Positions 1-64,000 of a stretch of DNA of 64,000 nucleotides are shown here, one piece after another. Numbering within the stretch: the first letter of the stretch is position 1; every line of letters begins with the position of its first letter. The translations under genes and the position numbers were made by a program. The notes under the pieces are model-generated. The model was not told the DNA's origin, did not search any database, and was given only the letters and a program-made list of their open reading frames with translations. The DNA comes from Nitrospirales bacterium (GTDB taxonomy: Bacteria; Nitrospirota; Nitrospiria; Nitrospirales; UBA8639): positions 248,001 to 312,000 of the forward strand of contig JAJEJG010000013.1 of assembly GCA_022828225.1 (NCBI GenBank). Direction: 5' to 3'.

Positions 1-1254
1 CCCTTTTCCTTGTCGGGCGGGCAACGACAGCGCCTGGTCATGGCATCGGTCCTGGTCCGGGAACCGCAGGTGATCGTCATGGACCAACCACTGACCGATC
101 TCGATCCCGCGGGCAGGCGGCAGTTTCGCCGGCTCCTGGAAGAACTGAAAGCCAAAGGGATCACCATCATGATCGCCGGGCACGGGATCGAAGACCTGAT
201 GAACGCGGACCGGGTGTGCGTGCTGGATGCAGGAGAGATGGTGTGGCAGGGCACCCCTCGCGAACTGCTCGGTCAGCCCGAGCTGGCCGAACGATACGGC
301 GTGGCCCCATATCCGTTGGCCACATGTTTTCAGGGACAAGGGGTTCGGGCCTTACCAACGACGGTTGAAGAAGCCTGGCAATTGGCCGATACGCTCAACC
401 TGAACATCGTCGCGCCGCAGTTTGACGGGCCGGGTCTGGGCTTTGCCCGTTCCGAGCCTCCGGCAACCGTGTTGGAACTCAGCAACGTGTCGGCTCAGTA
501 CCAGCCGGGCGTTCCGGCACTCTCCCGGGTTTCCGTGTCGTTTCAGGCCGGGGAATTCGTGGCGATTCTCGGACAGAATGGCTCGGGAAAAAGCACGCTT
601 GCGAAATTATGTAACGGTCTCCTGTTGCCGTCGGAAGGCCGCGTTCTGGTCCTCGGGAACGATACCCAACAAACCGGGGTTTTATCGTCCCTCGTCGGAT
701 ACGTCTTTCAAAATCCCGACCATCAGATTTTTGCGGAAACCGTGCGCAAAGAGATCGCCTTCGGCGCGGAGAATGCGGGATGTTCACCTGGCGATTGTGA
801 AATCCGGGTCGCCGAAGCGCTTTCAGCGGTCGGGTTGACCGGGGCCGAAGAGCGCGACCCGTTTTCTCTGACGAAAGGCGAACGGCAGCGCGTGGCGGTC
901 GCGTCGATCCTGGCTGCCCAGCCTCGCATCCTGATCGTGGATGAGCCCACCACCGGGCTTGATGCCGAAGAATCCTCTCGCATGATGAACATGATGCGCA
1001 GCCTGAACCAACAGGGCCATACCGTCATCGTGATTACCCACGACATGGGGATCGTCGCGAACTACGCGACGCGATGCGTGCTGATGCGGGACGGCGCCAT
1101 ATTGGCGGATGGGACGACCCGGGAAATTTTCTCGGACCCCGAACTCATCCGGTCGGCGGCGTTGGAGTTGCCGACCCTGACCCGGTTCGCTCAGCGGTGG
1201 GGCGTGACGCTACTGACAATCGAGGAAGTGCGGAAGGCTTGGCGCGCGTCATGA
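1..1254 (+). CDS. Energy-coupling-factor transporter ATPase, double ABC domain (5' truncated by window)
   Basis: This is a fused EcfA-type ATPase that would power an ECF uptake transporter at the inner membrane. The window opens inside domain 1: its signature LSGGQRQR is encoded from base 10, and the TTG there is not a start, because the frame is open to base 1. Domain 1 then shows a Walker B with Gln in place of the catalytic Glu (VIVMDQPLTDLDP) and an H-loop His (AGHGIED). Domain 2 has Walker A GQNGSGKST, Q-loop VFQNPDHQ, a degenerate signature LTKGERQR and an intact Walker B LIVDEPTTGLD. The stop overlaps the EcfT start (ATGA), so the two genes are coupled. The substrate-binding S component is not in view and the substrate is unknown. 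Confidence 0.9.
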   Translation, partial: PFSLSGGQRQRLVMASVLVREPQVIVMDQPLTDLDPAGRRQFRRLLEELKAKGITIMIAGHGIEDLMNADRVCVLDAGEMVWQGTPRELLGQPELAERYGVAPYPLATCFQGQGVRALPTTVEEAWQLADTLNLNIVAPQFDGPGLGFARSEPPATVLELSNVSAQYQPGVPALSRVSVSFQAGEFVAILGQNGSGKSTLAKLCNGLLLPSEGRVLVLGNDTQQTGVLSSLVGYVFQNPDHQIFAETVRKEIAFGAENAGCSPGDCEIRVAEALSAVGLTGAEERDPFSLTKGERQRVAVASILAAQPRILIVDEPTTGLDAEESSRMMNMMRSLNQQGHTVIVITHDMGIVANYATRCVLMRDGAILADGTTREIFSDPELIRSAALELPTLTRFAQRWGVTLLTIEEVRKAWRAS

Positions 1255-2027
1255 ACCTGTCATTGTACGTGGATGCGCGGACGTGGGTGCACCGGCTGGA
1301 CGGCCGGACAAAAATCCTTTGCCTGCTCGGGCTCTTTTCCCTGAGCCTGATCTTTTCAGATCCGGTGTATCTGTTGGGGCTGTGCGCCGGCGTTCTGGCC
1401 CTGGTCCTCTGGGCGCAAAGTCTTCACAATCTCAGGAAGATATGGATCCTGCTGGTGTTGCTGTTTGTGTATAGCGTCGTGCTCTGGCCCTTCTTCGTGG
1501 AGGGGACCACCCCGCTGTTCACGATGGGCGGGCTGACCGTCATGCAGGAAGGCGTGCTGTACGGCATGGGCATGGGCCTGCGGCTTAATGCCATGCTCAT
1601 CAGCGGAATGGTGCTCCTGTCGACCACGGCCATTGAAGAGCTTGGCGAGTCCTCGAATCGATTGGGCGTGCCTCGCCCCCTGGGCTTTTCGTTGTCACTC
1701 GCTTTCCGATGGGTGCCCACGCTGCTCGGCTCGATCGGGGCCGTGATTCAGGCCCAGCGGTCGAGAGGGTTGGACGTGCACTCAAAGGGCGTGTTCGGAA
1801 AGATCCGCCGGTACCCGCCGTTGATCGTGCCGTTAATCGGTCATACCCTGCGCCAGACCAATCTGCTGGCCATGGCCCTGGAATCCAAGGGCTTCGGGGC
1901 CGGACAGGTTCAACGTCCCTTGTTTGTTTCGAGAATGCACGGGGCCGATTTCGCAGCGCTCGCGGTGATTGCCGTCCTGGTGCTGGGAAGTGTCTGGATG
2001 AGGTTCAACGGGTATGGTACTATTTGA
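1251..2027 (+). CDS. ecfT: Energy-coupling-factor transporter transmembrane protein EcfT
   Basis: This 258-residue membrane protein couples the ECF ATPases to a substrate-binding S component. The chosen ATG overlaps the preceding ATPase stop by four bases and gives the usual EcfT opening, a short amphipathic lead (MNLSLYVDARTWVHRLDGRT) followed by hydrophobic helices. Two Arg/Lys-Gly motifs expected of EcfT coupling helices are visible: AQRSRGLDV at about residues 165-173 and ALESKGFGAG near residue 210. Family membership is clear; the transported vitamin or metal cannot be told from this subunit. Confidence 0.88.
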   Translation: MNLSLYVDARTWVHRLDGRTKILCLLGLFSLSLIFSDPVYLLGLCAGVLALVLWAQSLHNLRKIWILLVLLFVYSVVLWPFFVEGTTPLFTMGGLTVMQEGVLYGMGMGLRLNAMLISGMVLLSTTAIEELGESSNRLGVPRPLGFSLSLAFRWVPTLLGSIGAVIQAQRSRGLDVHSKGVFGKIRRYPPLIVPLIGHTLRQTNLLAMALESKGFGAGQVQRPLFVSRMHGADFAALAVIAVLVLGSVWMRFNGYGTI

Positions 2028-2097
2028 ACGGAACCGGTGACGTGCGGCGGACTCGCGCGTCCAACTTACGGCGTTTAGCAGGAAAGGTGGTGGCGGG

Positions 2098-3027
2098 ATG
2101 AAAGGGTTTGTGGCTGTTGGGAAATTTTTGGTTGTCGTTTGTGTCCTCCTGGTGGTCCAGGGGCAATTACTCCTCGCGCAGGAGGGAGCTTCAACACAAC
2201 CCACCAAGACCATCGTGGCCGACCTGCTGGACGTTGACCGGGACTTCTACATCGTGCGGGGTGAATACGGCGAGATTCAAATCGAAGCCACGCATAAAAC
2301 CGAGATCACGGAAGAATTCGGATACGGGGATCGCATCAAGGCGCTGGTGCTCATGAACAACAAGGCGTTGAAGATCGAGCGCGCCGGACCCGATGACGTG
2401 ACGGGCGTGACGGAAAATGTGGCAGCCCCGGCGCAGGCGCCGGAACCCCAACAAGCCGCCAAGGGGGAAGCCCCGGCACCGGCGGCGCAGCCCAAGCAAC
2501 CGGAATCCAAAACCATTGTGGGCGATCTGCTGGACGTGGACCGGGACTTCTACATCGTGCGGGGCGAGCGGGGCGAGATTCAAATCGAAGCCACGCACAA
2601 GACCGAGATCACGGAAGAATTCGGCTACGGGGATCGCATCAAGGCCCTGGTGCTCATGAACAACAAGGCGTTGAAGATCGAGCGCGCCGGGCCCGATGAC
2701 GTGGCGGGCGTGACGGAAAACGTGCCGGCCGCGGCGCAGGCGCCGGAACCTCAACAAGCCGCCAAGGGGGAAGCCCCTGCGTCGGCGGCGCAGCCCAAGC
2801 AACCGGAATCCAAAACCATTGTGGGCGATTTGCTGGACGTGGACCGGGACTTCTACATCGTGCGAGGCGAACGGGGCGAGATTCAAATCGAAGCCACGCA
2901 CAAGACCGAGATCACGGAAGAATTCGGCTACGGGGATCGCATCAAGGCGAAAGTGCTGATGAACAACAAAGCCTTGAAAATTGAACGCGCCGGGCCCGAT
3001 GACGAGACCGGGGTCCACACGGAATGA
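2098..3027 (+). CDS. Exported protein of three tandem 101-residue repeats
   Basis: The 309-residue product begins with a signal peptide (hydrophobic stretch VVVCVLLVVQGQLLLAQ, likely cleavage after LLLAQ). It then carries three copies of a small domain of about 60 residues that starts KTIV(A/G)DLLDVDRDFYIV and ends NNKALKIERAGPDD, with charged residues throughout. The copies are joined by Ala/Pro/Gln-rich linkers (AQAPEPQQAAKGEAPA). The fold is plausibly a small beta-barrel (OB or DUF5666-like), but that is only inference from the strand-like pattern. A purine-rich stretch (GGAAAGGTGGTGGCGGG) precedes the ATG. The function is unknown; location is periplasm or cell surface. Confidence 0.75.
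   Translation: MKGFVAVGKFLVVVCVLLVVQGQLLLAQEGASTQPTKTIVADLLDVDRDFYIVRGEYGEIQIEATHKTEITEEFGYGDRIKALVLMNNKALKIERAGPDDVTGVTENVAAPAQAPEPQQAAKGEAPAPAAQPKQPESKTIVGDLLDVDRDFYIVRGERGEIQIEATHKTEITEEFGYGDRIKALVLMNNKALKIERAGPDDVAGVTENVPAAAQAPEPQQAAKGEAPASAAQPKQPESKTIVGDLLDVDRDFYIVRGERGEIQIEATHKTEITEEFGYGDRIKAKVLMNNKALKIERAGPDDETGVHTE
2206..3024 (+). repeat. Tandem 303-bp intragenic repeat, 2.7 copies
   Basis: Three units begin at 2206, 2509 and 2812 with an exact 303-bp period; the third ends with the gene. Units 2 and 3 are almost identical at the DNA level, including silent positions, which implies recent duplication or gene conversion. Unit 1 is slightly diverged. Confidence 0.9.
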
Positions 3028-3178
3028 CGTAACTCCTGAATGCTGTCGTGGCGGCATCCTCGACGGGTGGAGTCGGGTGTCTCAATGGACCTGCCAAGGC
3101 ACCGATAGCCGGATCAAAACGATCAGGATGTATGGCTATCGGACCACCGCTATTACTCCAATTCCCCACCATTTTCCA

Positions 3179-3209
3179 TGAAAATCGTTACTTGATGTTT
3201 TGATTTTCA
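3179..3209. promoter_or_regulatory. Inverted repeat upstream of the DUF4143 ATPase
   Basis: TGAAAATC at 3179-3186 is repeated in inverted form as GATTTTCA at 3202-3209, ending 17 bp before the ATPase ATG. An A+T-rich palindrome also lies just upstream of the second DUF4143 gene in this window, so an operator for self-regulation is plausible. This is inference only. Confidence 0.35.
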
Positions 3210-3226
3210 AGGAATATTATGGGCCC

Positions 3227-4384
3227 ATGTTGCTTGAACGGCCCAAGGCCATCACCGCTATCAAATCTGCATTTCGTATTCATCCGGCGGTTGCATTAAC
3301 CGGTCCTCGTCAATGCGGCAAGACAACCTTGGCACGTATGTTCGCCGGCAACGAGCCGGCTTTTTCCTTTTTCGATCTGGAAAGGGCCGTTGACCGTCGT
3401 AAACTGGTTTCGGCGGAACAGACCTTATCACAACTGACCGATCTGGTTGTAATTGATGAAATCCAGCGGCAACCGCAACTGTTCGAGACCCTACGCGTGT
3501 TGCTGGACAAGCCTGCGTGCCCTACCCGTTTCCTGCTTTTGGGTAGTGCTTCACCCACGTTGATCAAAGGTGCCTCGGAGACACTGGCTGGCCGCGTGGG
3601 TCTGGTGGACTTATCCGGCTTTGACTTGAATGACGTGTCGGGGAACCATTGGCGTGTCTTGTGGCAGAGGGGCGGCTTTCCGCGAAGCTATCTTGCACCG
3701 GATGACGCCGCTTCCGCCTTATGGCGCGAGAGTTTCATCCGCACTTTTCTGGAACGGGATATTCCGCAACTAGGCATCACCATTCCCGCTGAATCACTCA
3801 GGCGCTTTTGGACCATGATTGCGCATTATCATGGTCAGGTTTGGAATACTGCGGAGTTTGCCCGTGCCATGGGGACAAGTGAGGTGACCGCGCGTCGGTA
3901 TCTCGACATCCTGAACGGCGCCTGCGTGCTTAGGGTGCTGGCGCCCTGGCACGAAAACCTGAAGAAACGCCAGGTAAAATCCCCAAAGATCTACGTTCGT
4001 GATAGTGGTCTGTTGCACGCACTACTGGAACTCGATTCTTTTGATGTGCTATCCGGCCATCCTAAGCTCGGCGCCTCCTTTGAAGGGTTTGCGATTTAGC
4101 AACTCCTCTCAAGCTTGGATACGAGGAGTGCCAGTTTCTGGGCAACCCACGGGGGCGCCGAACTCGATCTCTTGGTCACCATTGCCGGTAAACGTTACGG
4201 GTTCGAATGCAAATACAGCGATGCCCCGGGGACAACCCGTGCCATGCGCATTGCCATCGATGACCTTCAACTGGCGCATCTCTGGATTATATATCCCGGA
4301 GATGACGCCTATGAATTGGATGAAACGATTTCGGTCGTACCCGCAAAGCATATCCCGATCCTGGCCCGTGAACTGGTTGCCTGA
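3227..4384 (+). pseudogene. DUF4143-type AAA ATPase interrupted by an in-frame amber codon
   Basis: The product resembles predicted ATPases with an N-terminal AAA domain and a C-terminal DUF4143 nuclease-like domain. Walker A is GPRQCGKTT at residues 26-34 and Walker B is LVVIDEIQRQ near residue 85. Codon 291 is TAG (4097-4099). The same frame then continues without a break for 95 codons, including the conserved endonuclease-like part (GGAELDLLV, YGFECKYSD). With the stop ignored the protein would be 385 residues, matching the intact 382-residue paralogue at 56364-57512, which has Glu at the equivalent place. A single G-to-T change of GAG explains the stop. It is either a fresh pseudogene or a read-through site. 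The ATG at 3227 is preferred over an upstream TTG at 3200 because it aligns with the paralogue. Confidence 0.8.
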
Positions 4385-4452
4385 ATCTTCATCACAGGTT
4401 TCGCCCTCCGAGCAGGCAGGGTGAGCTACCATTTGTTGGGAAGCTTTCGGCC

Positions 4453-6399
4453 TTACTCCTGCAGATTCGCAATCGGGAATGCTTCTACGGGGTCGGCGGG
4501 GACAAAACCGAAAATCCTGGAATAGAAAAACAGTTCGTTGTCCAGGACCTGCTTGATGTGCTCGGCCTGTCGAAACCCGTGCTGCTCGCCTTCAAAGGCA
4601 ATGTAGGCCACGGGGAGTCCTTTCGCTTTCACCGCGTTGAACATGTTCTCCGCCTGGTTCGGGGGAACCACCTTGTCCTCCAATCCCTGAAAGAGAATGA
4701 GGGGCGCGGCCAGCCGGTCGGTGAAATGAATGGGCGATCGCTGGTCATAGAGGTCCTTCCGTTCGGGCAGAGGGCCGACGAGCCGGTCCAGGTAGCGCGA
4801 CTCGAACTTATGAGTATCCCGAACGAGCGCTTCGAGGTCCGAGACGCCGTAGTAACTGGACCCCGCCGTAAAGCAGTCTCGAAACGTCAAGGCGCAGAGC
4901 GTGGTAAAGCCCCCTGCGCTTCCCCCTGTGATGGTCACGCGCTTCGGGTCCACGACATCCCGGTCGATGAGCGCCATCACCGCGCTCACGCAATCATCCA
5001 CGTCGACAATGCCCCACTGGCCGTTGAGCCGTTCCCGATAGACCCGGCCGTATCCCGTGCTTCCGCCGTAGTTCACGTCGAGCACGGCAAAGCCCCGGCT
5101 GGTCCAATATTGAATCATCAAGTTGAACGTGGGAGAAGAGGCGCCGGTCGGGCCTCCATGGCTTTTCACCAGGAGAGGCGGGCGTTCTGCAGGGGGGGCT
5201 TCATAATCCTCATTGCGCGGGGGGTAATAAAACGCGTGCCCGGTCGAGCCGTCCTCCGTCGGATAGGTGACGGCGGAGGGCATGGACAGATAACGGGGGT
5301 CCGGGGAAAAATCCACCGAGCGGCGAAGGACGGTCACAGTGTTCGACGCCGTATCGATCTGAATGATGGCCGGGGGGTCGGATGGCGAACTGGCCGTACA
5401 GACGATTCGGGATCGATGCACGAGAACGTCGTCGAAGGTCGTATACGGAAGATCGAACCGTTCCAGCGTACGTTGTGCCGTGTTCAAACGACCCAGATAC
5501 CAGAAACCGTTTTGCGTGTAGGCGCAGATCACGTGGTCAGGGGATTCGAACGCATAGAGGCGTTGGCCGAACACCCATTGCGGCTCGCCGAACTCGGCTT
5601 CCATGGGACAGAGCGCGGTCACGTGCTCGTTGTCCAGGCAGTGCAGGTTCCACCAGCCGGATTGGTCCGAGATGAAGTGCAGGCGGCCGTTCGGCGACCA
5701 TTCCGGTTGAAAAATGGAAACGCCGGTTCCCCCGGCCACGCATCGCGGCATCCGGATCGCCCCGTCCTGCCCGAGATCGGCAACCCAGAGTTCCGTGCCG
5801 TCCCACGGCATGTTGGGATGGTTCCAAGTCAGCCAGGCCAACCGTTGCCCATCCGGGCTCAGGCGTGGCGAGGCATAGAAATCATTGCCTGAAATCAGGA
5901 TGTCGCCGCACGTGTGACCGGAGCCGTTGTCAAGAGGAATGCCGACAATAGAGTTCTGCGGCTCCTGGTCCGAAAGGGTGTGATCTTCGCGAATACACAG
6001 GAGCCGTCGGCGGCGGTGCTCCATGATGCCATCGGCATAGCACATGGACGCATCCGCGGTGACGGGTTCAGGCACTTCGCCGGAGCGTTGTCGATACAGC
6101 CGCTGATCGGAAAAATTGGAAAAATACACGACGCCGTCCGCGACGCAATACGCCCCGCCTCCGTATTCATGGACGCGAGTCCGAACATTCAACAGGGCAG
6201 GGGTCAGTGCGTGCAGGCTCCCTTCCGTGTCCCTTTGGACAATCGTATTTCTCCCGCCTTCCTTGGGACGGCTTTCGACCCAGAATACCCGGTCCTCATC
6301 GAGAGCGATTTGTCCGAGCCTGATGGATTCTGAAACAATCCGGTCCGAAGTCAGGGGAGATTTCCATGACCCGTACGGCGCGATGAGCGGATTCGGCAT
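4453..6399 (-). CDS. S9 family prolyl oligopeptidase / acylaminoacyl-peptidase
   Basis: This 648-residue serine peptidase has an N-terminal beta-propeller (WSPNGRLHFISDQSGWWNL-type blades) and a C-terminal alpha/beta-hydrolase domain. The nucleophile is in GGSAGG, the acid in ILFQGLEDKVVPP and the His in EGEQHGFR, so the triad is complete. No signal peptide is seen, which suggests cytoplasmic cleavage of small peptides. The ATG at 6399 (MPNPLIAPYGSWKSP) is chosen because family members begin close to the YGSWKSP motif. The upstream GTG at 6444 lies inside a repeat element. The gene stands alone and converges on the broken ATPase. Confidence 0.88.
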   Translation of the reverse strand: MPNPLIAPYGSWKSPLTSDRIVSESIRLGQIALDEDRVFWVESRPKEGGRNTIVQRDTEGSLHALTPALLNVRTRVHEYGGGAYCVADGVVYFSNFSDQRLYRQRSGEVPEPVTADASMCYADGIMEHRRRRLLCIREDHTLSDQEPQNSIVGIPLDNGSGHTCGDILISGNDFYASPRLSPDGQRLAWLTWNHPNMPWDGTELWVADLGQDGAIRMPRCVAGGTGVSIFQPEWSPNGRLHFISDQSGWWNLHCLDNEHVTALCPMEAEFGEPQWVFGQRLYAFESPDHVICAYTQNGFWYLGRLNTAQRTLERFDLPYTTFDDVLVHRSRIVCTASSPSDPPAIIQIDTASNTVTVLRRSVDFSPDPRYLSMPSAVTYPTEDGSTGHAFYYPPRNEDYEAPPAERPPLLVKSHGGPTGASSPTFNLMIQYWTSRGFAVLDVNYGGSTGYGRVYRERLNGQWGIVDVDDCVSAVMALIDRDVVDPKRVTITGGSAGGFTTLCALTFRDCFTAGSSYYGVSDLEALVRDTHKFESRYLDRLVGPLPERKDLYDQRSPIHFTDRLAAPLILFQGLEDKVVPPNQAENMFNAVKAKGLPVAYIAFEGEQHGFRQAEHIKQVLDNELFFYSRIFGFVPADPVEAFPIANLQE

Positions 6400-6411
6400 G
6401 ATGGATCTCTT

Positions 6412-6655
6412 ACAAGTGTTCAGTGGTTCGTGGACATTTTCCACCTTCTTCTTCCCCTCCTTTGTAAGGAGGGGCGAGGGGAGGTAGAGCTTAGGCTGAG
6501 GCGAGCAGGTTGCATGCGGTGGTCGGTGGCCTTTGGTACGTGACTCTACCCCACCTGACCTCCCCTTACAAAGGGGAGGAACAAGCTGATCCTGCTTTCC
6601 TGGTTCCTTTTCTGTAGCCTTTCATTCTGTCAACGAATGGCTGAATGTTTTCCTC
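6412..6655. repeat. Family A composite inverted-repeat element (MITE-like), copy 1
   Basis: The outer ends are imperfect inverted repeats (GTTCAGTGGTTCGTGGACA on the left; TGTCAACGAATGGCTGAA on the right). Inside are two hairpin arms: CCCCTCCTTTGTAAGGAGGGG on the left and CCTCCCCTTACAAAGGGGAGG on the right. The purine-rich GGGGAGGTAGAG and its complement sit between them. Nine full or partial copies occur in the window. Together with the 80 bases after it, it fills the 336-bp gap between the peptidase and the Bfd-like gene. Confidence 0.75.
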
Positions 6656-6735
6656 GACCGTTTTACAAACGACGGCACTCGTACAGAATAACCGGGAAGA
6701 ACAGGAAGTGGAAGAGGGAAGCTTGCCGTGAAGGG

Positions 6736-6942
6736 CTAAACTTGAACGGGAGTGGAGTGGCGCGCGTGTTCGATTGAGGCAATGGTGACCAAGTCACTGA
6801 TATTGTCCAGGCAACGCCCGCAAGAATCATCTTCGTCGTCGATTCCCAGTGCGGCGGCCAGTTGCTTCGGGCAGGTCACGCCAGCTCGACCGAGGTCTTC
6901 GACGTCCGACTCTTTAATGCCTTTACAAACACAGATGTACAT
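6736..6942 (-). CDS. bfd: Bacterioferritin-associated ferredoxin-like [2Fe-2S] protein
   Basis: This 68-residue protein carries the Bfd-type cluster ligands C4-x-C6 and C41-x2-C44 (MYICVCKGI and DSCGRCL). Bfd proteins give electrons to bacterioferritin to release stored iron. The ATG at 6942 is chosen because the Cys-x-Cys motif normally lies within the first few residues; an in-frame GTG three codons upstream is less likely. A Fur-box-like sequence lies 16 bp upstream, which fits induction under iron limitation. No bacterioferritin gene is visible nearby. The acidic IDDEDD stretch before the second Cys pair is unusual. Confidence 0.8.
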   Translation of the reverse strand: MYICVCKGIKESDVEDLGRAGVTCPKQLAAALGIDDEDDSCGRCLDNISDLVTIASIEHARHSTPVQV

Positions 6943-6958
6943 GACAATCACCGAATGC

Positions 6959-6977
6959 GATATTGATTTCCGTTATC
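6959..6977 (-). promoter_or_regulatory. Candidate Fur box upstream of bfd
   Basis: GATATTGATTTCCGTTATC matches the classical 19-bp Fur consensus GATAATGATAATCATTATC at 14 positions. It sits directly upstream of an iron-release ferredoxin gene, a typical Fur target. The match was counted by eye; binding is inferred. Confidence 0.5.
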
Positions 6978-7043
6978 ATCTTCACGCATTCTAATCGAGT
7001 CGGCGACAGGTTGTCAAGCTTTTTTGTTGACGGCTTGTTTTAA

Positions 7044-7093
7044 TTGACAACGTAGGACGTCGATATGATATTGATTCGTGACGTCATACGTCA
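7044..7093 (+). promoter_or_regulatory. Candidate promoter and operator of higBA
   Basis: A perfect -35 hexamer TTGACA (7044-7049) is followed by -10-like sequences (TATGAT at 7064, GATATT at 7067). Just downstream is the inverted repeat TGACG-TCATA-CGTCA (7079-7093), 19 bp before the toxin ATG. An operator overlapping the transcript start is the normal arrangement for autoregulated HigBA pairs. Position of the start site is inferred. Confidence 0.45.
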
Positions 7094-7112
7094 ATATATG
7101 TCAGAATAGAAG

Positions 7113-7388
7113 ATGATAAAGGGTTTTAAATGTAAGAAAACAGAGCGCTTGTTCAAGGGTGAACGGGTTCCTGCTTTCTCCGGTTTTTCCAGGCAAGCCG
7201 ATAAGCGGCTAAGGATACTGGATGCCTCTGAAACACTGAAAGCCTTACAAGCCCTGCCGAGTAATCACTTTGAGGCGTTATCCGGTGATAGAGCGGGACA
7301 ATACAGCATACGCGTGAATCGACAATGGCGCATATGTTTTACGTGGGACGAAGGTGCCCATAATGTGGAAATCACAGATTACCACTAG
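7113..7388 (+). CDS. higB: HigB-type (RelE superfamily) mRNA-interferase toxin
   Basis: This 91-residue protein has the features of plasmid-maintenance killer toxins: early FKCKKTERLF, a central LSGDRAGQYSIRVNRQWRICF core and the C-terminal VEITDYH. HigB toxins cleave mRNA on the ribosome. Toxin precedes antitoxin, the usual order for HigBA, and the antitoxin ATG follows 31 bp after its stop. The pair lies immediately upstream of the large NorD-like gene, which starts only 11 bp after higA, so all three may share a transcript. Confidence 0.88.
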   Translation: MIKGFKCKKTERLFKGERVPAFSGFSRQADKRLRILDASETLKALQALPSNHFEALSGDRAGQYSIRVNRQWRICFTWDEGAHNVEITDYH

Positions 7389-7419
7389 ATGACTGAAGTG
7401 CAGGACGGAGGTGACGATC

Positions 7420-7722
7420 ATGGCTAGAGAGCCAATCCATCCGGGCGAGTTTCTGGCAGATGAGTTGCAGGAAATTGAAGTGACGGCGACTGAGTTATCA
7501 CGCCAGATTGGCGTACCGCCTAATCGTATATCGCAGATCGTTCGTTGCAAGCGTGATATCACAGCCGACACCGCTTTGCGCCTTGGTCAGTTTTTCGGGA
7601 CGGGGCCGGAGCTGTGGTTAAACCTTCAAAAGGCTTACGATCTGGACAAGGCCAAAGCGGCACTCGGAACAACAATTCGCAGAATACATCGCTGGCAACC
7701 TGAAGGACAGACCGCGGGATAA
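7420..7722 (+). CDS. higA: HigA-type antitoxin, XRE-family regulator
   Basis: The 100-residue product begins MAREPIHPGEFLADEL, the hallmark opening of HigA antitoxins. It continues with an XRE helix-turn-helix (TELSRQIGVPPNRISQIV) that would bind the operator upstream of higB and neutralise the toxin. The ATG at 7420 is chosen over a GTG at 7411 because a strong ribosome-binding site GGAGG lies 6-8 bases before it. The C-terminal tail (RRIHRWQPEGQTAG) is longer than in many HigA proteins. Confidence 0.9.
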   Translation: MAREPIHPGEFLADELQEIEVTATELSRQIGVPPNRISQIVRCKRDITADTALRLGQFFGTGPELWLNLQKAYDLDKAKAALGTTIRRIHRWQPEGQTAG

Positions 7723-7733
7723 TCTTGGAACCG

Positions 7734-10700
7734 ATGGACCAATCTTCCTTTCCACAAGCTCTTCAAGCGCAACTGGCCGTCCGGCTGGGTCCCGACAGTG
7801 CGCTCAAAGTTGCCACGGCGCTTTTTGAGGCGGGCGGGGCCGGCCACGTTTCCGAATTGTTGGATGAACTCCAGGAGCGTTCCGCGAAACTCGCGGGACA
7901 GGCCGTGGAGGCGCTTCCCGAGATGGTGGAACGGTGCGGTCCCGAGCCGGTCGTCTCGTGGCTGGACGCGGCCGTGACCTTGGCCGGGTTGTCCGGGGCG
8001 ATTACCTTGAAATACCTGAAAGAGAGCCCGCGTCTTTTAGGGGTCCTGGATTCCGTCGCGCTGCGTCAGGCCGTGCTTGAGACGACGCTGGAACTCGCCG
8101 ACAACGACTCGGAGTTTGCAGCCAACTGCGCGTTTGAATTCTTTCGGAAGGCGCCGGAACTGTTGCTCGCGGATTCGCAAACCGACTTGGCCCAATGGGC
8201 CGGGATCGGCCGGGAACTCACGGATTGGAATGACGTGTTGGGGATTGAATTCATCCGGGAATGTCCGAGGGTGGCGGAAGTGTTGGCGCTGGAAGACGTG
8301 CGGCCTTGGGTGGCCTTCGGTATGAAACTGATTACACAGAACAGTTTGGGAAAACCCGATTACGTGGGGATTCTGGAATTCTTCCGGACGAGTCCGGGCC
8401 TGCTCGGAGAGATCCCCGATGCGGCCCTGCACCCGCACATCGTGAGCGTGGGCTCGACCCTGGCGGATCAGTCGCCTGAAACGGCTCTGACCTTTTTGGC
8501 TGAAGCGCCGGGTCTGATGGCGTTCCTGCCGTCGATGGACCGACGTATGAAAGTCCTCCAATACGGCGGGCTGCTGGCCGAACGGGATGCCGGCGTGACC
8601 ATGGAGTATGTTCGCCGGGCGCCGGAGGTGATTCGTTTGTGTGAAGGTGCTGAAGGCCGCGAGGAGGCTTTCGAAACGTGGTTCCGCGGCGGCATGGAAG
8701 TGTTGGGCTACAGCGCGGAGGGTGCGCGCGCGTATTTTGCCCTCGAAACCTCAAAGGCGCTGAGTGCGATCGAACAGGCGACCAATAACGTGCCGCTTCG
8801 ACAGGTGGCGCGCTCGCTGAAACTGCTGGGCCACATGATTTGCGGCCAACCCGTGCAGATCGAATCCCTGGCCGACTCGACCCAGCGGCCGCGTCTGGAG
8901 ATGAACGCCGAAGGCCCCACGGTGTGTCTGCCGTCGATCATGAACCGGTTTTCTTCGAAGGATCAGAACGTACGCGGTTATACGGTCACGCTGGCGCATG
9001 AAGTCGGACACGTGGAGTTCGGAACGTATCGGATTGATCTGCCGTTTCTTTGGTCCCTGGCGCAACGGGTGGCCGAGCGCTATCAACTCGATGTCGATGT
9101 TTCGGCTATCGACAGCTTGACGAATTTCTTTGACCTCTATCCGCAAAAAGGGGTGATCCGTGACCTGTGGACCATTCTGGAAGACGCCCGCGTGGAATTC
9201 TTGTTGCAGCAGGAATATCCGGGATTGCGGGATGGTTTGGCCGCCGTGGCCCGGGCATCGGTGCAGACCCGGTCCTTGCTCCATGGCATGACGGCCAGGG
9301 AGATGGTCCTGGATCAGTTACTGCTCCGGTTTACCCAGGGAGCGGACAACCCGCCGGTTCAGGACAACCTTCAACAAGTCGTGGATCGATGCTGGAACGT
9401 GGCGCAGGCGATTCGGGACCCTGACGCGAGGAACGAGCAGTCCATCGAGTTGGCCGACGGGATCTATCAGGTGTTGGATGAAATGATCGGGCACCTGGAG
9501 GTCGAGGTCCCGCATGACGCGGATTCGACTGCCGAGGATGAGGAGGAGTTGGGTGCGGGACCTCGTGCCGCGGAAGAAACAGCAGGCGGTTATCGAAGCA
9601 TTACGAATTGGGCCTATCGGGGGGAAATGAATCCGGATTACGTCCGTGGAGAATCCACGGAATCGGATGAAGGCGAGGACGAAGAGGAACAGCCGGCACC
9701 GGAGTTGGAAAATGCGGGCGCGCCTTCTCTCGCTCAAGAACGTCGAACCGAAGAACCGGACACACGGGAAGCCCGGCAGGACGACGCCGGCGAATCGGTG
9801 TCGCAGCGGTCCGTCCTGGATGAATATTTCCACGTGAAAGGGGCCGGCGATGGGGTGTTGCCGGTGCGGTCCGGTCACGAACAGGCGTACGTGTATCCGG
9901 AATGGGACGGCGGGATTCAGGATTACAGGCTCAAATGGTGCCGGGTGGTGGAGCGTCCCGGCGAGGAAGGTACTCAGGATTTTGCACAACGGATTCTGGA
10001 ACAACATGCCCCGGCTATCCGCGTCCTGCGACGCTATTTTGAGACCATGCGGCCCACGGGCTTGCAGCGGGTCCACGGCTATGACCACGGCGAATACCTG
10101 GATTTGGATGCCGCGATTCGTCACGTGGCGGAACGGCGGGCGGGCATCGATCCCTCCGACCGGATCTATGACCGGCGGGACAAACGGGAACGTCAGGTTG
10201 CCGTGGCGTTTTTGGTGGACATGAGCGGCTCCACGGGCCGGCAATTGGAAACGGGACAGCGTCGCGTGATCGACGTGGAGAAGGAAGGCCTGGTGCTGCT
10301 CGCCGAGGCTCTGGAAGCCATCGGGGACCAATACGCGCTATACGGATTTTCCGGCCAGGGCCGGCATCAGGTGGATTTCATGGTCTTGAAGGATTTCAAC
10401 GATACCCGGCGCTATCAGATCGGCCGGCGCATTGCGGCCATGACGCCGTTGCAGCAGAATCGTGACGGGGCCGCGATCCGGCATGCCGTCCAAAAGCTGT
10501 TGCGCTGTCCGGCCCGGCACCGTTTGCTCATTCTGTTGAGCGACGGGCGTCCCCTTGACGGAGAGTACGGAGAAGAATATGCCCTGGAAGATACCCGCAT
10601 GGCGCTTCGGGAGGCGCGGCAACAGGGGATCAGTCCCTTTTGCCTGACCATCGATCAACAGGCAAGCGGCTATCTCAAACGCATGTACGGCGACGTTCAA

Positions 10701-10778
10701 TACCTGGTCCTGGATGATATCCTGACCTTGCCTGAACGGTTGCCGCGCGTGTATCAACGGTTGACGGGAAGGTCGTAA
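7734..10778 (+). CDS. Large NorD/CbbO-like VWA-domain protein with an HEXXH motif
   Basis: The 1014-residue protein has three parts. The N-terminal 320 residues hold about six degenerate helical repeats of roughly 40 residues, each with an (F/Y)(F/L/V)+xxP-type core (YLKESPRLL, FFRKAPELL, FIRECPRVA, FFRTSPGLL, FLAEAPGLM, YVRRAPEVI). The middle contains HEVGH at residues 422-426, a zinc-metalloprotease-like motif, followed by an acidic low-complexity stretch. The C-terminus is a von Willebrand A domain with MIDAS DMSGS at residues 829-833. NorD and CbbO proteins act with MoxR-type AAA ATPases to activate nitric oxide reductase or RubisCO. No such ATPase or target enzyme is in the window, so its partner is unknown. 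ATG 7734 is preferred to TTG 7725. Confidence 0.75.
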   Translation: MDQSSFPQALQAQLAVRLGPDSALKVATALFEAGGAGHVSELLDELQERSAKLAGQAVEALPEMVERCGPEPVVSWLDAAVTLAGLSGAITLKYLKESPRLLGVLDSVALRQAVLETTLELADNDSEFAANCAFEFFRKAPELLLADSQTDLAQWAGIGRELTDWNDVLGIEFIRECPRVAEVLALEDVRPWVAFGMKLITQNSLGKPDYVGILEFFRTSPGLLGEIPDAALHPHIVSVGSTLADQSPETALTFLAEAPGLMAFLPSMDRRMKVLQYGGLLAERDAGVTMEYVRRAPEVIRLCEGAEGREEAFETWFRGGMEVLGYSAEGARAYFALETSKALSAIEQATNNVPLRQVARSLKLLGHMICGQPVQIESLADSTQRPRLEMNAEGPTVCLPSIMNRFSSKDQNVRGYTVTLAHEVGHVEFGTYRIDLPFLWSLAQRVAERYQLDVDVSAIDSLTNFFDLYPQKGVIRDLWTILEDARVEFLLQQEYPGLRDGLAAVARASVQTRSLLHGMTAREMVLDQLLLRFTQGADNPPVQDNLQQVVDRCWNVAQAIRDPDARNEQSIELADGIYQVLDEMIGHLEVEVPHDADSTAEDEEELGAGPRAAEETAGGYRSITNWAYRGEMNPDYVRGESTESDEGEDEEEQPAPELENAGAPSLAQERRTEEPDTREARQDDAGESVSQRSVLDEYFHVKGAGDGVLPVRSGHEQAYVYPEWDGGIQDYRLKWCRVVERPGEEGTQDFAQRILEQHAPAIRVLRRYFETMRPTGLQRVHGYDHGEYLDLDAAIRHVAERRAGIDPSDRIYDRRDKRERQVAVAFLVDMSGSTGRQLETGQRRVIDVEKEGLVLLAEALEAIGDQYALYGFSGQGRHQVDFMVLKDFNDTRRYQIGRRIAAMTPLQQNRDGAAIRHAVQKLLRCPARHRLLILLSDGRPLDGEYGEEYALEDTRMALREARQQGISPFCLTIDQQASGYLKRMYGDVQYLVLDDILTLPERLPRVYQRLTGRS

Positions 10779-10794
10779 CCCGCACTCACCAATC

Positions 10795-10944
10795 TGTCAT
10801 TCCCGACATTTTTAATCGGGAATCCAGCGTCTTTGCCATTTTTCCCTCCCCTTTGTAAGGGGAGGCCAGGTGGGGTAGAGTCCGATGTACGTGAAGCTCT
10901 CAGGAATCTCTACCTCCCCTCGCCCCTCCTTACAAAGGAGGGGA
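10795..10944. repeat. Family B hairpin followed by inverted family A core
   Basis: 10795-10834 is a REP-like unit, TGTCATTCCCGAC then TTTTTAATCGGGAATCCAGCG, able to fold on its GATT/AATC and CCCGA/TCGGG arms. 10845-10944 is a family A core in the opposite order to copy 1 (the CCTCCCCTTTGTAAGGGGAGG arm first). The two fill the 232-bp gap after the NorD-like gene and may act as transcription ends. Confidence 0.7.
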
Positions 10945-11010
10945 ATGGAAGCAGCAGACATTATCGCTGGACGACGGAGCATTGACACGAGTCGTGGATA
11001 AAGCAACCTG

Positions 11011-11421
11011 ATGAACGACGAATCCCAAGAACGAACGGTTCCGCCCTGGCTCTACAAACTGTTTACCGGCCACCAGTACCCGTACGTCCGGCGCTTGGCC
11101 AAGTTTGAGAAAAAGGACCGGAAGCGCGGCGAGATGAGTTCCGAGCCGTCACGCGAAGAGATTGATGCAAAATTCTGGGAAGTGTATCCTCGATCCTCCG
11201 CCAAAATATTGCAGGAAGTGAAGCAGGGGATGATCGTGGGTTTCACGGAATTGGGGTCCTATCCGCCCGGCGGTTACCAGGAATTGGTGGATACCCCGGA
11301 AGAGTTCCTGGCCCGGGAATACGGCAGAAAAAAAATCAAAGTGAATTTTTACGACGGTGAAAATTTCGTCTGCACCATCAACTTCAAAGTCGGAGGGTGG
11401 GCCAGTCACGACGACGACTAG
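11011..11421 (+). CDS. Conserved-looking small acidic protein of unknown function
   Basis: I do not recognise this 136-residue protein. It is soluble and charged, has no signal peptide or membrane segment, and has a hydrophobic-polar pattern consistent with a folded alpha/beta domain (KIKVNFYDGENFVCTINFKVGG). It ends in HDDDD-like acidic residues. It lies 39 bp upstream of mdh on the same strand and probably shares its transcript. Codon use resembles its neighbours. There is no strong ribosome-binding site before the ATG. Confidence 0.6.
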   Translation: MNDESQERTVPPWLYKLFTGHQYPYVRRLAKFEKKDRKRGEMSSEPSREEIDAKFWEVYPRSSAKILQEVKQGMIVGFTELGSYPPGGYQELVDTPEEFLAREYGRKKIKVNFYDGENFVCTINFKVGGWASHDDD

Positions 11422-11460
11422 GGAGGCTGGCCGAAGCAACAATCTAACGTCAGGTGCGTC

Positions 11461-12402
11461 ATGAGTCGACAGAAAATCACGATCGTCGGGGCGGGCAACG
11501 TCGGAGGATCCGTTGCGCAGAGGCTGGCCGAAAAGAGCGGGTACGATATCGTCCTGGTGGACATCGTGGAAGGTCTGCCCCAAGGCAAGGCCCTGGACCT
11601 GGCGCAGGCCGGCGCGGTGTGCGGCTATGACTCGCCGATTCGCGGGAGCAACAGGTATGACGATACCACGGATTCCGACGTGGTGGTGGTGACGTCCGGG
11701 ATTGCAAGGAAACCCGGCATGAGCCGGTCAGAATTACTGGAGACCAACACCAACATCGTGCGGTCCGTGGTGCAGGAAGTGGCCACCCGTTCGCCCGAGG
11801 CCGTCTTGGTGATCGTGGCCAATCCGTTGGACGCCATGACGTACGTGGCCTTTCGGGTGAGCGAATTTCCCAAACAGCGCGTCGTGGGTATGGCCGGGAT
11901 TCTGGACTCCGCCCGGTTCTGCACGTTCATCGCCCAGGAGTTGAACGTCTCGGTACACAACGTCCATGCCATGGTGCTGGGAGGGCATGGTGACGCGATG
12001 GTGCCGCTGATCCGGTACACGACGGTAGCCGGTCGCCCCGTGGATCAATGGATGTCGAAAGAGCGGCTTGACGCCTTGGTAAAACGAACGCGCGGCGGCG
12101 GCGGGGAAATCGTCAGTCTCCTCAAGACCGGGAGCGCGTACTACGCACCCGCGGCGTCCGTGGTCGAAATGGTCGAGGCGATTATCCGGGATGAACACAA
12201 GGTGTTGCCCTGTGCCGCGTTGTGCGACGGCGAGTACGGCCTGAAAGGGACGTATATGGGTGTGCCGATCCGGTTGGGGAAAACCGGCGTCGAAGAAATT
12301 CTGGAATTTGACCTGACGGCGGACGAAAAAGCTGCGTTCGAACTCTCGGCCCAGGGCGTCCGGGAGTTATGTCAAGAGGTCGATAAAATCCTCGGCTTGT
12401 AA
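11461..12402 (+). CDS. mdh: Malate dehydrogenase (LDH-like type)
   Basis: This 313-residue NAD-dependent enzyme interconverts malate and oxaloacetate in the oxidative or reductive TCA cycle. The Rossmann motif is VGAGNVGG at residues 9-16. The substrate-specificity loop is RKPGMSR near residue 80, where the Arg typical of MDH rather than LDH is present. The active-site His is in GGHGDAMVP. Length and order match the MDH group found in autotrophs and anaerobes. The start ATG follows a moderate Shine-Dalgarno (CAGGTGCGTC). Confidence 0.95.
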
Positions 12403-12486
12403 TCCGCTACTGCAATTTTTCAGCCAGCACCTTTTCCGTTTGTTTTCAGGGGTAGGCTACAACCCTAAAAGTATTAGGGGGCACTT

Positions 12487-14418
12487 ATGAGATTGAAAAG
12501 AGTCCAGATACGTGGATTTCGATCGATAGAAGCAATGGAACTTGCTTTCGACGGAAGCGGACACAAAATTCTGGTTGGTATAAACGAAAGCGGCAAATCA
12601 AACATATTAAACGCTTTGCATCTGCTGTCTGGCGAAACATTTGATGAAAAAGACAGGAAGATATTGTACGACGGAAATGCATTTGTCAGATTTCACTTTG
12701 CGTTGGACAACAACGAAATTGAAGAGTGTAGAACGAAATTCGTTGAAAAGTTTCTTCCAGGCGAAGACGCAAAATTGACAGAAGATCTTACGGTTAAGTC
12801 ATTCTTTGAAGAACGTTCAAAATATATTTTGTATAAGGTTGAATGTGGTGAGAAAGGTTACTGGACATATTGGAAACTAGATGAAAACCTGCACATTGAA
12901 GGCACTTGGCATTTGGTTAGCCAAGACATTGTCAACTCTGGCTTGCAGGATAAAATCTCTCCCGAATCATATGTTAACGACGAATATATTAAAAGGCAGT
13001 TCAATGAACCGGACCAACTAGCGATAAGAAATTATCTATCGCCGACAACATTGGAAGAAATCTACAGATTTCTACGTGGAATAGTAAGTGGAATAGCCAC
13101 GCCGGGTGATTACACCTTTCCAATTCATCATTGGCGATATAATGCAGAAAAGCATGATTTGCCTCGCAGCATCGGCAGAGACACATTTGCCAACAATCCC
13201 GATTGCAGCATTCCATTAAAGAATATGTTTCTATTAGCTGATATTCCAGAAAAGGAAATTCGCCGCAAGATTACGGAAGCATACAACCTAGAGCCCAATC
13301 GGTTTAAGAGTCTATTAGACGATGTCAACGAAAAGACAAATGAGTACATTAAGGAAAGCTGGAAAGAGTATCAGAAAGAATATGAAAATGTAGAAATAGA
13401 ATTAAGGAAGGATGGAGAAGATATTGCAATCGGGATTCAGGACACAAAGAGTACTTTTAGCTTTGAGGAACGCAGCGACGGGTTTCGCAGGTTTGTTTCC
13501 TTCTTGTTGAAGATAAGCACTGAATGTGACAAAGGGGAGTTTGCAGACATCCCTTTGATTTTGATTGATGAACCCGAAACGGGACTGCATCCAAGCAGTG
13601 CAAAAAATTTGAAATACAAACTGATAGAACTAGGCAAAAAAACCACAATAGTCTATGCCACTCACTCCATCTCAATGATTGATACGGATAACATACCGAA
13701 CAATTTAATTGTCTCAAAAGATAAAGAAAACACCACCTATAAAGAAGCCAAAGAGGATGGCACATCGCCTGCCGAGATCATATATCAGGCAATCGGACAT
13801 TCAATATACGAAGACCTAAAAAAGAACAACATCCTGCTGGAAGGATATACGGACAAACGAGTTTTTCGTTTGTTCATGGAAGGTGGGGTTTGGGAAGACT
13901 TCGGCATATGCTACTTGGGAAAGGGGAAGAATCTTGAGACGATCACCCCCCTCCTTGATCTAGCAAGCCGAAATTATTTTGTGCTTTCCGATGCAGATGA
14001 ACACGGAAAACGCGGGAAGAGAGAGAGGGGAAATCCTCCTTATTGGTACACATACGAAGATTTGGGCAGTGAGGCTATTACTGTGGAGGATTTCTATCAG
14101 AAACCTTTCTTCAAGAATATAGCTCAAGAAATTCTTGGTCAATATGGGTTTCAAGTTGAGTCATCAGTTCTGTCAGAAGCCAATAACAGAATAGAATGCA
14201 TCAGAAGCTGGCTTAACGAACAACCCACAGAAGTCCTTGAGGAAAGGGCAAAAGCAAACGACCTGGCAAACGCTGCTCACATGGTTAAAAAAATCATTGG
14301 GGATATAAAAATTGAGTGCGCAGAAGGAGTTACAAAAGAAAACGTGATTAAGGGGAAAATACAAAGTGTGCTAGATGCCCTATCGAAAGAAATAAAAAAT
14401 AGTCAAAACCCTACGTGA
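12487..14418 (+). CDS. OLD-family ATP-dependent endonuclease (AAA ATPase plus TOPRIM)
   Basis: The 643-residue protein combines an ABC/SMC-like ATPase and a TOPRIM nuclease. Walker A is GINESGKS at residues 31-38 and Walker B is LIDEPETGLHP at about 359-369. The TOPRIM Glu is in LLEGYTDK (E452) and the acidic pair is DAD at 502-504. OLD nucleases act in phage defence and DNA processing. The GajB-like UvrD helicase that would define a Gabija pair is absent, so this is a stand-alone OLD protein. The gene is far more A+T-rich than mdh and purE on either side (AAA, GAA and ATA codons are frequent), a sign of horizontal transfer. Confidence 0.85.
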   Translation: MRLKRVQIRGFRSIEAMELAFDGSGHKILVGINESGKSNILNALHLLSGETFDEKDRKILYDGNAFVRFHFALDNNEIEECRTKFVEKFLPGEDAKLTEDLTVKSFFEERSKYILYKVECGEKGYWTYWKLDENLHIEGTWHLVSQDIVNSGLQDKISPESYVNDEYIKRQFNEPDQLAIRNYLSPTTLEEIYRFLRGIVSGIATPGDYTFPIHHWRYNAEKHDLPRSIGRDTFANNPDCSIPLKNMFLLADIPEKEIRRKITEAYNLEPNRFKSLLDDVNEKTNEYIKESWKEYQKEYENVEIELRKDGEDIAIGIQDTKSTFSFEERSDGFRRFVSFLLKISTECDKGEFADIPLILIDEPETGLHPSSAKNLKYKLIELGKKTTIVYATHSISMIDTDNIPNNLIVSKDKENTTYKEAKEDGTSPAEIIYQAIGHSIYEDLKKNNILLEGYTDKRVFRLFMEGGVWEDFGICYLGKGKNLETITPLLDLASRNYFVLSDADEHGKRGKRERGNPPYWYTYEDLGSEAITVEDFYQKPFFKNIAQEILGQYGFQVESSVLSEANNRIECIRSWLNEQPTEVLEERAKANDLANAAHMVKKIIGDIKIECAEGVTKENVIKGKIQSVLDALSKEIKNSQNPT

Positions 14419-14752
14419 GGGATGGCTTGGGAAATCTTACCTTGGGAGTGATTTGAGTCTTGCTCACATGGACGGCCTCATAATAGGCCGTCTATAGCAA
14501 GTTCCCACCCGATCTCTGCTCCTCTTTCGACCGCCTCCGGCCTTCAGACCCACCCACTTTTCCTCTTGAGTCCCTTGGACCCCCGTAAACGTGGTCCCGT
14601 GTGGTCTGGTTTCGATCAGGACGTGGGAACAGGAGAACGCTGCTGCCTAAGGAGAGGAAGGTACAGGGAACAAGCTGGGGGCGCTAACGGTGTAAGGTCT
14701 GTTACAAAAAGCCGAGAAAAGAAAAATCAAGAAATTGCAAAATGCTCTGTTG
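14419..14752. other. Gene-free 334-bp stretch downstream of the OLD gene
   Basis: The only clear structure is a perfect hairpin GACGGCCT-(6 nt)-AGGCCGTC at 14471-14492, 53 bp after the OLD stop. It lacks a T-run, so it is not a standard intrinsic terminator. No ORF here has convincing protein character. This may be the right-hand scar of the OLD gene insertion. Confidence 0.5.
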
Positions 14753-15250
14753 CTACTGGAGTTTCTCCGATAATACTTTCTCCGTTTGTTTTCTGCGGTA
14801 CTCCACCAGCCGTTCTTTGATCCCCGAATCCGACAGGGCCAGAATTGCGGCGGCGAACAGGGCGGCGTTGGCTGAGCCGGCTTCGCCGATGGCCAGGGTG
14901 GCGACGGGGATGCCTTTGGGCATTTGGACGATGGAGAGCAGGGAATCGAGGCCTTGCAGCGCTTTGGATTGCATGGGGACGCCCAGAACCGGCAGCGTCG
15001 TCTTGGCCGCAATCACGCCCGGCAGGTGGGCTGCGCCGCCGGCGCCCGCGATGATGACGCGGAGCCCGCGTGACTCGGCCTGGCTCACGTAGTCGAACAA
15101 GGCATCGGGGGCCCGGTGAGCGGAAATCACGCGACATTCATTGGCAATGCCGAGCTGCGTCAGCGTCTCACTGCCCAGCCGCATGACTTCCCAATCGCTT
15201 TTGCTACCCATGATAATGCCGACTAACGGCGTCTCGTTTGCTGAAGCCAC
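14753..15250 (-). CDS. purE: N5-carboxyaminoimidazole ribonucleotide mutase
   Basis: PurE converts N5-CAIR to CAIR in de novo purine synthesis. The 165-residue sequence has the class I motifs [12 protein letters not shown], the SAHRAPD loop with the catalytic His, and [13 protein letters not shown]. The start is GTG at 15250, supported by a strong Shine-Dalgarno (AAGGAGG, seven bases upstream) on the minus strand. PurK is not adjacent. Upstream of the start lies an unusual array of ATAGCA motifs that could carry regulatory sites. Confidence 0.95.
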
Positions 15251-15383
15251 AAGCGTTCCTCCTTAACCGAAATGGGGGCGTTGACGTGGAAGAGAACTCC
15301 TCGATAACCGGATGAGAGTGTACTCACTCGTCATTTCATTTACAATCTCATTCTGTGGCCACGCGACACGAGAAAAGCGGGAC

Positions 15384-15485
15384 ATAGCAAAAGTATAGCA
15401 AAAACATAGCATTGTATAGCAAATCATAGCATTGAGCATAGCAAGGCATAGCAAAATATAGCATTAAGCATAGCAGGACATAGCA
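15384..15485. repeat. Ten-copy ATAGCA array with helical (about 10.7 bp) spacing
   Basis: ATAGCA (TGCTAT on the purE strand) occurs ten times, starting at 15384, 15395, 15406, 15416, 15426, 15438, 15448, 15458, 15470 and 15480. The steps are 10-12 bp, averaging about 10.7, so every copy faces the same side of the helix. Intervening bases are A+T-rich and not conserved. It begins 133 bp upstream of the purE start. An iteron-like protein-binding array or intrinsically bent DNA are the likeliest explanations. Confidence 0.85.
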
Positions 15486-15761
15486 GAATATAAATACATA
15501 AAACGAGACAGAGAGGAAAATAGCGAGATCGAGCGTGAAGTGTCATCAATCGCGCTGACTTGAGGATGCTGCTTGTTGAGAACGAGCGATCTCCTCGACG
15601 GGAAACAAATAAGCCGATCGGCGTTATGCATTGGAGTCTAACTCATTGACGTGCAAAGGGTTTTGGTTCCCGTGCCCAGGAGAACGGCTTGACGGAATCG
15701 ATTAGAGCCTGTAAATGTTCCCTCATTCATTGGTAGGATACGGGGCTGACCACACTGGAAT
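15486..15761. other. Gene-free stretch between the ATAGCA array and a family A element
   Basis: About 275 bases with no convincing ORF, RNA gene or strong palindrome. I see nothing I can name in it. Confidence 0.5.
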
Positions 15762-16017
15762 TGTCATTCCTGTATGTGTTCAGAAAATTTGTTGACAAGT
15801 TCTCTCGTTCCCTTCCCCTCCTTTGTAAGGAGGGGCAAGGGGAGGTAGAGCCGGAATCGGAAGCAGGTCGCGTGTGGTGTTGGGTGACATTGCCCTGTGA
15901 GCAGGTGACTCTACCCCACCTGGCCTCCCCTTACAAAGGGGAGGGAAAGAATACGGCCGTGACCTACTCAGGCCAACCATTCTGTCAACGAATAACTGAA
16001 AACCTACGAGGATGACA
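15762..16017. repeat. Family A composite element, full copy (256 bp)
   Basis: This copy shows the whole architecture. The left end TGTCATTCCTGTATGTGTTC is matched in inverted form by the right end (TGAAAACCTACGAGGATGACA). Inside, GTTGACAA and TGTCAACG form a second nested inverted repeat, and the two CCCCTCC hairpin arms lie around a spacer of about 60 bp. It carries no ORF, so any mobility would need an enzyme supplied in trans. It ends 34 bp before nuoF. Confidence 0.8.
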
Positions 16018-16051
16018 GACTAGATGCGTTTCCCCAATTGAGGCATTTTGT

Positions 16052-17359
16052 ATGACTGACAAATTTCCACTTCGATTACTGGCGCCGCTCGATGGCGAAC
16101 CGTGGGATATTGACGGCTACGTCAAAGCTGGGGGGTATGAGGCGTGGCAACGGGTGGTTCGAGACGCCGATCCCGAGCGGGTGATCGACGAGTTGAAGCG
16201 GGCGAGTCTGCGGGGCCGGGGCGGAGCCGGGTTCCCGACGGGCTTGAAATGGGATAAGGTCGTGCATCATCGGGAGACGGAACGGTATTTCGTCTGCAAC
16301 GCCGGCGAGCACGAGCCGGGCACCTTCAAGGACCGGTACCTGGTCGAGCATCACCCGCATCAGTTGATTGAAGGATGTCTGATCGCGGCCTTCACTATCG
16401 GCGCGCGAGAGGCCTACATTTATTTGAACGCCGAATTTCTGGCAGCCCGGGCGAGTCTGGAAAAGGCCCTGGAGCAAGCCCGTTCGCGCGGATTCCTCGG
16501 TCGAAACGTCCTGGGGTCCGGGGTTGACTTGGAGTTGGAGATTTTCGATGGGCATGGCAGTTACGTCGCCGGCGAGGAGACCGCGATGTTGGAGTCCATG
16601 CAGGGCCGCCCGGCTCAGCCCAAGGAAAAGCCGCCGTTTTACCCCACCGAGTTCGGGCTTCACGGAAAACCGACCCTGGTGAACAACGTCGAAACCCTGT
16701 CCCACATCCCGCATGTGCTACGCAACGGGGCGGACTGGTTTACGGCAGTCGGTGCGGAGAAAAGTCCGGGCACGATGTTGTTTTCGTTGAGCGGGGCCGT
16801 GAATCGTCCGGGTGTGTATGAATTGCCGTTGGGGACGCCGTTGCGTCATTTGATCGAAGAATGCGGAGGAGGCGTTCCGCATGGCCGGGGGATCAAAGCT
16901 ATCTTTCCGGGGGGGCCGTCTTTTGCCATGATGGGGCCTGAAGCCTTGGATCTGTCCATGGATTTCGATGCCTTGAAACAGGCCGGGACCGGGTTGGGGT
17001 CGGCCGGGGTGATTGTCGTCGATGATGCCACCTGCATGGTGGCACAGACGCTCAAGCTCTCGACGTTCTTTCGGGAAGAGAGTTGCGGGCAATGTCCGCC
17101 CTGCCGGATCGGGACGGAGCATCTGGAAGAACTGGTGGCGAAAATCGAGGAGGGGAACGGGACGCGGGAAGATCTGGACAAACTCTTGCAGATTTGCGGG
17201 TTCGTCAAAGGCACGGGCTATTGCACGTTGGTGACGGGCGCCGCCGTCCTGGTCCAAAACAGTCTTCGCCTGTTCCGGCACGAATATGAGGAACACGTGG
17301 CCAAACGGGCGTGTCCGTTCAAACTTGCCGCCACGGAATCGGCGGTTGCCGTGGGGTGA
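16052..17359 (+). CDS. nuoF: NADH dehydrogenase subunit F (NuoF-like NADH-binding flavoprotein)
   Basis: This 435-residue subunit carries the NADH and FMN sites and one 4Fe-4S cluster of complex I or related hydrogenases. FMN/NADH motifs are GRGGAGFPTGLKW at residues 55-67 and YVAGEETAMLESMQG near residue 175. Cluster ligands are C345, C348, C351 (SCGQCPPC) and C391. It is followed after 6 bp by a 2Fe-2S ferredoxin, but no NuoE or other nuo gene is present. It may therefore serve a separate NADH:ferredoxin module rather than a standard 14-subunit complex. The Shine-Dalgarno is GAGG, 9 bp before the ATG. Confidence 0.92.
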   Translation: MTDKFPLRLLAPLDGEPWDIDGYVKAGGYEAWQRVVRDADPERVIDELKRASLRGRGGAGFPTGLKWDKVVHHRETERYFVCNAGEHEPGTFKDRYLVEHHPHQLIEGCLIAAFTIGAREAYIYLNAEFLAARASLEKALEQARSRGFLGRNVLGSGVDLELEIFDGHGSYVAGEETAMLESMQGRPAQPKEKPPFYPTEFGLHGKPTLVNNVETLSHIPHVLRNGADWFTAVGAEKSPGTMLFSLSGAVNRPGVYELPLGTPLRHLIEECGGGVPHGRGIKAIFPGGPSFAMMGPEALDLSMDFDALKQAGTGLGSAGVIVVDDATCMVAQTLKLSTFFREESCGQCPPCRIGTEHLEELVAKIEEGNGTREDLDKLLQICGFVKGTGYCTLVTGAAVLVQNSLRLFRHEYEEHVAKRACPFKLAATESAVAVG

Positions 17360-17365
17360 CGTCTG

Positions 17366-17713
17366 ATGCCACGTGTCACCTTCATCCATCCCGAAGGCAC
17401 AAGCGGCGAGGTTCCGGAGAACGTCTCCTTGCTCGACGCCGCCGAGCAGTTGGGGTTTCCGCTCAATCACGATTGCGGGGGAAGCGCCTCGTGCTCGACC
17501 TGCCGCGTCGAGGTGATCATGGGCGGGGAGCATTTATCCGAAATCGATTTTGAAGAGCAGGACCTGCTCGATCGTGAAGCGTTGACCGAACCCTATCATC
17601 GCCTGAGTTGCCAGGCTTTGATCCGGGGAGACGTCGTCGTGCAGGTGCCCGAAGAAAAATGGGCGTCCGCGGCTGCCGATCAGCCGGACTCCTCGACTGC
17701 GACCGAGAGTTGA
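17366..17713 (+). CDS. 2Fe-2S ferredoxin (plant/adrenodoxin fold)
   Basis: The 115-residue protein has the ferredoxin ligand pattern C37-x5-C43-x2-C46-x35-C82 (DCGGSASCSTC and RLSCQ). The acidic surface and spacing favour the adrenodoxin-like or bacterial Isc-type group. It is cotranscribed with nuoF, so electron exchange with the NuoF flavin or cluster is the natural hypothesis. It is not a NuoG N-terminus, since no further Cys motifs follow. The last 15 residues are a Ser/Thr/Ala tail. Confidence 0.88.
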   Translation: MPRVTFIHPEGTSGEVPENVSLLDAAEQLGFPLNHDCGGSASCSTCRVEVIMGGEHLSEIDFEEQDLLDREALTEPYHRLSCQALIRGDVVVQVPEEKWASAAADQPDSSTATES

Positions 17714-17737
17714 CCCGTGAGCCGGAGCGGAACGGCG

Positions 17738-18175
17738 ATGAACGAAACCATCAACGTGACCCGTCCATACCGGTTCTGCGCGGCGCATCGGTTGCACACC
17801 AACGCCTTGCCCGATGACGTCAATCGAAAAATTTACGACAAGTGCAACAACCCCAATGGACATGGCCACAACTACACCGTGTTCATCACCGTCACCGGCG
17901 AATTGGATCCCAAGACCGGCGAGGTGACGGACGTCGAGGCTTTGGACCGGCTGGTGAACCGGAAAATCGTGGAACGCTTCGATCACCGTCATTTGAACGA
18001 CGATCCGGCGTTTCAACAGGTCGTGACCACCGGTGAGAATCTCGTCAAATTCATTTGGGACGAGTTGGTGCACCACATCCCGATGGGACGGTTGGAAAAA
18101 GTCGGCCTGATTGAAACGCGTGACAATTATTTCGAATATCAGGAGTCCGTGTTCCCTGAACCTCAAGCGACCTGA
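17738..18175 (+). CDS. queD: 6-pyruvoyl-tetrahydropterin synthase / QueD-family protein
   Basis: This 145-residue protein has the zinc-binding His residues of the family (FCAAHRLH; NGHGHNY) and the catalytic Cys in DKCNNPNGHG. QueD makes 6-carboxy-tetrahydropterin for queuosine; PTPS makes the tetrahydrobiopterin precursor. Both act on dihydroneopterin triphosphate, the product of the FolE encoded 21 bp downstream, so the two form a pterin mini-operon. Queuosine, folate or biopterin use cannot be separated from sequence alone. ATG 17738 is preferred over the GTG at 17717 because GGAGCGG lies upstream of it. Confidence 0.85.
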   Translation: MNETINVTRPYRFCAAHRLHTNALPDDVNRKIYDKCNNPNGHGHNYTVFITVTGELDPKTGEVTDVEALDRLVNRKIVERFDHRHLNDDPAFQQVVTTGENLVKFIWDELVHHIPMGRLEKVGLIETRDNYFEYQESVFPEPQAT

Positions 18176-18196
18176 GAAGAGATCGTTCGATAGCCG

Positions 18197-18844
18197 ATGA
18201 ATAAGCGCCAATCTCCCAAAACTCCGACAAAGCCGCGCGCACGGGCGACGAAGACGTTTTCGGGCTCCGCCCGAAAGCCCCGCTCCGGCAAAGCGATACA
18301 GCCGCTGATCACGCAACTCCTCAACGCGCTCGGAGAAGATCCCCAGCGTATCGGGTTGGAAAAAACGCCCGAGCGCATCGCCAAGGCCCTCGAGTTTTTG
18401 ACAAAAGGATACAACCAGGACATCAAAGAGATCATCAACGGGGCCCTGTTCCCGCTCGAATATGACGAGATGGTCATTGTGCGGGACATCGACTTTTACA
18501 GTCTATGCGAACATCACCTCCTCCCGTTTTTCGGCAAGTGTCACATCGGGTACATCCCGAACAAACAGGTCGTCGGCCTGAGTAAACTGCCGAGGATCGT
18601 CGAAGTGCTGAGCCGGCGGCTTCAAGTGCAGGAACGTCTGACGGTGGAGATCGCCGAGACGCTCAAGACGGCGCTGAAACCCTTGGGGGTGGGGGTCGTC
18701 GTCGAAGCGCAGCACCTGTGCATGATGATGCGCGGCGTCGAAAAGCAAAATGCCATCGCCGTGACGAGTCACATGCTCGGCGGGTTCCGCAAGCAACAAC
18801 AAACGCGCGAAGAATTCCTGAAGCTCATCGGCCGCTCCGTCTGA
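18197..18844 (+). CDS. folE: GTP cyclohydrolase I
   Basis: FolE converts GTP to 7,8-dihydroneopterin triphosphate, the first step toward folate, queuosine or biopterin. The 215-residue protein has a basic, probably disordered N-terminal 30 residues. The conserved core includes [19 protein letters not shown], with Zn ligands Cys and His, [10 protein letters not shown], and [15 protein letters not shown] with the second Cys ligand. It follows the QueD-like gene on the same strand. Its stop lies 7 bp from the stop of the convergent hydrolase gene. Confidence 0.95.
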
Positions 18845-18851
18845 GCCGCCC

Positions 18852-19655
18852 CTACGAACCCGAATTTTCCAACGACTTCAAAAAACTCAGGAGCGCCTCG
18901 TTGAAGGCGGCGGGGTTTTCCATGTTCGAGAGATGCCCGGCCTGGGGGATACGCACGAAGGTTGAGCCGGGGACGTGATGGGCCATGCTTTCCACTTCCT
19001 CGGGTGGTGAGGCGAGGTCCTCGTCACCGGCCAGCACCAGCGTCGGAACGGAAATGGTGCTCAACAGCGGCGTGGAATCCGGTCGCTCTTCCATGGCCAT
19101 GAGATCGCCCGCGATTCCGGACACCTGGTTGCCGGTGATGATCGTACGCACGTGCTCCCGCAGATCCGCGCGGTGTTCACATGCAGCCGGACTCAACAAT
19201 TTGGGCAACATGAGTTCGGCGATGGCCGACGCGCCCCGGCGGTACGCGATCTGGGCCATGGAAAATCGAGCGTCCTTGGCGTCGGGCGTATCGGCCGTCG
19301 CCCGGGTATCGGCCAGCACGAGAGCGTGAAAACGTTCGGGGTGCGTTCGATACAGCGCAAAGAGAATATACCCGCCCATCGACAGGCCCACGAACGTCGC
19401 CTCGGCAATGCCCAGGTGTTCCAGCAGGCCGTTGACGTCGTCCGCAAACCGGTCCAGGGTATAGCGCCACATCGGCGCATCGGATTCGCCGTGCCCGCGC
19501 AGGTCGATCGTGACGACGCGATACCGGTCCGCCAGCCCGGCGACCTGCGGCGCCCACATCGTCCGGTTGAGCGGAAACGCGTGGAGAAAAACAACCGGCG
19601 GCCCCTGCCCCTCATCCGAATAGGCCAGGTTGATGTCGTTGATACGTGCTTTCAT
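18852..19655 (-). CDS. Alpha/beta hydrolase (3-oxoadipate enol-lactonase-like)
   Basis: The 267-residue protein shows a complete hydrolase triad: Ser in GLSMGGYI, Asp in VLAGDEDLASPP and His in PQAGHLSNME. The HG-type oxyanion motif is VFLHAFPLN. Overall it resembles PcaD-like enol-lactonases and related esterases, but no catabolic cluster surrounds it, so the substrate is unknown. No signal peptide is seen. It ends back to back with folE, and a family A repeat lies just upstream of its start. Confidence 0.82.
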   Translation of the reverse strand: MKARINDINLAYSDEGQGPPVVFLHAFPLNRTMWAPQVAGLADRYRVVTIDLRGHGESDAPMWRYTLDRFADDVNGLLEHLGIAEATFVGLSMGGYILFALYRTHPERFHALVLADTRATADTPDAKDARFSMAQIAYRRGASAIAELMLPKLLSPAACEHRADLREHVRTIITGNQVSGIAGDLMAMEERPDSTPLLSTISVPTLVLAGDEDLASPPEEVESMAHHVPGSTFVRIPQAGHLSNMENPAAFNEALLSFLKSLENSGS

Positions 19656-19680
19656 CTTCTGTCGGTTCCTGCCTTTTCAT

Positions 19681-19865
19681 TCCCCTCCTTTGTAAGGAGG
19701 GGCAAGGGGAGGTAGAGGCATTTGACGTAACCCGCCAATAGGACTCTACCCCTCCTAACCTCCCCTTACAAAGGGGAGGGAAAAGGCCGTCATTCTCGAC
19801 GCTTGTCCCCGATCCTCGATTACAAACGTCAAGGACAGACTCCGATCGAGGATCCAGAGTCTTTG
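19681..19865. repeat. Family A core plus degenerate family B hairpin
   Basis: 19681-19780 is a family A core with both hairpin arms and a 40-bp spacer, but without the outer TGTCAACGAAT ends. 19798-19865 is a worn family B unit (CCCGATCCTCGATTACAAACG and GATCGAGGATCCAGAGTCTTT). Together they fill the space between the divergently placed hydrolase start and the methyltransferase stop. Confidence 0.65.
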
Positions 19866-19880
19866 CTTTTTCCTTCGTTA

Positions 19881-20564
19881 TTATTTTCTCGCGGTGAAAT
19901 ACATCCAGTACCCGTCATGCCAGTCGATGTCGATTTCACGGAATCCGGCACGAAGGAGCCAGCGTTTTTGTGTTTCATAATCGTCGGGGTGGTCATAAAT
20001 GCGATGGTGCTCCTCGAGCCATTTCCATTTTTCTCCATCGGGGTAATGGGAATCGACGAAGCGTTTCCACTCTTCACGGAGCGTTTCATATTGATCGTGT
20101 TGCTTGCCGATCATGAGGTCCGAACAGGTGAAAAGCCCTCCCGGCTTCAGGGCATCGAACAGGACCGGGAATATCCATTGTTTTTCACCGCTGTCGAGAT
20201 GATGAAGACTGAAGCTGGCGGTAATGAGATCGAAACGGCGTTGGGGAAAGTGATAGTCACGAAAATAATGTTCGATACAGCTCACGTTGTTTCCGGCAAA
20301 TCGTTGCTTGCAGAGGGCCAGCATTTCCGGTGAAGCATCGAGTAGCGTATAGTGGGCATGAGGAAATCTGTTCAGTAGGAGTGCCGTCACGTTGCCGTTG
20401 CCGCATCCCAGATCCAGGATGGCATCCGGTGCGAACTCATCGGGAAGACAGTCGGAAAAGCATGTCAGCAATTTGGGGTAGTGCGGGACGCACTTGGTCA
20501 TGTCCTCCGTATAGTTGCCCGAGAACTGATCGAATTCGGCGGCAATGGAATCTTTCACTTTCAT
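19881..20564 (-). CDS. Class I SAM-dependent methyltransferase
   Basis: This 227-residue protein has motif I ILDLGCGNGNV, a post-I acidic residue (LLDASPE) and the later motifs LITASFSLHHL and LKPGGLF, all typical of small-molecule or lipid methyltransferases. Sequence after the domain (EEHHRIYDHPDDYETQ) is rich in His and Tyr. I cannot name its substrate; CmoA and UbiE-like enzymes are more distant possibilities. The ATG at 20564 is chosen; a TTG at 20606 would add 14 residues, and neither has a clear ribosome-binding site. Confidence 0.75.
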   Translation of the reverse strand: MKVKDSIAAEFDQFSGNYTEDMTKCVPHYPKLLTCFSDCLPDEFAPDAILDLGCGNGNVTALLLNRFPHAHYTLLDASPEMLALCKQRFAGNNVSCIEHYFRDYHFPQRRFDLITASFSLHHLDSGEKQWIFPVLFDALKPGGLFTCSDLMIGKQHDQYETLREEWKRFVDSHYPDGEKWKWLEEHHRIYDHPDDYETQKRWLLRAGFREIDIDWHDGYWMYFTARK

Positions 20565-20699
20565 CAGCGATGGCTCGAGTGGGATAGGGCGATGATCATC
20601 GTGCAAATCCGCGAGCGGACAGAATGCCCGTCACGTCATTTGCACCGGTTTCACAGGGCGTTATAGCATGGCAACAATGTGGGCTTCCGGAAAAACGTA

Positions 20700-22001
20700 A
20701 TGTCTGACGAGACTTCACCCGACCTGTTCTCTTCCGCTCCACGGTCGAATCCTAAGTCAAAACGCACACCGGCGCAAATCACGTCCGCGCCTCTGGCCGA
20801 GCGGCTTCGTCCCCGAACGTTCGACGAATTCGTCGGCCAGGACCACGTGCTCGCCGGGCATCAATCACTCCGGCAGGCCATTGAACACGACCGGGTTCCA
20901 TCGCTGATTCTGTGGGGGCCTCCCGGGTCGGGGAAAACCACGCTGGCCCACATCATCGCTCAAAAGACGAAAGCGGCATTCGTGGCCTTTTCCGCGGTGG
21001 TCAGCGGCGTGCCCGAGCTGCGAGGGATCATCAAGGAAGCCGTGCAGCGACGGCGCATCCATGACCAGGCCACGATTCTGTTCGTGGATGAAATTCACCG
21101 GTTCAACAAAGCGCAGCAGGACGCCTTTCTGCCCCACGTCGAGAAGGGGGAGATCGTTCTCATCGGCGCGACCACGCAAAACCCTTCCTTTGAGGTCATT
21201 GCCCCGCTCCTGTCCCGGTCCATGGTCGTGACCCTCAATGCCCTGGAGGATAAGGCGATGGGCATGATCCTGGACCGGGCCGTGAACGACGTCGAACGCG
21301 GGCTGGGGAAATCCGGAGCAACCCTGACCGGCGAAGCCCGGCAGTACGTGATCCGGTACGGGAACGGGGACGCACGGTCAATGCTCACGGCCCTTGAATA
21401 CGTGGTCCGGCAGGCCGCGTCCTCTTCCGGGAAGCCGGTCACCCTTGACGCTCCACAACTGGAGGAAATCCTTCAGCAACGGGTGAGATATGACAAGGAT
21501 GGCGAAGAGCATTACAACCTGATCTCCGCCTACATCAAGAGCATGCGGGACTCGGACGCCGATGCCGCGTTGTATTGGTTGGCCAGGATGCTGGAAGGTG
21601 GCGAAGATCCCAAATTCATTGCGCGGCGCATGGTCATCTTCGCGTCGGAAGACGTGGGCAACGCCGAGCCCATGGCCGTGGTCGTGGCTACCTCGATTTT
21701 CCACGCCGTGGAAGTGATCGGGCTACCCGAAGCCCAAATCAATCTGGCGCAGGGCGCCACGTATCTGGCGTCCTGTCCCAAGAGCAACGCGTCCTACGCC
21801 GGGCTGATCGAAGCGCGGAAGGACGCCAAGGCCTTCGGGAACCTTCCCGTCCCCCTGCATTTACGGAACGCCGTGACGTCGTTGATGAAGGATCTGGGAT
21901 ATGGAAAAGGGTATCGCTACGTCCATCATGACCCGCAGGCGCGAACCGAACAGACCCATTTGCCGAAAGAACTGGACAAGAAAAAATATTACCGGCCCTA
22001 G
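20700..22001 (+). CDS. rarA: Replication-associated recombination protein A (RarA/MgsA)
   Basis: RarA is a clamp-loader-like AAA+ ATPase that acts at stalled forks. The 433-residue protein has Walker A GPPGSGKTT, Walker B ILFVDEIHRFNKAQQD, sensor 1 GATTQNPSF and the C-terminal tetramerisation domain (YWLARMLEGGEDPKFIARR). The start at 20700 gives a short Ser/Pro-rich lead before the LRPRTFDEFVGQ motif. Its stop overlaps by four bases the stop of the convergent ABC-F gene. Confidence 0.94.
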   Translation: MSDETSPDLFSSAPRSNPKSKRTPAQITSAPLAERLRPRTFDEFVGQDHVLAGHQSLRQAIEHDRVPSLILWGPPGSGKTTLAHIIAQKTKAAFVAFSAVVSGVPELRGIIKEAVQRRRIHDQATILFVDEIHRFNKAQQDAFLPHVEKGEIVLIGATTQNPSFEVIAPLLSRSMVVTLNALEDKAMGMILDRAVNDVERGLGKSGATLTGEARQYVIRYGNGDARSMLTALEYVVRQAASSSGKPVTLDAPQLEEILQQRVRYDKDGEEHYNLISAYIKSMRDSDADAALYWLARMLEGGEDPKFIARRMVIFASEDVGNAEPMAVVVATSIFHAVEVIGLPEAQINLAQGATYLASCPKSNASYAGLIEARKDAKAFGNLPVPLHLRNAVTSLMKDLGYGKGYRYVHHDPQARTEQTHLPKELDKKKYYRP

Positions 22002-23839
22002 CCCACCCGCGCCAGTTGGTCTTTGAGTTCCGCGAGTTCGGTGGACAGGGTTGACCACCGGTTGGTCAGGACGTCCAGTTCCTCTTTCCAGCGTTCGTGT
22101 TCCAGGTGCAATTCGTTCCACCGGGGAAAATCCCGGTAGAGTTCCGGTGTGGCCAGTTCCTCCGTCCGGGCTTTGATCCGGTCTTCGAGGGCCGTAATTT
22201 CCTCTTCCGACCGGGCCACCTGTTTTTCCAACCGGTTGATCGTCTTGGTCATGTCGCGGCGTGTGGGTTTCTTCGACTGGGGGCTTGCCTCGGCCGTGGG
22301 CGAGGCTTGGCTGACCTTTTGTTTTTTTTGTCCGGCGCGCTTCCGGGTTTCTTCCTGCGCTTTCAAGGCCTCGAGCTCCTGCGAACGTTTCCACAAATAA
22401 TATTCATAGTCTCCCAGGTAATCCTTGACGCGGCCGTCTTCGATTTCCACGACCCGGGTCGCGACCCGGCTCAGGAACACCGGATCATGGGAGATGAACA
22501 CGATCGTCCCTTGAAAGTCGATGAGCGCATCGGTGAGCACGTCCACGGAGGAAGGATCCAGGTGATTCGTGGGCTCGTCCAACAAGAGCGTGTTCGCCGG
22601 TTCCACGAGCATGCGAGCGAGGGCCACCCGGTTGCGTTCCCCGCCGCTCAGGGCCTTGACCGGTTTTTTCTGATCCTGTCCGGAAAACAAAAAGACTCCG
22701 GCCGTGCTCCGCAAATAATTGGTCTCGGCCTGGGGCGCGGCTTCAGTCAAGGACTCCAGGATCGAATGCTCGGGGTTCAGGATCTCGGCTTGGTGCTGGG
22801 CAAAATAATGCAGCGTCACGCCATGGCCTTCCTGTCGCGTGCCGGCCTCGAACGGCAACACGCCTGCGAGCATTTTCAATAAGGTACTCTTCCCCGCGCC
22901 GTTTTCTCCGACCAGCGCCACGCGTTGCCCGCATTCAACGGAAAACCGAAGGCCCTCATACACGACGTGGTCGCCGTATTGTTTGCGGACGTCGTCCAGT
23001 TCCAAGACCCGGATCCCGCTCTTCGCAGGTTGCGGAAACTTGAACCGGAGCCGTTTGGAATCCCGCTGGGTTTCGAGGAGTTTGATCTTTTCCAACTGCT
23101 TGATGCGGGACTGCACCTGTTTGGCTTTCGTCGCCTTATACCGGAAGCGATCCACGAATTTTTGAACGCGCGCGACCTCCTTGGCCTGACGTTGGGCGGC
23201 CGCGGCCTGTTGCGTATCGAGTTGAGCCCGCTGTGCCTGAAAGGTCCGGTAATTGCCGCGATATTCCACGATTTGACGATGGCGGATTTCCCAGATGTGC
23301 GTGGTCAGGCGGTCAAGGAATTTTGTGTCGTGGCTGATGACGAGCATGGTCATTTTCGAGGCGAGCAGGAAGGATTCGAACCAGGCTTGCGTGGGTTTGT
23401 CCAGGTGGTTTGTGGGCTCGTCCAGCAGCAACACGTCGGGGTTGGTCAGCAGAAGATGTCCGAGGGCCACTCGCATGCGATAGCCGCCGGAAAAGGTTTG
23501 CAGGGATCGATGCCAGTCCGCCTCGCCGAACCCGAGACCCGATAAAATCCGTTTGGCTTCATGTTCGGGATATTGCTCGCGATGAGCCGCCTGCAGCACG
23601 GTCAAATCCGTGGGAGCGTCGAGTTCCTGGGGGAGATACCCGATCTGGAGCCGGGGCCGTTTGCGAATGGTCCCGTCGTCAGGCGAATCCTGACCGATGA
23701 TCATCCGGAGGAGGGTGGTTTTCCCCGTTCCGTTGCGACCCACGAGGCCGACCCGGGCTTCCGGACGGAGGTGGGCCGACGCCTCGGAGAAGAGCGTTTT
23801 CGTCGGGTATTGTTTGGTCAAGGATTCAATGTGGATCAT
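21998..23839 (-). CDS. ABC-F family ATPase (ribosome-associated, Uup/EttA-like)
   Basis: The 613-residue soluble protein has two ABC domains and no membrane segment. Domain 1: Walker A GRNGTGKTT, signature FSGGYRMR, Walker B LLLDEPTNHLD. A charged P-site-tRNA-interaction-motif-type linker follows (RVQKFVDRFRYKATKAKQVQSR). Domain 2: Walker A GENGAGKST, signature LSGGERNR, Walker B LLLDEPTNHLD. The C-terminus is a Lys/Glu-rich coiled coil (TINRLEKQVARSEEEITAL) as in Uup. ABC-F proteins act on ribosomes in translation quality control or antibiotic protection. The exact subfamily is uncertain. Confidence 0.92.
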   Translation of the reverse strand: MIHIESLTKQYPTKTLFSEASAHLRPEARVGLVGRNGTGKTTLLRMIIGQDSPDDGTIRKRPRLQIGYLPQELDAPTDLTVLQAAHREQYPEHEAKRILSGLGFGEADWHRSLQTFSGGYRMRVALGHLLLTNPDVLLLDEPTNHLDKPTQAWFESFLLASKMTMLVISHDTKFLDRLTTHIWEIRHRQIVEYRGNYRTFQAQRAQLDTQQAAAAQRQAKEVARVQKFVDRFRYKATKAKQVQSRIKQLEKIKLLETQRDSKRLRFKFPQPAKSGIRVLELDDVRKQYGDHVVYEGLRFSVECGQRVALVGENGAGKSTLLKMLAGVLPFEAGTRQEGHGVTLHYFAQHQAEILNPEHSILESLTEAAPQAETNYLRSTAGVFLFSGQDQKKPVKALSGGERNRVALARMLVEPANTLLLDEPTNHLDPSSVDVLTDALIDFQGTIVFISHDPVFLSRVATRVVEIEDGRVKDYLGDYEYYLWKRSQELEALKAQEETRKRAGQKKQKVSQASPTAEASPQSKKPTRRDMTKTINRLEKQVARSEEEITALEDRIKARTEELATPELYRDFPRWNELHLEHERWKEELDVLTNRWSTLSTELAELKDQLARVG

Positions 23840-23931
23840 CGTTCAATCCGGCAATCCGAACGTCGGCTTGAGCTTCAAAACCGGGAGAAAAATACGGGAA
23901 AGCGAGGCGGGATCCGACCACTACGAGTAGT

Positions 23932-24007
23932 TGGTGGAGCTGGCCGGGATTGAACCGGCGACCTCGTGAATGCCATTCACGCGCGCTCCCAACTGCGCCA
24001 CAGCCCC
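23932..24007 (-). tRNA. tRNA-Ala (anticodon GGC)
   Basis: A complete 76-nt cloverleaf with encoded CCA. The acceptor begins GGGGCTG and ends CAGCTCCACCA; the anticodon stem CGTGA/TCACG encloses the loop ATGGCAT, giving anticodon GGC; the T arm carries GGTTCAATCC. Confidence 0.95.
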
Positions 24008-24160
24008 ACTCAGAAGTGCTTTCGCAGAAACGTGCAAGAACGACCGAATCTAACACGCAGGTCAGGATCGGTCAAGGTTGCGGGTATACCCCAGGCCCCG
24101 ATCGGGGGCGGCGTCTTTGGTTTTTCTTATATCTCTGCCTGTCATCTCCGTCCTCCCTTC

Positions 24161-24199
24161 TGTCATGCCCGACATCGTTAATCGGGCATCCAGTGTCAG
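24161..24199. repeat. Family B hairpin
   Basis: TGTCATGCCCGAC-ATCGTTA-ATCGGGCATCCAGTGTC folds on its GCCCGA/TCGGGC arms. The arm is changed on both sides compared with other copies (GCCCGAC with ATCGGGC instead of TCCCGAC with ATCGGGA), so pairing has been kept by compensatory change. It is the last repeat of this kind before the 25-36 kb block. Confidence 0.7.
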
Positions 24200-24279
24200 A
24201 GGTGGCTCGGGAAACCTGAACAATGGGTATAAGTGACGTTTCTGCTCGCGAGCGGCATTGCCGTCCATGCGGAGGAATC

Positions 24280-24408
24280 ATGGCGAGACGGCCACGCCGA
24301 AACCATAGCCCGGCGTTTAAGGCCAAGGTGGCGCTGGCGTGGCGGCTCTCGATTACGCTGGAGACGGAGCCGTGCGTGCGAAGCCGTGGCTCGACGGGGC
24401 CCGCCTGA
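24280..24408 (+). mobile_element. Remnant of an IS3-family transposase OrfA
   Basis: Twenty residues from the ATG (MARRPRRNHSPAFKAKVALA) match the characteristic start of IS3-type OrfA proteins, and the element's own GGAGG ribosome-binding site is kept nine bases upstream. After that the sequence loses the helix-turn-helix and reaches a stop. No OrfB with a DDE domain and no terminal repeats are visible, so this is a short relic. Confidence 0.65.
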
Positions 24409-24487
24409 ATGGGCCGTTAGCTGGCCTTCGCTAACCGGTGCAGACCGCATTCAGCCCTTGGCGGGCAAACGCCTGACCAGGTTTTCT

Positions 24488-24667
24488 TCAACCAGCCCCA
24501 GCCCATCCAGGCGGCGGCATAACCAGGGCGGAGAGCCACTTATCGACAGCCTGCCAACTGTTCAAAATAGTCCAGCCGCCTCTGAGCACGTTCAGGCCTG
24601 ACTCGGCAAACGCGGTCAACGTGTTAACGATCCAAGAAACAACAAGGTCAAACGTGGCATCCTTCAT
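24488..24667 (-). CDS. Possible 59-residue protein of unknown function
   Basis: The frame starts with ATG behind a GAGAGG purine run and encodes an amphipathic, Trp-containing product (MKDATFDLVVSWIVNTLTAF then ILNSWQAVDKWLSAL). It has no recognised relatives and lies in decayed DNA. It could be a real small protein, or a chance frame. Confidence 0.3.
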   Translation of the reverse strand: MKDATFDLVVSWIVNTLTAFAESGLNVLRGGWTILNSWQAVDKWLSALVMPPPGWAGAG

Positions 24668-24784
24668 GACGAGCCTCTCTGGTTGGTTGGATATTGTCAA
24701 TCGTTCCCCATAGGGATTGAAGACCAGGCAACTCAACGATAGCGGGAAGGGGCAAATCGAATCAACAGATTGGCGGTTTGATGA

Positions 24785-24901
24785 TTCCTGACAAACTTCC
24801 CCTTGAGCGGACTCAGAAATCGCCAGCACGGTCGGGTGCTTTAAACGGCGTTGAACCGTCATGCCATAGAAGCGTTCCTTGCTTGGGATTTCGAACGCGC
24901 C
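24785..24901 (-). pseudogene. Possible relic of an NhaR-like LysR regulator C-terminus
   Basis: The translation contains IPSKERFYGMTVQRRLKHPT followed by VLAISESAQGEV, a pattern I associate with the C-terminal end of NhaR-type LysR regulators (KERFYAI..ER..KHPAV). No start, DNA-binding domain or continuous frame precedes it. Neighbouring minus-strand frames up to 25068 also look protein-like but are broken, consistent with frameshift decay. The identification rests on memory of the family and is tentative. Confidence 0.3.
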
Positions 24902-25093
24902 GGCCGGGGAACTTGACGATAAACGCATCCACTAGGCTCTGTGGACATTCGCAGACAAAACTTGTAGCCTCTTCCTTCCAGAACGGTTTTGTGCTCTCCA
25001 AAGCGTCTATTGGAAGCGCATCGTACCATCTCGTCTAGGAGATGGTTGTTCGGGATGCTCCACGCCAACCGCGTTCGATCAAATGCCTCTCTT

Positions 25094-25116
25094 GAGGATT
25101 GTCAACTTGAATCCTC
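25094..25116. promoter_or_regulatory. Inverted repeat upstream of the ECF sigma gene
   Basis: GAGGATT (25094-25100) and AATCCTC (25110-25116) form a perfect 7-bp inverted repeat with a 9-nt spacer, 24 bp before the sigma-factor ATG. An operator or a 5' leader hairpin are both possible. Confidence 0.35.
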
Positions 25117-25140
25117 GTTTGTTTGATCTGTTCTCGTTTG

Positions 25141-25662
25141 ATGAATCTTCACGACCATAGCGACTACGATCTTGTTGACCTCATCGTTCAAGAGGACATG
25201 CAAGCCTTTGAGGTACTTTATGAACGTTATGCCGGCAGGGTTTTAAAACGTTGCTATTTCATTTGCCTATCCTCCGATCAGGCCCGAGATTTGATGCAAG
25301 AAATCTGGATTAAAGTCTTTCTTCATCTTCGCTCCTTCAAAAAAGAAGCAACTTTTCAAACCTGGCTCTATCGCCTGACCACCAACCATTGTCTGAACTA
25401 CCTGAAATCCAGGTCTCGCGCCGATCAGTTGTTTCAAAAAATTGAGATGGAAGAAAAAGTTCCTACAGAGGACACTCATTCCGTAGAGGTGAAAGACATC
25501 CTTGCGACGATCCCATTCGAAGACAGAGAACTCCTCACGATGAAATTTATAGCCGGTTACACCTATGAAGAAGTGGCTTCGATTTGCGGAATGAACGTCA
25601 GCGCCGTAAAAATGAAAGTTTCTCGATTGCTCGGCAGGCTCAGAAAGGCGGTAGAATCATGA
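25141..25662 (+). CDS. ECF-type RNA polymerase sigma factor
   Basis: This 173-residue protein has only regions 2 and 4. Region 2 includes FEVLYERYAGRVLKRCYF and the core-binding DLMQEIWIKVF with TFQTWLYRLTTNHCLNYL. Region 4 is PFEDRELLTMKFIAGYTYEEVASICGMNVSAVKMKVSR, here described in part. The stop overlaps the ATG of a 60-residue protein, the usual place for an anti-sigma factor, though that protein lacks a membrane anchor or zinc motif. The gene opens a block of membrane and stress genes, so it may direct their transcription. ATG 25141 is used; a TTG at 25123 is an alternative, and neither has a good Shine-Dalgarno. Confidence 0.88.
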   Translation: MNLHDHSDYDLVDLIVQEDMQAFEVLYERYAGRVLKRCYFICLSSDQARDLMQEIWIKVFLHLRSFKKEATFQTWLYRLTTNHCLNYLKSRSRADQLFQKIEMEEKVPTEDTHSVEVKDILATIPFEDRELLTMKFIAGYTYEEVASICGMNVSAVKMKVSRLLGRLRKAVES

Positions 25663-25841
25663 TTCACGACGAAGAATTCATCTTCAATAACGTCCTGGAT
25701 GCCCTGGATTTACCAGAGCCTGATCGTTTCATTAAAGAACAGATCATGAAAATGGTGCTCTTTCTCTTGGTCGCCAAAGAAATCGGCGTCTTTCATGTCT
25801 CCATTCCCGGAATGTTGTTGGATGACTTCACGGACGAATAA
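25659..25841 (+). CDS. Small protein coupled to the ECF sigma factor
   Basis: The 60-residue product has an acidic start (MIHDEEFIFNNVLDALDLPE), a helical middle (FIKEQIMKMVLFLLVAKEIG) and the acidic end LLDDFTDE. Its ATG overlaps the sigma stop (ATGA), so translation is coupled, and it ends 11 bp before the first channel gene. The position suggests a regulator of the sigma factor. It has neither a zinc-binding anti-sigma motif nor a clear transmembrane segment, so this is inference. Confidence 0.65.
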   Translation: MIHDEEFIFNNVLDALDLPEPDRFIKEQIMKMVLFLLVAKEIGVFHVSIPGMLLDDFTDE

Positions 25842-25852
25842 AGGAGAATACT

Positions 25853-26698
25853 ATGGTACCGCTGCAAGAGGACATACAAAAGTGGGGGGCGGGGACCGTC
25901 GCCTTTTTCCAAAGTTTATTTGAAACGATGGGGGCCTACTTGCCGAATCTTCTCGGCGGTCTGCTGCTCCTTCTTATAGGTTGGCTCACGGCAAAGACGT
26001 TGAGAGGCGTCACCGTCAAGCTCGTCCGTGTTTCCGGAATTCAGACATTGGGCGAAAAGGTCCAATTTAATGAATTGTTGAAAAAGGTGGGGATCAGCAA
26101 AACCCTGGATGAGATTCTCGGAGGGCTCGTCTATTACTTGGTCTTGTTGATTTTTCTGGTTTCGGCCTCTGAGGTCTTGGGTGTCAAGGTTGTCCTGGAA
26201 ACGTTAAATGCCTTCATTGCCTACCTGCCGCATATTCTTGGGGCGTTTCTCATCCTCGTCATATCGCTGTACGTCGCCAAAATCGCCAAAGATGCCGTCA
26301 GAACGGCTTTGTCGAGCTTCAACGTCGCCTACACCAGAGCGCTGAGTTCGCTGCTTGAAATCGTCATCATCGGGTTCGGCATTGTCATGGCCCTGACGGA
26401 AATCGGGGTGGATATGACCGTGTTCACGACAAACGTCACCCTCATCATTGGCGGCGCAGTCTTCGCCATTGCGCTTTCGGTTGCACTGGGCAGCCGAACG
26501 ATCATTGCCAACACATTAGCACGATATTACGTCTGCCAGATTTATCACGTCGGGGATGAGGTCTATTTGGCCGGACACAAAGGAACCATCGTCAAGATGA
26601 CGCCCGTCTCCGTGGTCCTTAAAACGGACAATGATGATAATTTGCACGTTCCGAACGAACAGATAATCAAAGAAGGTTCTAATGCTCCAAAATCCTAA
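25853..26698 (+). CDS. Mechanosensitive-channel-type membrane protein (MscS-related)
   Basis: The 281-residue protein has about five hydrophobic helices (LPNLLGGLLLLLIGWLTAKT; ILGGLVYYLVLLIFLVSASE; YLPHILGAFLILVISLYVAK; ALSSLLEIVIIGFGIVMALT; LIIGGAVFAIALSVALGSRT). A C-terminal MscS-like beta domain follows (YHVGDEVYLAGHKGTIVKMT then VVLKTDNDDNLHVPN). The repeated short TM helix with a Gly-Trp end is typical of conserved-TM-helix MscS relatives. A good Shine-Dalgarno (AAGGAG) precedes the ATG. It is probably an inner-membrane channel responding to tension or osmotic shock. Confidence 0.8.
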   Translation: MVPLQEDIQKWGAGTVAFFQSLFETMGAYLPNLLGGLLLLLIGWLTAKTLRGVTVKLVRVSGIQTLGEKVQFNELLKKVGISKTLDEILGGLVYYLVLLIFLVSASEVLGVKVVLETLNAFIAYLPHILGAFLILVISLYVAKIAKDAVRTALSSFNVAYTRALSSLLEIVIIGFGIVMALTEIGVDMTVFTTNVTLIIGGAVFAIALSVALGSRTIIANTLARYYVCQIYHVGDEVYLAGHKGTIVKMTPVSVVLKTDNDDNLHVPNEQIIKEGSNAPKS

Positions 26699-27013
26699 CA
26701 TCTCCAAAACCCATCCTCGTGTTCTTTTCACTTCTCATGCCACTCCGTGAACGAGGCAAAATGGTGTGCCTGGCAGCAATTTATGAGAGTATAGTCGCTT
26801 CGCCGCAACGTTTTTGTGACGAAAACACCTTCTTCGGTGTCTAATAAGAAGTAGTGTTTCGTCTGATTTGTCCCGCCCCTTTTTCTACATTTTTTCAACC
26901 CTCCCCGTGACCAAAACCTCCCGTTCCTTGTCTAATTAATCGAGGGGAAAAGGCATTCGGGAGCATTCCGCAACACGCCTGCCAGCCTCCACACCACGAA
27001 AAGGGAGGAAACC
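26699..27013. other. Intergenic region with a 46-nt hairpin
   Basis: The 315-bp gap holds a long stem at 26818-26863: GACGAAAACAC and CTTCTT on the left pair with AAGAAG and GTGTTTCGTC on the right with small bulges. There is no T-run directly after it, so it is better described as a strong leader or attenuator hairpin than a plain terminator. Purine-rich GGGAGG precedes the next gene. No ORF of note. Confidence 0.55.
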
Positions 27014-28522
27014 ATGCAGATGCAGCTACAGCCACTCATTGATCAACTGACCCAGGTCATGGGATCTCAAATACCTAATATTGTTGGGGCCACGGCATTA
27101 TTGGTTCTCGGTTGGATCGTTGCCCAAGTGATCGCCAGCACGACCCGAACGCTCATACGTCAAAGTACCCTGGACCGCCGGGTCGCAGAAGCGCTTTATC
27201 CCGGTGATGCCACAAAGGCTGTTCAAATCCAAAAGTGGATTGGGCGGGGCGTGTTTTATCTCTTGATGGTTCTCGTCTTGATCGCCGTCCTCGAAACCCT
27301 CCAACTCAGTCAGGTGAACGAACCGCTGAATCGTCTGCTCACGGAAATCTTCGAATTTCTCCCCCGTTTAGCCAGCGGGCTGGTTTTGTTAGGCGTTGCT
27401 TGGGTGATTGCCACCGTCCTGAGGGCTGGCATCAGAAACGGTTTGAACGCGGCTCAATTCGACAAACGGTTTCAGGATCAAACCGAACTGGAGACGGACG
27501 AAAGCCGGCCACTGTCGCATGTCATTGGAGAAACCGTCTATTGGCTGATTTTGCTGCTGTTTCTTCCGGCGATACTCGGCGCGTTAGCCGTACAAGGGTT
27601 GCTCGAGCCGGTCAAGGACATGACGGATACTTTCCTTGGGTTTATTCCCAATCTATTCGCCGCGGGAGTCATTTTCCTGATCGGATATTTTGTCGCTCGA
27701 ATCGTCCAACGCATTGCCGAGAACATCCTCGCCGCCGCGGGCGTCGATCGTCTCAGCGAACGGGTGGGTCTAGCCAACTTGTTAGGCGCACAACCCATTT
27801 CGAAAATTCTGGGATTAATCGTCTATGTGTTGATTTTTATCCCCGTGTTAATCGGCGCACTCAATGCGCTTCAACTGGAAGCGATTACACGACCAGCGAG
27901 CAATATGCTCGATATCATGCTCGGCATCCTTCCGTACCTGTTTGGAGCCACGCTGATCGTGACGGTCGCCTTTGTCGTGGGCCGGGTCGTGGCCGGGCTT
28001 GTCTCCAGTGTGTTGGCGAGCTTGGGGTTCAACAACATTTTGGTACGAATAGGGATATCCGAACAGCCGGCAACGGGAGACAAGACACCATCGGAAGCCG
28101 TCGGCTCGCTGATCATTGCGGCTATCCTCTTATTTGCCAGTATCGAGGCGGCCGAATTGTTGGGGCTCGAACTGCTCGCCGGTTTGGTCGCTGATTTAAC
28201 CGTCTTTGGCGGTCACTTGTTGGTGGGATTAGTGGTTTTCGCCATCGGCTTATACCTGGCAAATCTGGCAGGCAAAGCCATTCAATCCAGCAGCATCACG
28301 CAAGCCTCTCTCGTAGCCAAAAGTGCACGAGCCGGAGTCATCATTCTCGCGGGTGCCATGGCCTTACGACAAATGGGATTGGCTGATGAAATTATCAACT
28401 TGGCTTTCGGCCTGACCTTGGGAGCGTTGGCCATCGCTTTTGCCTTGGCCTTCGGACTAGGTGGGCGGGAGATTGCCGGAGAGGAACTCAAGGAATGGAT
28501 ACGACAACTTAAGAACAAATAA
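27014..28522 (+). CDS. Multi-helix mechanosensitive-type protein with repeated conserved TM units
   Basis: The 502-residue protein consists of about five repeats of a hydrophobic unit starting LPxLxxxxxLLxxGWxxA (IPNIVGATALLVLGWIVAQV; LPRLASGLVLLGVAWVIATV; IPNLFAAGVIFLIGYFVARI; LPYLFGATLIVTVAFVVGRV; FGGHLLVGLVVFAIGLYLAN). Each is separated by amphipathic segments. It ends with LGGREIAGEELKEWI and lacks a clear MscS beta domain. Such CmpX-like proteins are linked to envelope and osmotic stress. Shine-Dalgarno GGGAGG is seven bases before ATG. It probably works with the smaller channel-like protein upstream. Confidence 0.78.
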   Translation: MQMQLQPLIDQLTQVMGSQIPNIVGATALLVLGWIVAQVIASTTRTLIRQSTLDRRVAEALYPGDATKAVQIQKWIGRGVFYLLMVLVLIAVLETLQLSQVNEPLNRLLTEIFEFLPRLASGLVLLGVAWVIATVLRAGIRNGLNAAQFDKRFQDQTELETDESRPLSHVIGETVYWLILLLFLPAILGALAVQGLLEPVKDMTDTFLGFIPNLFAAGVIFLIGYFVARIVQRIAENILAAAGVDRLSERVGLANLLGAQPISKILGLIVYVLIFIPVLIGALNALQLEAITRPASNMLDIMLGILPYLFGATLIVTVAFVVGRVVAGLVSSVLASLGFNNILVRIGISEQPATGDKTPSEAVGSLIIAAILLFASIEAAELLGLELLAGLVADLTVFGGHLLVGLVVFAIGLYLANLAGKAIQSSSITQASLVAKSARAGVIILAGAMALRQMGLADEIINLAFGLTLGALAIAFALAFGLGGREIAGEELKEWIRQLKNK

Positions 28523-28564
28523 TGATTATGACCCTGCAAACCATTCATCAAAGGAGGGCAAGTC

Positions 28565-29518
28565 ATGACTGACGAAAAGTCCGTTATTGTCAAAACAAAA
28601 GAAAGTGTCGTTGAGACCATCAAAGGTGCCGGTGATATCACGAATGCGCTTCTTGAGTTGGTCAGCGGAACGCTGGTCACGGCGCTGAGAGGGACAAAAG
28701 CCGTAGGAACTGAAGCAGGCAGCCTCGTCAAAGACACCATCATTGGATCGGTTCAAGGCGTCTCCCAAGTGGGGGCAGAGGTTGGTTCCGCAGCGAAAGG
28801 CATCATCGTCGGTGCCGTCAAAGGAACCAAGGAAGTCACGACCGACACCCTTGACACCATTGGTACAAGCACCTCCGCGTTAATCAAGACGACCTCGGAC
28901 GTTGGCGGAGACCTGGCTCAAACGGCAAAAGGCGCCGTTGAAGGAGCCATCGTCGCGGCCAAGGACGTGGGTACGGGAATCGCCGACGCCGCGGCTCACG
29001 CGACAACCGCTGCCCTGAGAGGGGTCAAGGAAGTTGGCGGCGAACTGGCCGTCACCGCAAAAGAGACCGTGGTCGGCGCCGCACAGGCGGCACAAGAAGT
29101 CGGTGAGAAGGCGCTGGACACGATTGGTCGTACGGCAGAAGCCGTGATCAAAACGACCGGTGAAGTGGGCGGTGACGTCGCGTCAACCGCCAAAGCCGCT
29201 GTCGTTGGCGCACTCCAAGGAACCAAAGAGGTTGGCGAGAAAGCCCTGGATACGGTGAGTGGGACAACCAACTCGATCATCAAGGCGACTGCTCAGATTG
29301 GAGGCGACCTCGCCAATACGGCGAAACATGCCGTCGAGGGAGCCATTGACGGTGCAAAAGCGATCGGGGTGGATACCGCGGAAGCGGCCTCTGCGGCAGC
29401 CACGAGTGCCATCAAGGCTGCAGGCGCAATCAGCGAAAGCGCTGGAACTCAGGTTCGCAACGCCGTCACGGGAACGATTGGAGGGGTCAAGGTTGTTTTG
29501 AAAGAGCCGTTCAAATAA
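28565..29518 (+). CDS. Ala/Gly/Lys-rich helical repeat protein (LEA/apolipoprotein-like, 44-residue units)
   Basis: The 317-residue protein is almost entirely built from a 44-residue unit repeated at least four times in register, each beginning TAK and ending VGG(D/E)(L/V)A. The unit has a pattern close to AK-xxVxGAxxxxxEVGEKALDTI-xxxxxxxIK, and 44 equals four 11-residue turns. Eleven-residue repeats form long amphipathic helices in LEA proteins, apolipoproteins and synucleins. There is no signal peptide, Cys or Trp. A membrane-surface stabiliser expressed with the neighbouring channels is the best guess. The Shine-Dalgarno AAAGGAGG precedes ATG. I know no named family for it. Confidence 0.75.
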   Translation: MTDEKSVIVKTKESVVETIKGAGDITNALLELVSGTLVTALRGTKAVGTEAGSLVKDTIIGSVQGVSQVGAEVGSAAKGIIVGAVKGTKEVTTDTLDTIGTSTSALIKTTSDVGGDLAQTAKGAVEGAIVAAKDVGTGIADAAAHATTAALRGVKEVGGELAVTAKETVVGAAQAAQEVGEKALDTIGRTAEAVIKTTGEVGGDVASTAKAAVVGALQGTKEVGEKALDTVSGTTNSIIKATAQIGGDLANTAKHAVEGAIDGAKAIGVDTAEAASAAATSAIKAAGAISESAGTQVRNAVTGTIGGVKVVLKEPFK

Positions 29519-29652
29519 AATAATATGAACCGTCTCCGTGCTGGCGTCCTTTATTGAAATCCAGAGAACAATTCTGTCCTCTTGTGTCCTCAACCAAGAG
29601 GACGGAATTGTTGGATTCCTCAGAACTTTGGCTTAAGCATCTCAACCCCAAC

Positions 29653-30207
29653 ATGCTCGAGGGAAATCCTCACAGCCGGTTTTTCAAATTCTTCATTAAG
29701 ATTTTTCTCCTTCAGGGCCTCTGTCTCATTAATACGGTATTTTGCCTCTCCGCTGTGGCATCGAATGAAAAACAAGTGATCGGGTGGGTGGAGAAGGTTC
29801 AACTGCTCCCCGGGGCAATTACCGTCCATGCCAAAATTGATACCGGAGCGGACAACTCTTCTCTGAACGTGAACGAGATAACGGAATACATCCGTCAGGG
29901 CGAATCGTGGGTGCGATTTTCGTTTGCTCCGAAATTTGGAGAGGCCGTCACAATGAAAAGAAAAGTGTATCGATATGCCAGAGTCAAACAGAAAGCTGCG
30001 GAATCACAGGAACGCCCAGTCATCCTATTGGGGGTGTGTCTCGGAGGCCTGTATCAACCTGACATGGAAATCAATCTCACAGACCGCACAAACTTCAAAT
30101 ACAACATGCTCATTGGTCGAAGTGTGCTCGCCGGACGTTTCATCATTGACCCTTCTTTAACCTACGCAACGACCCTTTCCTGTCCCCAGACTTCAACTCA
30201 TGAGTAA
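29653..30207 (+). CDS. Exported retropepsin-like protease (ATP-dependent zinc protease family label)
   Basis: The 184-residue product has a signal-like segment (FFKFFIKIFLLQGLCLINTV) and then the retroviral-protease-type active site AKIDTGADNSSLN, with the conserved Asp-Thr-Gly. A second conserved region is YNMLIGRSVLAGRFIIDP. Databases often call this family an ATP-dependent zinc protease, but the motif is that of an aspartic protease. It is the first of a known three-gene set with the 7TM and ATP-grasp genes downstream. The ATG at 29653 is preferred; TTG at 29554 would give a long non-hydrophobic lead. The stop overlaps the next start by eight bases. Confidence 0.75.
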   Translation: MLEGNPHSRFFKFFIKIFLLQGLCLINTVFCLSAVASNEKQVIGWVEKVQLLPGAITVHAKIDTGADNSSLNVNEITEYIRQGESWVRFSFAPKFGEAVTMKRKVYRYARVKQKAAESQERPVILLGVCLGGLYQPDMEINLTDRTNFKYNMLIGRSVLAGRFIIDPSLTYATTLSCPQTSTHE

Positions 30208-31729
30208 ACGACATCTCTACGTTCTTGTCACGATGTTATGTGCCTTGAGTCTGGGCGCCTTTGCGTATAAGACCCTCATTCTCAAGTTTCCTCTTATCGC
30301 TGAGACTCAAGCCAGTCTCTGGGATATTGAAGTCCACATCAGTTTTCACGCCAAAAACAAACCCGTGAAAGTTTCTCTGTTTTTGCCAAAGAACACCCGA
30401 CGCTATGCGATCGTGGATGAAAACTTTATCTCACACGGCTTTGGACTCTCGACTCTGAAGGACAATCAGAATCGGCAGGCCATCTGGTCCAAACGACGAG
30501 CAAAGGGCAAACAGAGCCTCTATTATCGCGGAACCGTTCACCGCATCGAAGTGACGGAACCTCCAGCCGATAAATCAGCGCCTCAATCCGAGACCTCGAC
30601 GTTGACCGGCGCAAAACTGGAAGCCGCCAAAGCCGTATTAAACGAAATCGTAGATCGGTCCGCAGATACAAGCTCCCTTGTCTCCGAACTCACCGGTCGT
30701 TTGAGACGACCCGATAGGGATCAGAATCTGCTTTTGCTCCTTGGGAAAAAATCAACGGCGGAAAAGACGTTACACGTTGCCGCTGAAATTTTGGCTCTTG
30801 CCAGGATTCCCGCTCGGATCGTCCATGGGGTTCGCCTCCAAAGCCATTCGGGCCAACCACAATTCGTCCATTGGCTTCAGGTTTTTGATGGGGGGCTTTG
30901 GAAATCTTACGATCCTGAAACCGGCAACCCAAAGCTTCCGGATGATTATTTCACGTGGTGGCGAGGGGCCGAACCCGTAACGGAACTGACTGGAGGAAGC
31001 GGACTCGACATGACGGTCTCCATTGCCCCGAATCAGGAGGAGGCCATTGAAGCCGCCATGCTGCAAAGCCAATTTGCGGCACCAAAATTTTTAGAGTTTT
31101 CCTTGTTTGCGCTTCCTCTGGATAAACAAGCGGTGTATCGCGTGCTTCTCATGGTTCCCCTTGGGGCGTTCCTCTTGCTCATCTTACGAAACGTGATTGG
31201 CATCAAAACCTTTGGGACCTTCATGCCCATCTTGATTGCCTTGGCGTTTCGCGAGACCCAATTGTTGTGGGGCATTATTCTATTTTCTTTAGTCGTGGCC
31301 TTGGGACTCAGCATGCGTTTTTATTTGGAACACCTCAAGCTTCTTCTCGTGCCTCGACTGGCAGCGATTTTGATCATTGTTGTGCTCTTAATGGCTATTC
31401 TGAGCATCATCAGTCACAAGCTCGGCCTCGAGCGTGGGCTGTCAGTTGCTCTGTTTCCCATGGTGATTCTCACCATGACCATTGAACGCATGTGCATCGT
31501 GTGGGAAGAACGAGGCGCCCAAGAATCGATCCAGCAGGGCCTGGGAAGTTTGACCGTGGCCGTGCTCACCTACGTGGCCATGACGCTGCCCCACGTCGAA
31601 CATCTGCTTTTCGTGTTTCCGGAACTTCTGCTCCTCTTACTTGCGGGCACGCTCCTCCTTGGCCGCTACTCCGGATTCAGACTCCTGGAATTGAGACGAT
31701 TTAAAGCATTGGCCCAAGATTCCGGATAA
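30200..31729 (+). CDS. Inactive-transglutaminase-like protein fused to seven TM helices
   Basis: The 509-residue protein has an N-terminal membrane anchor (LVTMLCALSLGAFAYKTLIL) and a periplasmic transglutaminase-like domain of about 250 residues. A C-terminal set of about seven helices follows (VLLMVPLGAFLLLILRNVIG; GTFMPILIALAFRE; LSLVVALGLSMRF-type stretches). It matches the UUP1/7TM_transglut families known to occur with an ATP-grasp ligase and a retropepsin-like protein. Their joint role is thought to be peptide or glutamate modification at the envelope, but is not settled. Confidence 0.85.
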   Translation: MSKRHLYVLVTMLCALSLGAFAYKTLILKFPLIAETQASLWDIEVHISFHAKNKPVKVSLFLPKNTRRYAIVDENFISHGFGLSTLKDNQNRQAIWSKRRAKGKQSLYYRGTVHRIEVTEPPADKSAPQSETSTLTGAKLEAAKAVLNEIVDRSADTSSLVSELTGRLRRPDRDQNLLLLLGKKSTAEKTLHVAAEILALARIPARIVHGVRLQSHSGQPQFVHWLQVFDGGLWKSYDPETGNPKLPDDYFTWWRGAEPVTELTGGSGLDMTVSIAPNQEEAIEAAMLQSQFAAPKFLEFSLFALPLDKQAVYRVLLMVPLGAFLLLILRNVIGIKTFGTFMPILIALAFRETQLLWGIILFSLVVALGLSMRFYLEHLKLLLVPRLAAILIIVVLLMAILSIISHKLGLERGLSVALFPMVILTMTIERMCIVWEERGAQESIQQGLGSLTVAVLTYVAMTLPHVEHLLFVFPELLLLLLAGTLLLGRYSGFRLLELRRFKALAQDSG

Positions 31730-31736
31730 CCTCACC

Positions 31737-32687
31737 ATGTTTGCGTTAGCCAATACACTCAAGGAACGCGGAGTCCTCGGCCTGAATCAACGTAACGCCG
31801 AGTATACGCTCTGGCATAACCCGCGCCACCTGTATCCGCTGGTTGATGATAAACTCACAACCAAGCGATTGGCCGAGCACGCCGGGCTTGCCGTTCCCCA
31901 ATTGTACGGCACGATTGAAATCCAACGGCAGGTGCGCACCCTTCCTGAACTCCTACAGCCTTATGAGGATTTCGTGATCAAGCCTGCACAGGGAAGCGGA
32001 GGGGATGGCATCGTGGTCATTACGGGAAGACGGAAAGCCCGATACCGCAAAGTAAGCGGTCAGTTGATCAGCCAAGAGGCACTCGACCATCACGTGGCCA
32101 ACATACTCAGCGGACTCTACAGTTTGGGCGGCCATCCGGACAAAGCCCTCATTGAATACCGTGTGAAATTCGATCCTATCTTTGAATCCATTAGCTTTCA
32201 GGGCGTCCCTGATGTCCGCATCATCGTGTTTCTCGGCGTACCGGTTATGGCCATGGTGCGTTTACCCACAAAGATGTCCGATGGCAAAGCCAATCTGCAT
32301 CAAGGGGCCATTGGGGTGGGAATCGACCTTGCGACGGGGAAAACGCTCAGTGGCGTGTGGAACAACGAAATTGTTATCGAGCATCCGGACACGGAACATC
32401 CGGTCCAGGGAGTCCAGATTCCTTGGTGGGACCTGTTACTGAACATCGCGGCGCGCAGTTATGAACTGACGGGATTAGGCTATCAAGGGGTGGATATGGT
32501 CCTGGATCGAGACCAAGGTCCACTCATTTTGGAACTCAACGCACGACCCGGCCTTAATATCCAAATTGCCAATCAGGCGGGTCTATACCCTCGCTTAAAG
32601 CTGGTCGAACAGTGCCATTCTGAATTGTCCGGCTTAGAAGCGCGGCTGGCTTTTGCCAAAGAACGTTTTCACTGCCCCCCAACGTAA
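31737..32687 (+). CDS. Alpha-L-glutamate ligase-like ATP-grasp protein
   Basis: The 316-residue protein resembles RimK-type ATP-grasp ligases that join amino acids to a protein or peptide at ATP cost. The ATP-binding loop is FVIKPAQGSGGDGIVVI, and metal ligands sit in LILELNARPGLNIQIAN. The opening NQRNAEYTLWHNPRHLYPLVDDK is characteristic of the subfamily that pairs with the 7TM transglutaminase-like protein. The gene starts seven bp after that gene. Its substrate is unknown; an anionic osmotic or surface modification is one possibility. Confidence 0.88.
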   Translation: MFALANTLKERGVLGLNQRNAEYTLWHNPRHLYPLVDDKLTTKRLAEHAGLAVPQLYGTIEIQRQVRTLPELLQPYEDFVIKPAQGSGGDGIVVITGRRKARYRKVSGQLISQEALDHHVANILSGLYSLGGHPDKALIEYRVKFDPIFESISFQGVPDVRIIVFLGVPVMAMVRLPTKMSDGKANLHQGAIGVGIDLATGKTLSGVWNNEIVIEHPDTEHPVQGVQIPWWDLLLNIAARSYELTGLGYQGVDMVLDRDQGPLILELNARPGLNIQIANQAGLYPRLKLVEQCHSELSGLEARLAFAKERFHCPPT

Positions 32688-32807
32688 GTTGTTTTCAGAA
32701 CCTCGTTTCTCCCTGTTTCTCATTTGAGCGATCTCGATTGCCCTCTCCAAAACGAATGCCGAATCAGCCCATCCTTGAGTGAGAAACCCGGTTGGAATCC
32801 CATTTTT

Positions 32808-34103
32808 CTATCCTAACCAACTCGAGAAGAGCGTCGCCAATCCAAGAAAGCTGAAAAACCCAAAGACGTCGGTCACGGTCGTCAAAATAATTGACGATGA
32901 TTGAGCGGGATCTTGGTTGAGGGACCGAAGAATCATGGGAATGACGGCTCCTGAGAACCCGGCAATCGACATGGAAAGAATCATTGAAATCCCAATGACC
33001 ATGGTCAATCCAACGGATCGACTCCAAAGATACACGCCAAGACACGTGGTCGCCGCCACGGCGACACCATTCAGAAACGCAACTGCGACCTCTTTCCGAC
33101 TGACGGTAAACCATTGGGAGAGTCGGATATCTCGTAAGGCTAATCCTCGCATGACCACGGCCAGGGACTGAGCACCCGTATTGCCGGATTGTCCCGCAAC
33201 CACCGGCAACAACACCGCCAACGCGGTGAATTGAGCTATCGTGCTTTCAAATAACCCCACAACAAATGCAGCTAGAAACGCCGTCAGTAAATTGATCTGA
33301 AGCCACGGCAAGCGTTTCCTGACCGCAAAGAAGGGTGGAGACAACACCCGTTCATCCGCACTCACACCGACCATGGTTTGCATGTCGGCGCTGGCTTCCT
33401 CCTGACTCGCCTGGATAATCGCCCGGTTTCGAATGATACCCAGCAACCGGCCATCCAGATCCGTGACGGGAATGGTAAAGAGTTTTCTCTCATTGAAGAA
33501 GTCTACGATTTGCTCACGGTCTTCCATCGGATGAATGGTCAACACGTTGCGTTCCATGATGGCCTGAAGCCGCTCGTCCGGAGACGCAATCAGCAAATCG
33601 CGAAGCGGCACTCTGCCGACCAACCGTTGATCCCGTTCGATGACGTACACTTCATGCATATCCCGTGATCCCCCGGCACGAATCTGGCCGATAGCCTGTT
33701 CCACAAGGAGGTCCTGCGGAAGCGCCAGAACCCGAGGATCCATGAGACTGCCGGCCGAATCCGTCGGATACTCAAAAAACGACGCCAATTCCTTAGCAAC
33801 GGTTGCCGGAATCTTGTCTAAAAGTTCCGCACGCTGTTCCGGAGCCAGTCGAACAAGCAAATTCGCCAAAATCGTAGGGGAAAATTCAGGAGCGGCGCGA
33901 GACAGTCCCTCATCATCCAGTCCGGGCAACATTTCAGCTGCCAGCGTGGGATTCATGTTAGACAGCAGATTGGCAATATTCCGGGGCTGGGTGTGAGCGA
34001 TCACTCCCAGGCTTTCCGTAAACGGCATCGATTCGAGCAGTCGCGCCGCCGCTTCAGGATGCGTGAGGATAAACGTTTCGTACAGGGGGGTGGCCGGTTT
34101 CAT
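32808..34103 (-). CDS. mgtE: Magnesium transporter MgtE
   Basis: The 431-residue protein has the MgtE order: N-terminal superhelical domain (residues 1-120), two CBS domains (120-250, with SLMDPRVLALP and RNVLTIHPMEDR) and five C-terminal helices. Pore motifs include GQSGNTGAQSLAVVMRGL and the conserved acidic residue in ILTTVTDVFGF. MgtE imports Mg2+ and closes when cytosolic Mg2+ fills the CBS/N domains. The ATG directly abuts the stop of the upstream soluble MgtE-like gene, so both are coupled. Confidence 0.92.
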   Translation of the reverse strand: MKPATPLYETFILTHPEAAARLLESMPFTESLGVIAHTQPRNIANLLSNMNPTLAAEMLPGLDDEGLSRAAPEFSPTILANLLVRLAPEQRAELLDKIPATVAKELASFFEYPTDSAGSLMDPRVLALPQDLLVEQAIGQIRAGGSRDMHEVYVIERDQRLVGRVPLRDLLIASPDERLQAIMERNVLTIHPMEDREQIVDFFNERKLFTIPVTDLDGRLLGIIRNRAIIQASQEEASADMQTMVGVSADERVLSPPFFAVRKRLPWLQINLLTAFLAAFVVGLFESTIAQFTALAVLLPVVAGQSGNTGAQSLAVVMRGLALRDIRLSQWFTVSRKEVAVAFLNGVAVAATTCLGVYLWSRSVGLTMVIGISMILSMSIAGFSGAVIPMILRSLNQDPAQSSSIILTTVTDVFGFFSFLGLATLFSSWLG

Positions 34104-34973
34104 TCATGCGCCGGGAGGCTTGCCCCCTTCGCCATGAGTACGAGACGGCGAACCTGGTTGAACTGTTTGAGATAATTCCGTCAACACCCACATGCACACA
34201 AGGGAATAGGCTTGCCACAGGTCGAGCAGCACCGCAGGCAAGAAACTTGGCGGTGTTCGGTGCGCGCGCTCTTCGATCACCTGTTGCAGGATTCGATAGC
34301 GTAAGGCCCCCAGAAAAATCCCGTCGTGGTCAACCACGGGGAGTGTGGGAAATTGAGACCAATGGGGATGGGTCACGAACTCCTCTTTCGTCAGACCGGC
34401 CGAAATGGACACGACTTGCTTATTCATCACTGATGCGATCCCTGCATCCGGATCAGCCATCAACAACTGCTTCAGGGTTACCACCCCCTCAAGTTTCGCG
34501 TCACGGTCTACGACGTACACGTAATACAGCACTTGTCGCACATTGCGTTTCAGCATCTCGATTCCTTGTTCGACGGTCACATCGGGGGGCAAGGTGACCA
34601 CGTAGGGATCCGCCAGACTTCCGGCTGTTTGTTTGGATTCGCGTAAAATCCGGCGAAATCTCGGTCCATAGAGAGGATCCAATGCGTCGACCACCCGCAT
34701 TTGAAACTCGGGAGAAAATTGCCGGAATACGACAAAGGCGGTCGAGGTCCGCAGTTCACTCATCACGCCGGCTGCTTGCTCAAGCGAACCGTGTTGCAAT
34801 ATGGACGCGGCCACGCTTGGCTGACAACAATCCAGCAGATTCGCCGTGTCCGGCGCGGGAAGGGACGCGATCATCCCTGCGGCAACCGATGACTCGAATT
34901 GCTCCAATTGTCGAGCAGCCTCGACCGGATACAGTTGCACGAACCTCAGAGTGAGATAATCTTCCGCGAGCAT
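34104..34973 (-). CDS. Soluble MgtE-N/CBS protein with a C-terminal hydrophobic tail
   Basis: The 289-residue protein is a paralogue of the cytoplasmic half of MgtE. It has the helical N domain (LPAPDTANLLDCCQPSVAA) and a CBS pair (GSLADPYVVTLPPDVTVEQG; MNKQVVSISAGLTKEEF). There is no transport domain; only one weak hydrophobic segment (VLLDLWQAYSLVCMWVLTEL) is seen near the end. It lies immediately before mgtE, which suggests a regulatory partner, such as a mixed dimer that changes the Mg2+ threshold. Alternatively it may be the split half of an older second MgtE. Confidence 0.78.
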   Translation of the reverse strand: MLAEDYLTLRFVQLYPVEAARQLEQFESSVAAGMIASLPAPDTANLLDCCQPSVAASILQHGSLEQAAGVMSELRTSTAFVVFRQFSPEFQMRVVDALDPLYGPRFRRILRESKQTAGSLADPYVVTLPPDVTVEQGIEMLKRNVRQVLYYVYVVDRDAKLEGVVTLKQLLMADPDAGIASVMNKQVVSISAGLTKEEFVTHPHWSQFPTLPVVDHDGIFLGALRYRILQQVIEERAHRTPPSFLPAVLLDLWQAYSLVCMWVLTELSQTVQPGSPSRTHGEGGKPPGA

Positions 34974-34978
34974 ACCGT

Positions 34979-35806
34979 TTATTCAAACGGATCAATGACC
35001 GTGGTGGTTTCTGAAAATTGAGAAGCAGGGATCAGAACCCGCCCCTCTTTGGTTTGTACGATCACCGCCACAGGAGTAATCGATAACACTTCACCAGAAA
35101 CATGCCCCATACGGACCTTTTGCCCAACCTTCAACACGGGATGCAAATAATAGGCAGCAATAAGATTGCCGATCGCGGACTTGGCACCTAAACCGAACGA
35201 AAGGGCTACCCCGGCAATAAATCCGGCGACTAACAGCACGATCAAATTACTCAGGATGGTGGTATCGATCCCCAATTCATTGATCACCGTGACGACGATT
35301 AACAACGCCATTCCAATATAGAAAGTTTGCGCAACGAGTGGCCCCTGCGTCACGCCCGCCGAGGTGCACGCCACACTGATCACTTCCTTGAGAAAATTGG
35401 CCGCAAACAACCCCAAGACCAGAATGAGAACCGCCAACCCCACCTTAGGGAGAAAATAGGCAAACCCTGATAAAGCCTCCGAGATCATGGCGAGACCAAG
35501 CATTTCGGTCGCCGAAACGAGAAAAAGGAGAAAGACGACCCAAAACCCGAGGATTCCCAAAATTTGCGAAGCGGTTTTTTGTGAACCCGTTCGTTCAAGA
35601 ACCGTTTGAATGGCTGTCTTACTCAGGAACTGGTCCACGTCGATGCGATGGAACAGCTTGGTCAGCCCTATGGAGACCATCCGCCCCACGACAAAACCCG
35701 TCAGCACCAACAACGCGGCCCCAAACAGTTTTGGTAAAAACTCAATGAGGAGTTGCGCGCTCTTGGTCAAAGAGTCTTCAATCGCAACGATCCAATCGAT
35801 CATCAT
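34979..35806 (-). CDS. Third mechanosensitive-type channel protein (MscS-related)
   Basis: The 275-residue protein parallels the one at 25853-26698. Repeated helices begin with LPKLFGAALLVLTGFVVGRM and FLPKVGLAVLILVLGLFAAN, then a final helix AGFIAGVALSFGLGAKSAIG leads into a MscS-like beta domain (KVGQKVRMGHVSGEVLSITP; VIVQTKEGRVLIPASQF). It heads a three-gene operon with the CBS protein five bp downstream and mgtE after it, which ties channel activity to Mg2+ transport. Confidence 0.8.
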   Translation of the reverse strand: MMIDWIVAIEDSLTKSAQLLIEFLPKLFGAALLVLTGFVVGRMVSIGLTKLFHRIDVDQFLSKTAIQTVLERTGSQKTASQILGILGFWVVFLLFLVSATEMLGLAMISEALSGFAYFLPKVGLAVLILVLGLFAANFLKEVISVACTSAGVTQGPLVAQTFYIGMALLIVVTVINELGIDTTILSNLIVLLVAGFIAGVALSFGLGAKSAIGNLIAAYYLHPVLKVGQKVRMGHVSGEVLSITPVAVIVQTKEGRVLIPASQFSETTTVIDPFE

Positions 35807-36000
35807 CGTGTCTCTGAATAATCGCGGATTTTAGTGAAGTATCGTTTTTTCATCGGAAGGGGCCCGTACAGGCGGAAGCAGTGTATCATGTTTCCACTTG
35901 TGATCCCAGTATACCCCGTCAATTGAGGATTGACCTTCCCTCCATAAAACGGTCCGCTTAGAGGGTGCGTTTTCTGGAACAATTGAAGGGTCCGTGACAA

Positions 36001-36159
36001 TCATCCGCGCAATGGAATCACCTCGGCGCTTTGGGCACCAGTAACGTCGTCGGACCACTTTTGCATCACCGATTGCCGGCGCTTGAACAGATCGGAGCGT
36101 TGATAGGCCCCCTCAACTCCTTTGACGACGTGGGCGAGACAGGCTTCGGTATGAACGAC
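36001..36159 (-). pseudogene. C-terminal relic of a P4-type tyrosine integrase
   Basis: The frame reads TEACLAHVVKGVEGAYQRSD then LFKRRQSVMQKWSDDV before a TGA. This is the recognisable end of P4-like phage/island integrases (EACLAH...V..AY.RSDLF.KRR..M..W). The catalytic Tyr region and everything before it are lost. It lies 17 bp from the 3' end of tRNA-Leu, the classical target of such integrases. Confidence 0.75.
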
Positions 36160-36175
36160 GTAGAAAAAGGGAGGA

Positions 36176-36262
36176 TGGTGCCGAAGGCGGGATTTGAACC
36201 CGCACACCCCAAGGGGCGCTAGACCCTGAATCTAGTGCGTCTGCCAGTTTCGCCACTTCGGC
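36176..36262 (-). tRNA. tRNA-Leu (anticodon CAG)
   Basis: An 87-nt class II tRNA with CCA encoded (acceptor GCCGAAG pairing with CTTCGGC, then ACCA). The anticodon stem CTAGA/TCTAG encloses TTCAGGG, giving anticodon CAG. A long variable arm (CGCCCCTTGGGGTG) confirms tRNA-Leu. The 3' end faces the integrase relic. Confidence 0.95.
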
Positions 36263-36281
36263 ATGGAACGTGTTCTGAACC

Positions 36282-36306
36282 CTTCGCTATGCTCAGGGCA
36301 GGCATA
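36282..36306. repeat. Family C unit
   Basis: CCCTTCGCTATGCTCAGGGCAGG is one copy of the family whose other orientation reads CCTGTCCTGAGCGAAGTCGAAGG. It marks the return of intergenic repeats just outside the 25-36 kb block. Confidence 0.6.
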
Positions 36307-36356
36307 GTGAAAGAACCGTCAACAATTATCGGCTTTTGTCCGGATGGGCGTCAAGC

Positions 36357-37838
36357 TCATGGCGCCGAAGTGGTATGAGAGGGTTCGGCAAGTGGTTCCG
36401 GGTATTCCTGGCGCCAGAGTCGATTCGGGCCTTGGAGGTCTTGGGTGTCGCCGGCGATAATGATCTGTTCACGAATGAGCCCGGCGACGCCGAGTAAGAA
36501 CGGGGCCGGAATCTGCGGGGCATTGTCTGCGATCAACACGTCGAAACGGATGCGTTTGAATAGGGGATCGGTCACGATTCTTCCCGGGGTCGCCACGACC
36601 AACCGTTTGTTCTGCATGAAGGCCTGCCGGTTGGTGGCCTCGCTGGCGGCCAGCATTTCACGAACTTTCTGGGTGCCTCCCAGTTTGGAAATGTCGTCTT
36701 TCAACGCTTCGTATTCCGGCCGCATCTCTTTCGGCATCGCGGCCTCGGGAGACAATTCACGGATCCGGGCCTGCGCGATTTCCACCTCTTTCATCAGGGC
36801 CGCGATGTTCCCGGTATAGAGTTTCCGGTATTCGCTCAGGGTCTCCACGTTCTTGCCCATGGTCTGCATGCCGAGTCGTTTCCAGATGGGCAGGCTTTCG
36901 TACTTGGCGACCAGATGGTCGATCTCCTTGATTTTCCGCTGGAACTCGCTGACCTGGGCCATGAGCCGCCATTCCAGTAATTTGACTTCATCCATGTCGC
37001 GTTGTTTCTGCCCCTTGTAGGCCAGGATCGGGACGAGTTCTCGAAAGCGTTCATACTTTTGGCGCAGGGTATCCTTGTGCGACCGGGACTTGGCGAAGAA
37101 CTTGTGCATTTGCACTTCGAATCCGAATTGCCCGAGTGGAATCTCTTCGGCTTGCTGGAGCGCCGCAATTTCGTAGCGGCTCAAGAGGCTGGTGAACGGC
37201 AGGGCCGCGTTCCGCAGGGTTTTGGCCAGGAACCCGAGTAAGCGATCCACGGCGTCGTGCGTGGGCGCCACCAACAGCACACGTTTATTGTGTCGCATCA
37301 GGTTCACCGCCAGCGTGCCGAGTTTGGTCCAACGCGCCGCCTCGTCGTCATGCCACACGGTCGTCAGAATGGCCGCCGATGCCCCCGTCCTGGCCGAAGC
37401 ATCGGCTTCGTCATGCTTCGGGTCCAGCCAGGGCGCCAGCCGTTCGGCCGGTCTCAGGGCATAGGATTCGGGGTGCGCCGCCATATCGGCCAGTCGCTCG
37501 GACGCCCGGCGAAAGAATTCCGTGGTGTCCGGCACGAGGGTGTTATCGAGGGTGGATTGTCCCAGCGTATCCTGGGTCTGGACCAGGGCGACATCGCCCC
37601 GGCGCCGCAGCAGGAAGCCACCGGTGGGTTCCAGGTCTCCGGGCGGCACGATGGTGACGGGTACGTCTTCCAGAAACGTCGTGCTTGCGGGGACCTCCAT
37701 GGCGTACAGGTGCAGGGTGCCGGCTGTCCCGAGATCTCGAGTGGAGCGGGATTCGATCAACGCGTCGGATGCACCGGCGGCGTCCTTGTGGTTCGCCAGC
37801 CGGGCGGCAAATGCGTCGAGGAGGTCAGGCAGTATCAT
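36357..37838 (-). CDS. Helicase-like protein lacking Walker A and the second motor domain
   Basis: The 493-residue protein keeps traces of a superfamily 1 (DNA2/NAM7-type) helicase: motif Ia RVLLVAPTHDAVDRLLGFL, a Walker-B-like VLIADNAPQIP, where DEAxQ is expected, and motif III IIAGDTQDLQGPN. A Gly-Lys-Thr loop is missing; ARTGASAAIL stands where Walker A should be. The C-terminal RecA domain is absent. The middle is a long charged helical insert (KIKEIDHLVAKYESLPIWKR and around). ATP hydrolysis is unlikely, so a structural or regulatory role is inferred. The ATG at 37838 overlaps the stop of the upstream membrane protein. Confidence 0.65.
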   Translation of the reverse strand: MILPDLLDAFAARLANHKDAAGASDALIESRSTRDLGTAGTLHLYAMEVPASTTFLEDVPVTIVPPGDLEPTGGFLLRRRGDVALVQTQDTLGQSTLDNTLVPDTTEFFRRASERLADMAAHPESYALRPAERLAPWLDPKHDEADASARTGASAAILTTVWHDDEAARWTKLGTLAVNLMRHNKRVLLVAPTHDAVDRLLGFLAKTLRNAALPFTSLLSRYEIAALQQAEEIPLGQFGFEVQMHKFFAKSRSHKDTLRQKYERFRELVPILAYKGQKQRDMDEVKLLEWRLMAQVSEFQRKIKEIDHLVAKYESLPIWKRLGMQTMGKNVETLSEYRKLYTGNIAALMKEVEIAQARIRELSPEAAMPKEMRPEYEALKDDISKLGGTQKVREMLAASEATNRQAFMQNKRLVVATPGRIVTDPLFKRIRFDVLIADNAPQIPAPFLLGVAGLIREQIIIAGDTQDLQGPNRLWRQEYPEPLAEPSHTTSAP

Positions 37839-38353
37839 GGCTCGCGGCTGGGGTCGAGGGACCGCTGAATGCAAATGGCCACACAGCCCAGTCCGCCCGT
37901 GATGGGACGCCGATCAAAGGCGCACCCTCGGCTGTCGGCACAAGCCGTGACAAACGGAACGTGTGTGGTGAAATCGAGGTCGTCGAGCACGTAGACTTGC
38001 AGGCGGTCATCGTCCAGCACCGAGAGAATGAGCGCACGGTTATGATTGTCGTCTTCCACCACAGCGGATTTCGGCGACGGCGCGATCTTGGCGCGCGCCG
38101 CGTGAACGTGCGGCAACTCCACGACGGCTTTGACCAGATGCTTCGGCGGATGAATCGCCCGTTGACTCAGCCGCACGTTTAACGACGTCAGGTCGAGGAC
38201 GTCCCGATCAGTGGCCTCCGCCAGGGCGACGTTTTCGGCCCGTTCCATGACAAACGCATGGGACAGGAGCATGGTCAAGGCCAGGCACCCCACGCTCAGG
38301 ACCCACAGAATCGCCGCTTTCGCCGGAGCAAGCCTGGTGCATTGATGCAGCAT
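37835..38353 (-). CDS. Single-pass membrane protein of unknown function
   Basis: The 172-residue product has a short basic lead, one TM helix (AILWVLSVGCLALTMLLSHA) and an otherwise soluble domain with charged and His residues that ends in CIQRSLDPSREP. I recognise no family. Its stop overlaps the start of the helicase-like gene by four bases, so the two are made together. The ATG at 38353 places the helix near the N-terminus; the ATG at 38443 would run back to the family B repeat. Confidence 0.5.
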   Translation of the reverse strand: MLHQCTRLAPAKAAILWVLSVGCLALTMLLSHAFVMERAENVALAEATDRDVLDLTSLNVRLSQRAIHPPKHLVKAVVELPHVHAARAKIAPSPKSAVVEDDNHNRALILSVLDDDRLQVYVLDDLDFTTHVPFVTACADSRGCAFDRRPITGGLGCVAICIQRSLDPSREP

Positions 38354-38438
38354 GAAGGCATTGTAGATGACGCTTGCCGAACGTGTCCAGCGTGACGCAT
38401 GCCCTTCGGTGTCGTTGATATGAAAGTAGCTCGTTTCC

Positions 38439-38850
38439 GTCATTCCTGCGAAAGCAGGAATCCAGCGTCTTTTCCCCCTTATCTGTCATCCTCGACATCT
38501 TTAATCGAGGATCCAGCGTCTTTATTCTTGTCTTTATTCTTCACAAAGAAGACAAACCACCAAAGACCCTGGATGCCCGATCGAGCCGGGCATGACAACA
38601 AAGGCCAAGGCCCGTGTTCCGGCGCCTGCGGGCGTGGCTGCGCCCCGGTCCCGAAAATTCTATTTTGGGGCGAGGACTGTCTGAGCGCAGCGAGTTCCGC
38701 AGCCCACATAACCGGGACCGGGGCAAAGGCACCCGAAGGGCCACGCCCGGGCGCCAATGGTTTTGGGTCCTTTTGCCGAAACAAAAGAGCCTGTCCCGAG
38801 CTTGTCGAAGGGCCTGTCCTGAGCGAAGTCGAAGGAAGCAGAGCGAAGGA
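38439..38850. repeat. Cluster of family B, C and other palindromic repeats
   Basis: 38439-38524 has two family B units in tandem, with an inverted partner at 38561-38597 (ending CCGGGCATGACAAC). 38600-38785 is a G+C-rich block with complementary parts (TGCGCCCCGGTCCCG with CGGGACCGGGGCAAA; GGCGCCTGCGGGCGTGG with CCACGCCCGGGCGCC), able to form a long hairpin. 38790-38835 holds two tandem family C units. No gene is apparent in the 621 bp between the membrane protein and rplI. Confidence 0.7.
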
Positions 38851-38974
38851 ACCTCGGCGTGTGGGGGCGAGACCTCACATGAAAAAACCAAAGACCATTG
38901 GCTTCAAATTGACATTTCCTCCATACGGACCTTATGATGCTACCCTTTGACGGAGAAGAGGAGGCAGGGTAACG

Positions 38975-39535
38975 ATGAAGGTAATTCTTCAAGAAAATAT
39001 CGACAGTTTGGGGTATATGGGAGACGTGCTCGACGTGGCGGACGGCTATGCACGGAACTACTTACTCCCGCGCCAAAAAGCCATGGAGGCCAACCCTCGT
39101 AACGTGAAGGCCTTGGAACATGCCAAACGAGTGACGGCCCATAAGGCGAAGAAAGTCGAACACGAACTCCAGGACCTGGCGACGAAATTGTCCAAGGTCG
39201 CGCTCACCTTTCCGGTTCAGACCGGCAAGGAGGACAAGCTGTTCGGGTCCGTGACCACGAAGGACCTGGAAGCCGGGTTGTCGGCCGAAGGCTTCGACGT
39301 GGACCGCCGAAAGATTCAATTGGCAAATCCCCTGAAAGAGTTGGGTACGTTTTCCGTGGGCGTCAAGTTGCATCGGGACATTGTCGCAAACGTGTCCGTG
39401 AGTCTTGTCAAACAGGGTGGAGAGGCCGAGGCTGAGGACGAGACTCAGGCAAGTGAAGCCGCGACTGACGACGCCGTTGCTCCGGCTGATGCGCCGGAGT
39501 CACAGGACCCTTCGGCTTCGCTCGGGGCAGGCTAA
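38975..39535 (+). CDS. rplI: Ribosomal protein L9 with an extended acidic tail
   Basis: bL9 binds 23S rRNA at the base of the L1 stalk. The N-terminal domain is canonical ([36 protein letters not shown]). The C-terminal domain ends near residue 150 (VSLVKQ), matching the normal length. After that come about 35 extra acidic and small residues; the last eight (PSASLGAG) are encoded by a family C repeat unit at 39508-39532. The stop overlaps the glyA ATG by one base. Confidence 0.94.
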
Positions 39536-40797
39536 TGGCCTACGTTGTCGGGACCCTGAAAGCCGTTCGACAAGAAGATCCCGAGGTCTATGCGGCTTTT
39601 CGCGCGGAAGAGAAGCGGCAGCGCGACAAGCTGGTGTTGATCGCTTCGGAAAATTATGCGAGCCCCGCGGTCCTGGCCGCGCAGGGGTCGCTGATGACCA
39701 ACAAATACGCGGAAGGCTATCCGCGGCGGCGCTATTACGGCGGCTGCCAGTTCGTGGATGAAGTCGAAGAGTTGGCCATTGCCCGGGCCAAGCTGTTGTT
39801 CGGGTGCGAGCACGTCAACGTCCAACCCCATTCGGGTTCCACCGCCAACATGGCGGCGTACCTTTCGGTCCTGAAACCCGGTGACACCATCCTGGGCATG
39901 GCCCTCTCGCAGGGCGGCCATTTGACCCACGGCAGTAAAGTCAATTTTTCAGGCAAGCTGTTCCAGGCCTTTTCTTACGGGGTCGATCGCGAAACCGAGT
40001 TGATTGATTACGACGCGGTGCAGCAAAAGGCCGAAGAAGTCCGTCCGCGCATGATCGTCGTCGGGGCGAGCGCTTATTCGAAAGTCATCGACTTCCCGCG
40101 GTTTCAGGCAATTGCGAAATCCGTGGGCGCGTACCTGCTGGTCGATATCGCGCATATCTCCGGCCTGGTGGCGACGGGGCTGCACCCCAGCCCGGTGCCC
40201 TATGCCGATTTCGTGACCACCACCACCCACAAGACGTTACGCGGGCCTCGGGCCGGCATGGTGATGTGTAAAGAAGAACATGCGACAGCCGTGGACAAGA
40301 TCGTCTTCCCGGGCCTGCAAGGCGGGCCGCTCATGCACGTGATCGCGGCCAAGGCCGTGGCGTTCAAGGAAGCCCTGGCCCCGAGTTTTACCGCGTATCA
40401 GCAACGCATTCTGGACAATGCCAAGGCCTTGGCGGATGGGTTGGCCGCACGGGGCTATCACGTGGTGTCCGGCGGGACGGATACCCACCTGTTTCTGCTG
40501 AATCTCAATTCCAAAGGGGTGACGGGGAAAGAAGCCGAGGGGGCACTCGACGCCTCGGGGATCATCGTCAATAAAAATGCCGTGCCGTATGACGAACGGC
40601 CGCCGGCCGTGGCCAGCGGCATTCGAATCGGTACCCCCATCGTGTCGACTCGGGGGATGGGAGTGACCGAGATGTCGCAAATCGTGGCGTGGATGGACGA
40701 GGTCTTGCAACATCCCGCGAAGAAACGAATTCAGAGCCGGATTCGCAAGGAAGTCAAGGCCCTGTGCGCCCGCTTCCCGGTCTTTTCTGACTCATAA
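39535..40797 (+). CDS. glyA: Serine hydroxymethyltransferase
   Basis: GlyA interconverts serine and glycine with tetrahydrofolate using PLP. The 420-residue protein has the family start ([20 protein letters not shown]), [10 protein letters not shown], and the PLP lysine motif [13 protein letters not shown]. It is coupled to rplI through a one-base overlap. Downstream, nrdR follows after a family A element, an arrangement (rplI-glyA-nrdR) that fits glyA-nrdR neighbours in many bacteria. Confidence 0.97.
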
Positions 40798-40832
40798 CCT
40801 GTTTCTTGATTGGCATGAAAATACCCCGAATC

Positions 40833-41064
40833 TGTCATTCCTGTAAATATTCAGTCATTCGTTGACAATTTCTGCCTCTTCTTTCCCCTCCTTTGTAAGG
40901 AGGGGTGAGGGGAGGTAGAGTCGGAGGCTCTCATGGCGAACGCTGCTACGTGCATGGTTGGCTCTACCCCTCCTATCCTCCCCTTACAAAGGGGAGGAAC
41001 AGGACACCCCTGCTTCCTGTATGTCGCATTCTGTCAACGAATGACTGAACACATACAAATGACA
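40833..41064. repeat. Family A composite element, full copy (232 bp)
   Basis: It is bounded by the inverted ends TGTCATTCCTGTAAATATTC and GAACACATACAAATGACA. Next inside, TCAGTCATTCGTTGACA pairs exactly with TGTCAACGAATGACTGA. The central part has the two CCCCTCC hairpin arms. It lies between glyA and nrdR and ends 13 bp before the nrdR ATG, so it may affect nrdR expression. Confidence 0.85.
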
Positions 41065-41077
41065 TCTGGCTCCCGTC

Positions 41078-41542
41078 ATGAAATGTCCGTTCTGTAATCG
41101 ACTCGACGACAAGGTGATTGATTCCCGTACGGCCCGGGAAGGTGAGGTGATTCGCCGTCGCCGTGAATGCTTCGGATGTCGTCGTCGCTTTACGACGTAT
41201 GAACGGATTGAAGAAAACCTTCCCACCATCGTCAAAAAAGACAACCGGCGGGAAACGTTCGACCGCGCCAAAGTCATGGCCGGTCTGAAAAAGGCATGCG
41301 AAAAGCGGCCGATCAGCAGCGATATGCTGGAAGCCGCGGTAGACCGGATCGAAAAACGCCTGCAGGATTCGGGTGAATCGGAGATCCAGGCCATGGTGGT
41401 CGGCGAGGAAGTCATGCGGGAACTTCATGGGTTGGACCAGGTGGCCTACGTGCGGTTCGCTTCCGTGTATCGCGAGTTCAAGGACATTGATCAATTCATG
41501 GAAACGATCAAGTCCCTTGCGCAGGATCGAGGAACCACCTGA
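41078..41542 (+). CDS. nrdR: Transcriptional repressor NrdR
   Basis: NrdR senses ATP/dATP and represses ribonucleotide reductase genes. The 154-residue protein has an N-terminal zinc ribbon with C3, C6, C31 and C34 ([23 protein letters not shown]) and an ATP-cone ([20 protein letters not shown]). No NrdR box is visible at its own promoter. The start follows a family A element with no strong Shine-Dalgarno. Confidence 0.95.
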
Positions 41543-41551
41543 TGTGCCATG

Positions 41552-41645
41552 ACCCTTCGCTTCGCTTCCTTCGACAAGCTCAGGACAAGCAGGCAGGCGC
41601 CAGAGGGTTCCTCCCCTTTGTAAGGGGAGGTCAGGTGGGGTAGAG
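41552..41645. repeat. Family C units and a half family A element
   Basis: 41552-41597 carries CCCTTCGCTTCGCTTCCTTC and an inverted-type unit (CGACAAGCTCAGGACAAGC). 41609-41645 is one family A arm (CCTCCCCTTTGTAAGGGGAGG then TCAGGTGGGGTAGAGG). The final AGAGG lies 8 bp before the sensor-kinase ATG and can act as its ribosome-binding site. Confidence 0.65.
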
Positions 41646-41651
41646 GCACTT

Positions 41652-42824
41652 ATGCCTTCCGCTAGTCGTTCCGTCAGAAAAGCCGGGTCCCGGCGGGTCC
41701 CGGCATCCGTTCCCCAACGTCAGTCCAAACCGGCGTCCAAACCGGTGCGCCGTCGGGCGGCACCGGCCACTCGTGTGGCGATCCTGGGAGGCGGCCGCGG
41801 CGGGCGCGCCCTGCTGGAAATTTTTGCGCAGGACCCCTTGGCCCGTATCGTCGGATTAAGCGAGTCCAAACCGCGGACACTCGGGACCAGGCTTGCCCGG
41901 CAATTGGGTGTCCCGGTGACGCAGGACTATCGTGAAATCTTGAACATGAAAGAGGTGGATCTGATCATTGACGTGACCGGCAGTCCCGAAGTCGAACGGG
42001 CGTTGCAGAAAATTCGAAAACCGAGCGTCGCGATCATCGGCGGGGCCAGCGCCAAGTTCATGTGGCAGTTGATCGATGCGCGGATTCGAGCCACGACGGA
42101 AATCGAAAACACGCTGAGCCGGTACCAATCACTGTTCCGGCGGTACGTCAAGGAAGAAGCCGAGAGCGCGGTCGATGAGGAGCGGACGCGTATCGCCTGT
42201 GAAATTCACGATGGGTTGGTCCAAACGCTGGTCGGCGTGAATTTCAAAATGGAACGGTGCGGGGACCTGGTCCAGGAGGAACCCGACAAATGTCTTACCC
42301 TGTTGAGTGAAGCCAAACACTACCTGAAACACGGCATTCAGGAAGCCCGGCAAGTCGTGTTCAACTTGCGACCCGGTCAATACGAGCAATTGGATCTGCT
42401 TTCGGCGCTGACCAATTATCTGGATTCGTATAAAAAGCAACATCGGGTGCAGGTCGCGTTCACGCATACGGGCAGCGATGCCCGTTTGCTACCCAAGACG
42501 AAAGTCTTCGTGTTCCGGATGATCCAGGAAGCCCTGCAAAATTCCTCCAAGCACGCCGGGGCGTCGAAAGTGCTCGTGCAATTGAGCATTCAACCGCATC
42601 ACCTGTCCGCCGTTATCCAGGATAATGGCAACGGGTTCGACGTGAAGGCCGTGTTTCAGAATCCCGACAAGTGGGATCACTTCGGCTTGCGCGGGATGAA
42701 GGAGCGGGCCAAGTTGCTTAACGGCGAGGTGTCGTGGGAGTCCCGCAAAGACGAAGGGACTACGGTCACGGTGTCGATTCCGTTGACCAGAAAGGACAGC
42801 GCACGCAATGGCAAAAAAAATTAA
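41652..42824 (+). CDS. Sensor histidine kinase with an N-terminal Rossmann (NAD-binding-like) domain
   Basis: The 390-residue cytoplasmic kinase starts with a basic linker (1-40). A dinucleotide-binding-like fold follows at 41-150: AILGGGRGGRALLEIF, an IVGLSESKPR second strand, and VDLIIDVTGSPEVERAL. A NarL-group kinase comes next: HisKA_3 with the phospho-His in CEIHDGLVQT (H186), and an HATPase_c domain with N-box EALQNSSKHA and the G-box DNGNGFD. There is no membrane segment. Sensing the NAD(H) state is inferred from the first domain. The response regulator start overlaps its end by 17 bases. Confidence 0.85.
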   Translation: MPSASRSVRKAGSRRVPASVPQRQSKPASKPVRRRAAPATRVAILGGGRGGRALLEIFAQDPLARIVGLSESKPRTLGTRLARQLGVPVTQDYREILNMKEVDLIIDVTGSPEVERALQKIRKPSVAIIGGASAKFMWQLIDARIRATTEIENTLSRYQSLFRRYVKEEAESAVDEERTRIACEIHDGLVQTLVGVNFKMERCGDLVQEEPDKCLTLLSEAKHYLKHGIQEARQVVFNLRPGQYEQLDLLSALTNYLDSYKKQHRVQVAFTHTGSDARLLPKTKVFVFRMIQEALQNSSKHAGASKVLVQLSIQPHHLSAVIQDNGNGFDVKAVFQNPDKWDHFGLRGMKERAKLLNGEVSWESRKDEGTTVTVSIPLTRKDSARNGKKN

Positions 42825-43491
42825 GGTGTTGATTGCGGACGACCATCGCGTCGTACGTGAGGGCCTTTGCGCCATCCTGGAGACCAAGGAAGAAATCCAC
42901 ATCGTCGGCGAAGCCGGTGACGGCGGCGAAGCCGTGGAAAAAGCCAGGCAATTGCTGCCCGACGTGATCGTCATGGACGTGAGCATGCCGGGCATGACCG
43001 GCGTGGAAGCCACGCGGATCATCAAGCGGGAAATGCCGCATATCGGGATCATCGCCCTGACGATGTACGAGGATCATCAATACATTTTCGACCTGGTCCG
43101 GGCCGGGGCCACGGGCTACCTGCTGAAGGATTCGGATTCCACGGAAATCGTTGCGGCTATTCGCGCCATTTCCCGAGGGGAATCACTGATCCATCCGTCG
43201 GTGGCGAGCAAGATTCTCGCCGAATTTTCGTTGCTGGCTGAAGGCAAAGGCAAAAAGAAGTCCTTACTGGAACACGACCTCACGGAGCGCGAAATCACCG
43301 TCCTGCGACTGGTGGCGGACGGCAAGACCAACAAGGAAATCGCCAACGTGCTGGACCTCAGCGAGAAGACCGTGAAAAATCACGTCCGCAACATCTTCCA
43401 CAAACTCCACGTCTACGACCGCACCCAAGCCGCCATCCTGGCCATCCGAAAAGGCATCATCGAACTCGACCCGCACCCCGACCGTACTTGA
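42808..43491 (+). CDS. NarL/FixJ-type response regulator
   Basis: The 227-residue protein has a receiver domain with the acidic pocket DD at 11-12, phospho-acceptor D57 (VIVMDVSMPG) and Lys in YLLKDSDS. A LuxR-type helix-turn-helix follows (LTEREITVLRLVADGKTNKE; LDLSEKTVKNHVRNIF). It overlaps the upstream kinase gene, so this is a cognate pair acting as a DNA-binding output. The targets are not visible. Confidence 0.93.
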   Translation: MAKKIKVLIADDHRVVREGLCAILETKEEIHIVGEAGDGGEAVEKARQLLPDVIVMDVSMPGMTGVEATRIIKREMPHIGIIALTMYEDHQYIFDLVRAGATGYLLKDSDSTEIVAAIRAISRGESLIHPSVASKILAEFSLLAEGKGKKKSLLEHDLTEREITVLRLVADGKTNKEIANVLDLSEKTVKNHVRNIFHKLHVYDRTQAAILAIRKGIIELDPHPDRT

Positions 43492-43523
43492 TACGAAACG
43501 AACGTAGGGAACAACGATCGTTG

Positions 43524-43560
43524 ATCTCCACTAACGGGAGAGGGCAGGGTGAGGGGGTTA
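43524..43560. repeat. Family D unit
   Basis: CTCCACTAACGGGAGAGGGC followed by AGGGTGAGGGG resembles the CCCTCTCC...GGAGAGGG...GGGTGAGGG units at 52668 and 54824. It lies between the response regulator and the PIN toxin. Confidence 0.5.
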
Positions 43561-43603
43561 GTCGGAGTAGGTGGGATTCGCGTTGCGTGATCCGACAAGC
43601 TGG

Positions 43604-43972
43604 CTAAGAAGCCAGCGGAACAACTTTCGAGCGCCGGATGACGCGGTCGCGCGTGAGTAGCGGCACGCTGTGCACCACGCTGGTAGCGGCAATGATCTCG
43701 TCCGCCGGGTCGCTCTCGAAGTCGAGACGGGTCGATTCCCGTGCAACGGCTAGGTCGATCGGCCACACGTGCACGCGGTTCAATATTCGCGCCACGTCGC
43801 GGTCGTCTAGGTCCATATCTATCCGGCCGAGTTGAACGAGCTTGGCCAACTCCCACAACACGATGGCAGAAACGGACCATCTGTTCCGCGCCAACAAGTC
43901 TTGCTCGGCCGTCCGGAGTTCGCCGCTGACCGCGAGGACAAAGATATGCGTATCAAGATTGAGCATCCGCAT
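43604..43972 (-). CDS. PIN-domain toxin (VapC-like ribonuclease)
   Basis: The 122-residue protein has the PIN acidic residues: D in MLNLDTHIFV, E in SAIVLWELAKL, and D in the FESDPADEIIAATS region, which would hold Mg2+ in an RNase site. The gene follows and overlaps a Phd/YefM-type antitoxin, a common toxin-antitoxin arrangement. The ATG at 43972 is used; a second ATG two codons later (43966) is equally possible. Confidence 0.85.
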   Translation of the reverse strand: MRMLNLDTHIFVLAVSGELRTAEQDLLARNRWSVSAIVLWELAKLVQLGRIDMDLDDRDVARILNRVHVWPIDLAVARESTRLDFESDPADEIIAATSVVHSVPLLTRDRVIRRSKVVPLAS

Positions 43973-44177
43973 CCCAGCGGAGGCCGGTCGTCAGGATACC
44001 GCCCCGAACCTTGATCTTGTGTTGCAGGCTGCCGATCAGGTCGGCGCATTGCTGGTCATAGGGTACGATGCGTGCGACCGGCTTGCCGTGCTTGGTGACG
44101 ACCAACCCTTCAGGATCAAGCCGGTCCAGTAACGCCAGGCACTGCTCCTTAAACTTTGCGGCTCCAATCGTTTTCAT
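43953..44177 (-). CDS. Phd/YefM-type antitoxin
   Basis: The 74-residue product starts MKTIGAAKFKEQCLALLD and contains VVTKHGKPVARIVP, the signature of prevent-host-death antitoxins that bind DNA and the toxin. A very good Shine-Dalgarno (AGGGAGGAG) precedes the ATG at 44177. Its stop lies within the toxin start region, so translation is coupled. The C-terminal half (IKVRGGILTTGLRWDADAQS) would bind the PIN toxin. Confidence 0.86.
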   Translation of the reverse strand: MKTIGAAKFKEQCLALLDRLDPEGLVVTKHGKPVARIVPYDQQCADLIGSLQHKIKVRGGILTTGLRWDADAQS

Positions 44178-44377
44178 GTCACTCCTCCCTTTTTTGGACA
44201 TATTATATGACTGGTCAGAATATTTGTCCATTAAAAATTGATGTTCAGGAACAGCAGAGCCAAAGGTTTTCGTTTGGTTAGGCGGTCGGCTCATTCCATT
44301 GTGTTCAGGGCGTCGCCTCGCTTGCGGGGCCGTTTCGCTTGGTGCTACCATTCTGTCCAGTCAAAGGAGAGCGTGGT

Positions 44378-44632
44378 ATGGCCAATGTGACGTTGTTAGT
44401 GTCCTCGACGTGTTCAGCCTGTCCTTCCGCCAAGAGCCTGTGGAAGCAGTTGCGGGTGAAGCACAGTTTCAGTTACCGGGAAATCGATATCAGTACCCCC
44501 GATGGTCAGGAACTGGCCGATCGCCACTCGGTGCGAGCTGTTCCTGCTACGATCATCAATGGGCGACTCACCTTTGTCGGCGTGCCCTCGCGGCAGAGCG
44601 CGGAAAAAGCGTTGAGTCAACGTCGGGGCTAA
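44378..44632 (+). CDS. Thioredoxin/glutaredoxin-fold protein with a CSAC site
   Basis: The 84-residue protein has the fold start VTLLVSSTCSACPSAKSLWK with a CxxC redox site, a cis-Pro in VRAVPATIINGRL and the final helix SAEKALSQRRG. It resembles small thioredoxins of the glutaredoxin/NrdH-like type with a Thr before Cys. A clear AAAGGAG ribosome-binding site precedes ATG. Its partner is unknown; it may reduce a disulfide in the cytoplasm. Confidence 0.8.
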   Translation: MANVTLLVSSTCSACPSAKSLWKQLRVKHSFSYREIDISTPDGQELADRHSVRAVPATIINGRLTFVGVPSRQSAEKALSQRRG

Positions 44633-44670
44633 CCTTTAAGCCGCTGCCCGCGGCGTCAGGGGTCCTCCCA

Positions 44671-44856
44671 ATGAGCACCTCCCTCCCGTTTGGGATGGAT
44701 GAAGAGGATCTGGAGCTTGAACTTCCGATCCTGCCCCCCCGCCAAGCCGCCAAGCCGCCCGACTGTCCGTTCTGTGGCGAGCCCATGACTTTTATCGATG
44801 CGGAATGGGGCTGCGCGGACTGTAACGGGGAACTGATCGGTCCTGAGACGGGATAA
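44671..44856 (+). CDS. Small zinc-ribbon-like protein
   Basis: The 61-residue frame has two Cys pairs, CPFC and CADC, with an acidic start (MDEEDLELELPILPP). This suggests a single zinc ribbon. It lies 38 bp after the redox protein and before addB. The function is unknown. Coding is supported by the Cys spacing and similar codon use, but the ribosome-binding site is weak. Confidence 0.55.
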   Translation: MSTSLPFGMDEEDLELELPILPPRQAAKPPDCPFCGEPMTFIDAEWGCADCNGELIGPETG

Positions 44857-44919
44857 GACAGCCGCCGATTCGTGACCCTGGCCCGCGTGTGACGCGGACG
44901 CGTCGCTTCTCTTCCTGCC

Positions 44920-47900
44920 ATGCTGCACGTCGTTACGGGTCTCTTTCAGCCGGATCTGGAACAAGCCTTAGCCTCCGACTTTCGTTCGTTTACCGCCCCG
45001 CCTTCGCCGCCGTGTCTGATCCTCGTCCCCTCCGAAAGTCTACGCGCGCACCTCAAGTGGACCTTCTGCATTGAGAAGGGCCTGCCTCTTTTCAACGTTC
45101 ACCTTCTGACGTTTCACCAGTTGGCTGCGCGGTTGTTGGAAGAACAGGGCCGGCAAGTTACGGCCCGGCTGCGGGGCGAGTCCTTCTTCCGTGAATGGGT
45201 GCACCAACGGCTGCGCAAGCGAGACACGGATTTCGCCGGACTCAACGAACTTGCCTCGATGCCCGGTGGATGGGCTGCCCTCTGGGCCACACTCAAGGAC
45301 CTCAAGGACGCGAGAGTAGACGCCGACGCGGTGCTGGAAGCGTTCGGCCAAAGCCCGTTCTCGGCGGATCGCAGGCTGCAAGCGGTGATCCGTTTGTACC
45401 GGACCTGGTGCAAAGACCAAGACCATCATTCGTTGTATGACCATGACGACGTCGCGGTGTTGGCGCTCGACCTGGTCTCCGAGTCTTCGTGGCTTCGGCA
45501 ACAGGCCCGTATCTTTTACTATGGATTTTATGATTTGACCCAGGGACAACTGGATCTCTTTCAAACGATCGTCAGGCAATACCCCGCCACGTTGTACTTT
45601 CCGTTACTCGATCAACATCCGGCCTTTCGCTTCGCCCAGCAGTTCTTCGATCAGCACGTCCGCGGACTCGCCACGGGTTCGATCGAACACAAGGTCGAGA
45701 CCGCGTCTCCGTTTCGAAATCTGTTCGATCCGTCACCGGAGTCCAGGTCTCAAAAGGTCGACGTGCCCGAGGAGCCGGCCGCGGACAATGCCGGTACAGG
45801 GCGAACCGGGGCGCAAAGGTCCTGTCGCCTTATCACGGTCTCGGGCGCGAACGACGAGATTGACGTGGTGGCCAAAGAAATCCTGGCCCTGGTGCAGGAG
45901 CGAGGGATTCCGTTTTACGACGTCGGCGTGGTGGGGCGGACGTTGGCCGGATATGAAGACGTGCTGCCTCGCGTCTTTTCGGCACATGGTATCCCCTTTC
46001 AGGCGACACTGCGCCGGCCTTTGACCCAGTATCCGTTTTCCCAAATCCTGTTGCGTCTCCTCGGTCTTCGTCTTCCCGAATCCGACCGGAATGCGACCTT
46101 TGACGTGTTGCATTCTCCATTCGTGAATTGGCAGACCTTCTACCCCGACCTCGCGACCCCGCGTCCCGGCGTGTGGGAACAGTTGAGCCGTGAAATCGGG
46201 ATCGAGCAGGGCTTGCAAGAGCGCGAGCGGTTGCCCCGGTTTTTTGAAACCGGGGTTCCCATGCCGCACAAGAGAAGACAAGGTGAGTATACGATAGTCG
46301 GTGAAGAGGTCCGTAGTCTTTGGCACGTGCTGGACCGGTTAGCCCGGCTCCTTGACGCCTTCCCGGAAGAAGCGGGATGGGAGGTCTTCACGGATGGGGC
46401 CTTGGCTCTTATGGACCGAATCCTGTTGAGTCCGTCACAGGACATTTCGGATCGTGAATTGAAGATTTTGGATCGGGAATCGGCAGGAAACAATCAAGAA
46501 TCCGCAATCAAAAATCCACAATTGGAAGTGTATCAGGCGGTCCGGGAATGTTTGGAAGAGATCCGGGCGCTTGCCGACATCAGCGGGCCGGTCCGGTATG
46601 CGGAGTTCCACTCCACGCTGACGCGGTTCATGGAAGAACGGCTCGTGCGGAATCCTTCGCAAGCGGAGAACGGGGTGCGGGTGGTCGATGCCATGGCAGC
46701 TAGGGGGCTGTCCTTTCGCTACCTGTTCGTGATCGGGCTGACGGATCACGTCTTTCCCCGGCATATTCGAGAGGACGGGTTTTTCCGGGATTCGGCGCGC
46801 CGGTTCCTGGAGGAACACCTGGGGTTCAAGATCCAAGAAAAGACCAGAGGGTACGACGAGGAAAAATTACTGTTCTACCTGTTGATGCACGCGGCGCGGG
46901 AGGGCGTCACGCTGGTGGCGCAACGGTCGGACGAGGAGGGCCGGACGACGATCCCGTCCTGGTACGTGCAGGAAGTGGGACGCTACGTGCCGGGCCTTGC
47001 TGCCGTGGACGTGCCGAGATCCTCGCTTCACAAACCTCAAGCCATTACGTACGTCGACGAGGCGCGCTGGACGCCCCGCGAGCGGCTCGTACGACACGTG
47101 TTGCAACGCCATGAACCTGTCCGGGTTGCGGCCGAGGAACCGGCGTGGTGGCGGATGCTGGAAAACGGGCTGGCGGCACTCCGCGATCAGGAGAGCGACC
47201 GGCCTCACCTGAATGCCTACGATGGTGTGACCGGGCCTCTTCCCGAATATTGGAAGGGTCTGGCTCTGTCGGCGACCAGCCTTCAACGCTATGCCACCTG
47301 TCCCTTTCAATACTTCGTCCGGAACGTGCTGGGTCTTCACGTGTCGAGGCCGTCGTCCCGAAGTCAGGGGCCGGGCGCGTTGGAAGTGGGAACGTTGCTC
47401 CACGAGATTTTAGGCAAGTGGTACGACCGGTTGGTGCAACACGGGTGGTTTGCACAGGAAGCCCCTCCTGACTTCAAGCCGCTGGGCATCCTGAAGCAGG
47501 TGGCGGAGACGGCGTTCCGGGAGTTTGAACAACGGAACCCGGTCGGGCCCGCGCTCTTGTGGGAGATGCGACAGGAACAGATTATGACGCTGCTCGAACG
47601 GATCTTCGAGCAAGACAAACGTGAACTGGGAAACGAATGGCGCCCGATCCTGTTTGAGGAGCCCGTGAAAGGGGAGATACCGGTAAAGGTCGCGAAGGGG
47701 ATGGTGGCGTTTCCCATGACCGGCCAACTCGACCGGGTGGATTGGTCGTCCTCCCGGCGCCGGTATCGGATCATTGATTATAAATTTACCGAGGGCGGCG
47801 TGATGTCGGACAAGGAGTTGGTCAGGGCGGTTGTGCAGGGAACTCGCCTGCAACCGCTGCTCTATATGGAATTGGCCGGGCAAGGGATCCAACCGTTGTT

Positions 47901-48312
47901 GGAACAAAAGCTCAGGCTGGGCAAGGACGGGCAGGCCACTGTAGAGGGCGGCCCCTGCGCCGCCTCAGTCTGTGCAGGCGTCTGGTTTTACGTCGTGGCG
48001 CCTGGGGAACTTCCGGAGGACCAGGGGTTTGCTCCCGTGGCCTTTTCAGCGGAAACGCGGGCAGGCGTCGCGCCACAAACCGAGACGCTGATGACTACGC
48101 TGGTCGAGGGGATCCAACAAGGAAAGTTTTTCATCGTGCCGGGGCGGCATTGCGACTGGTGCGACGTGCGGGCGGTGTGTCACCGGACCCATCCGGCCAG
48201 CGCCCGGCGTGCGCGGGAGGATTACAAGCAGATCCGGGCGCATCGAGACGTTCGCCGACAGCAGCCCCCGAAGCCGCCCGCCAAGACCTCTGAAAAGGAA
48301 AATGACTCGTGA
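44920..48312 (+). CDS. addB: AddB-type subunit of the AddAB helicase-nuclease
   Basis: The 1130-residue protein fits AddB: an N-terminal helicase-like region with degenerate motifs, used for Chi recognition in known AddB proteins, and a C-terminal RecB-type nuclease. Four Cys of the 4Fe-4S staple are visible: C794 in ATCPFQYF and C1078-x2-C1081-x5-C1087 near the end. The nuclease motif is YRIIDYKF. AddAB resects double-strand breaks for RecA loading. The stop overlaps addA. Near residues 511-535 a short in-frame insert of repeat-like DNA is seen (see the repeat at 46450). Confidence 0.9.
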   Translation: MLHVVTGLFQPDLEQALASDFRSFTAPPSPPCLILVPSESLRAHLKWTFCIEKGLPLFNVHLLTFHQLAARLLEEQGRQVTARLRGESFFREWVHQRLRKRDTDFAGLNELASMPGGWAALWATLKDLKDARVDADAVLEAFGQSPFSADRRLQAVIRLYRTWCKDQDHHSLYDHDDVAVLALDLVSESSWLRQQARIFYYGFYDLTQGQLDLFQTIVRQYPATLYFPLLDQHPAFRFAQQFFDQHVRGLATGSIEHKVETASPFRNLFDPSPESRSQKVDVPEEPAADNAGTGRTGAQRSCRLITVSGANDEIDVVAKEILALVQERGIPFYDVGVVGRTLAGYEDVLPRVFSAHGIPFQATLRRPLTQYPFSQILLRLLGLRLPESDRNATFDVLHSPFVNWQTFYPDLATPRPGVWEQLSREIGIEQGLQERERLPRFFETGVPMPHKRRQGEYTIVGEEVRSLWHVLDRLARLLDAFPEEAGWEVFTDGALALMDRILLSPSQDISDRELKILDRESAGNNQESAIKNPQLEVYQAVRECLEEIRALADISGPVRYAEFHSTLTRFMEERLVRNPSQAENGVRVVDAMAARGLSFRYLFVIGLTDHVFPRHIREDGFFRDSARRFLEEHLGFKIQEKTRGYDEEKLLFYLLMHAAREGVTLVAQRSDEEGRTTIPSWYVQEVGRYVPGLAAVDVPRSSLHKPQAITYVDEARWTPRERLVRHVLQRHEPVRVAAEEPAWWRMLENGLAALRDQESDRPHLNAYDGVTGPLPEYWKGLALSATSLQRYATCPFQYFVRNVLGLHVSRPSSRSQGPGALEVGTLLHEILGKWYDRLVQHGWFAQEAPPDFKPLGILKQVAETAFREFEQRNPVGPALLWEMRQEQIMTLLERIFEQDKRELGNEWRPILFEEPVKGEIPVKVAKGMVAFPMTGQLDRVDWSSSRRRYRIIDYKFTEGGVMSDKELVRAVVQGTRLQPLLYMELAGQGIQPLLEQKLRLGKDGQATVEGGPCAASVCAGVWFYVVAPGELPEDQGFAPVAFSAETRAGVAPQTETLMTTLVEGIQQGKFFIVPGRHCDWCDVRAVCHRTHPASARRAREDYKQIRAHRDVRRQQPPKPPAKTSEKENDS
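46450..46526 (+). repeat. A+T-rich repeat-like insert inside addB
   Basis: The segment contains GATCGTGAATTGAAGATTTT and ATCCGCAATCAAAAATCCAC, partly complementary and very different in composition from the surrounding G+C-rich gene. It adds about 26 polar residues (ILDRESAGNNQESAIKNPQL) without breaking the frame. It resembles the GATTGCGGATTTTTGATTG-type interspersed repeats seen in other bacterial genomes. Confidence 0.5.
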
Positions 48313-51300
48313 AGGCGGCAAAGTCGTGAAAGAAATACATTCTCTTCCCGACAGCCACGCTCGCCATAGCGCCGTCACGGCTTCGGGGACCAACGTCGTG
48401 GTGACCGCGGGGGCGGGCACGGGCAAGACCTCGCTACTCATCGATCGCATCCTCCACCTGTTGACCCGGGGCCGAGATCGGCTGTCATTGACGCAGATCG
48501 TCGCCGTCACCTTTACCAACAAGGCGGCCAGTGAACTGAAGCTGCGGATGCGGCACCGTCTGCGGCTCATGAAGGATCTGGCCACGGGCCGGTCTGCCGG
48601 GGATGAACTCCACGATTATGAAATCCGGTCGATCCGGACGCTTCAAGAAACCTCGGGATTGACCGACGAAGAATTGGCCGCGGTGAGCGACGAGGCCATG
48701 CGTGAGGTGGAGCGGGCGCACATTGAAACCATTCACAGTTTTGCCGGTCACCTCTTGCGGCTGTATCCCGTGGAAGCCGGCGTGGATCCGTCGTTTCAGG
48801 AAGACGACGGTACGCGATTTCACGAGCATTTTGATCACGAGTGGGACCAGTGGGTGCAGCGTGAATTGGGCGCGGGCGGGCGCCGGCATGACGTCTGGCG
48901 GGGGGTGCTGGCGCACTTCGGCCTGGACGACGTGAAACAACTCGCACAGGCCTTGACGGATGAATTGATCCCCTTGTCCGGAATTCGCACCTCACAACCT
49001 GCGGTCACGCCGCATCTGCGATCCTGGCTGGCGACCCTACGCGACCGCGGCCACCTGTTGAAGGAACGGTATCAAGGCACCCAGAAGATCAATCGTCTGC
49101 TCGATGCCGCGGTCTCGTTGTTGGCGGGCGTGGAAATGAACGGCATGTTGCGGCCGCAAGATGCCGACGAGGCTGTCGTGCTTCAACAGCCGATTCCTTC
49201 GAAGACGAAGGCCTGGACCGAGGAGGACCATGAAGAAGCCAAGGGGGTGATCAAGGTCGCCCAGGCGATTGCACAGTCGGGTTCGGAATCCTTATGGGAC
49301 GCGGTGGAACTCCTGTCCCCGTTTGTGGTTCATTGCCGGTCCTCGTTTGTGGAGAAGGGGCTGGTGTCCTTTAACGGTTTGCTGGCGCGGGCGCGGGCCT
49401 TGCTACGGGACCACCCGCACGTGCGCGCCGAATTGAAGGAGCAGTACCAGGCGATTATCGTCGATGAATTTCAGGATACCGACCCGGTCCAATACGAGAT
49501 CATCCTGTTTTTGGCCGAGGCCAAGGGCGCCGAAGCCCGTGAATGGCATCGCGTGCAACCGGCGCCGGGCAAATTGTTTATCGTGGGCGATCCCAAGCAA
49601 TCCATTTATGCGTTTCGGCGGGCGGATATCGAAGCCTACGATACCGTTGTCCGCGATCACGTCCTGGCGCCGGCAGCCAAAGGTGAGCGGTATGCGTTGC
49701 AGGGAAATTTTCGGACCCACGCCCAATTGCTCGATCCCGTGAACCGCTGTTGCGCGAATGTGTTCCCGGCCGCTGCCGTCGAAGGGCTGCAACCTCCGTA
49801 CGAACCGCTCCTGCCCGTGCCGTCGGACTCGCTGCCCTTGCCTCACGAACGGATGGAACTCCGCCTCGTCACCCTGGCGCAGGAGGACGCGGACGCGGAG
49901 ACGGCCGGCCGGGCGGAGGCGGATGCCCTGGCGCGCTGGCTGCGCGATGACGTCCTGGAAAAAGAATCCCTGCTCATGGGGGGACGTGCGGTGCCCATCC
50001 AGCCACGCCACGTGGCGATCCTCTTCCGAACGTTCGCCCATCTGCGAATCTGCCTGGAAGCCTTTCGGCGGCACCACCTGCCTTGCCTGGCCGACGGAGA
50101 AAAACATTTTTATGAACGGCAGGAGGTGATCGATTGCAGCTTGGTGTGGCGCGTCCTGATGGATCTCCGTGATGAACTGGCCGCGGTAGGGGTGTTGCGG
50201 TCTCCCTACGGAGGCTGCTCCGACGTGGAGATCGAATCCATCGTGCAACGGGGATTCCCGGATGATTGGGCACACGAGTCGTCCCTCACGCGTCTGCCGC
50301 CGATTTTTACGCTCCTCCATTCATTGCACGCGGAGATCCAGGCGCTTCCGGTTCCGGAAGCGATCCAGTACGTGTTCCAAGCGCTGCCCCTCGCCGAATT
50401 GGCCGCGGCTTCCATCGACGGCGAACATGCCTTGGCCAACGTGCTCAAACTCCGGGACGTGATGTTGGCGCTGGCCGTGCGATCCGGGTTGACGCTTCGG
50501 GAAATCGTTCGCCAAGTGGAGCAGTGGGTGGACGACCCGCCGGCTGAGGGAGAACGGCCTCTTGTGGAAGAAGGTTTCACGTCTCAGGGTTCGGGCGGTG
50601 CGATCCGGTTGTTGACCATCCACAAGGCCAAAGGGCTGGAATTTCCCATGGTGATTGTTGCGGGCCTGCACCGGGACGTGGACCATCGTAAAGACCCGGT
50701 CTGGACGTCGCACGACTGGCTGACCGACACCATCGGCCTCCGTCTCGGCCAGGCCGCCGACCTTGGAGGCATTTTTCTCGAAACCAAAGTCGCCGAACGA
50801 CAGCGAGCCGAACAGGTGCGGTTGCTCTACGTGGCCATGACGCGCGCGCAACGGCGTCTCGTGTTGTCCGCGGCGCTGCACGGGCAAGGGACGACCAGGA
50901 AGGGCGCGCTGCTGTCGTTAATCGCGCGCGGCCTGGATCTGGATGTGCCGGCCATGGTCGAGGCGGTCCAGGAACGGTCCCAATGCGACCATCCGGCGGG
51001 GAACGTGGCCGTGACCACGACCATCGTGCCGGCCCCCCAACCCGTAAAGCCTGTCCTGAGCAGAGTCGAAGGACCTGTCCTGAGCGACGTCGAAGGGAAG
51101 GCCCGGCCCGCTTCCCCCGCGTGGAAAGCCACCATGCCGGATAGCGCGGAGCACCAGCGCCGGTGGGATACGTGGTTTAAGCAAGGGGAGACGGCCTGCC
51201 GGACTCCGCAGTTCCTTTCCGCGACACGGTCCCTCATGGGTGACCCGCCGGAGCCGACGAACCTCGTTTCCCCGCAGAAGGCCTCCGGACAATCCAAGGA

Positions 51301-51868
51301 ACGAAGCATGGTCCTTCCGCGCAAGAAGGCGGCGTCGCAACCGGGCTCATCCGATCGAAGCGCAATCATCGGGACGTTGGCCCATCGTGTGTTGCACGGC
51401 TGGGATTTTTCCGCTGATCCGGCCACAATGCCAACGTGGATCGAAGCCTGTTTCCGTGCATACCTTCCAAACGAATCCGTCTCGGAGTCGGGTGACGTGT
51501 GTGCGGAATTGCAGGAGACCTTCGCGCGCTTCGTCGAGTCCGAACCGTATGCCGTGCTCCGGCAGGCGGACATTCTGGGCCGGGAGATTCCTTTCGCCGT
51601 TCCATGGGGGAGTCCGGGAGGAGAAGCGGGGCACATCGGGGCTTGCGTGATGGAAGGGGTGATCGACGTCCTGTATCGCCGGGATCAACAGATTTGGATT
51701 GCCGACTACAAGACGCACCGGGTAGACCAACGCTCCGCGGAGCAAGTCGTGCAGGAGTCCCGCGCACAAATGGAGGTCTATCGTCGAGCGGCCGAGTCGG
51801 CCTTGGCCCAGGGTCCTGTCCGGGCACAACTCATCTTTTTACGGAGTGGACTCGGCGTCGAGGTTTGA
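48302..51868 (+). CDS. addA: AddA-type helicase-nuclease subunit
   Basis: The 1188-residue protein has a UvrD-like motor and a RecB-type nuclease. Walker A is AGAGTGKT at residues 36-43. Further motifs are VTFTNKAASELKLRMR (Ia), IIVDEFQDTDPVQYEI (II), FIVGDPKQSIYAFR (III) and RLLYVAMTRAQRRLV (VI). The nuclease core is GVIDVLYR with D1122 and IADYKTH with D1135 and K1137. The ATG at 48302 overlaps the addB stop and has AAGGAAA before it. An in-frame pair of family C repeats lies between motor and nuclease. Confidence 0.92.
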   Translation: MTREGGKVVKEIHSLPDSHARHSAVTASGTNVVVTAGAGTGKTSLLIDRILHLLTRGRDRLSLTQIVAVTFTNKAASELKLRMRHRLRLMKDLATGRSAGDELHDYEIRSIRTLQETSGLTDEELAAVSDEAMREVERAHIETIHSFAGHLLRLYPVEAGVDPSFQEDDGTRFHEHFDHEWDQWVQRELGAGGRRHDVWRGVLAHFGLDDVKQLAQALTDELIPLSGIRTSQPAVTPHLRSWLATLRDRGHLLKERYQGTQKINRLLDAAVSLLAGVEMNGMLRPQDADEAVVLQQPIPSKTKAWTEEDHEEAKGVIKVAQAIAQSGSESLWDAVELLSPFVVHCRSSFVEKGLVSFNGLLARARALLRDHPHVRAELKEQYQAIIVDEFQDTDPVQYEIILFLAEAKGAEAREWHRVQPAPGKLFIVGDPKQSIYAFRRADIEAYDTVVRDHVLAPAAKGERYALQGNFRTHAQLLDPVNRCCANVFPAAAVEGLQPPYEPLLPVPSDSLPLPHERMELRLVTLAQEDADAETAGRAEADALARWLRDDVLEKESLLMGGRAVPIQPRHVAILFRTFAHLRICLEAFRRHHLPCLADGEKHFYERQEVIDCSLVWRVLMDLRDELAAVGVLRSPYGGCSDVEIESIVQRGFPDDWAHESSLTRLPPIFTLLHSLHAEIQALPVPEAIQYVFQALPLAELAAASIDGEHALANVLKLRDVMLALAVRSGLTLREIVRQVEQWVDDPPAEGERPLVEEGFTSQGSGGAIRLLTIHKAKGLEFPMVIVAGLHRDVDHRKDPVWTSHDWLTDTIGLRLGQAADLGGIFLETKVAERQRAEQVRLLYVAMTRAQRRLVLSAALHGQGTTRKGALLSLIARGLDLDVPAMVEAVQERSQCDHPAGNVAVTTTIVPAPQPVKPVLSRVEGPVLSDVEGKARPASPAWKATMPDSAEHQRRWDTWFKQGETACRTPQFLSATRSLMGDPPEPTNLVSPQKASGQSKERSMVLPRKKAASQPGSSDRSAIIGTLAHRVLHGWDFSADPATMPTWIEACFRAYLPNESVSESGDVCAELQETFARFVESEPYAVLRQADILGREIPFAVPWGSPGGEAGHIGACVMEGVIDVLYRRDQQIWIADYKTHRVDQRSAEQVVQESRAQMEVYRRAAESALAQGPVRAQLIFLRSGLGVEV
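51050..51096 (+). repeat. Two family C units inside addA
   Basis: CCTGTCCTGAGCAGAGTCGAAGG and CCTGTCCTGAGCGACGTCGAAGG lie in tandem within the coding frame, giving PVLSRVEGPVLSDVEG. They fall in the linker between the helicase and nuclease domains, where an insert is easily tolerated. Confidence 0.8.
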
Positions 51869-51937
51869 GTAGGATAATGGATTGTTGAAGCGTCTGGTTG
51901 AGTTGCCATTGGTCATACTTGTACGAAATTGTACGAA

Positions 51938-52012
51938 ACCACTCATTCGTTGACAGTTTCGGCCCCGCTTTTCCCCTCCTTTGTAAGGAGGGGTGAAGGG
52001 GAGGTAGAGGGA
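51938..52012. repeat. Half family A element
   Basis: This copy keeps the left end (CACTCATTCGTTGACAG) and left hairpin arm (CCCCTCCTTTGTAAGGAGGGG) with the GAGGTAGAGG tail but has no right half. Its purine-rich end runs into the AGGAGAAC ribosome-binding site of the next gene. Confidence 0.7.
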
Positions 52013-52028
52013 GGAAAGGAGAACGTTC

Positions 52029-52535
52029 ATGCCACTGAGTCGTAGGGACGGGCCTGCGTGCCTGTCCGTGAAAATAGGATGTCTCATATGCAGTCTTGTC
52101 TTCCTCGGAGCCTGTAGCAGTACGGCTAAAGTCAGGTACACGGCCTTGAATGCCCCTGGCGGGAGCAACCCCGAAGCGGCGTCGGCCGTGAAAGCCGGCA
52201 ATAAGGCCTTTGCCGCCGGGCAATGGTCCGTGGCGAAGCAGCAGTACGAAAAAGCCATCAGCGTCCAGGAAACCTTGGCGGAGGCGCATTACAATCTGGC
52301 CCTGACCCTGGATCGATTGGGCCAGCGAAAGCAAGCCGAGGCGCACTATACCCAAGCCGCGAATTTCGCCCCCGGACATCAGGTCATTTGGAATTCACGG
52401 ATTTATCGACGGTATGGCGACGTCAAGCCGGCAGGAGGTGGCGGTGCCTTACCGGGAGTCCCGGGCCTAGGCGGGCTTGGCGGAATCGGCGGCGGTGGTG
52501 GAAGACCCGGCGGGGCCCCACCCGGCGGATTTTAG
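52029..52535 (+). CDS. TPR lipoprotein with a Gly-rich tail
   Basis: The 168-residue protein has a type II signal peptide with lipobox LGAC (Cys at about 29), so it is lipid-anchored after Lgt processing. Residues 50-115 hold about two TPR units (AVKAGNKAFAAGQWSVAKQQ; AEAHYNLALTLDRLGQRKQA). The end is a Gly/Pro-rich tail (GGLGGIGGGGGRPGGAPPGG). It is probably a scaffold at the periplasmic face. A strong AAAGGAG site, partly derived from the upstream repeat, precedes ATG. Confidence 0.75.
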   Translation: MPLSRRDGPACLSVKIGCLICSLVFLGACSSTAKVRYTALNAPGGSNPEAASAVKAGNKAFAAGQWSVAKQQYEKAISVQETLAEAHYNLALTLDRLGQRKQAEAHYTQAANFAPGHQVIWNSRIYRRYGDVKPAGGGGALPGVPGLGGLGGIGGGGGRPGGAPPGGF

Positions 52536-52549
52536 CCGACCGACCCAAC

Positions 52550-52590
52550 TGTCATTCCCGACGTTTGTAATCGGGAATCCAGCGTCTTTG
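52550..52590. repeat. Family B hairpin
   Basis: TGTCATTCCCGAC-GTTTGTA-ATCGGGAATCCAGCGTCTTT; the TTCCCGA/TCGGGAA arms pair. It may help end the lipoprotein transcript. Confidence 0.7.
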
Positions 52591-52652
52591 CAGTTAGTCC
52601 TTGTACCTGCGCCATCCCTGCTCAAAGGCAGGGAAATGTCTCATCACAGCAG

Positions 52653-53570
52653 TCACTTCTTCTTGGACCCTCTCCCCGCCGAGGGAGAGGGCTGGGGTGA
52701 AGGGGCATTCTCGCGGTTCGCATGCGCTCTATAGCCCACCACCAGCATCGTCAATCCCAGGAGGATCATGGGAATACTCAACAATTGTCCCATGGTCATG
52801 GGCCCCAGGATGAATCCCAGATGGGCATCCGGTTCTCGAAACAATTCGGCGAAGCTACGGAAGAGGCCGTATCCGACGAAAAAACTCCAAAAGACCGTGC
52901 CGGGGGGTGTGGCCTTTCTGCCCAGGAACCACAGGATGCCGAACAGGACCATCCCTTCCAGCGCCGCCTCGTAGAGTTGTGAGGGGTGGCGACAGGCTGA
53001 CCCGCCCCTTGGAAAAACCATGCACCAGGAAACGTCCGTGGGCCGTCCGTATAACTCCCCGTTGATAAAGTTCCCCAGGCGTCCCAGGCCCAACCCGATC
53101 GGCGTGACCTGCGCTGCCAGATCCGCAATCGTGTAGGCTGCGAACCCCTTCTTGTGACAGAACAGCCAAAGCGCGAGGCACACCCCGATCAATCCGCCGT
53201 GGAAGGACATCCCGCCTTCCCATATGAATAGAATTTTCAGGGGGTTCTGGAGGTAGTACGACGTCTGGTAAAACAGGGTATAGCCCAACCGGCCCCCCAG
53301 AAACACGCCGAACGCGGCGTACACAATCAGGTCGGACAACTGAGGCTTGTCCAAGGGGATATTGCGGGTGGCGGCCCGATGCTTGATCAGGAAATATGCA
53401 GCCAGTAACCCCAGCAGATACATCAGCCCGTACCAGCGAAATTGCAGGGGACCCAACCGAAAAAAAACCGGATCAATTTCAGGGAAGGAGAGGGAAACCC
53501 ACAACGGAGGGATGTAAGAGTTCAAAACGGATATCCAGTCGTAAGGGCCGCACTGACCACGGTTTGGCAT
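52653..53570 (-). CDS. lgt: Prolipoprotein diacylglyceryl transferase
   Basis: Lgt adds diacylglycerol from phosphatidylglycerol to the lipobox Cys of prelipoproteins in the inner membrane. The 305-residue protein has about seven helices, the HGG motif (GMSFHGGLIGV), and the Lgt signature GRLGNFINGELYGRPTDV with its conserved Arg and Asn. The N-terminus from ATG 53570 is about 20 residues longer than usual; TTG 53525 is an alternative. The last 15 residues (NAPSPQPSPSAGRGS) are encoded by a family D repeat. The lipoprotein encoded convergently would be a substrate. Confidence 0.93.
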   Translation of the reverse strand: MPNRGQCGPYDWISVLNSYIPPLWVSLSFPEIDPVFFRLGPLQFRWYGLMYLLGLLAAYFLIKHRAATRNIPLDKPQLSDLIVYAAFGVFLGGRLGYTLFYQTSYYLQNPLKILFIWEGGMSFHGGLIGVCLALWLFCHKKGFAAYTIADLAAQVTPIGLGLGRLGNFINGELYGRPTDVSWCMVFPRGGSACRHPSQLYEAALEGMVLFGILWFLGRKATPPGTVFWSFFVGYGLFRSFAELFREPDAHLGFILGPMTMGQLLSIPMILLGLTMLVVGYRAHANRENAPSPQPSPSAGRGSKKK

Positions 53571-53691
53571 AGACCAGGATGCGAAACCATCCTAGGGAGC
53601 CGTCGCCGGTTTTTCAAGGACACGACTCCATCATGCTGAGCTTCTTATTTGTCATTCCGAGGGAAGCGAGGAGTCTGCAGTTTCTTTTTTC

Positions 53692-53917
53692 TGTCATTCC
53701 CGACATCCTTAATCGGGAATCCAGTGTCTTTGCTTTTAGTTGTTGTAGGCGCGCCATCTCATGGCGCGTTCTTCTAGGGTGCCGCCCCGGCGAGCATTTG
53801 CCTCCGTGGTTTACGGCAGGGTAGAGTTTGCGGGAGCACCCACGCTGCGAATGGAAACGCCTGTCCTGAGCGGAGTCGAAGGGCCTGTCCTGAGCGGAAC
53901 GGTAGTGAAGTCGAAGG
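53692..53917. repeat. Family B hairpin and a pair of family C units
   Basis: 53692-53731 is a family B unit (TGTCATTCCCGACATCC then TTAATCGGGAATCCAG). 53860-53917 has two family C units in tandem (CCTGTCCTGAGCGGAGTCGAAGG, then a variant with an extra GGTAGT). They fill most of the 360-bp gap between divergently arranged lgt and mrp; the rest shows no ORF of note. Confidence 0.7.
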
Positions 53918-53930
53918 GGAGGATCGAACA

Positions 53931-54812
53931 ATGAGCGACGAGGCTGCAACGCACGCGAGCCCGGAAAGCCCGGCAGCCGAAGATGCCCTATTACCCGGCG
54001 TCAAGCATGTTATTGCCGTGGCGAGCGGAAAAGGCGGGGTCGGCAAATCCACGGTCTCCGCCAATTTGTCCGTGGCGTTGGCGCAGAGCGGCGCGAGAGT
54101 CGGGCTGATGGATGCGGATATTTATGGCCCGAATATTCCCATGATGATGGGTGTGCCGGAGCCACCGGAGAAAGAGGGCGACAAAATCAAGCCGGCCCAA
54201 GCGCATGGCGTGAAGGTCATGTCCATGGGATTCTTCGTACCGGAAGAAACCGCCATCGTGTGGCGGGGTCCCATGGTGCACACCGCCATCCAGCAGTTCT
54301 TTCGTGACGTCCTGTGGGGCGACTTGGACTACCTGTTGGTGGACTTGCCTCCCGGGACGGGCGATGCCCAGCTCAGTCTCTCGCAGATCGTGCCGCTGAC
54401 CGGCGTCGTCACGGTGACCACGCCGCAGGAAGTGGCACTCTACGACGTGCGCAAGGGCCTGATGATGTTCAAGAAAGTCAACGTCCCCCTCTTGGGTGTG
54501 ATCGAGAACATGAGTTTCTTCGTCTGTGGGCATTGCGGAGAACGAACGGAGATCTTTTCGTTTGCGGGCGGGGAGCGCGCGGCGCAGAAATTCGAGATTC
54601 CCTTTCTGGGTCGCATTCCCTTGGACCCGGCGATCCGCGAGGGAGGGGACACGGGCATGCCGGTCGTCGCGGCTGATCCGGATTCTCCGCTTACCCGGGC
54701 GTTCCAAGGCGCGGCTGAGGCATTGCAGACGCGCGTGAAGGAACTCACGAGTGAAGCCACAGGGGCATCCCTGAGCGAGATGGTGAAGAAGTTGAAAGAA
54801 CCCATGGCATAA
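53931..54812 (+). CDS. mrp: Mrp/NBP35-family iron-sulfur cluster carrier ATPase
   Basis: The 293-residue protein is a deviant-Walker P-loop ATPase that carries Fe-S clusters to apoproteins. The P loop is [16 protein letters not shown] (Lys signature at the start), then [30 protein letters not shown] and the cluster-binding CxxC in [11 protein letters not shown]. It lacks the N-terminal DUF59 domain of some Mrp proteins. The Shine-Dalgarno GGAGG is good. A Rieske protein and LipA, both Fe-S users, lie downstream. Confidence 0.93.
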
Positions 54813-54823
54813 CAAAAGAAATT

Positions 54824-54880
54824 CCCTCTCCCTTGATGGGAGAGGGGAGGGTGAGGGTGGTTTAGGATTATGGTGAGGGG
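54824..54880. repeat. Family D hairpin
   Basis: CCCTCTCCC-TTGAT-GGGAGAGGGGAGGGTGAGGG forms a strong 9-bp stem 11 bp after the mrp stop, with a second GGTGAGGGG nearby. It could end the mrp transcript. Confidence 0.6.
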
Positions 54881-54929
54881 GTAAGTAAAAGAGCCTGCTC
54901 TCAATATATTTAATCGCTGGAGGATCCCG

Positions 54930-55253
54930 ATGGCGGAAATGGTCAAAGTGGCAAATACGGATGAGGTGAAACCCGGAGAAGGCATAGTCGCCGAAGTCGA
55001 GGGCAAGGAGATCGCCCTCTTTAACGTTGACGGTACGTTTTATGCCATCGACAATACCTGTGTGCACCGCGCGGGGCCGTTAGGCGAAGGGGAGTTGATC
55101 GGCGAGGTGGTCACCTGTCCCTGGCACAGTTGGGAATACAACGTCACGACCGGGGCCTGTATCACGAATCCGTCCGCATGCGTGGCCAGTTTCCCCGTGG
55201 CAGTGGAAGGGAACGAAATCAAGGTCTCCCTCGAACCCGCTTCTCCGGCTTGA
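54930..55253 (+). CDS. Rieske-type 2Fe-2S ferredoxin
   Basis: This 107-residue protein has C44-x-H46 and C63-x2-H66 (NTCVHRAGP; VTCPWHSWEY), the Rieske cluster ligands. It lacks the disulfide-forming extra Cys pair of high-potential bc1-type proteins, so it belongs with soluble dioxygenase-type or NirD-like ferredoxins. No oxygenase is adjacent. GGAGG lies close to the ATG. It probably serves as a cytoplasmic electron carrier. Confidence 0.9.
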   Translation: MAEMVKVANTDEVKPGEGIVAEVEGKEIALFNVDGTFYAIDNTCVHRAGPLGEGELIGEVVTCPWHSWEYNVTTGACITNPSACVASFPVAVEGNEIKVSLEPASPA

Positions 55254-55269
55254 GCCGCAGCACTCCTTC

Positions 55270-55369
55270 TGTCATCCCCGACCTGATCGGGGATCCAGTG
55301 TCTTTATCCTTGTGAGCGAATGAGGGAGAAAAGACCCTGGATCCTCGATTAAAAATGTCGAGGATGACA
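55270..55369. repeat. Paired inverted family B units
   Basis: A forward unit (TGTCATCCCCGACCTGATCG) and a reverse unit (ATCCTCGATTAAAAATGTCG ending AGGATGACA) face each other across 25 bp, with AAAGACACTGG/CCAGTGTCTTT-like inner parts. The whole can fold into one large hairpin. Confidence 0.7.
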
Positions 55370-55430
55370 GAAGGAGAGGAGACCATATACGGATTCGCAT
55401 CGCATAACCCGACAGCGGGGGAACAAACCG

Positions 55431-56300
55431 ATGAAGAAAAAGAACAGCAGCCAAGCGCCCAGGCTCAGCCAGCGGGATCCGATCCGGTTGCAACGCCAAC
55501 CTCCCAGCTTGGCCAAGCTGGATATGACGAAGCACGTGGGCCGGAAGGAGTACGAGACCAAACTCGCCCGGCTTCAGGTTCGCTTGAAGGAAATCTCTCT
55601 AGTCTATCAGGCCCAAAGACGACGCGCAGTGATCGTGTTGGAAGGGTGGGATGCCGCAGGCAAGGGCGGTCTTATTCGGCGAATGCACTGGCCGCTCGAT
55701 CCGCGCGGGTTGAAAGTCTGGCCCATCTCCGCGCCCACGCCGGATGAACTGGATCACCACTACCTCTACCGCTTCTGGACGCGTATGCCACGGTCCGGGC
55801 TACTCGTCGTCTTCGACCGCTCCTGGTACGGCCGGGTGTTGGTGGAACGGATCGAAGGTTATGCCACGAAGACCGAATGGCACCGTGCGTACGCCGAAAT
55901 CAATGAGTTCGAGCGCATGCTCGACGACGACGGCATCCGGCTCGTCAAAATCTTCCTGCACATCACACCGGAGGAGCAACTGGCGCGGTTCCGGGCGCGC
56001 TTCAACGACCCGCTCAAGCGCTGGAAACTCTCGGTGGAAGACCTCCGCAACCGGGCCCGCTGGGCCGACTATGAAGTCGCGATCGAAGAGATGTTCCAAC
56101 GGACCTCGACCGTCCGCCGACCTTGGATCGTGATCCCAGCCAACAGTAAACATTACGCCCGGCTCGCCGCAATCGACGCGATCGTCAAACGCCTATCGGA
56201 TGGAGTGGATTTGGCTCCGCCCGGACTTGACCCCAACTTCGAGCAACGTGCCCGCAAACTCCTCGGTCTGAACCAGCCGGCTGGACGAAAAGCACGATAG
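55431..56300 (+). CDS. ppk2: Polyphosphate kinase 2 family protein
   Basis: PPK2 enzymes transfer phosphate between polyphosphate and nucleotides. The 289-residue protein has Walker A GWDAAGKGG, Walker B VFDRSWYGRVLVER and the lid region FNDPLKRWKLS. The length is that of one-domain PPK2. Whether it makes NTP from NDP (class I) or NDP from NMP (class II) is not decided from sequence. The last 35 residues are duplicated as a fragment at 57632-57739. A basic, Gln-rich lead of 30 residues precedes the domain. Confidence 0.9.
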   Translation: MKKKNSSQAPRLSQRDPIRLQRQPPSLAKLDMTKHVGRKEYETKLARLQVRLKEISLVYQAQRRRAVIVLEGWDAAGKGGLIRRMHWPLDPRGLKVWPISAPTPDELDHHYLYRFWTRMPRSGLLVVFDRSWYGRVLVERIEGYATKTEWHRAYAEINEFERMLDDDGIRLVKIFLHITPEEQLARFRARFNDPLKRWKLSVEDLRNRARWADYEVAIEEMFQRTSTVRRPWIVIPANSKHYARLAAIDAIVKRLSDGVDLAPPGLDPNFEQRARKLLGLNQPAGRKAR

Positions 56301-56363
56301 CGACGTCCTGGCGTCAGGCACGCGGTTGCGCACGTTCACAAAGACTTGTCTTGACCTGCAAAT

Positions 56364-57512
56364 CTAGCAAAGCTTTTCTTTTGCCAACTGCCTCAGATTG
56401 GTCACCCGGACATTTTCGGCAAGAGGGTAGGTCGTGTCCCCCGGACAAACGATGGTGATTCGGTCGAGGTCCAACTCCCGCAAGGCAGAGTGCATGGAAC
56501 GGGTTATTCTGGGGGTTGAGCTATACTTGAATTCAAAGGCGATGTTTTCGTTGCCTCGTGTGATCAGCAGATCCAGTTTCGCATTGGTATGGGTGCCCCA
56601 GAAAAAACATTCCTCGGCATCGGCTCGGTAAAGCCTGATCACCTGCTCCAACGCAAACCCTTCCCATGACGAGCCTATCGTGGGATGGCCCTCAAGGCTC
56701 GCGTGGTCCGGCACGTTCAGCAACGCATGCATAATGCCCATGTCCTGGAAATAAACTTTCGGTGACTTGACCTGACGCTTGTGGATATTAGCATGCCAGG
56801 GTTTGAGCATACGGATCATGAACGTGCCGGCAAGGATATCCAGGTAGCGTTTGATCGTCGGAGAGGTCACATCCAGGGAGCGCGCAAATTCGGACGCGTT
56901 GAAGACCTGCCCGTTCCAGTGAGCCAGCATCATCCAGAATCGCCGCATGGTATTGGCGGAAAAATCAATGCCCAGCGACGGCAAGTCGCGTTCCAGGAAG
57001 GCCGAGACATAGGCCTTGCGCCACGTCATACTGTCGGCGTCTGACTTCGCCAGATACGCGGGAGGAAATCCGCCCCGCAACCACAACCGGCGGACGTTGT
57101 CGGCTTCCAAAACCGTAAAGGGAGGCAGTTCCAGGTACACGATACGGCCGGCCAGGGATTCGGAAGTCTGCCGAAGCAAGTCGCGGGAGGTGCTGCCGAG
57201 GATAAGGTAGCGTTGCTTGCGCGGCTTGCGGTCGATCAGCACCCGCAACAACGGAAACAACTCCGGCATCCGTTGGACTTCGTCGATGACGATCAGTCCT
57301 TCCAGGGGACTCAGGGCCAGCTTGGGGTCGGACAAGCGGTTCAGGTGTTCGGGGTCTTCCAGATCGAAGTAATGGAGCCGTTTGTTGCCCAGGGTCCTGA
57401 TGAAGTCCCGGGCCAACGTGGTCTTGCCGCACTGGCGCGGTCCCAGGATTCCCACCATGGGATGACTTCGAAAACATTCTCTAATCCGCCGCAGAAACGT
57501 GGTCCGATTCAT
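56364..57512 (-). CDS. DUF4143-type AAA ATPase (intact paralogue)
   Basis: The 382-residue protein has Walker A GPRQCGKTT (residues 25-33), Walker B LIVIDEVQRMPE near 85, arginine-finger region GSTSRDLL, a winged-helix-like part (EFARSLDVTSPTIKRYLD) and the C-terminal DUF4143 endonuclease-like core (LDLLITRGNENIAFEFKYSS). Such ATPases are widespread, often mobile, and of uncertain role. It is the full-length relative of the broken gene at 3227. It is transcribed against ppk2 and sits between ppk2 and a ppk2 tail fragment. Confidence 0.85.
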   Translation of the reverse strand: MNRTTFLRRIRECFRSHPMVGILGPRQCGKTTLARDFIRTLGNKRLHYFDLEDPEHLNRLSDPKLALSPLEGLIVIDEVQRMPELFPLLRVLIDRKPRKQRYLILGSTSRDLLRQTSESLAGRIVYLELPPFTVLEADNVRRLWLRGGFPPAYLAKSDADSMTWRKAYVSAFLERDLPSLGIDFSANTMRRFWMMLAHWNGQVFNASEFARSLDVTSPTIKRYLDILAGTFMIRMLKPWHANIHKRQVKSPKVYFQDMGIMHALLNVPDHASLEGHPTIGSSWEGFALEQVIRLYRADAEECFFWGTHTNAKLDLLITRGNENIAFEFKYSSTPRITRSMHSALRELDLDRITIVCPGDTTYPLAENVRVTNLRQLAKEKLC

Positions 57513-57526
57513 TCAATAAACATTGG

Positions 57527-57551
57527 ATATTTAAAATGTCATTTTAAATAT
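57527..57551. promoter_or_regulatory. Perfect 25-bp palindrome upstream of the DUF4143 ATPase
   Basis: ATATTTAAAATG-T-CATTTTAAATAT is a perfect 12-bp inverted repeat around one T, 14 bp before the ATPase start codon. It is a very good candidate operator, most simply for a regulator of the ATPase itself. Confidence 0.6.
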
Positions 57552-57631
57552 TCAACCTTTTCAGATCATTTGTCAATCGAAAATACCCAAACAGCCTGCC
57601 GGATTGTGGCGAATCCACGTATAAAACAATC

Positions 57632-57739
57632 CTGTCCGACGGCGTGGACCTGTCCCCGTCCGGCCTCGACCCCGGCTTCGAACAACGAGCGCGCAAAGTC
57701 CTCGGCCTGAACCACCCCTCCGGCCGAAAAGCGCGCTAG
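57632..57739 (+). pseudogene. C-terminal fragment of a second PPK2 gene
   Basis: The 35 codons read LSDGVDLSPSGLDPGFEQRA then RKVLGLNHPSGRKAR and a stop. They match the last 35 residues of the intact PPK2 (LSDGVDLAPPGLDPNFEQRA, ...LLGLNQPAGRKAR) with six changes. There is no start and nothing PPK2-like upstream, so this is the remains of a diverged copy left when the ATPase gene or a deletion removed the rest. Confidence 0.85.
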
Positions 57740-57832
57740 GGTCGGTCAATCCCGTTGCTGTTGGGCCTCCTTTCTTGAAGATCGGTCCGCTGTTCTTCAT
57801 AATGACGACATAAGGTGGCGAAGCTACAAAGA

Positions 57833-58001
57833 TCTCTACCTCCCCTTGCCCCTCCTTACCCTTCGACTTCGCTCAGGGCAGGCAAAGGAGGGGTGCGGGC
57901 CGCATGAGATGCGGTCGCTACGAATACAAAGACAAAGACGCTGGATTCCTATTTATCGCCTGGAGCCCCGATCAAGTCGGGGACAAGCGTCGGGAATGAC
58001 A
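57833..58001. repeat. Family A arm interrupted by a family C unit, then family B relic
   Basis: At 57833-57894 the arm CCCCTCCTTAC...AAAGGAGGGG is split by a family C unit (CCTTCGACTTCGCTCAGGGC, at about 57859-57882). 57935-58001 has a rearranged family B unit (AAAGACGCTGGATTCC; GCCCCGATCAAGTCGGGGAC; GGGAATGACAG). Confidence 0.75.
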
Positions 58002-58023
58002 GAAGGGGAAAAGAAAGACAGGA

Positions 58024-58947
58024 ATGAACACTGCTGAACGGTTGCCGGGGTGGTTCAAGGTCAGGATCGAGGCGGGGCCGCATTACCGGCGTATTCAGTC
58101 GCTGGTCCGGGAGAAGCAACTTCACACGATTTGCGAGGAGGCGCGTTGTCCGAACAAATGGGAATGCTGGAATAACCGGACGGCCACGTTTTTGCTGTTG
58201 GGCGACGTCTGCACGCGCCGGTGTCATTATTGTTCCGTGACCACGGGTCGTCCGGGCAATGTGGATTGGGAGGAACCGGAACGGGTGGCGGAAGCCGTTC
58301 GGTCGTTGGATTTACGCCACGCGGTGCTGACATCGGTGAATCGCGATGAACTGGACGACGGCGGTGCCTCCATTTTTGCGGCGACCATCCAGGCCATCCG
58401 GCGACTTCAGCCTGCCTGTACCGTGGAAGTGCTGGTGCCGGATTTTCAGGGTAAGCCGGACGCGGTCGATACCGTCCTGGCGGCGACCCCGGAAATTTTC
58501 TCTCATAATATCGAAACCGTCTCCCGGTTGTTTCCGTCCGTCAGACCGCAGGGCGACTATGACCGGTCTTTGCAGGTGCTTCGCCGGGCGAAGGAGCAGG
58601 GGGCGAACACGAAATCGGGATTCATGGTCGGGATGGGCGAGACCATCGAGGAACTCCGGTCGGTGCTGCACGACCTGCGCGCGGCCGGCTGCGAGATCGT
58701 GTCGATCGGCCAGTACTTGCAGCCGACCAAAGCCCATCTTGTGGTGCACCGGTACGTCGAGCCCGAGGAATTCGAGGACCTCAAACAACATGGAATGGCC
58801 TTGGGCTTCCGGCACGTGGAATCGGGTCCGTTGGTGCGCAGTTCGTATCATGCCGAACAACAAATCACAGCCTCTACCTCCCCTAACCCCTCCTTACAAA
58901 GGAGGGGAACCAGGAAGGAATTACCGTCTTTTTCCTCCCCTTTGTAA
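58024..58947 (+). CDS. lipA: Lipoyl synthase
   Basis: LipA is a radical-SAM enzyme that inserts two sulfurs into octanoyl-protein. The auxiliary cluster motif is CEEARCPNKWEC and the radical-SAM motif is CTRRCHYC. TSVNRDELDDGG and SHNIETVSRL are the usual conserved segments. Normal LipA proteins have a final Ser-based motif RSSYHAEQ (here VRSSYHAEQQ), which holds the sacrificial-cluster Ser ligand. After it come 26 extra residues (TASTSPNPSLQRRGTRKE...) encoded by a family A element. LipB is not adjacent. Confidence 0.95.
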   Translation: MNTAERLPGWFKVRIEAGPHYRRIQSLVREKQLHTICEEARCPNKWECWNNRTATFLLLGDVCTRRCHYCSVTTGRPGNVDWEEPERVAEAVRSLDLRHAVLTSVNRDELDDGGASIFAATIQAIRRLQPACTVEVLVPDFQGKPDAVDTVLAATPEIFSHNIETVSRLFPSVRPQGDYDRSLQVLRRAKEQGANTKSGFMVGMGETIEELRSVLHDLRAAGCEIVSIGQYLQPTKAHLVVHRYVEPEEFEDLKQHGMALGFRHVESGPLVRSSYHAEQQITASTSPNPSLQRRGTRKELPSFSSPL

Positions 58948-58986
58948 TGGGGCGCATTTCCGAAGAGGGAATGCGGGTGGGGTAGA
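58871..58986. repeat. Family A core overlapping the lipA 3' end
   Basis: CTCTACCTCCCCTAACCCCT with the CCTCCTTACAAAGGAGG hairpin forms the left arm, and CCTCCCCTTTGTAATGGGGC ending GGGTGGGGTAGAG the right, in which the stem is partly broken by extra bases. The left arm supplies the LipA tail and the right arm ends 33 bp before the next gene. Confidence 0.75.
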
Positions 58987-59019
58987 GCCAAACGCACATC
59001 TAACCTGAAAAGATTTCCC

Positions 59020-61152
59020 ATGCGCGTGAAACGTTGGCTTCTCCTGGCTCCGCTGCTGCTGACGATCCTGTTGTTGCAGTCCTACTTTTGGGTGCCGACG
59101 TATGAAAAACAGGCGACGGGGAATCCGGCGCGCCTGGTAACGTATATCGAAGCCTCATCCGGCGATGCGAAAATCCTGAATCCGATTTTGAATGCGGATA
59201 CGGCCAGTTCGGGTATTGTCGGCCTCACGTTTGAAGGGCTCCTGGATCTGGACGAAAACCTGAACTTCCGGGGACGGTTGGCCACCGACTGGACGATTTC
59301 CGAAAAAGCGTATCTGTTCACGAGTCCTTCCAACCGGTTGCCCGACGGCGCCGAGGTCACGGGAACGGGTCTGGCCGACCGCATTCGGGCCGCGCTGCAA
59401 GACGAGGCGTTTGCCGCGTTGGCTGACAACGTCCGCTCTATCGACGTGTTGCCTCGCGTGACCAGGACGACCGCGGTGTCCGTTCAAACGCAGGACGAGG
59501 ACGGCAACCCGGCGCGCGGAGAAGTGGAGGTGACGTTCGATGCTCCCGAACGGGTGGCGTTTTCCTTGCACCGGGTGGACCAGGATTTTTTCCGGCGGCT
59601 GCTTCCGGTCATCGGCGACCGCTACCTCGAAAATTTTCCGTATGAGCAGTCCCTCATCTTCGGCGAGGAGGTCTCTGCGGAGATCAAGGCCCAGGTGTTC
59701 GCGCAACTACCGGAACTGTTTCCCGTGGCCGAGCATAATCCCGTCATCGATTTTAACCTCCGCAAGGGCGTTCGGTTTCACGACGGCCACGAGTTCGACG
59801 CCGGCGACGTGAAGTTTACGTACGACGCCCTGATGAATCCCAAGAATCTGTCTCCCCGCACGTCGGATTTCGAACCGATCAAGGCGGTTGAGATAATCGA
59901 CGCGCATACGGTGCGCGTGGTGTACAAGCGTTTGTTCTCCCCGGCGATCAACGCCTGGACCATGGGCATTCTTCCCGAACACCTGCTGAACGCCGAGGCC
60001 ATGCAACGGGAGATGGACGAGCGCGGCCTCTCCGACGCCGCCCGGGCGGCGTTCGGCATGCGTGACAGTCAATTCAATCGTAGCCCTATCGGTAGCGGGC
60101 GTTTCCGTTTCGTCGAGTGGCACAGCGATGAATACATCCATCTTCGGCGCAATGACGACTATTGGGAAGGGCCGCCGGAATACCAGGACTATTACATGCG
60201 GATCGTGCCCGACCTGTTGACGCAGGAGATGGAATTCCGGTCCGGCGCGGTGGATTACTACGGGACGCAACCGCACCAGGTGGCCCGGTACAAGGAAGAC
60301 GACACGTACCAGTCGTTTTCGAGCCTGGGCTTCGGCTACAGCTACATCGGCTACAACAATCGCCGTCCGTTGTTCGCCGACCCGGAGGTGCGCCGGGCCT
60401 TGGGCATGGCGATCAATGTTGAAGACTTTCTCCGGTACCTGTTGTACGGTGAAGGGGAACACATCACCGGCCCCTATCCCCCCAATACGCAGTGGTACGA
60501 CAAGACCGTCGAGCCCTTGCCCTATGATCCCGAGGCCGCGCGGGCCTTGCTGGAAGCCAAAGGTTGGCGCCTCAACGCCGACGGCTGGCTCGAAAAGGAC
60601 GGCAAGGTGTTCGAGTTCAACCTCATCACGAACAGCGGCAATCCCATTCGCAAGAACATCATGACGATCGCGCAGAACGCCTGGAAGAAAATCGGCGTGA
60701 AGTGCAATACGCAATATTTTGAATGGGCGGTGTTTCTGAAGGACTTCGTCAACACCGCGGATTTCGACGCCGTGGTGCTGGGGTGGAGCATGGGGGTCGA
60801 TCCCGATTTGTATCAACTGTGGCATTCCAGCCAGGCCGGACCCCAGCAGTTGAACTTTATCGGATACAATAACCCCCTCGCGGACGACCTGATCGTCCGC
60901 ATCCGGCAGGAGTACGATCAGGACGTGCAGCGGGAACTGACCCACCGCTTGCACCGGCTGATCGCGGAGGAACAGCCGTATACGTTTCTCTACGCGCCGC
61001 TGGGTACGCGGGTGTTGGATAAGAAGATCGTCTTGGTCCACAAAGACGAAGACGGGTCGGAACGGTATGAAAAGATTTATCCCATTCCGAGCGGCGACAT
61101 CACGTTCCACTTTCATCAATGGCGCAAGCTCGAATTCACGCCGTCGTTGTGA
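59020..61152 (+). CDS. ABC transporter substrate-binding protein (SBP_bac_5, peptide type) with a large insert
   Basis: The 710-residue protein begins with one hydrophobic segment (WLLLAPLLLTILLLQSYFWV) acting as signal or anchor. It then has the family's FRGRLATDWTISEKAYLF and, later, NLRKGVRFHDGHEFDAGDVK. In normal members these are directly joined; here about 145 residues (98-243) lie between. The rest is canonical (RNDDYWEGPPEYQDYYMRIV; ALGMAINVEDFL). It would deliver peptides or similar to the permeases encoded next. The start has a GAAAAGA site. Confidence 0.85.
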   Translation: MRVKRWLLLAPLLLTILLLQSYFWVPTYEKQATGNPARLVTYIEASSGDAKILNPILNADTASSGIVGLTFEGLLDLDENLNFRGRLATDWTISEKAYLFTSPSNRLPDGAEVTGTGLADRIRAALQDEAFAALADNVRSIDVLPRVTRTTAVSVQTQDEDGNPARGEVEVTFDAPERVAFSLHRVDQDFFRRLLPVIGDRYLENFPYEQSLIFGEEVSAEIKAQVFAQLPELFPVAEHNPVIDFNLRKGVRFHDGHEFDAGDVKFTYDALMNPKNLSPRTSDFEPIKAVEIIDAHTVRVVYKRLFSPAINAWTMGILPEHLLNAEAMQREMDERGLSDAARAAFGMRDSQFNRSPIGSGRFRFVEWHSDEYIHLRRNDDYWEGPPEYQDYYMRIVPDLLTQEMEFRSGAVDYYGTQPHQVARYKEDDTYQSFSSLGFGYSYIGYNNRRPLFADPEVRRALGMAINVEDFLRYLLYGEGEHITGPYPPNTQWYDKTVEPLPYDPEAARALLEAKGWRLNADGWLEKDGKVFEFNLITNSGNPIRKNIMTIAQNAWKKIGVKCNTQYFEWAVFLKDFVNTADFDAVVLGWSMGVDPDLYQLWHSSQAGPQQLNFIGYNNPLADDLIVRIRQEYDQDVQRELTHRLHRLIAEEQPYTFLYAPLGTRVLDKKIVLVHKDEDGSERYEKIYPIPSGDITFHFHQWRKLEFTPSL

Positions 61153-61190
61153 GGGGCGGGGATACCGACCGGGTGAAGGGATAACCACGG

Positions 61191-62168
61191 ATGCAAGCCT
61201 TTATCCTTCGTAACATTCTCCAACGGCTCGTGCTGGTGTTCGTCGTGTCGGTCCTTGCGCATTCGGTCATTCATCTGGCGCCCGGAGAACCCAGTGAGGT
61301 CGATCCGGCGAATCCCCGGATGAAGCCCGAAGACATTGCCAAGATCCGCGAGGCGTTCCACCTCGACGCTCCCTTATACATGCAGTATGCCTATTGGGTC
61401 CGCGATCTGGCGTCCGGCGAACTGAAGTCGTTCAAGGACAGCCAACCCGTCCTGGGAAAAATCTGGCGCCGGTTTCTGAATTCCCTGCCGCTCTTTATCT
61501 GCGCCACGTTGCTGGTGTGGACCCTGGCGTTTCCCACCGGCATTCAGGCGGCAATCCATCGGGGAGCGGTGTACGACCGCAGCACCACCTTTGCGGCGTA
61601 TACCCTCATTTCCGTGCCGGGCTTTTTCTTGTCCTACATCGTGATTCTCTGGGTCGTGGATTTGTTCGGCGTGCCCGTGATCGGCTTGAAAACTTTCGGG
61701 ATGGACATGGCGCCTCCGCTCTTCCAAACGATGGACCGGGTCTGGCACCTGGTGATTCCGTCCCTCATGTCCGCCTTGGGCGGGATGGCGATCCTGTCCC
61801 GGTACGTGCGCTCCCAGATGCTGGAAGTCGTGGGGCAGGATTACGTGCGCACGGCCCGGGCCAAAGGCGCGGAAGAGGACGTGGTGATCTACCGGCACGC
61901 GCTGCGCAACGCCTTGTTGCCGTTCGTGACCATGTTCGGGTTTCTGTTGCCGGGACTCATCGGCGGCTCGGTGATTTTCGAACAGATTTTCGCGTGGCCC
62001 GGGTTGGGCCGGTTGGGCTATGAAGCCATTCTCGCGCGAGATTTTCCGGTGATCCTGACCTTGAACTTTATCGCCGCGGTGTTGACGTTGGCCGGAACCC
62101 TGCTTTCGGACATCCTGTACGCCGTCGTGGACCCGCGCATCAGAACGGGGTTACAGGGGGATGGATGA
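61191..62168 (+). CDS. ABC transporter permease (DppB/OppB type)
   Basis: The 325-residue permease has the MKPEDIAKIREAFHLDAPLY segment of DppB-like proteins, six TM helices and the EAA loop that docks the ATPase (RTARAKGAEEDVVIYRHALR). It forms the pore with the next permease. A family B repeat pair separates the two genes (62196-62292). The gene starts 38 bp after the binding-protein stop. Confidence 0.93.
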   Translation: MQAFILRNILQRLVLVFVVSVLAHSVIHLAPGEPSEVDPANPRMKPEDIAKIREAFHLDAPLYMQYAYWVRDLASGELKSFKDSQPVLGKIWRRFLNSLPLFICATLLVWTLAFPTGIQAAIHRGAVYDRSTTFAAYTLISVPGFFLSYIVILWVVDLFGVPVIGLKTFGMDMAPPLFQTMDRVWHLVIPSLMSALGGMAILSRYVRSQMLEVVGQDYVRTARAKGAEEDVVIYRHALRNALLPFVTMFGFLLPGLIGGSVIFEQIFAWPGLGRLGYEAILARDFPVILTLNFIAAVLTLAGTLLSDILYAVVDPRIRTGLQGDG

Positions 62169-62195
62169 GAGGTGAATGGAGATGACCTCTCTTTC

Positions 62196-62292
62196 TGTCA
62201 TCCTCGACATTTTTAATCGAGGATCCAGGGTTTTTTCTTTGTCTGTGAAGAGAACGACTCTGGATTCCCGATTACTAACGTCGGGAATGACA
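62196..62292. repeat. Paired inverted family B units
   Basis: A forward unit (TGTCATCCTCGACATTTTTA) and a reverse unit (GATTCCCGATTACTAACGTC then GGGAATGACA) face each other between the two permease genes. The stem could reduce downstream expression. Confidence 0.7.
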
Positions 62293-62348
62293 GATGGGAA
62301 GTATCAGGATCAGAAGAAGCGGAGAGAATTCATCCTGATGAGGCAAAC

Positions 62349-63326
62349 GTGGAAGACGTTGTGACAAAAGACCCGGCGCAGTCCGCTGAGGAACTGCCGC
62401 CGTCGGAAACGCCGTGGCAGGAGTCCCTGCGGTTGTTTCGCAAGGACCGGCTGGCGCTGGCGGGGGCCTACGTCCTGGTGTTGCTCCTGTTCACGGCCGT
62501 GTTCGGAAAAGTCCTGACCGAATGGGTGGTGGTGTTCGATCCGGAAGTCGTCCGCCTGCCGGAAAAATTTCTGCCGCCGTTGACGTTTTCGTCCACCGAA
62601 GAGGTCCCGGCCCATGACCGCCCATTCGGGGGTATCTACCTGTTGGGCACGGATGAGTTGGGCCGCGACGTATTCGCCCGCATGCTGCAAGGGTCGTTCG
62701 TATCGTTGTCCATCGGGTTTATTGCGGTAGGGATTTCCTTGGCGATCGGGATCCTGCTGGGCGGGCTGTCCGGGTTTTACGGCAACGTCAGGCTCGGCTT
62801 GGTCACGGTGGATACGCTCATCATGCGGTTTACCGACGTGATGTTGTGTTTTCCGACTTTTTTCCTGATCCTCACGGTGGTTGCCCTGCTCCCGCCCAGC
62901 ATCTATAACATCATGATCGTGATCGGGCTGACCAGTTGGATGGGGACCGCCCGGTTTGTCCGCGCCGAATTTCTGGCATTGCGCAAACAGGATTTCGTGG
63001 TGGCCGCCACGTCGGTCGGGGCGCGGGACCGGCGCGTGATTTTCGCGCACATGGTGCCCAATGCCATCGCACCGGTGCTGGTCTCGGCCACCATCGGCGT
63101 GGCCACGGCCATCCTGACCGAGTCGGGCTTGAGTTTCCTCGGCTTCGGCGTGCAACCGCCCTATGCCACGTGGGGCAATATCCTGGCCGACGGCAAGGGT
63201 TTCATCTTCGACGCGCCCTGGCTCTTTTTCATTCCGGGCCTGGCGATCCTGGTCGTGGTGTTGGCCTTTAACCTGGTCGGGGAAGGACTGCGCGAAGCCC
63301 TCAATCCCAAACTGCGGAGACGCTGA
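62349..63326 (+). CDS. ABC transporter permease (DppC/OppC type)
   Basis: The 325-residue protein starts with a cytoplasmic lead, then a first helix (LALAGAYVLVLLLFTAVFGK). It has DELGRDVFARMLQG, typical of DppC-type permeases, and the EAA loop FVVAATSVGARDRRVIFAHM. A periplasmic segment of about 55 residues after the first helix is longer than usual. A GTG start (62349) is used. Its stop is three bases before the start of the ATPase. Confidence 0.92.
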   Translation: MEDVVTKDPAQSAEELPPSETPWQESLRLFRKDRLALAGAYVLVLLLFTAVFGKVLTEWVVVFDPEVVRLPEKFLPPLTFSSTEEVPAHDRPFGGIYLLGTDELGRDVFARMLQGSFVSLSIGFIAVGISLAIGILLGGLSGFYGNVRLGLVTVDTLIMRFTDVMLCFPTFFLILTVVALLPPSIYNIMIVIGLTSWMGTARFVRAEFLALRKQDFVVAATSVGARDRRVIFAHMVPNAIAPVLVSATIGVATAILTESGLSFLGFGVQPPYATWGNILADGKGFIFDAPWLFFIPGLAILVVVLAFNLVGEGLREALNPKLRRR

Positions 63327-63329
63327 TTT

Positions 63330-64000
63330 GTGAATAACTCATCCCCTCTCCTGGAGGTTTCGCATCTCTTCACGTCCTTCTTTTCGGACCAGGGGGAAAT
63401 TCGCGCGGTCGAGGACGTCAGCTTCTCGGTGCAGCCGGGACAAACCGTGGCGCTCGTCGGAGAGTCCGGGTGCGGGAAATCCGTGACGGCCCTGTCCATC
63501 ATGCAGTTGGTGGATTTTCCGGGAAAGGTGGTGGGCGGGCAGGTGGTGTTCAAAGGCGCCGACTTGCTGACCTTGCCGGACAAGGACATTCGCCGGATAC
63601 GCGGCAACCAGATCGGCATGGTTTTTCAGGAACCCATGACCTCGCTGAATCCCGTCTTCACGATCGGCGATCAGATCGGCGAGGTGCTGCAAATTCATAC
63701 GACCCTGACCAAACACGAGATCCGAAAAGAAGTCATTCGCCTGCTGGAGAAAGTCCAGATCCCTGCGCCGGACCGGCGCATCGATCAATACCCGCACGAA
63801 ATGTCCGGCGGCATGAAACAGCGGGTGATGATCGCCATGGCTTTGGCGTGCCGGCCCGACCTGCTCATCGCCGATGAGCCGACCACGGCGTTGGACGTGA
63901 CGATCCAGGCCCAAATCCTGGAGTTGCTCAAAGAACTGCAACGGGAAATGGGCATGGCGATCCTGCTGATTACGCACAACCTGGGCGTCGTGGCGCAGTT
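63330..64000 (+). CDS. Peptide ABC transporter ATP-binding protein (DppD/OppD type), 3' truncated by window
   Basis: An open frame runs from GTG at 63330 to the end of the window, 223 codons without a stop. It encodes [12 protein letters not shown], Walker [10 protein letters not shown], the Q-loop [12 protein letters not shown], signature MSGGMKQR, Walker [13 protein letters not shown] and the H-loop LLITHNLG. It follows the DppC-type permease by three bases, with GGAGA as the ribosome-binding site. It will need a second ATPase (DppF) beyond the window or act as a homodimer. Confidence 0.93.

Follow-up and report, generated by a model that had tools for sequence, protein, structure and literature searches.

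SigX of Pseudomonas aeruginosa is, according to a 2022 review, the only studied ECF sigma factor that stands under a mechanosensing complex (PMC8999054). The cfrX-cmpX transcripts are reduced in a sigX mutant (PMC3832394), and the SigX promoter consensus is, according to a 2020 paper, not precisely defined (PMC7641640). Rlo is required in the same organism for hypo-osmotic survival (PMC12239564). By locus tag, the rlo genes (PA1766-1768) lie five genes from cmaX-cfrX-cmpX-sigX (PA1773-1776).

Here we describe a block from a Nitrospirales bacterium, found in a stretch of 64,000 nucleotides (the window), in which a SigX-like gene, PF05552 channel genes, and an rlo operon occur together (Table 1). 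We consider it, with a probability of about 0.7, to be an acquired, compact osmotic or membrane-tension stress cluster with its own SigX-type circuit, located at a rearranged, integrase-scarred site. Its absence from relatives, composition, gene identities, and co-location, as well as the promoter motif and its location, are counted as observations. The gene content and the coordinates given in a preliminary description of the block were confirmed by gene calls, Pfam, and NCBIfam.

Table 1. Features of the block and its flanks, with positions in the window.
Feature	Position	Strand	Basis or remark
tRNA-Ala (GGC), left flank	23932..24007	-	ARAGORN
Non-coding decayed DNA, possible IS3 orfA start near 24280	24086..25122	.	
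SigX-like ECF sigma factor, possible ATG start 25147	25123..25662	+	Pfam Sigma70_r2/r4_2
60-aa protein, candidate sigma regulator	25659..25841	+	ATGA overlap with ECF gene
mscA, CmpX-type mechanosensitive channel	25853..26698	+	PF05552 and MscS beta-domain; matches MscS structures
P1, predicted ECF promoter GTGAC-N18-GTCTAA	26816..26844	+	
P2, predicted ECF promoter GTGAC-N18-GTCTAA	26907..26935	+	91 bp after P1
mscB, 502-aa channel protein, four PF05552 stretches	27014..28522	+	
317-aa protein of 11-residue amphipathic repeats	28565..29518	+	
rloA, retropepsin-like aspartic peptidase, DTGA motif	29647..30207	+	PF05618, NCBIfam RloA models; PDB 9g58, 9g59
rloB, inactive transglutaminase and seven TM helices	30200..31729	+	PF14400, PF14402, NCBIfam RloB
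rloC, ATP-grasp	31737..32687	+	TIGR02291
MgtE magnesium transporter	32808..34103	-	PF01769, TIGR00400 above cut-off
Soluble MgtE_N-CBS protein	34104..34973	-	Partner of MgtE in family clusters
mscC, channel-type, heads mscC-mgtE-partner unit	34979..35806	-	PF05552
Integrase C-terminal relic	35998..36149	-	88% identity to G012 integrase locus
tRNA-Leu (CAG), right flank	36176..36262	-	ARAGORN

The ECF protein contains both region 2 and region 4, as identified with Pfam, and SigX (NF007222) is its top-scoring NCBIfam model, at 92 bits and thus under the cut-off of 194. In all 14 family loci, the ECF gene is adjacent to the genes of the 60-aa protein and the CmpX-type channel, and the 20 closest Pseudomonadales relatives of mscA likewise all adjoin an ECF sigma gene. 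This arrangement resembles the Pseudomonas SigX-CfrX-CmpX system (ECF102; with CmaX and OprF), where an ECF gene is also found beside a CmpX-type channel of the PF05552/MscS type and a small soluble protein, with a Mg2+ transporter gene close by (CorA-like CmaX in Pseudomonas, MgtE in the island). A motif upstream of the channel unit is also common to the Pseudomonadales and the island, as a sequence motif only. The island differs in its gene order, which is sigma-small-channel as opposed to small-channel-sigma, in having no OprF-type porin among its proteins, in its predicted regulon, which is the local cluster including rloABC, and in its small protein, which is unrelated by sequence to CfrX. 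The 60-aa protein is predicted to adopt a three-helix fold and has no Pfam or NCBIfam match. Homology with CfrX was rejected at the sensitivity of hhalign, which gave a probability below 1% and, as a control, matched two gammaproteobacterial CfrX sets to each other at 92%. The 60-aa profile found no match in 28 mostly gammaproteobacterial genomes, in a search run without a positive control. No conserved autoregulatory promoter was seen in an alignment of the ECF upstream regions.

De novo motif discovery yielded the predicted promoter motif GTGAC-N18-GTCTAA, which is new here and has a fixed spacing. It has 23 exact matches in 279 kb of family clusters (Markov mean 0.0; reversed control 0), a count that includes some loci where the motif was discovered, while alternative gaps of 12-24 give 0 or 1 match each in the same 279 kb. 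The whole 2.36-Mb host genome contains only two exact sites, both located before mscB-(repeat protein)-rloABC and about 1.2 kb downstream of the island ECF gene, and the same doublet, 93 bp apart, is present in G024, a genome outside the genus that bears a full cluster. Genome-wide, the 21 exact matches in 14 genomes are not clearly above the 18 of the reversed control, showing that the enrichment is local; 12 of the 21 lie within 13 kb of the gene of this ECF factor. Among the genes downstream of the motif are those of mscB, the repeat protein, Asp23, CNNM, mscC, and the ECF factor. In the window, the motif was found neither upstream of the ECF gene itself nor upstream of mscC-mgtE, and canonical ECF -35 GGAAC patterns are not clearly enriched. 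Upstream of cfrX-cmpX in Pseudomonadales, the motif is exact in 6 of 20 regions and present with at most two mismatches in 18 of 20, where about one would be expected.

The predicted doublet is followed by mscB and the repeat protein. The hydrophobic periodicity of the latter peaks at 98.0 degrees, compared to 98.18 for an 11/3 helix, with a peak height of 339 where shuffled sequences reach at most 168, and the protein is ungapped over its 317 residues across six genomes, at 67-77% identity. A Pfam match to a poxvirus membrane protein, below the cut-off, was taken as a low-complexity artefact. The trio of mscC, mgtE, and the soluble partner, which lies on the opposite strand in the island, is found in seven family genomes.

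The retropepsin, 7TM transglutaminase-like, and ATP-grasp trio of the preliminary description corresponds to rloABC in both operon structure and domain content. The DTGA motif of RloA aligns to the active site of 9g58, and its N-terminus, judged by eye only, is hydrophobic and signal-like. The three genes, their order, their domains, and the DTG motif are as in the P. aeruginosa operon (PA1768-PA1767-PA1766), and the N-terminus may be so too. The island rlo differs in that it follows mscB and the repeat protein and has predicted SigX-type promoters upstream. The NCBIfam cut-offs are not reached by the island RloA (101 against 210 bits) and RloB (501 against 900 bits), while RloC passes TIGR02291. 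The osmotic role, originally proposed from gene content along with a putative role in Mg2+ stress, is strengthened by the presence of rloABC (PMC12239564) and, by analogy, by the SigX-CmpX-like pair. The location of rlo beside sigX was rejected as a general rule, as a search of 16 sampled Pseudomonadales uncovered no rlo operon at distances of up to 10 kb; it gave one weak ATP-grasp match (L322). The motif is not enriched in 74 rloA upstream regions, mostly gammaproteobacterial, and placement of rlo under the island sigma factor would therefore be particular to the gene order of the island. Such control would depend on read-through from mscB, and rloA may have its own promoter.

The island appears as a lower-GC block of 12 kb, at about 24.09-36.0 kb, reaching from tRNA-Ala to tRNA-Leu. 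Comparison by blastn with 13 other genomes of the genus shows that homology ends at about 24085 and is back at about 36150. The block is missing at the corresponding place in all 13, and the ECF sigma gene, PF05552 channels, and RloB are absent anywhere in them. The GC3 of the island genes is 0.50-0.64, whereas the closest conserved genes on the flanks have about 0.68-0.75, and related clusters elsewhere in the family have a GC content of 0.45-0.52. The earlier suggestion of an acquired island is thus supported both by the relatives, which lack this gene order at this place, and by a GC3 clearly below that of the flanks; judged from these sequence comparisons, the block was probably acquired horizontally. 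Carriage on a plasmid was rejected, since the matches to RloB and the channels obtained in that search were all distant.

At the left border, the decayed non-coding DNA described previously was recovered, while the short length of the IS3 remnant near 24.28 kb precludes confirmation by Pfam; relatives share only the resident repeat at 24151-24197 of the stretch 24086-25122 (blastn). The resident repeat families, reported absent from 24.2 to 36.28 kb, are in fact missing up to 38.4 kb, which is weak evidence for an island because repeats are also lacking from further 4-kb bins of the window. The integrase relic at the 3' end of tRNA-Leu proved to be real: the relative G012 has an intact 389-aa tyrosine integrase beside the same tRNA-Leu, and the relic matches its C-terminal end, about 1.4 kb of the gene being deleted in the host. 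The suggested search of the window for a second, directly repeated copy of the tRNA-Leu 3' end found none, an edge-versus-edge comparison also gave at most 12 bp, and no such copy was recognised at the junction on host contig C22. In that contig, the ancestral neighbours of tRNA-Ala and of tRNA-Leu, both visible in G003 and G009, are joined to each other. The block is like tRNA islands with P4-type tyrosine integrases in its low GC and its absence from relatives; of an integrase it has the relic at the tRNA-Leu 3' end, the complete gene being present at this tRNA in a relative. Unlike such islands, it has no flanking direct repeat and its other flank comes from a different ancestral locus, so that a rearrangement would have followed or accompanied the insertion. 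In view of the missing direct repeat and the rearranged junction, the tRNA-Leu integrase is no more than a candidate for the means of entry.

It is unlikely that the genus inherited the block from its common ancestor and that every sampled member except the host lost it. Vertical descent would fit the closest DnaB found outside the genus being that of G024 (83%), a genome which often holds the nearest counterparts of the island proteins as well. However, with the host and G012 as neighbours in the genus tree, vertical descent requires about seven independent losses versus one gain (some nodes being weakly supported), and the low GC3 and the location, flanked by a rearranged junction and an integrase relic, also argue for acquisition. 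It is highly improbable that envelope genes acquired one by one came together here by chance, under no common control. The set of ECF factor, 60-aa protein, and CmpX-type channel, with more PF05552 channels, the MgtE pair, the 11-mer protein, and rloABC, is clustered in further genera of this Nitrospirales family and co-occurs in three genera; its first three genes are adjacent in all 14 loci, and the motif stands before several members. On the other hand, gene order and orientation differ among the family genomes and the motif is lacking in one half of the island, as a chance assembly would have it.

We also regard it as rather improbable that the motif serves another regulator or a different ECF sigma factor. 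Family genomes do have further ECF genes, and the motif is paired with this ECF factor from sequence, but it has the form of an ECF -35/-10 pair whose spacing is fixed, its exact matches cluster beside the gene of this ECF factor, the only host match to this factor is the island gene, near the only two exact sites, and the motif also precedes cfrX-cmpX, the transcripts of which decrease when sigX is mutated (PMC3832394). More open, although still somewhat doubtful, is a role of the 60-aa protein as a channel subunit, a chaperone, or a sigma activator instead of an anti-sigma factor. Its lack of detectable similarity to CfrX or to Pfam and NCBIfam families would fit such a role, whereas its start and the ECF stop codon overlap and it sits where the partner is expected. 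Such start/stop overlaps are common for regulators needing balanced dosage.

For the acquired, self-regulated stress cluster, we propose that membrane tension would be sensed by the CmpX-type channel and that the co-translated 60-aa protein would hold or release the ECF sigma factor. Once free, the latter would transcribe from the tandem GTGAC-N18-GTCTAA promoters, mscB through rloC probably being co-transcribed. The output would be more channel protein (mscB), a putatively membrane-coating 11-mer-repeat protein, and RloABC, which would allow survival at low osmolarity, while MgtE, its soluble partner, and mscC would serve ion balance as a second unit, transcribed in the opposite direction.

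There is an even chance, in our view, that SigX-type circuits are older and wider than Pseudomonas, with the code TGTGAC-N17-CGTCTAA or TGTCTAA kept between Nitrospirota and Pseudomonadales, the small regulator replaced, and the circuit with its osmotic regulon mobile as a self-contained island; the motif would then supply the SigX consensus that has been missing. As the sigma-channel pairing occurs in a second phylum, together with a sharp motif of fixed spacing and another small partner, the circuit can be tested in simple form, and rlo is now placed within a sigma-channel island. A small-genome Nitrospirales bacterium related to nitrite oxidisers may in this way acquire an osmotic (membrane-tension, low-salt) response in one step.

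The window is C1:248001-312000 of the host genome (G000). All genes that the preliminary description had listed for the block were recovered, each in its place. In a DNA comparison with 13 other genomes of the host genus, homology ends at the left boundary of the block and resumes at the right one (see the table), and between these points the 13 genomes have nothing in common with the window at the corresponding places, except for the end of an integrase that G012 and G013 still contain. RloB, the ECF sigma gene, and PF05552 channels are missing from all 13. The GC3 of the block genes is 0.50-0.64, compared to 0.68-0.75 for the nearest conserved genes, and related clusters in other genera have a GC of 0.45-0.52. 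In a genus tree built from ABC-F and DnaB, the host (genome of 2.36 Mb) groups with G012, deep within the genus; vertical descent would call for some seven losses, a number that drops should weakly supported nodes collapse. Because of the absence from the 13 genomes, the lower GC3, and these losses, acquisition of the block, as proposed in the preliminary description, is favoured over inheritance.

Protein similarity does not single out a donor. The island proteins frequently have their nearest counterpart in G024, a genome outside the genus with a full cluster (MgtE 77%, mscC ca. 74%, and the soluble MgtE partner 64% vs ca. 36% in other genera), but RloB is nearer to genus g4 of the host family. 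Among named records, the closest RloB proteins outside the host genus come from MAGs of Nitrospirales, NPIRA02 and OFTM51 among them, and genomes of the host family carry the same loci, which places the host in this order.

Coordinates of the features (window positions unless a contig or extracted locus is named)
Feature	Location	Remarks
Two small low-GC ORFs	7113-7722	second with HTH_3 domain; look like a toxin-antitoxin pair
Second low-GC insert	12450-14750	flanks adjacent in G004 (L156)
Gene within this insert	12487-14418	GC 0.40; 643-aa AAA_15/OLD-like ATPase resembling phage-defence proteins
End of left homology	24085	
Motif P1	26816	upstream of mscB
Motif P2	26907	upstream of mscB
Repeat protein	28565-29518	
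Integrase relic	35998-36149	C-terminal end alone
Resumption of right homology	~36150	
Intact tyrosine integrase, G012	L139:2237-3406	389 aa; adjoins tRNA-Leu
Y-X junction	G000:C22 ~204400-205000 (L188)	small ORF resembling an orphan antitoxin
Repeat family	L144:3480-3760 and copies	~200-270 bp; dozens of copies in host genome and relatives

The tRNA-Leu is an insertion hot spot, with integrase DNA beside it in G012 and G013. The intact G012 enzyme is likely the full version of the relic that the preliminary description had recognized in the window, where ca. 1.4 kb has been deleted. An apparent integrase end also abuts the tRNA-Leu of G004 (L143). A direct repeat of the tRNA-Leu, for which the preliminary description had suggested a search, was found neither in the window nor at the junction on contig C22; entry via a tRNA-Leu integrase is plausible. 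In G003 and G009, tRNA-Ala is followed by a locus X, and a locus Y precedes tRNA-Leu. In the host, the two tRNA genes flank the island, and Y is joined to X on C22 with ca. 570 bp between them; the island therefore marks a rearrangement breakpoint. Given the antitoxin-like ORF at the Y-X junction, both rearrangement products contain sequence for which the ancestral arrangement shows no counterpart. Across the genus, the order of the genes has been strongly shuffled.

The genes for the ECF sigma factor, the 60-aa protein, and the CmpX-type channel are adjacent in all 14 loci of the host family, the window counted; the other loci belong to genera g4, g7, and g9. Close to this triad, in varying order, are mscB, the mscC/MgtE-partner/MgtE trio, the 317-aa repeat protein, and the rlo genes. 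Bigger versions of the cluster additionally carry a second rlo-like gene set, a CNNM-type protein, Asp23 proteins, and classical MscS channels, the window version being compact.

Word counting over the regions upstream of the cluster genes gave one bipartite pattern exceeding the shuffles, which resolved to GTGAC-N18-GTCTAA, the predicted ECF promoter. It occurs exactly 23 times in the 14 clusters (279 kb; Markov expectation 0.0, reversed pattern 0), and at each other gap from 12 to 24 its two halves occur together at most once. Among the ORFs that follow the motif are mscB, the repeat protein, Asp23, CNNM, mscC, and the ECF gene; P1 and P2 are the only exact copies in the host genome. Across 14 genomes, the 21 exact motifs show no clear excess over the reversed control (18), and the enrichment is therefore local rather than genome-wide, 12 of the 21 lying within 13 kb of this particular ECF gene.

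Upstream of cfrX-cmpX in 20 Pseudomonadales loci (L291-L310), which are related and hence do not represent independent events, the motif is found exactly in 6, with up to one mismatch in 10, and with up to two in 18 (Markov means 0.0, 0.12, and 0.96, respectively), at a mostly consistent position. An independent word count on these regions ranked GTGAC-N17-CGTC first, in 18 sequences. The motif may correspond to the SigX promoter consensus, which has been called not precisely defined (PMC7641640); in a sigX mutant, transcript levels of cfrX and cmpX are lowered (PMC3832394). In most of the Pseudomonas loci examined, the motif is closer to cfrX than the start site mapped at -208 in P. aeruginosa (PMC7641640), a discrepancy. 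No published report of the motif was found in a literature search covering few subscription papers.

The top NCBIfam model for the ECF protein is SigX, with a score far under the cut-off. SigX is described as the only studied ECF factor under the control of a mechanosensing complex, CfrX being a putative anti-sigma factor (PMC8999054). The 20 closest channel relatives in 295 Pseudomonadales genomes each have an ECF sigma gene as a neighbour, which corresponds to the sigX-cmpX arrangement. Wherever a small protein could be read ahead of the channel in these loci, it resembles CfrX. The island 60-aa protein, predicted with moderate confidence to form three helices, gives no alignment with CfrX (probability <1%), while two CfrX subfamilies do align to each other. 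On account of the score and this lack of alignment, we file the island system, which appears to work like SigX, as a putative variant of it.

The best NCBIfam matches of the Rlo trio are RloA, RloB, and RloC-type models, and RloA can be aligned across its DTG motif with the solved structures 9g58 and 9g59. P. aeruginosa lacking its three RloA peptidases fails to grow in hypo-osmotic medium, a defect that is relieved by deleting rloB or rloC (PMC12239564, whose main text does not mention SigX or AlgU). According to locus tags taken from papers, rlo (PA1766-1768) is close to cmaX-cfrX-cmpX-sigX (PA1773-1776) in that species (span PA1766-PA1776); no rlo-sigX linkage was seen within 10 kb in 16 Pseudomonadales sampled. 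The motif is not enriched in 74 rloA upstream regions from loci of RloB relatives, mostly gammaproteobacterial, which suggests that any control of rlo by the ECF factor would stem from the gene order in this island and not be a general rule.

The repeat protein shows the period of an 11/3 helix along its whole length, and its 317 residues are free of gaps across six genomes; both would fit a helix on the surface of membranes. Its KTKEGV-like 11-residue repeats are similar to those of synuclein, a resemblance only, with no Pfam synuclein match.

In the mechanism that we propose, a channel under tension would signal via the 60-aa protein to free the sigma factor, which would then fire the tandem promoters and raise mscB and the repeat protein. 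The rloABC genes would be raised through read-through from these two genes, across gaps of 43 and 129 bp; no terminator-like site was found between mscB, the repeat protein, and the rlo genes. The osmotic role put forward in the preliminary description gains support from the clustering of the same gene set in the three other genera, this conserved gene company being independent evidence of a common envelope or osmotic role.
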